In this document: positions 1-15,702 of the stretch, piece after piece
Layout of the letters: each line of letters opens with the position of its first letter
Numbering within the stretch: position 1 is the stretch's first letter
NCBI GenBank assembly: GCA_031290295.1
Contig: JAITNT010000197.1
Location: forward strand, 1 to 15,702
DNA from: Clostridiales bacterium
GTDB lineage: Bacteria; Bacillota; Clostridia; Christensenellales; DUVY01
Direction: 5' to 3'
Length of the DNA: 15,702 nt
The notes under the pieces: generated by a model
Databases searched by the model: none
What the model was told of the DNA's origin: nothing
Seen by the model: only the letters and a program-made list of their open reading frames with translations
Position numbers and translations under genes: made by a program

Positions 1-163
1 AGCAAGTCAAAGATACCGTAATAAACGAAAAAATTTCAGACTAAGATTTAACCTAATTTGTGGAATAGTGAATTATCAAAACGCCCCTTAAATGAGGTTT
101 TGCAACAAGTCTAATGACAGCCACTGTTTGTCCGCCAGTACCCATACCATTAAAACCCTATCC

Positions 164-200
164 GTCATTGTGAGGCGCGTTAGCGCGCTGTGACAATCCG
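164..200 (+). repeat. Dispersed intergenic repeat, palindromic copy A
   Basis: The unit begins GTCATTGTGAGG and ends TGACAATCCGG, with a GC-rich palindrome (GCGCG, loop, CGCGC) at about 175-188. It is an edge-related, opposite-orientation relative of the units at 262-297 and 5434-5472, and is very close to the unit at 451-489. Repeats with a TCATTGCGAGG...CAATC layout are common non-coding dispersed repeats in many bacterial genomes. The family assignment rests on my recollection of that consensus. Confidence 0.6.
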
Positions 201-261
201 GTTTAATTTTATCCTCTTTCTCTTTCCTTTTTATGGTTACCACGGATAGCGGGCGGTTTCT

Positions 262-297
262 AGATTGCCACGTCGCTTTCAGCTCCTCGCAATGACA
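262..297 (-). repeat. Dispersed intergenic repeat, copy B
   Basis: The unit starts AGATTGCCACG and ends CCTCGCAATGACA, so it is the same repeat type as 164-200 in inverted orientation. Its ends match the unit at 5434-5472 (GGATTGCCAC...CGCAATGACA). Copies A and B together form an inverted pair about 60 bp apart that could fold into a long imperfect stem. Confidence 0.6.
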
Positions 298-331
298 AAA
301 AGGGCTAATTAAATGATTGGTAAGTTGCGAA

Positions 332-388
332 GAGATTCTTCGACGTTGCTCAGAATGACATGGATAGGGTTTTGTTGTATTGTGTGCG
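332..388 (+). repeat. Dispersed repeat of the GATTCTTCG...CAGAATGACA type, copy C
   Basis: The core reads GAGATTCTTCGACGTTGCTC followed by AGAATGACATGGAT. The copy at 5779-5835 shares this core with a few changes. Similarity continues past the core into a TTTTGTTGTATTGTGTGCGG-like tail, so the repeated unit is at least about 55 bp. The word ATGATTGGTAAG just upstream (313-324) also recurs near the second repeat cluster. Confidence 0.6.
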
Positions 389-450
389 GGTTAATGTGTG
401 TGTACGGGTAATGTATTGTCGAATATACCGTGCGCGTGTAAAAGCCGCCA

Positions 451-489
451 TGTCATTAGCGAGGCGCGTTAGCGCGCCGTAGGAATCCG
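451..489 (+). repeat. Dispersed intergenic repeat, palindromic copy D
   Basis: The unit begins TGTCATTAGCGAGG and ends GGAATCCG. It contains the perfect palindromic hairpin GGCGCG-TTAG-CGCGCC (stem arms 463-468 and 473-478). It differs from copy A at only a few positions. It lies 28 bp past the stop codon of the DUF1893 gene, so the hairpin may lie at the 3' end of that minus-strand transcript, but no U-run follows it. Confidence 0.55.
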
Positions 490-516
490 AACCCGCTTCG
501 CCGCTTGCTAAGACAT

Positions 517-984
517 TTATTTGCCCTCTTCGCTCCTCGCCTCTTCCGCCCTTTGCGCTTTTTGCGCCCGCAACACCGCGATTCTGGCGGTTATGGCGGC
601 GAAAGCCTCGGCGGGATCGTCTATACTCAAACAGAGCCGCTCGAAAGGGCATACGGAAACGCCGTCGCGGGCGAGAATTATGTCGGTTTTTCGGTCGCAG
701 TCGTAAGAAATATTGTACCGCTCCAGCACCTCTGCGCCTCTTGCGCTCATTAGCCCCGCGTGTACCGCCTTGGCTTGCCCGTAGGCGGCAAGGAACGCCG
801 CCGCGCCTCCGACAACCCTATCGGCGACGGACGCGCCTATGAGTGCGCCCGGATCGTCTTTTAAGAGGTCGGACAAGGGGGAAATCCCCGTTTTATGCGA
901 GGTAAATTCGCGCTCGCCCTTTACCGCGGTTACCGTATAATTGTTTTCTCTAAAGAGCGCGACCGCCCTTTCTAAATCGGTCAT
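517..984 (-). CDS. DUF1893 family protein
   Basis: This 155-aa protein matches my recollection of the DUF1893 family, typified by Thermotoga TM1506, which has a cytidine-deaminase-like fold without an established reaction. The family hallmarks are visible: GALIGASVADRVVGGAAAF at about residues 46-64, an alanine-rich helix near LAAYGQAKAVHA (65-76), and the CPFE segment at 112-115 followed by an acidic DDP and a C-terminal helix. The last ~20 residues are highly charged and probably disordered. The start is supported by TAGGAGA a few bases upstream. It is the last gene of a minus-strand run, 49 bp after the ECF S component, and is probably cotranscribed with it. Its molecular role is unknown. 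The family call is fairly secure from the GASVADRVVG and CPFE blocks. Confidence 0.8.
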   Translation of the reverse strand: MTDLERAVALFRENNYTVTAVKGEREFTSHKTGISPLSDLLKDDPGALIGASVADRVVGGAAAFLAAYGQAKAVHAGLMSARGAEVLERYNISYDCDRKTDIILARDGVSVCPFERLCLSIDDPAEAFAAITARIAVLRAQKAQRAEEARSEEGK

Positions 985-1033
985 AATATCTCCTAAAGCA
1001 ACGTAAAGCCGCTTCGCATTAATTTATAAAAAA

Positions 1034-1567
1034 TTACCGCCCGAGTAGCTTTACCGTTAACGGTATAACCGTGAACTGTATCAGCATACCCGGCCAGCCG
1101 GCGATAATTGCGGCGAAATAGCCGTCGAGAGTGAGCGGCGTAACGGCGGCGAACGTCAGCACGCCCAGCGCGTAAACGCCCTTGCCCGCGATTATCGCAA
1201 GCGCTGTCGAGAGGAGTATTCCGGGCAGGCTTTTTTTGAAAGCCTTAGAATACAGTATGCCGCATACAAGCGCGTAAACGATAAGCTCGGCGGTCATAAA
1301 AGGCAGGGCGGCGGCGGGAGGCATACCGGTTATCGCGAACGCGAGTACCGGCGAGAGCGCGGCGACGCCCGCGGCGAACAGGGGGCCTACCAGGAAGCCC
1401 GCGAGAATTATAGGCAGATACATGGGCAGCAGCTGTGCGCCGAGCGTCCGTCCGCCCGCCATGTGCGTAAGCCACGGGAGCAGGACGGCGGCGGCGACCA
1501 GACCGACGGAAATTATCGCCTTTACCGGAATTGAATATTCCTTTTTGAGGGCTTGAGTGTTTTCCAT
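1034..1567 (-). CDS. ECF transporter S component (substrate-binding membrane subunit)
   Basis: This 177-aa membrane protein has about six hydrophobic segments and the LLPMYLPIILAGFLVGP signature at about residues 46-62, which is typical of S components of energy-coupling-factor vitamin transporters. In that family the S subunit captures a vitamin or related micronutrient and works with a shared EcfA/EcfA'/EcfT module. No A or T gene is in this window, so it is probably a stand-alone (group II) S component using a module encoded elsewhere. The conserved GMPPAAALPFMTAELIVY stretch (81-98) follows the first helices. The substrate cannot be told from sequence alone. The start is supported by GAAAGGAAG upstream on the minus strand. 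It lies 70 bp downstream of the aldo/keto reductase and 49 bp upstream of the DUF1893 gene. No riboswitch-like leader is visible. Confidence 0.82.
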   Translation of the reverse strand: MENTQALKKEYSIPVKAIISVGLVAAAVLLPWLTHMAGGRTLGAQLLPMYLPIILAGFLVGPLFAAGVAALSPVLAFAITGMPPAAALPFMTAELIVYALVCGILYSKAFKKSLPGILLSTALAIIAGKGVYALGVLTFAAVTPLTLDGYFAAIIAGWPGMLIQFTVIPLTVKLLGR

Positions 1568-1637
1568 AAAATTTACTTCCTTTCTTTTTTGTGGCGGCTA
1601 TGCTCCTTGCTCGCAAGGGGTTTAGGGCTGTTTGCGG

Positions 1638-2756
1638 CTATATAACCCTTTGCACCCAAGCGACTTGCTTTAGCTCCTTAGGTATGTCGATGCCTTGCGG
1701 GCATCTAGGGACGCATTTTTTGCACTCCGTGCAAGAGAGAGCAAGCTCCCTTTCTTTAAGGTCGCGCACGGACTCCTTCATGTTCTTTTCGCCGAGCCGG
1801 TGCGCGTTGTACAGCTTGAAATTTGCGGGGATATCCACGCCGGACGGACAGTCCATGCAGTAGCGGCAGCCGGTGCAGGGAATTGTGGAGAACTTTTTGT
1901 ATGCCGCGAGCGCGTCGGCAACGGTTCTTTGTTCGGCGTCGGACAGCGGCTCAAACGCGCCGAAGGTCGCTATATTATCCTTAACCTGACCGAGCGTAGA
2001 CATGCCGCTCAGGACGGTCATCACGCCGGGCAGCGAGCCGACGTAACGCAACGCCCACGACGCGACGCTTCTGTCGGGCGCGGCCGCCTTAAAAATATCC
2101 GCCGAGTCCTTACAGGGCGCGGCAAGCAGTCCGCCGCGGACGGGTTCCATTATGACGACGGGAATTTTGCGGTCGGCAAGCTCGCCGTAATAATATTTTG
2201 CGTTTTGACCGTCCCAATCGATATAGTTTAGCTGTATTTGCGTGAAATCCCACTTATACTCCGCCAGTATATCGTCAAAGGTTTTGCGGTCGCCGTGAAA
2301 GGAGAAGCCCAGACGTTTTATAATTCCCCGCTCTTTTTTCTTTTTGAGAAACTCGTACGCTCCGAAGTCCTTCATTTTTTTGTAATTGTCCCCGTCGAGC
2401 GCATGCACGAGGTAGAAGTCGAAATAACCGACGCCGAGCCTTTGCATTTGAGTGTCGAAAACCCTGTCCAAATCCCCGGGCTTTTCGATCTCCCACATAG
2501 GCATTTTTGTGGCGACCTTAACCGTGCTTCTGTCGATAGTTTTGAGCCACGCGCCCAAGGTCGGCTCGCTGTCGCCGCCGTGGTACATCCACGCGGTGTC
2601 GTAGTAATTGACGCCGTTTGCGTAAGCGTAATCCAGAAGCTTAAACGCCTCCTTTCGGTCAATTTTTGGACTGTCCTTACTCTCGCAAGGCATACGCATA
2701 CACCCGAAGCCTAGCAACGAAATATCCCCGCCCTCGTTACACTTGCGTTTTTCCAT
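1638..2756 (-). CDS. Aldo/keto reductase with C-terminal [4Fe-4S] ferredoxin-type domain
   Basis: This 372-aa cytoplasmic oxidoreductase has an N-terminal aldo/keto reductase TIM barrel (about residues 10-285). The expected catalytic tetrad is present: Asp53 and Tyr58 in the YYDTAWMY block, Lys84 in ATKMP, and His118 in YLVH. The C-terminus adds two cysteine clusters, C294-x2-C297-x2-C300-x2-C303-P and C342-x2-C345-x2-C348-x3-C352-P, as in the Fe-S AKR group common in anaerobes. It probably reduces carbonyl compounds, with electrons passing through the clusters, but the substrate is unknown. The first gene of a three-gene minus-strand run, it has a good promoter at 2790-2818. The AUG is preceded by a modest GGGGGA Shine-Dalgarno sequence. 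The intact tetrad and both clusters suggest an active enzyme. Confidence 0.92.
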   Translation of the reverse strand: MEKRKCNEGGDISLLGFGCMRMPCESKDSPKIDRKEAFKLLDYAYANGVNYYDTAWMYHGGDSEPTLGAWLKTIDRSTVKVATKMPMWEIEKPGDLDRVFDTQMQRLGVGYFDFYLVHALDGDNYKKMKDFGAYEFLKKKKERGIIKRLGFSFHGDRKTFDDILAEYKWDFTQIQLNYIDWDGQNAKYYYGELADRKIPVVIMEPVRGGLLAAPCKDSADIFKAAAPDRSVASWALRYVGSLPGVMTVLSGMSTLGQVKDNIATFGAFEPLSDAEQRTVADALAAYKKFSTIPCTGCRYCMDCPSGVDIPANFKLYNAHRLGEKNMKESVRDLKERELALSCTECKKCVPRCPQGIDIPKELKQVAWVQRVI

Positions 2757-2789
2757 TTCTCATTCCCCCGTTCATACGCCGATAATACA

Positions 2790-2818
2790 AATATACCAAT
2801 AAACGGCGCACTAGTCAA
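2790..2818 (-). promoter_or_regulatory. Sigma-A-type promoter for the aldo/keto reductase operon
   Basis: On the minus strand, TTGACT (plus-strand 2818-2813) is followed by a 17-bp spacer and TATATT (2795-2790). That is one mismatch from the -35 consensus and one from the -10. It points at the aldo/keto reductase start 34 bp away and lies back to back with the TfoX promoter, with 9 bp between the two -35 boxes. Confidence 0.75.
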
Positions 2819-2827
2819 GCTAAAATC

Positions 2828-2856
2828 TTGTAATTATCCATAAACGGTGGTATAAT
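2828..2856 (+). promoter_or_regulatory. Sigma-A-type promoter for the TfoX-domain gene
   Basis: TTGTAA at 2828-2833, a 17-bp spacer and a perfect TATAAT at 2851-2856 precede the TfoX-domain gene by about 48 bp. The -35 box lies 9 bp from the -35 box of the divergent aldo/keto reductase promoter, so one regulator bound between them could affect both. Confidence 0.8.
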
Positions 2857-2904
2857 ATAAACGCATATAAGCGGTTGCGGGTATTAAAAAAAGGAGAGTG
2901 GCAA

Positions 2905-3228
2905 ATGGCTACAAAATTAGACACCGTACTTTATCTTTGCGAGCAGCTTGCCGACGCGGGCGAGGTACGGTACAAGAGGATGTTCGGGGAATACATGATT
3001 TACCTGGACGCCAAACCCGTTCTTTTGGTATGCGACGACACCGTCTTTGTCAAAATTAACGACACTACCTCGCGCATACTGGGCGCGGATAACGAGAAAG
3101 GCTTCCCCTATGACGGCGCAAAGGAGCATTACGTTGTGTCCCTTATAGACGACCGCGAAGCCTTCGGCGCGCTGACCCGGGCGATTGCGGAGGCAACTTC
3201 GTTCCCTAAAAAAGCGGTCAAGCATTAA
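2905..3228 (+). CDS. TfoX N-terminal-domain protein
   Basis: This is a small cytoplasmic protein of about 107 aa that matches the stand-alone TfoX/Sxy N-terminal domain. The family pattern is clear: the RYKRMFGEYMIYLD block near the N-terminus, LLVCDDTVFVKI in the middle, and a GFPYDGAKEHYVV segment before the final helix. In gamma-proteobacteria Sxy/TfoX acts with CRP in competence regulation. Free-standing N-domains in Clostridia have no established function, so I infer none. I chose the ATG at 2905 because AAGGAG (2891-2896) sits 8 nt upstream. The same frame extends back to a TTG at 2875, but that would place the Shine-Dalgarno sequence inside the gene. It has its own promoter (2828-2856), so it is probably monocistronic, and it converges with the desulfoferrodoxin gene. 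Confidence 0.85.
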   Translation: MATKLDTVLYLCEQLADAGEVRYKRMFGEYMIYLDAKPVLLVCDDTVFVKINDTTSRILGADNEKGFPYDGAKEHYVVSLIDDREAFGALTRAIAEATSFPKKAVKH

Positions 3229-3232
3229 GCGC

Positions 3233-3311
3233 GCGGGCGCTTCAGGGGCAAACGCATAAAAATGCGCCCGCCCCGGCGAACCCTATGTTACAAACCGTTT
3301 GACCGGGGCGG
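3233..3311. terminator. Nested GC-rich stem-loops between convergent genes (possible bidirectional terminator)
   Basis: The 89-bp gap between the convergent TfoX and desulfoferrodoxin genes holds several alternative hairpins. One pairs GCGGGCGC (3233-3240) with GCGCCCGC (3264-3271). A second pairs CCGCCCCGG (3268-3276) with CCGGGGCGG (3303-3311). A third is the small CGCAT-AAAA-ATGCG hairpin at 3253-3266. The first two share bases and exclude each other. No clear U-run follows on either strand, so a rho-independent terminator is only a tentative reading. Confidence 0.35.
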
Positions 3312-3317
3312 CGGCAA

Positions 3318-3704
3318 TTATAGCTCTTTCCGCCACAGCCCGTGTAAATTGCAGTAATCGAACGCGGCGACAACCTCGTCGTCCGCCGAAAGCGCAAAGG
3401 TTATGCGCGGAGCTTCGCCGGGAAAAAGCGGCTTATAATACGCGCCCCGTTTAAGCTCCAAGCCCACCCATTCTATGTAGTGCTCCGTAAGCATCGGATG
3501 CGCCGCCGTTCCGATATCCACGGTGACGGTACGATCCTTGACGCTGATTACGGGAACGTGCTTTTCGTGCGACGCGTCCGCCGTGTTCGGTTGTAAACGC
3601 GACATCTTTTCCCCGCAACAAACGAGCGGCACGCCGCTGTCTTTGAGTAGGACGGCGATCGAACCGCAATGCTTGCACCTGACAAACGGGCTTTCGTTGT
3701 TCAT
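3318..3704 (-). CDS. dfx: Desulfoferrodoxin (superoxide reductase, class I type)
   Basis: This 128-aa protein reduces superoxide to hydrogen peroxide without releasing oxygen, the usual solution in anaerobes. Both metal centres are visible. The N-terminal desulforedoxin-like centre I has Cys10, Cys13, Cys29 and Cys30. Centre II, the catalytic Fe(His)4Cys site, has His49, His69, His75, His121 and Cys118, with the conserved Glu47-Lys48 next to His49 and the CNLHG motif near the end. All expected ligands are present, so it should be active. Electrons usually come from rubredoxin, which is not in this window. The start is supported by AAAAGGAGA upstream. Its promoter (3761-3789) is back to back with that of the MATE transporter. 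I saw no clear PerR box. Confidence 0.96.
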   Translation of the reverse strand: MNNESPFVRCKHCGSIAVLLKDSGVPLVCCGEKMSRLQPNTADASHEKHVPVISVKDRTVTVDIGTAAHPMLTEHYIEWVGLELKRGAYYKPLFPGEAPRITFALSADDEVVAAFDYCNLHGLWRKEL

Positions 3705-3760
3705 AAATATAATCTCCTTTTAATCCGGCAGAGGAAAGCGCGGTTGCGCACCCTTTACCG

Positions 3761-3789
3761 TTTATAGTTTAGCACAACGCGCCGGGCAA
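3761..3789 (-). promoter_or_regulatory. Probable promoter of desulfoferrodoxin
   Basis: On the minus strand, TTGCCC (plus-strand 3789-3784) is followed by a 17-bp spacer and TATAAA (3766-3761), 57 bp upstream of the desulfoferrodoxin start codon. The -35 box is imperfect. Confidence 0.55.
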
Positions 3790-3817
3790 GTCTATTGAAA
3801 AAACAGGGCGCAATTTG

Positions 3818-3847
3818 TTGTCATATTTTATAGATTTATTGTACAAT
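3818..3847 (+). promoter_or_regulatory. Probable promoter of the MATE transporter
   Basis: TTGTCA at 3818-3823, an 18-bp spacer and TACAAT at 3842-3847 lie about 70 bp upstream of the transporter start. They are divergent from the desulfoferrodoxin promoter, with 28 bp between the two -35 boxes. Confidence 0.65.
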
Positions 3848-3918
3848 AGATAAATATCCGTTTTTATTACCGCGCAGGATAAATATCAATCGGGGTAGCG
3901 GCTTGAGAGGAAGTACAA

Positions 3919-5370
3919 ATGAGTGAAGAACCGGGAGCGGCGGCGATCGAGGTTATCGATCGTGAACAGCTGCGCTCCAAAAAAATGAAAGAAATGCCCG
4001 TCGGCAAGCTGCTGTTCGTAATGGCGCTGCCTGCGATAGTCTCCATGCTCGTGCAGGCGCTGTACAATGTCGCGGACACTATTTTTATCGGCATGAAATA
4101 CGGCCTAGACGGCATAACCGCGCTTTCGATCGCTAACCCGATGCAGCTTTTGATGATAGCCGCGGCTATCGGTATCGGCGTCGGCACGAACGTGCAAATA
4201 GCAAAAAAGCTCGGCGAGGGCAAGCCGGAGGAGGCCTCGCAGGCGGCTAAGACCGGAATGCTTTTGTCCGTAATCGGGGCGGTTATTTTTACCGCGCTCG
4301 GGTTTATCGTTTCCGGACCGTTTATCGAGGGCTTTACCGAGGCGGGCGGCGCCGTCGCGGAATACGGAACTACCTATTTGAGCGTTTGCATGATAGGCTG
4401 CGCGGGCGTTTTTGTCGGCGTAAATTGCGCAAGGATATTGCAGGCCACCGGCAACATGAAAATGCCTATGATAAGTCAGCTTATCGGGGCGATAATAAAT
4501 ATCGCGCTCGATCCGCTGTTTATTTTTGTTTTTGACATGGGGACGCTCGGGGCGGCGCTCGCTACCGTTATCGGGCAAGTCGCATCCATGCTTTTTGCGC
4601 TTGCCGTATTTATTTTTAAGAAGCAGGACGTTTCGATTTCGCCGAGAGGCTTCAGGGTAAAGCGGACGGACATCGCGAGCATTTTGATTATCGGGCTGCC
4701 CACTATCGTTATGAACGCCGTAAACGCCTTTACCGTGCTCATTCTCAATCTGATAGTTATTCCGATTAACGAATTCGGAATCCCGATTCTAGGGGTTTAT
4801 CTCAAGCTGAACGCCTTTGTGTTTATGCCGCTTTTCGGGCTGATGCAGGGGCTGATGCCGATACTGTCCTATAATTTCGGGTACGGCGACAAGGCGCGGT
4901 ATAAGCAGGCCTACAAAAAAGCCATGATTACCTCGCTGATAATAATGACGGTCGGTTTTATACTGTTTTTGACTATGCCGCAGTATCTGGTGCGGCTTTT
5001 CGGCATCGGCGGGGACGTGTCCCCCGACAGGGTTTCTCAATATATAGCCGCGGCTACGACCGCGCTGAGGATAATAGCCGTTTGTTTCCTCCCCGCCGCC
5101 TTTAACGTAGTGAATACAACGGCCACACAGTCGCTCGGCAAGGGCGCGATTTCTCTGATTATGTCGCTGCTCAGGCAGGTGATAATATTGATCCCCATGG
5201 CGGCGCTGCTCGGCTATATTACGATAGCGCAAAACGGAACGGGCTTTTGGTTCTCTTATCCCATTGCGGAGACGGTAGTTTTTCTTATTTTTACGCCGTA
5301 CGCGCTGCGCATGATTAACAAAAGGTTTGCCGAAAAGGAAAAAGCCCGTCGCAGCCTGGAAACCGATTAG
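3919..5370 (+). CDS. MATE family multidrug/sodium antiporter-type efflux transporter
   Basis: This 483-aa inner-membrane protein has about twelve hydrophobic segments in two homologous halves, the size and layout of MATE transporters of the bacterial MepA/DinF-like kind. Family features include LPAIVSMLVQALYNVADTIF at about residues 37-56, the ALDPLFIF motif at the end of the sixth segment (about residue 196 on), and LGAALATVIGQ right after it. The second half has the QGLMPILSYNFGYGD signature near residues 313-327. It probably exports cationic drugs or metabolites using a sodium or proton gradient; the substrate is unknown. The first ~25 residues are a soluble, charged extension. The ATG is preceded by GAGAGGAAG. 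It has its own promoter and converges with the large minus-strand cassette 640 bp away. Confidence 0.93.
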   Translation: MSEEPGAAAIEVIDREQLRSKKMKEMPVGKLLFVMALPAIVSMLVQALYNVADTIFIGMKYGLDGITALSIANPMQLLMIAAAIGIGVGTNVQIAKKLGEGKPEEASQAAKTGMLLSVIGAVIFTALGFIVSGPFIEGFTEAGGAVAEYGTTYLSVCMIGCAGVFVGVNCARILQATGNMKMPMISQLIGAIINIALDPLFIFVFDMGTLGAALATVIGQVASMLFALAVFIFKKQDVSISPRGFRVKRTDIASILIIGLPTIVMNAVNAFTVLILNLIVIPINEFGIPILGVYLKLNAFVFMPLFGLMQGLMPILSYNFGYGDKARYKQAYKKAMITSLIIMTVGFILFLTMPQYLVRLFGIGGDVSPDRVSQYIAAATTALRIIAVCFLPAAFNVVNTTATQSLGKGAISLIMSLLRQVIILIPMAALLGYITIAQNGTGFWFSYPIAETVVFLIFTPYALRMINKRFAEKEKARRSLETD

Positions 5371-5433
5371 AGAATAGAGGGCAAGAGAATGATTGGTAAG
5401 CGGTGAAGAGGGGAAAGAGCGGAGAGTTAAACT

Positions 5434-5472
5434 GGATTGCCACACATCGGCTTCGCCTCGTTCGCAATGACA
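5434..5472 (-). repeat. Dispersed intergenic repeat, copy E
   Basis: The unit runs from GGATTGCCACAC to TTCGCAATGACA and matches the ends of copy B (262-297) in the same orientation. The interior differs, as is usual for this kind of repeat. ATGATTGGTAAG stands about 35 bp upstream at 5389-5400, as it stands near copy C in the first cluster. Confidence 0.6.
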
Positions 5473-5525
5473 ATGGCGGCTATTAACCGTACTATACGAG
5501 TATACCGTAATAACCCGGATAAGAC

Positions 5526-5685
5526 GAGTATGTTCATACCGCCGAAGGCGTGCAGATTTCAGTCAATTTTAGTGTCCATCAAGGCGTTTTTTCGCAGGCG
5601 TAGTAGAACTACGCCAAGAAAAAAGAACACAGACGGACGCTGAAAGGGACGATATATGCCGCTTGCGCGCGGTATGAACATACTC
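5526..5685. repeat. 160-bp element with 17-bp perfect terminal inverted repeats (MITE-like or large hairpin)
   Basis: GAGTATGTTCATACCGC at 5526-5542 is repeated exactly in inverted form at 5669-5685. Inside lie TTTCAG (about 5558-5563) with CTGAAA (about 5640-5645), and a central perfect hairpin GGCGTAGT-AGA-ACTACGCC (5597-5615) flanked by a T-run on the left and an A-run on the right. The whole element can therefore fold as one long imperfect hairpin. It has no coding capacity. I could not find a convincing target-site duplication. It could be a miniature inverted-repeat element, a structured RNA or a symmetrical protein-binding region. Confidence 0.55.
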
Positions 5686-5778
5686 TATTGCCGTTGAAGT
5701 CCGCCCGAATGCGAAAAGCGAGACGAAGCCGCAGGCGGAGCGAGCGCGCATTCGCGTCTATCGCGGCTTAGCGGCGAA

Positions 5779-5835
5779 GAGATTCTTCGACAAGCTCAGA
5801 ATGACATGGATTTTGTTTGTTTTGTATAGTGTACG
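5779..5835 (+). repeat. Dispersed repeat of the GATTCTTCG...CAGAATGACA type, copy F
   Basis: The core GAGATTCTTCGACAAGCTC, then AGAATGACATGGAT, matches copy C (332-388) apart from a few bases. The following TTTTGTATAGTGTACGG resembles the tail of copy C. Both copies have the same orientation in the window. Confidence 0.6.
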
Positions 5836-5884
5836 GCAGCAAGTAGAGTAACTTTCATTCGTACACAATACTATTAAAACCGGA

Positions 5885-5906
5885 GCGCTAGTTATAGCGC
5901 ATTTTT
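5885..5906 (+). terminator. Candidate rho-independent terminator, plus strand
   Basis: GCGCTA (5885-5890), a GTTA loop and TAGCGC (5895-5900) form a 6-bp stem followed at once by ATTTTT. It reads in the direction of the MATE transporter but is 515 bp past its stop, so it may end a long 3' UTR or serve as insulation from the opposing cassette. Confidence 0.45.
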
Positions 5907-5940
5907 GCGGAGCGACCCTGATTTAAGTCCGACCGAATCG

Positions 5941-5977
5941 GGAGAAGCAAGACAGCCGCCCATAGAGGGCGGCTGTC
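5941..5977 (-). terminator. Terminator hairpin of the helicase/AAA cassette
   Basis: GACAGCCGCCC (5951-5961) and GGGCGGCTGTC (5967-5977) form a perfect 11-bp stem with a 5-nt loop. In the minus-strand transcript the stem is followed by TTGCTTCTCCC, an imperfect U-rich tail. It lies 34 bp after the AAA ATPase stop and is the natural end of the five-gene unit. Confidence 0.7.
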
Positions 5978-6010
5978 GCAGCGCCGATTCACGTTTGGTC
6001 GGGTTCTACC

Positions 6011-7147
6011 TTACTCTATCTTAAACGTCTTATACATCGCTAACATCTCGTCGGTCAGGCGGGACGGATTTTCCTTGAAGGAGCGGGTTATCATTTCGCG
6101 GGTGAGAGGTATGGCGTTGGCTATTTGCCGATCCTGCAGCTCGCTTATGGCGTACATACAGGCGTTTTCGATTATGCCGCAAATATCGGCGGCGGAATAA
6201 TTGCCGTCGGGCACGCACGCCATTTCGAGAATCATTTCCTCGGTGATATCGTCGGCAAGCCCTACCGGCGGGATTTTTTTGCGGATTATTTCCAGCTTTG
6301 CCTCGGGGTCGGGCAGCTCCACATACAGCTGATACGAAAAACGCTTGAACCTGAGGTAGGCGGGATCGATCGCGTCGGGGCGGTTGGTGGCGGCGAGCAT
6401 AATGCGCTTTGCGCCGCTTACGCCGAAGCCGTTCATGCGCTGCAACAGCTCGGTGGTTACCGCCGCCTTGTAGTCCTTGGTGTCCTGCGAACGCTTGCTG
6501 AATATGGATTCGCATTCGTCTACAAAAAGTATCGCGCCGTCCTCGCAGGAGTCAAGCTCGGTAAAGATATCTCTTACGGCCTGCTCGGATTCGCCGACGT
6601 AGGACTTAAAAATGTCCGCCGGCGTGATTATGAAAAGCGGCAGGTTCATCGCGTTGGCGATTGCCTCCGCCATCATGGTTTTGCCGGTGCCGGGCGGGCC
6701 GTACATCAGCATACCGAGACCGCCCTGAAGATTATATTGCTCGACAAGCGTGTCGTTCTTGGCGATAAAAATGAAGTTATTGATTATGCGCTTGACCTCC
6801 TTCAGCCCCTTAACGTCGTCAAGCTTGGTGTCGGGAATCTTGCTTTTTATAGCCGAACCGCACGCGCTTGCCGCCGCGGAAAGCTTCTGATAGTCGTCCT
6901 TATAGCCCTTTTGAAGCTCGTAATCGACCACGCGTTCCGAAAGTGCCTTTGCCGTTCTTGCCGCGTGCAGGTACGCCATGCGGATTGCGCTCTTGTCCTT
7001 GTCGTTAAGCTCGTTGCGGTCCTTTTTGATTTTTAAGAGCGCGCGGATTTTTTCCTTTGCCTGCGCGTATTCGGCTTTTAGCTCCTCGATGCTTAATCCG
7101 CCCGTCTTGCCCTTAGCGTCGTCGGAATCCTTCTTGATATTACTCAT
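6011..7147 (-). CDS. AAA ATPase of the Vps4/katanin (meiotic) type with helical N-terminal domain
   Basis: This is a 378-aa single-domain AAA ATPase. Visible motifs are Walker A GPPGTGKT (150-157), pore-loop 1 with an aromatic residue at SYVGE (Tyr183), Walker B ILFVDE (206-211), sensor-1 Asn255, and the two arginine-finger positions Arg266 and Arg269. The end, NPSRLTDEMLAMYKTF, resembles the closing helix of Vps4, katanin and spastin. Residues 18-104 are predicted by eye as three helices of the size of a MIT domain, which in Vps4 relatives binds client tails; that reading is inference. It probably forms a hexamer that threads or disassembles a protein partner. All catalytic residues are intact. 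It is the last gene of the cassette, 25 bp after the 230-aa helical protein, with GGGAG upstream of the ATG. The client is unknown. Confidence 0.88.
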   Translation of the reverse strand: MSNIKKDSDDAKGKTGGLSIEELKAEYAQAKEKIRALLKIKKDRNELNDKDKSAIRMAYLHAARTAKALSERVVDYELQKGYKDDYQKLSAAASACGSAIKSKIPDTKLDDVKGLKEVKRIINNFIFIAKNDTLVEQYNLQGGLGMLMYGPPGTGKTMMAEAIANAMNLPLFIITPADIFKSYVGESEQAVRDIFTELDSCEDGAILFVDECESIFSKRSQDTKDYKAAVTTELLQRMNGFGVSGAKRIMLAATNRPDAIDPAYLRFKRFSYQLYVELPDPEAKLEIIRKKIPPVGLADDITEEMILEMACVPDGNYSAADICGIIENACMYAISELQDRQIANAIPLTREMITRSFKENPSRLTDEMLAMYKTFKIE

Positions 7148-7172
7148 GTATAATTTCTCCCTATGCCGTCGG

Positions 7173-7865
7173 TTAAATCAAATCGTCTACGCCGGGCGCG
7201 CCGGTCGAGCTTCCGCCGCCGCTAGGTGCCGGGGCGAAGTCGGGCGCGCCGGTTGCGCCGCCCGTTCCGTCCGCGCGTGAATCCGCAAGCTTTTTGTCGA
7301 GCAGCATCTGCACCTGAGGGGACAGCGCACCCGCGGGCGTTTGACCTTTTTTTGTTTTTTTCTTAGGCGCAAAGCTCGCGGACATCTTATCGAGCGTCTT
7401 GCCGAACTGCGCCGACGCGCCGGTTATGTTGCGGAAAACGCTTTGCACGTGCTGTATGCGGCGTTTCCACTGCGACCAATAACGGCGGCGTTTGAAATAC
7501 TGCTTTATGCTCCTGAAAACGGAATACTTCTGCGTTTCCGGCGTGAAGAAATCGTCGATCATGAGCAGCGCGTTGTCCATAAGCACAAGCGTTTCGTTGA
7601 GCATGCTCATCATATCCTCCATGTTCAGGATCAGATCGGTGAATTCCTGCAGGGGGACGAGAATGTTAAGCATTGCCGCCGTCATTCGCGCTATCGGGTG
7701 CTCCTGATCGTACTTAGTGCAGACGTCGATATACTTCGTAAGAGAGGCGTCGATTTTTGCGTCGATTCTCTGCTTGCTTTCCTCGAGCCGTATTTGCTGG
7801 AACATGTTGTTGACCTCGCGCGCGCTTTCTTCCTCCAGCTTGGTAAGGCTTTTTTGTTCTGCCAT
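7173..7865 (-). CDS. Helical protein with basic patch and Gly/Pro/Ala-rich tail, function unknown
   Basis: I do not recognise this 230-aa protein. Residues 1-60 are charged and helical. Residues 61-108 are rich in Leu and Met (LILNMEDMMSML, LVLMDNALLMI), as in an amphipathic bundle, not a membrane span. A strongly basic, aromatic stretch KRRRYWSQWKRR follows at 125-136 and could contact membrane or nucleic acid. Residues 165-175 are again lysine-rich. The final ~35 residues are a flexible Gly/Ala/Pro/Ser linker ending in the acidic-hydrophobic tip GVDDLI. A short helix SPQVQMLLDKKLADS precedes the linker. No signal peptide or catalytic motif is seen. It is encoded directly before the AAA ATPase, with a strong AAGGAGA site, so an adaptor or substrate role for that ATPase is a reasonable inference. 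Confidence 0.8.
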   Translation of the reverse strand: MAEQKSLTKLEEESAREVNNMFQQIRLEESKQRIDAKIDASLTKYIDVCTKYDQEHPIARMTAAMLNILVPLQEFTDLILNMEDMMSMLNETLVLMDNALLMIDDFFTPETQKYSVFRSIKQYFKRRRYWSQWKRRIQHVQSVFRNITGASAQFGKTLDKMSASFAPKKKTKKGQTPAGALSPQVQMLLDKKLADSRADGTGGATGAPDFAPAPSGGGSSTGAPGVDDLI

Positions 7866-7903
7866 TATATTTCTCCTTTATCGTTTTTTTGTGCTTATAC
7901 TCT

Positions 7904-10900
7904 TCAAATAGCCGGTATCGACGAGACGTGCTTCCTCACGGCTTTTTTGAGATTTTCCCGTTCGGCGGCGGTGTTTTTTATCCAGTCGTAAATGTAGACG
8001 GGGTATAGCGTCCAGCCGCGAACCTTGAGGGTGTCGGGATACCTTACCGTATAGTCTGTGTAATCGAACTTGCGAGGCTGTTTTTCGCACATGACGCCTA
8101 ATTGCGCGCTCGTCAGATCCTCGGACAGCACCGCGATCGGTATGCGGACGGAATTTTCGGTGATGCCGTAATTACAAACTATGCGCTTTCGGTCGATGCC
8201 CAATCCCGCGAGGTAGTCCGCTACGCCCGAAATAAAGCCGCTGTCCTCCTTGTCGGTGACGAACTGCGCCCCGGAGTCGTCGGAATCGAAGCGCTCGACC
8301 CTTTCGATGTATTCGCGTATGTACTGTAAGGACGGCACGGTTATCTCGTAAGAGCGCACGGAGTGAATGAGCATTACGGCGGATTGCGCCCGCGTGACGG
8401 CTACGTTAAAGACCTTTTCGCCGAGAGTGTCCTCGCCGTTACGGTTAAGCGTACCGAAGGCGTTGACAATTTTGCCGTTCTCTCTGCGTCCGTAGGTGAG
8501 GGACAGAATGATTTTGCTCATCTCGTGACCCTGCACGTTCTCGATCGTGCGGATAAAGAAATTTTTATCGGCGACCTCGTCCTTTAGGGAACGCACCCTG
8601 CTTATTATACCCGACAAGTACTTGTCTCTGTCAATCAAATCATGCACCCTTTGCGCTTGTTTTTGTCCGAACGTAACTACGCCTACGGATTGCGTAAGTC
8701 GTCCCGACGCCTCGTCGAAGTAACGCCCGAAGTGTTCCCTCAGCTTATCGCAAATACAAACCGCTTCCTTCAGGTTAACGCCGCCCTCGCAAATGCCGTC
8801 CTCTACGTACACGTCGAACAAGCCGCGTTCGCTTGTGCGCGGCGTTACGGACGGAAAGGTTATCAGATCCTTGTAGTAGCGCGACTGCGAATAGTCGATG
8901 AGGGTTTCGGTAAGACTGCGGTAATGGCTCAAAAGCGGAACGGAATCGAAGGACGCGTTCTGATTTACAAGGTCGAGCACGGAGGCGACGCTTAACAGAT
9001 CGTCGTCGTCCGAAGCCCCGTCGTCCGTCGTCCGTACGAAATGCCGTATTATGGGCATTTGATGCTCGTCGCCGACTATCACGCACTGCTTCGCGCGGTA
9101 AAGCGCGGGTATCACGTATTCCGGCGTCAGCTGGCTCGCCTCGTCGAAGATGACGGCGTCGAACTCCGCGTAGTCCTTGGGGCGCAACAGCAGGCTTACC
9201 GTAGAGGGGGACATAATCAGGCAGGGCTTGAGCTTGAGTATTTGCCCGGGCTTTTCCTTAAACAGCGCGCGACCCGTCTTGAATTGATTTTTTACCCGCA
9301 GGAAGCCGAACTCGTCGGACTTAGGGTCGAACCCGTGCGAAAGACTGTGCGCGGTAATTTTGGCGTTAAGCGCGCAAAGCGCCGCCTCGCCGTCTCTCAC
9401 CGCGGTCAGGTTATCCACCAGACTGTTGCGCGTTAAATTGCGTGCGAACTTGTCGAGCTTTTGCTCCGCGCCGATAATGCACAACCGCAGGAAGCTGTGC
9501 GCGAACAGCTCCTCGAGCCTGGCGAACGGAAATTTTTTGCGGTCGGCGGCAAGGTAGTCGCGGAAGAACCGCGGAATATTCACGGGGTACTCCGCGCCGA
9601 GCATGGCGCCTAAGCTTACCGCGTCCGCAAGGGCGGCGCGGTCGGCAACGTGCGCGACCCAAATTTTGAGGTCGGCAAGCCGTATTTGAGTAAGCCCGCG
9701 ATACGCCGAGGAGGCGAAATTATCGGCATAGAAGCCGCTTAGCGCGTCTAAGGTTTTTTTGACGTTCAGGTCGGCTTGAAGTCTTGCGACGGCGGCGAGG
9801 ACATCCGTTACCGCCGTGTCGGAGGCAGTAACGCCCGCGCCGTGCATTTCCTGCAGTCGGGCGAGCGCGTTAATCTTGCGCGAATAATTTCTCCACGCGT
9901 CCGCGTCCGCGTCGCACTCGGACTTAAAGCCGTATCGCGTCTCCGCGGCCTCGACGCGTCCGCCGAATTCCTTGATAAGGGCGGCGGTCTCATAAATAGC
10001 GATAACGCCCTCCGCGGCGCCCGCCTGCTCGGCTGTAACCCCGACCGCCTTGAGCGCGCGGCGCAGAACCGGCTCGGCGGCAAAGATTCCTTGCAGACAG
10101 CTTTCTAACCTCTTGGCATCGTACCCGCCCGTGAAGCCGAGCAGAGCGAGGAAGTCCTCCGCATCCGCCTCGGTTATCTCGGTTTTGATTACCTGCTTGA
10201 CCGATTGCAAAACGGCTTGAGCCGTCGCGGTATGCGCCGTGCATTCCGTAAAGGCTTTGAGCGCGCCGCACGCCTCCTTGAAGCTCGTAAATTCCGGGTG
10301 CCGCGCGTATTTTTTGATTATTTTGCCGTACGCCGCCTTAGCGAAAAGGTCGAGCGTTTTGGGCTTGTCGCAGCCGTCGTATTTTTCGAGCGGCTTGTAG
10401 CAAGCAATCAACGCTTCCTGCCGCTTAACGCCGGCGAATTTTTTTTCGTCGAGTATTTTTACCGCCGTTTCATAAGCCGCGAACGCCGCGGCCGTTTCGT
10501 CGCGGTACTTGAGCCACGCCGCCTTCAGGACGGACTGCTCGGCGGCGGAACGCATAAGCTTATCGTAAAAAGGCGCGGCGGCGGCGATTCTGAAGCAAAG
10601 CGCCGTCGGAAGCTTGCGGTCAAGCTTGAGGAGCTTCAAGGCGGGCAGCATACCCGCGTCGGCGTTCAGAGCGTCCCCGCCGAGAGTATTCAGCCATGCG
10701 ATACGCGCTTCTCCGTCTATAATCGCGGTCGCAAGCGCGGTTATTTCGAGCGCGGCTTCCTTTAGCGTGCCGCTCTTTAAGAACGCGCGCGTCTGCTCGG
10801 GCGAAATATCGTAATCGGTAAGCTCTGCCGCCGTGCGGCAGTCGATACTCATAAGAAATTCCGCGCGCGCGGGGTGATTTTCCGCGTAAACGCCGAGCGC

Positions 10901-12490
10901 GGACAGCAGCCCGTTTACCCCGTCGGTAAGCGCGAGGGCTTTTTGATAAACGCCGTCGTAGCCCTCGGTCGCGGGCATCAGACCGACCCACGGATTCAAG
11001 CCGAGCGGAAAAATATGTCCGTCCGTCAGCCGCGCGAGCAGGGTGTTGATTTTGGCGACGCAATCCTTGATCGCGGCGTACGCCCCGTAGTCTATCGCGA
11101 AGCAACGCTCCGGCGTGTCGAAGTCTACCGTTTCCGCGTCGAGGTTGCGGCAATATTCGTCTAACAGCCCGTAGAGAGGACCGCTCAGCGACAGCGGCAG
11201 CTTAAACATAATCTGCGCGTAATCCGACATAGCCTCCTTGGCGACGGCAAGCTTGCGGTAAACGCTCTCTCTGTCCGCAAGCGCGGTAACCGCGTTGGTT
11301 ACGGGGCTTGTTTTTAGCAACGTGTCGTGAAGCTCGGAATGCACGGTATTAACGTCTATGCGCGAGCTTTCCGTCTCGTAATCCATGCGCAGCAGATAAG
11401 GCCGCAGAGAGTCGGGCATTTTGTTGTAGACCTCGGACAGCGCCGCTATTTTTTGCGACACAAAAAGCACGCGCTTGCCCTGCGCCAGATACGCCGAGAT
11501 AAGGTTGGCGATGGTTTGGGTTTTGCCCGTGCCGGGAGGTCCCTGGACGACGAGATTTTCACCGGTGACGGCGCGGGTTATGATTTCGTGCTGGCGGCAG
11601 TCGCTTGAAAATACCGTAGCCAAATAGGGGAGCTTATCCGTCGCAGGCTTTTCTACGGGCTGCTTACCGAACACCGCGCGTATCAGCGGGTGAGCCTTTA
11701 TCGCGGTTTCGTTGCGCCTTATGTCGTGGTACATGCAGATGTCGCGGTTGTTGTACTTCGCGATAGCCGCCGCGTCGCGCTCAAAAGCGAACAGCCTGCG
11801 CGACTCCTCAGTATTATCGCCGAGCGTGTCGGTTATGTATGTTTCCAAACGGTCGAAGTAGTCGGTTATGTCGAAAGCGTCGGTATTTATGTCGTCTAAA
11901 ACGACGGGCAGGGGCAGCTTACCCTTCATGCCGGGCACGGTTTTTTCGAGCTTCAGGAGGAAGCTCGGGTTAAAGAAAATCTGGTCGTTGACAAATTCGA
12001 TATAGACGGGTTGCGCCTTGTCGCCCGGACAGGTAAGCTTGATAGGAAAAATTATCAGCGGCGACAAAACCTCCTTGATTTCGTCGTGCGAGCCTACTAT
12101 TTCCCAACGGATAGCGCCAAGAGAAAGGAACATCGGATTAGTGCCTTTTTGGCGGATAAAGTCAAGCCCCTCGTCCTTGAACTTATGCAGGGACGGAATT
12201 TTGCGTTCCTCGTCGGCGTAGAACCAATCTAACAGCTTTACCGAATCGCCGAGCTGCTTTGTGACGGCGTGTTCCGCGCTGTCGCGCAAAGCGACGGTGG
12301 AAATTTTGCCGAGGTTATCTCTTATCAGCTCGTACAGGATACCGCTTTTTGCGCTCAGGAAAAACGACGGGTCGCGCGGACTCGACAAATCGATAAATTT
12401 GTTGCTGTCCTCCTCCTCGATATGAAGCAGCCGTTCAACGTATTTTTCCAAAACTTTATCCTCTCCGTAGTTATTTAGCTCCGCGCCCAT
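7904..12490 (-). CDS. Large SF1 (UPF1-like) helicase with DUF4011-like N-terminus and degenerate nuclease-like C-terminus
   Basis: This 1528-aa protein is a superfamily-1 helicase of the AAA_11/AAA_12 kind. The N-terminus has DUF4011-like blocks, NPMFLSLGAIRW (118-129) and SPLIIFPIKL (143-152). Motif I is GPPGTGKT (317-324). Motif II is FDEASQL with Asp1116-Glu1117, and motif III is GDEHQ (1140-1144). ENVQGHE represents motif V, and VAVTRAQ with Arg1367 motif VI. About 700 mostly helical, Ala-rich residues separate motifs I and II. Residues 1417-1528 resemble the Vsr/MTES_1575-type nuclease domain fused to such helicases, but the expected acidic residues are Ile1420, Pro1451 and Met1467. It probably unwinds or translocates on DNA or RNA; helicase residues look intact. 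The ATG at 12490 has a poor Shine-Dalgarno sequence, and a TTG at 12451 is an alternative. Confidence 0.9.
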   Translation of the reverse strand: MGAELNNYGEDKVLEKYVERLLHIEEEDSNKFIDLSSPRDPSFFLSAKSGILYELIRDNLGKISTVALRDSAEHAVTKQLGDSVKLLDWFYADEERKIPSLHKFKDEGLDFIRQKGTNPMFLSLGAIRWEIVGSHDEIKEVLSPLIIFPIKLTCPGDKAQPVYIEFVNDQIFFNPSFLLKLEKTVPGMKGKLPLPVVLDDINTDAFDITDYFDRLETYITDTLGDNTEESRRLFAFERDAAAIAKYNNRDICMYHDIRRNETAIKAHPLIRAVFGKQPVEKPATDKLPYLATVFSSDCRQHEIITRAVTGENLVVQGPPGTGKTQTIANLISAYLAQGKRVLFVSQKIAALSEVYNKMPDSLRPYLLRMDYETESSRIDVNTVHSELHDTLLKTSPVTNAVTALADRESVYRKLAVAKEAMSDYAQIMFKLPLSLSGPLYGLLDEYCRNLDAETVDFDTPERCFAIDYGAYAAIKDCVAKINTLLARLTDGHIFPLGLNPWVGLMPATEGYDGVYQKALALTDGVNGLLSALGVYAENHPARAEFLMSIDCRTAAELTDYDISPEQTRAFLKSGTLKEAALEITALATAIIDGEARIAWLNTLGGDALNADAGMLPALKLLKLDRKLPTALCFRIAAAAPFYDKLMRSAAEQSVLKAAWLKYRDETAAAFAAYETAVKILDEKKFAGVKRQEALIACYKPLEKYDGCDKPKTLDLFAKAAYGKIIKKYARHPEFTSFKEACGALKAFTECTAHTATAQAVLQSVKQVIKTEITEADAEDFLALLGFTGGYDAKRLESCLQGIFAAEPVLRRALKAVGVTAEQAGAAEGVIAIYETAALIKEFGGRVEAAETRYGFKSECDADADAWRNYSRKINALARLQEMHGAGVTASDTAVTDVLAAVARLQADLNVKKTLDALSGFYADNFASSAYRGLTQIRLADLKIWVAHVADRAALADAVSLGAMLGAEYPVNIPRFFRDYLAADRKKFPFARLEELFAHSFLRLCIIGAEQKLDKFARNLTRNSLVDNLTAVRDGEAALCALNAKITAHSLSHGFDPKSDEFGFLRVKNQFKTGRALFKEKPGQILKLKPCLIMSPSTVSLLLRPKDYAEFDAVIFDEASQLTPEYVIPALYRAKQCVIVGDEHQMPIIRHFVRTTDDGASDDDDLLSVASVLDLVNQNASFDSVPLLSHYRSLTETLIDYSQSRYYKDLITFPSVTPRTSERGLFDVYVEDGICEGGVNLKEAVCICDKLREHFGRYFDEASGRLTQSVGVVTFGQKQAQRVHDLIDRDKYLSGIISRVRSLKDEVADKNFFIRTIENVQGHEMSKIILSLTYGRRENGKIVNAFGTLNRNGEDTLGEKVFNVAVTRAQSAVMLIHSVRSYEITVPSLQYIREYIERVERFDSDDSGAQFVTDKEDSGFISGVADYLAGLGIDRKRIVCNYGITENSVRIPIAVLSEDLTSAQLGVMCEKQPRKFDYTDYTVRYPDTLKVRGWTLYPVYIYDWIKNTAAERENLKKAVRKHVSSIPAI
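12451..12465 (-). promoter_or_regulatory. Strong internal ribosome binding site before a TTG codon in the helicase gene
   Basis: On the minus strand GGAGAGG is followed by about 7 nt and a TTG (codon 14 of the long reading frame). The annotated ATG at 12490 has no comparable site, only GGGG more than 15 nt away. Translation may therefore start at the TTG, giving a 1515-aa protein that loses no recognisable domain. Confidence 0.4.
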
Positions 12491-12523
12491 TATGCGAGGG
12501 CGTTACCCCGTAAAGCGAGCCGG

Positions 12524-12550
12524 TTATACGCGTGTCCTAACGCGTTATAA
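12524..12550 (-). other. Hairpin in the gap between metallopeptidase and helicase genes
   Basis: TTATACGCGT (12524-12533) pairs with ACGCGTTATAA (12540-12550) with a one-base bulge and a 6-nt loop. In the minus-strand transcript it stands between the metallopeptidase stop and the helicase start. No U-tract follows, so it is not a usual terminator. It could be an mRNA processing or stability site, in the largest gap of the cassette (68 nt). Confidence 0.4.
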
Positions 12551-12558
12551 AAGGGACG

Positions 12559-14469
12559 TCAGCCGCCCTTTTTGGTGAAATTCAGCTCGTGCCGGTAATC
12601 GGCGCAGCCGTCCTTTGTGTCCGCCGCAAAAATGTTCGCATCCGTTTCCACCACCTGAACGAGATAGGATTTGCGGTTTTTTTCAAGCTCTATGTATGTG
12701 CCGAAGTTTAAGTGCCACTGCTCGATACGGTGACGGGACACCTGAAGCTCGGTGAAGAACCAATCCTGCCACGGCTCGCGCGTAGTTTTGTGCTGAAAGC
12801 TGTGATACATTTCGTGGGCGATCACGTCCGTTAAGAAGCTTACGTCGCCGTTAAGCGTTTTGCGCGTGAACTCTATCGTTTTGCCTCCGCCGCAACATTG
12901 TCCCGCATATTTGCAGTCGGGCTTGTCCGTGTATAAAACCTCGGGGTCGTAGGTCTCCAGTATGCGCCCTAACACCTTGCACGCGGTTTCGACGCGCTCC
13001 TCTTTCTCGGACTCGGGGATATCCTTCCATACGCTCGCATCGTCGCCAAGAAGCGCGCAGTACTGTACGGCAAGCCCGCATTTTGCGGTGAGCGGAATAC
13101 CCGGGCGCTCTATTATCGCCCGCAAATTCTCCGGGCGGAAGATATCGATAGTATCGTAATCGAATTCCTTGCGCGGCTTAGGCGGGGTCTTGCTAAGCTC
13201 GCACTGATAGTCCCAACCCGAATCGATAAGCATGTTGAGGTTGGGCATATCGCGGGCGAAGCGGTCGAACGCCGCCTTGTTGCGCTTATGGAAATATTCC
13301 GCCTTTGACCGCCACGTCTTGTAATTTATAAGCAGCTCGTTAAGCCCGATGAAGCCGAGAGTAGGGCAGTTGTGCCGCATAAAGTCCGTGTCGGCGGGCG
13401 TTTCCAGAAGCTTTGCCGCCTGCATAAGCTCGGTAACCGAGGGGTAATCCGGCACGGCGAGGTAGCCGTAGTTAAGCTTGCTGTCCAGTCCGTCGTATTC
13501 CGTATCGGCCGCCGCCCAGTCGGTAAGCGCGGTAAAAACGGTATGCGCCGCCGAGGTGTCCGCAAGTATTATGCGTTCCGCCGTCATCGAAAGACGGGCG
13601 ATATTGCGGTGCAGGCAGTCGAGATTTTTTTGGTTGCCGGTCAGATCGGTAAGCCCGAACAGATAAAAATATCCGTCGCTCGAGTCGAGCGCGAGCCGCT
13701 CGAAGCAATAATCGACCGCGTCCGTATCGGCGGCGGACAACGCCCCGACGTCCGCGGTAAACAGCTCCTTTTTGTTGCGGCGCGAAAACCTTTGGCACAG
13801 GAAATCTATTTCCTCTCTGAACGGCGAGCAGATAACCTGAACCTTGGCGTTGGCGGCGGCGTTGTCCAGAAGCGCGGAATAGTAATTGTATTTTCCGTAG
13901 TCGGCAAGGCTTACGCGGAAGGCGTTATAGACCGAGCCGAATTTTGCCTCCAAAATCCTCTGCCGCGCCTTTACGGTTTTGCCCCTTATGCGGGCAAGCT
14001 CCGCAAGCAGCGCGTCGCGGTAAAAAGGGACGGTCTCCAAATTAAGACGGGCGAGCGTACCCGCGCCGTCAAGCTCCGCTATAAGCGCGACGCATTGCGT
14101 CGCGGTTACGAGATCGCGCGACGCAGCTTCCGCCAACGCCCGCCGCCCGACCTCGGTCGCGTCTATTTGCAGCATCAATTGTTCCGCCTCGTCGCGCGCT
14201 AAGGGCGGGGGATTTTGAACGAGGATTTTGGCGCAAAGCTTTTGGCAGCGCTCATAAAGCTCGGGCGACAACGCATCACGGTATCTTATCGCCGCAATCC
14301 GCATTTGCAGGCGGTAGGTAAGTATGAGGGCGAGCGTTTTGTTGTCCTCGTTAAGCCCGTCGGCGGCGAATAAGCTTTCCAACGTTTTGTTGGCGGCCGC
14401 AAGGACTTTGACGTCCTCGCCGCTCGACAATACGGCGATTTCTCTTAGTGTTTCGGGATAAGTTTTCAT
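12559..14469 (-). CDS. Protein with C-terminal HExxH zinc-metallopeptidase domain and unrecognised N-terminal region
   Basis: This 636-aa protein ends in a zinc-peptidase-like domain. HEMYHSFQH holds the HExxH motif (His552, Glu553, His556), and Glu608 in the VVETDANIFA block is the likely third ligand, the pattern of gluzincin-type peptidases. All three ligands and the catalytic Glu are present, so activity is likely; the target is unknown. Residues 1-200 are helical and repeat-like. Residues 208-306 alternate strands and helices in a way that reminds me of an AAA+ core without Walker motifs (CSPFREEI where a P-loop would be, YLFGLTDL where Walker B would be); this is tentative. A CQCC-like cysteine group lies near 527-532. 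There is no signal peptide. It starts 6 nt after the preceding stop, with AGGA in the junction, which implies translational coupling. Confidence 0.78.
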   Translation of the reverse strand: MKTYPETLREIAVLSSGEDVKVLAAANKTLESLFAADGLNEDNKTLALILTYRLQMRIAAIRYRDALSPELYERCQKLCAKILVQNPPPLARDEAEQLMLQIDATEVGRRALAEAASRDLVTATQCVALIAELDGAGTLARLNLETVPFYRDALLAELARIRGKTVKARQRILEAKFGSVYNAFRVSLADYGKYNYYSALLDNAAANAKVQVICSPFREEIDFLCQRFSRRNKKELFTADVGALSAADTDAVDYCFERLALDSSDGYFYLFGLTDLTGNQKNLDCLHRNIARLSMTAERIILADTSAAHTVFTALTDWAAADTEYDGLDSKLNYGYLAVPDYPSVTELMQAAKLLETPADTDFMRHNCPTLGFIGLNELLINYKTWRSKAEYFHKRNKAAFDRFARDMPNLNMLIDSGWDYQCELSKTPPKPRKEFDYDTIDIFRPENLRAIIERPGIPLTAKCGLAVQYCALLGDDASVWKDIPESEKEERVETACKVLGRILETYDPEVLYTDKPDCKYAGQCCGGGKTIEFTRKTLNGDVSFLTDVIAHEMYHSFQHKTTREPWQDWFFTELQVSRHRIEQWHLNFGTYIELEKNRKSYLVQVVETDANIFAADTKDGCADYRHELNFTKKGG

Positions 14470-14475
14470 AACGTC

Positions 14476-15663
14476 CTAAACATCTTCGGGTGTTTTTTTT
14501 GCGTTGTTCTTGGCGAGTATTTCTTCCAGCGGGTCGCCGAGAGAGGCGGGGTTAATTTGCTGCGCCGCCGGGTTCGGGATCGGATTAACCGCGCCGCCGG
14601 AGAAGCCGTATTTTGCCATTACGTCCTCCGCGCTCATCGCGGTCTTTGCCTTTTGCTGATTTGCGTACAGCGCGGCGGGGTCCTTTTGCTTGAGGGCGGG
14701 CTGCGAGGCTCTTTGCTTTTCCTTGAGCTTGTCCATGATAACGGGATAAATATCCAGCGAGCGCACGTTGTTATCGATGGTTTTGGTGAACTGCGTAATC
14801 TTGATTATGGCGACCTTTATGGGGTCGTTGTCGCTCATTTGCCCCGCGGTATTCGCGTTTCCGAGCGCGAGCGCGTTGATTACCTCGGAGTAATCTATGC
14901 CGCCGAAAATTTTATAAAGAAAGGCGTTAGCGGCGGGCATCGCGTGTACGATATCCCAATAGGTGCTTATCTGATTTTTGAGCGCCGACGAGGTCTCGTT
15001 AAATCTGCCTATCGAGGAATAGTAGGTCTGCTTTTCCGACAGCCGCCCGTTTTCCTCGGCAAGACGGGACAGGCGTATGTCGGCGTCGGCGGGCGAAATA
15101 ACGCCGTTCTGCATTTGTCCGACTATCGTCTGCATCTCCCCGGAAATTTTGGACATGCGTTCCTCCACGTCCTTAGCCTGATTATCGAACTGCTTCGAGG
15201 AGGTATCGATAACCTTAAAGTACTGCGCAATTTTGGGCGCTACGTCCCTTTGACATAACAAATAGTAGTGCAGATCGTCCTCGTAGGAGGGGGCTTGCAC
15301 GAGTTTTTTTGCGGACACCTTAGGCGCGAAGGAATTTTTGAGCGCGACCCAGTCCTTAGAGAGGGTGACGAGCTTCTTTATACCGCCCGAGGTGAGCATA
15401 TTCGTAGACAGCTCCTTGCGGCATTTTTCCAGCTCCTTGAGTATCTCCGCGGCGACGTCGTTGCCCTTTTCGGAGGCCACCTCAACCACGTCGAAAATAT
15501 TGCTCTTTGCCTGATTGAGGTCGGCGATAGCGTTTTCATAGAAAACGTTGTCGTAAATAAGCAGCTCGCCTTTTTTCTTGAGCAGACGGGCTTCCTCCTG
15601 CTTTAACGCTACCCCCTCTATAGTGTCGTTCAGGTATTCGATAACGATAGTCTTTGCGTCCAT
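14476..15663 (-). CDS. Helical coiled-coil protein with flexible C-terminal tail, function unknown
   Basis: I do not recognise this 395-aa protein. It is nearly all helical by composition. Residues 10-120 are charged helices, 155-215 look like a coiled coil (EERMSKISGEMQTIVGQMQ, then RLSRLAEENGRLSEKQ), and 216-315 form a more compact helical region. From about 320 a Pro/Gln/Asn/Ala-rich linker leads to a terminal helix SLGDPLEEILAKNNAKK. This plan, helical body plus flexible tail plus short terminal motif, is shared with the 230-aa protein of the cassette. AAGGAGG stands upstream of the ATG at 15663, but the reading frame is open through 13 more codons to the window edge, so an earlier start cannot be excluded. 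It may be the first gene of the unit or follow others outside the window. Confidence 0.75.
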   Translation of the reverse strand: MDAKTIVIEYLNDTIEGVALKQEEARLLKKKGELLIYDNVFYENAIADLNQAKSNIFDVVEVASEKGNDVAAEILKELEKCRKELSTNMLTSGGIKKLVTLSKDWVALKNSFAPKVSAKKLVQAPSYEDDLHYYLLCQRDVAPKIAQYFKVIDTSSKQFDNQAKDVEERMSKISGEMQTIVGQMQNGVISPADADIRLSRLAEENGRLSEKQTYYSSIGRFNETSSALKNQISTYWDIVHAMPAANAFLYKIFGGIDYSEVINALALGNANTAGQMSDNDPIKVAIIKITQFTKTIDNNVRSLDIYPVIMDKLKEKQRASQPALKQKDPAALYANQQKAKTAMSAEDVMAKYGFSGGAVNPIPNPAAQQINPASLGDPLEEILAKNNAKKTPEDV

Positions 15664-15702
15664 TACCTTTGTATCCTCCTTGATTAAATCCGCGTAGTTA
15701 TG

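Follow-up and report, generated by a model that had tools for sequence, protein, structure and literature searches.

The stretch of DNA examined here (the window, 15,702 basepairs) is the entire contig C290 of genome G000. ORF calling identified five minus-strand genes, A through E, separated by 6, 68, 38 and 25 nt, reproducing the same-strand arrangement and spacing described in the original prediction (Table 1; for A the called ORF runs from 15663 to 14476). That prediction had also placed a terminator at the end of the cassette, and a strong hairpin is indeed located 3' of E; its stem is the longest among 20 terminator-like sites detected (shuffled sequences give 17.0 ± 4.8 such sites), and its T tail is modest. 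In line with the original claim, the number of promoter-like sites in the window (6, versus 6.1 expected) does not point to a further transcription unit inside the cassette, nor does it prove a single one.

Table 1. Genes and features of the window (positions on the contig).
Feature	Position	Strand	Description	Basis
Gene A	14476..15702	-	coiled-coil protein, C-terminal 408 codons only	5'-open ORF, runs off contig end
Gene B	12559..14469	-	predicted zinc metalloprotease, 636 aa	invariant zinc-site residues; AlphaFold2 mean pLDDT 83.5
B, AAA-like domain	13231..13959	-	residues 171-413, without P-loop	predicted fold
B, HExxH motif	12802..12816	-	residues 552-556	invariant in 21/21
Gene C	7904..12490	-	SF1 UPF1-type helicase with DUF4011, 1528 aa	Pfam AAA_11, AAA_12, DUF4011
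C, nuclease-like domain	7940..8164	-	residues 1443-1517, MTES_1575/Vsr-like, predicted inactive	Pfam 17.1 bits, below cut-off
Gene D	7173..7865	-	helical protein of 230 aa, includes a GSAP-rich linker	34-row family
D, C-terminal tail	7176..7193	-	GVDDLI	tail-pattern survey of D proteins
Gene E	6011..7147	-	classical single-domain AAA ATPase, 378 aa	PF00004, 4e-34
E, N-terminal domain	6839..7147	-	residues 1-103, outside AAA match	conserved in 24 rows
Hairpin 3' of E	5951..5977	-	terminator-like, stem of 11 pairs, 9 G-C	just beyond last stop

All 37 E rows (35 distinct) carry the patterns for Walker A, Walker B and the arginine fingers, and by its sequence E is a classical AAA ATPase. Its N-terminal domain had no convincing sequence relative in the PDB (best E-value 0.092), matched no known peptide-binding domain, and returned no MIT protein among 60 listed sequence matches (best E-value 0.092). 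The earlier description of E as ‘Vps4-like’ is appropriate for its layout (an N-domain and a single AAA domain), but sequence profiles place it nearest to solved structures of the VCP/Cdc48 type. Two loci from the E search (L071 and L072; 30% and 24%, partial) were set aside as unrelated.

Both D and A appear to be elongated helical proteins. The A sequence profile matched only coiled coils and similar helical proteins in the PDB; that of D found no useful PDB relative, and the predicted fold of one D relative (L043) consists of three long helices (pLDDT 64.5). Relatives of A (n = 28; 466-533 aa) extend about 110 residues further at the N-terminus than the window's A, and the ATG at 15663 therefore most likely lies within the gene; the terminal 96-aa piece on contig C82 (L146:10201-10490) is most likely the missing N-terminal part. 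A short tail of the form [hydrophobic][DSGN][DN][ILV] (for example, IDDI) ends 33 of 34 D proteins. Homology between A and D was considered and dropped as unproven (profile comparison probability 10.8%); a clean D profile matches two A rows, weakly.

The combination of an N-domain and single AAA domain in E with a long-helix partner bearing a conserved C-terminal tail resembles Vps4-ESCRT-III and CdvBC, and could be read as a bacterial membrane remodeller in which D (and A) polymerise into filaments and the N-domain of E recognises their tails. E reaches only 121 bits against the Vps4/CdvC model NF041006 (cut-off 650), however, and profiles of D and of the E N-domain showed no MIT or ESCRT-III protein among the sequence matches listed; we regard this reading as quite improbable.

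The identification of C as a DUF4011-type UPF1-like helicase was borne out, with AAA_11 (1.2e-17, 64.9 bits), AAA_12 (3.7e-8, 33.6 bits) and DUF4011 (1.1e-6, 29.2 bits versus a cut-off of 22.2) all above their Pfam cut-offs. The nuclease-like domain near its C-terminus carries Pro at the first and Glu at the last motif position in 17 of 17 C proteins. Among 29 comparison relatives the motif was readable in 11, where the first position was Asp (7), Ser (3) or Gln (1) and the last was Asp in all 11. The domain of C has thus lost conserved acidic positions that we take to be catalytic, and is predicted to be dead rather than an active Vsr/MTES_1575 nuclease; within the B-C pair, only B is then a clear catalytic effector. 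A helicase search of 391 genomes of the class gave matches in 42, including the window's own; the other 41 carry different DUF4011 helicases (29-36% identity, mostly over the C-terminal part) and were discounted.

The earlier call of B as an HExxH peptidase also stands, as a predicted protease: H552, E553, H556 and E608 (HExxH plus a downstream Glu) are invariant across the 21 B proteins aligned, among them that of the window, a pattern of gluzincin-type metalloproteases. SprT, M48 and M78 zincins were weighed for B and are candidate families (the SprT-like match reached 14.6 bits, below cut-off). The zincin is predicted to lie behind an AAA-like domain that lacks a P-loop; the full P-loop pattern was found in none of the 21 proteins, and a GK[ST]-only pattern in three, as stray matches. 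This domain took up all of the 50 rows listed for the B model; the Foldseek E-values reached 2.6e-3 at best, and TM-scores were low. Profile comparison showed no homology between B and E, so the AAA assignment in B derives from the predicted fold; the B sequence profile found no useful PDB relative. Protein database searches with B (single sequence and profile) returned only the window protein, a result uninformative about rarity since only the best 8000 candidates by shared words were scored and relatives do exist.

The order of domains in B, AAA-like and then HExxH protease, resembles that of FtsH and the i-AAA proteases, and the best Foldseek matches include Ycf2-FtsHi and FtsH. FtsH combines a functional P-loop ATPase and an HExxH protease in one chain, whereas B is predicted to lack the former and has no predicted membrane segment (in three copies), the active AAA being encoded separately by E.

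Comparison across genomes indicated that the cassette is real but incomplete: it corresponds to the last five genes of a conserved unit of ten with the order Q-S-Z-R-X-A-B-C-D-E, rather than the five-gene cassette that had been proposed. The original prediction had sought sequence to the right of the window, where the window's own contig stops. That sequence most likely continues on another contig of this genome, C82, which carries the upstream half of the unit and terminates within gene A.

Of 396 genomes searched from the order, 26 carry E, spanning seven families, and it was missing from the remaining 370, including all five other searched members of the window's family; within one genus the unit is near-fixed (13 of 17 genomes). 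The proposed check, whether the gene families recur together in distant genomes, had a positive outcome across seven families of the order; samples from the wider class and phylum yielded only the window's own genome. The hosts of the unit include some gut Clostridia.

Identity to the window proteins is low for A (11-19%) and D (16-22%) and higher for E (49-59%; 49-57% in a set of 34 loci), and despite low identity gene order is alike in six of the seven families. D lies immediately upstream of E in 40 of 41 loci having sequence upstream of E, and X precedes A in each of the 33 loci that have space for it. Every locus with a complete C (24) has B adjoining it, and the order Q-S-Z-R is kept, within the length of each stretch, in all 12 genomes examined of the 26 positives. 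Median intergenic gaps range from -4 to 20 nt. The order is near-invariant, with a single rearranged locus (L104), f24 being the family in which the unit is rearranged and lacks B and C. Both of those genes are missing from all 14 loci where D directly follows A, an absence that requires two changes on the E tree. B and C are thus present or lost as a pair, with A, D and E remaining, and always occurred together wherever both could be seen. The homologues were neither usually apart nor ordered alike only in close relatives, either of which had been set beforehand as evidence against a conserved system. Adjacency without shared function would be compatible with a unit known from its genes alone and rearranged in one genome (L104), but the order shared at low identity and the joint loss of B and C make it extremely unlikely.

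The upstream genes encode an Hsp70-like protein (Q), an SNF2 helicase (S), a Cys-rich protein (Z), a membrane protein with repeats (R) and a zinc ribbon protein (X). The Q fragment from the window's genome matches Pfam HSP70 (1e-12, 47.5 bits versus a cut-off of 20.6); Q proteins from four loci in other genomes (L112, L114, L118 and L122) gave no Pfam match at an E-value of 0.01, and the Q profile had no PDB match at 0.001 and aligned with four DnaK proteins at 1.5e-6 (hhalign probability 90%). S of L112 matches the DrmD (1.9e-30) and BrxH models among the PADLOC matches listed, and Q, Z, R and X of the same locus have no PADLOC match. R contains 4-5 hydrophobic segments, with MBG repeats in the three relatives scanned and no MBG match in the window's own genome. 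The first reading of the locus rested on half of its genes; the picture changes once an Hsp70-like protein, an SNF2 helicase and a membrane protein are included.

We then compared the unit with described systems. As reported in the available portions of its description, CoCoNuT, a type IV restriction branch of the McrBC systems (PMC11090510), is likewise multi-gene and chaperone-rich, with an Hsp70-like protein, a UPF1-like helicase, coiled coils and zinc ribbons, sometimes a Cdc48-like AAA protein, and an inactivated PD-(D/E)xK fold. Those portions (PMC11090510) describe no SNF2-MBG-zincin arrangement of the kind present here. CoCoNuT is defined by an McrB GTPase together with McrC, and neither was among the matches listed for the unit (A-E at an E-value of 1; Q, S, Z, R and X at 0.01; the best 25 for E and for S), which accordingly falls outside that group.

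The helicase had been likened to Hhe (NF042953, a DUF4011 protein), and the two do share a helicase core; at 270.1 bits against a curated cut-off of 2000, however, C is not a member. The antiphage protein ProA (NF058533) shares that core as well, and there C similarly reaches 397.9 bits against 1500. C also differs from both in belonging to a ten-gene unit and in its apparently dead nuclease-like domain. Its match to the PADLOC candidate PDC-S37 (PDLC05009) is stronger (5.9e-124, 413 bits), for a model that has no curated cut-off and finds matches in 65 of 161 genomes; in that genome search cassette C proteins (G000, G500 and G010) scored 240-266 bits, among the weakest listed, versus 900-1450 bits for full-length matches elsewhere. 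As in IetAS, an AAA ATPase is encoded with a protease, and E matches IetA (2.4e-32, PADLOC), but its 98.7 bits lie well below the NF042959 cut-off of 510 and the protease of the unit is a predicted zincin. The partner in IetAS is a serine protease. The DrmD/BrxH-like S of L112 recalls DISARM and BREX, but neither Q, Z, R and X of L112 nor the window's A, B and D have a PADLOC match that would supply the other genes of those systems. No known system tested has this gene set, in agreement with the original prediction, and the literature matches listed contained no description of the unit.

Those helicase and AAA matches (C to Hhe, ProA and PDC-S37, E to IetA, S to DrmD and BrxH), the patchy presence across seven families and the loss of the B-C module would fit a specific antiphage system of the helicase-plus-effector type, as originally suggested. 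We consider this rather unlikely: C lies far under the curated Hhe and ProA cut-offs, PDC-S37 matches are common, and defence genes are not consistently present in the flanks (PADLOC matches in two of ten proteins scanned, hand-picked from 57 flanking ORFs). The eight neighbors without a match, the near-fixation in one genus and the failure to find B relatives in viral contigs, phages or plasmids argue against a defence role. The same three observations, together with a chaperone (Q), a classical AAA protein (E) and a membrane protein (R) among the parts, instead point to a chromosomal quality-control or stress machine that would clear or repair nucleoprotein or envelope-linked complexes belonging to the cell itself once these are stalled or crosslinked. 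This alternative is plausible but somewhat doubtful, given the absence of the unit from most genomes of the order and from the window's searched relatives, and the matches of helicases C and S to defence-library models.

The reading that we favor, at a probability of roughly 0.4, is that the products of the operon Q-S-Z-R-X-A-[B-C]-D-E form one ATP-driven surveillance and remodelling machine. In our best model it is membrane-linked, presumably a physical complex, and couples remodelling to proteolysis. R would anchor it at, or report from, the membrane; Q and S would set its state or load it on nucleoprotein; and A and D would serve as long helical scaffold or adaptor subunits. An active ring of E could grip D (and some A) by the conserved C-terminal tail, its pulling leading to assembly, disassembly or reset of the complex. 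C might sense nucleic acid, or translocate along it, without cutting, and B, as a P-loop-less AAA-like subunit fused to a zincin, would act as the effector that cleaves protein on a signal from C and E. The earlier proposal of a helicase sensor and peptidase effector is thus retained in part, in keeping with the co-occurrence of B and C and the degraded nuclease-like domain, while its defence setting is unsupported. Since the unit also occurs without B and C, protease action cannot be its sole function. Its role is most likely to survey nucleoprotein complexes that are foreign or aberrant, phage defence being a leading, and unproven, case.

A more specific version of this machine would be a previously undescribed membrane-linked complex of ten proteins, in which E reads the tails of ESCRT-III-like D and A, B is its split FtsH-like partner, and the nuclease-dead C aims B at nucleoprotein, the proteolytic module being droppable while the core stays; in this full form we think it improbable.

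Should the favored model hold, chaperone, helicase, AAA and protease activities would be joined with a membrane protein in a single bacterial machine, and B and E would represent a natural split AAA protease, with motor and protease on separate genes. An antiphage function would make the unit a large, previously unknown system of gut Clostridia; otherwise, it would be an unrecognised surveillance machine. The natural loss of B and C from loci that keep A, D and E offers a clean test of its sensing, moving and cutting parts.

All five genes of the window's cassette, encoding a coiled-coil protein (A), a zinc protease (B), a DUF4011 helicase (C), a helical protein (D) and an AAA ATPase (E), lie on the minus strand with intergenic gaps of 6, 68, 38 and 25 nt, at the places given in the original prediction. 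At the end of the cassette, where a terminator was claimed, a terminator-like hairpin lies 3' of E (see table). Internal promoter-like sites occur at the level of chance (6, versus 6.1 expected), which gives no sign of another transcription unit inside, though no proof of a single one. The window spans an entire contig of a draft genome (completeness 62%), and therefore has no sequence to its right. Since gene A is open at its 5' end at the right edge, and 28 relatives (466–533 aa) carry an N-terminal domain of ~110 residues that is missing from it, the start given for A is most likely internal.

A search for B among 60 relatives matched one other genome, G010, whose neighbourhood has the order of the window with two tandem B genes (A-B-B-C-D-E). 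Identities to the window across the aligned parts are 23% (A), 27% (B), 35–37% (C), 20% (D) and 56% (E). The tandem copies (L005/L070; 644 and 627 aa) are 35% identical, and the proposed effector can thus duplicate. An alignment scan for E across 84,980 species genomes returned 36 loci, a lower bound because two short peptide patterns were required; 34 carry an E relative at 49–57% identity, and two partial matches (L071 and L072) were dropped.

We applied profiles built from the scan loci to the window, these 34 loci and 10 further ones (45 in all); four of them show E alone at a contig end. Gene order is conserved, a point that the original prediction had proposed to check: D lies immediately 5' of E in 40 of the remaining 41 loci, the lone exception being L101, where the profiles did not detect D, and wherever C is complete (24 loci) B adjoins it. 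The D matches of one family of the order, f17, are weak (3e-4 to 4e-4). In 14 loci A leads directly to D, and three further loci show only a C that is truncated by the contig start. A zinc-ribbon gene, X, lies 5' of A in 33/33 loci that extend far enough; the window, L070 and L104 start too near A to show it. Median gaps between genes of the unit are −4 to 20 nt. At one locus, L066, where gene A ends in IDDIIF, D is duplicated.

The cassette is real and larger than first noted: its order is kept across loci, but the conserved unit comprises ten genes, not five. As far as each sequence reaches, genes for an Hsp70-like protein (Q), a SNF2 helicase (S), a Cys-rich protein (Z) and a membrane protein with repeats (R) were found in order in 12/12 upstream stretches (from 12 of 26 positive genomes), continuing into X-A-[B-C]-D-E. 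By hand, the unit measures ~22–23 kb in three genomes (G634, G640 and G596); R varies from 920 to 1748 aa. A search for Q in 388 genomes of the phylum (E 1e-10) matched only the window's own genome, on contig C82. There the 3' end of Q is followed by S, Z, R and X, and then by a 96-codon part of A that the contig end cuts off. The ends of C82 and the window do not overlap; we infer that the two are neighbours. R of this genome gave no MBG match. A single rearranged locus, L104 (contig C65 of G678), has A (935 aa), D, E, a 275-aa ORF and then Q-S, with neither B nor C.

Of the 396 genomes searched in the order, 26 carry E (E ≤ 1e-85); these span seven families, and all five other members of the window's family in the search lack it; in a class-wide sample it was found in 1 of 381, the window's own genome. 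The unit occurs in 13 of the 17 genomes of one genus. Two scan records, L039 and L067, are labelled Bacilli and Acholeplasmatales as recorded. On a midpoint-rooted tree of E (43 rows, G707 left out), f17, which has B and C, is deepest, and the absence of B-C amounts to two changes, which we read as two losses; the long branches of the window and several others leave exact placement unsure.

The C terminus of C resembles an MTES_1575/Vsr-like domain (17.1 bits, below cut-off). The first and last motif positions, which we take to be catalytic, are Pro and Glu in 17/17 cassette copies. Among 29 other DUF4011 loci searched, 11 have a readable motif, with Asp (7), Ser (3) or Gln (1, probably a misplacement of the pattern) first and Asp last in all 11. 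From these residues, C looks nuclease-dead.

As a gene system the unit is outside all known families tested, in line with the original view that no named system matches. It is undescribed among the best-matching open-access papers; the subscription literature, mostly outside this scope, may hold a description. Among these papers, those nearest in style deal with CoCoNuTs (PMC11090510) and NTP-dependent conflict systems (PMC7159879). How the unit works is proposed as a model, for which the motifs give some strong evidence.

Antiphage defence and chromosomal quality control are about equally probable roles. In favour of defence, the unit is patchily present, and defence-library models are matched by C (Hhe, ProA and PDC-S37), E (IetA) and S of L112 (DrmD and BrxH). 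Against it, C scores far under the curated cut-offs. PDC-S37 matches are also common (65/161 genomes of the order), and cassette C of three genomes reaches 240–266 bits versus 900–1450 for full-length matches. Residence in defence islands was not borne out: of ten hand-chosen proteins among 57 flanking ORFs, two match PADLOC, an AAA protein and one that we read as DUF262-like. Searches of viral contigs (with one peptide pattern), of phages and of plasmids gave no relative of B. Several other flanking proteins appear by eye to be ordinary metabolic or transport genes. Helicases that match PDC-S37 at 1300–1450 bits occur in G482, G021, G530 and G042 (L147–L150).

Coordinates of features in the window and in related loci
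Feature	Sequence	Positions	Strand	Remarks
Terminator-like hairpin, 11 pairs	window	5977-5951	minus	3' of E
Left part of window	window	517-5370		by eye ordinary genes: aldo/keto reductase, desulfoferrodoxin-like, MATE transporter, ECF-type membrane protein
R of window's genome	L146 (contig C82)	5621-9001		by eye many similar repeats after membrane segments
D, duplicated	L066	8555-9942		second copy 188 aa, without conserved tail
DUF262-like protein	L109	2383-4239		directly 3' of E, one genome; PADLOC HEC-06/SspE matches; DUF262-like by our reading
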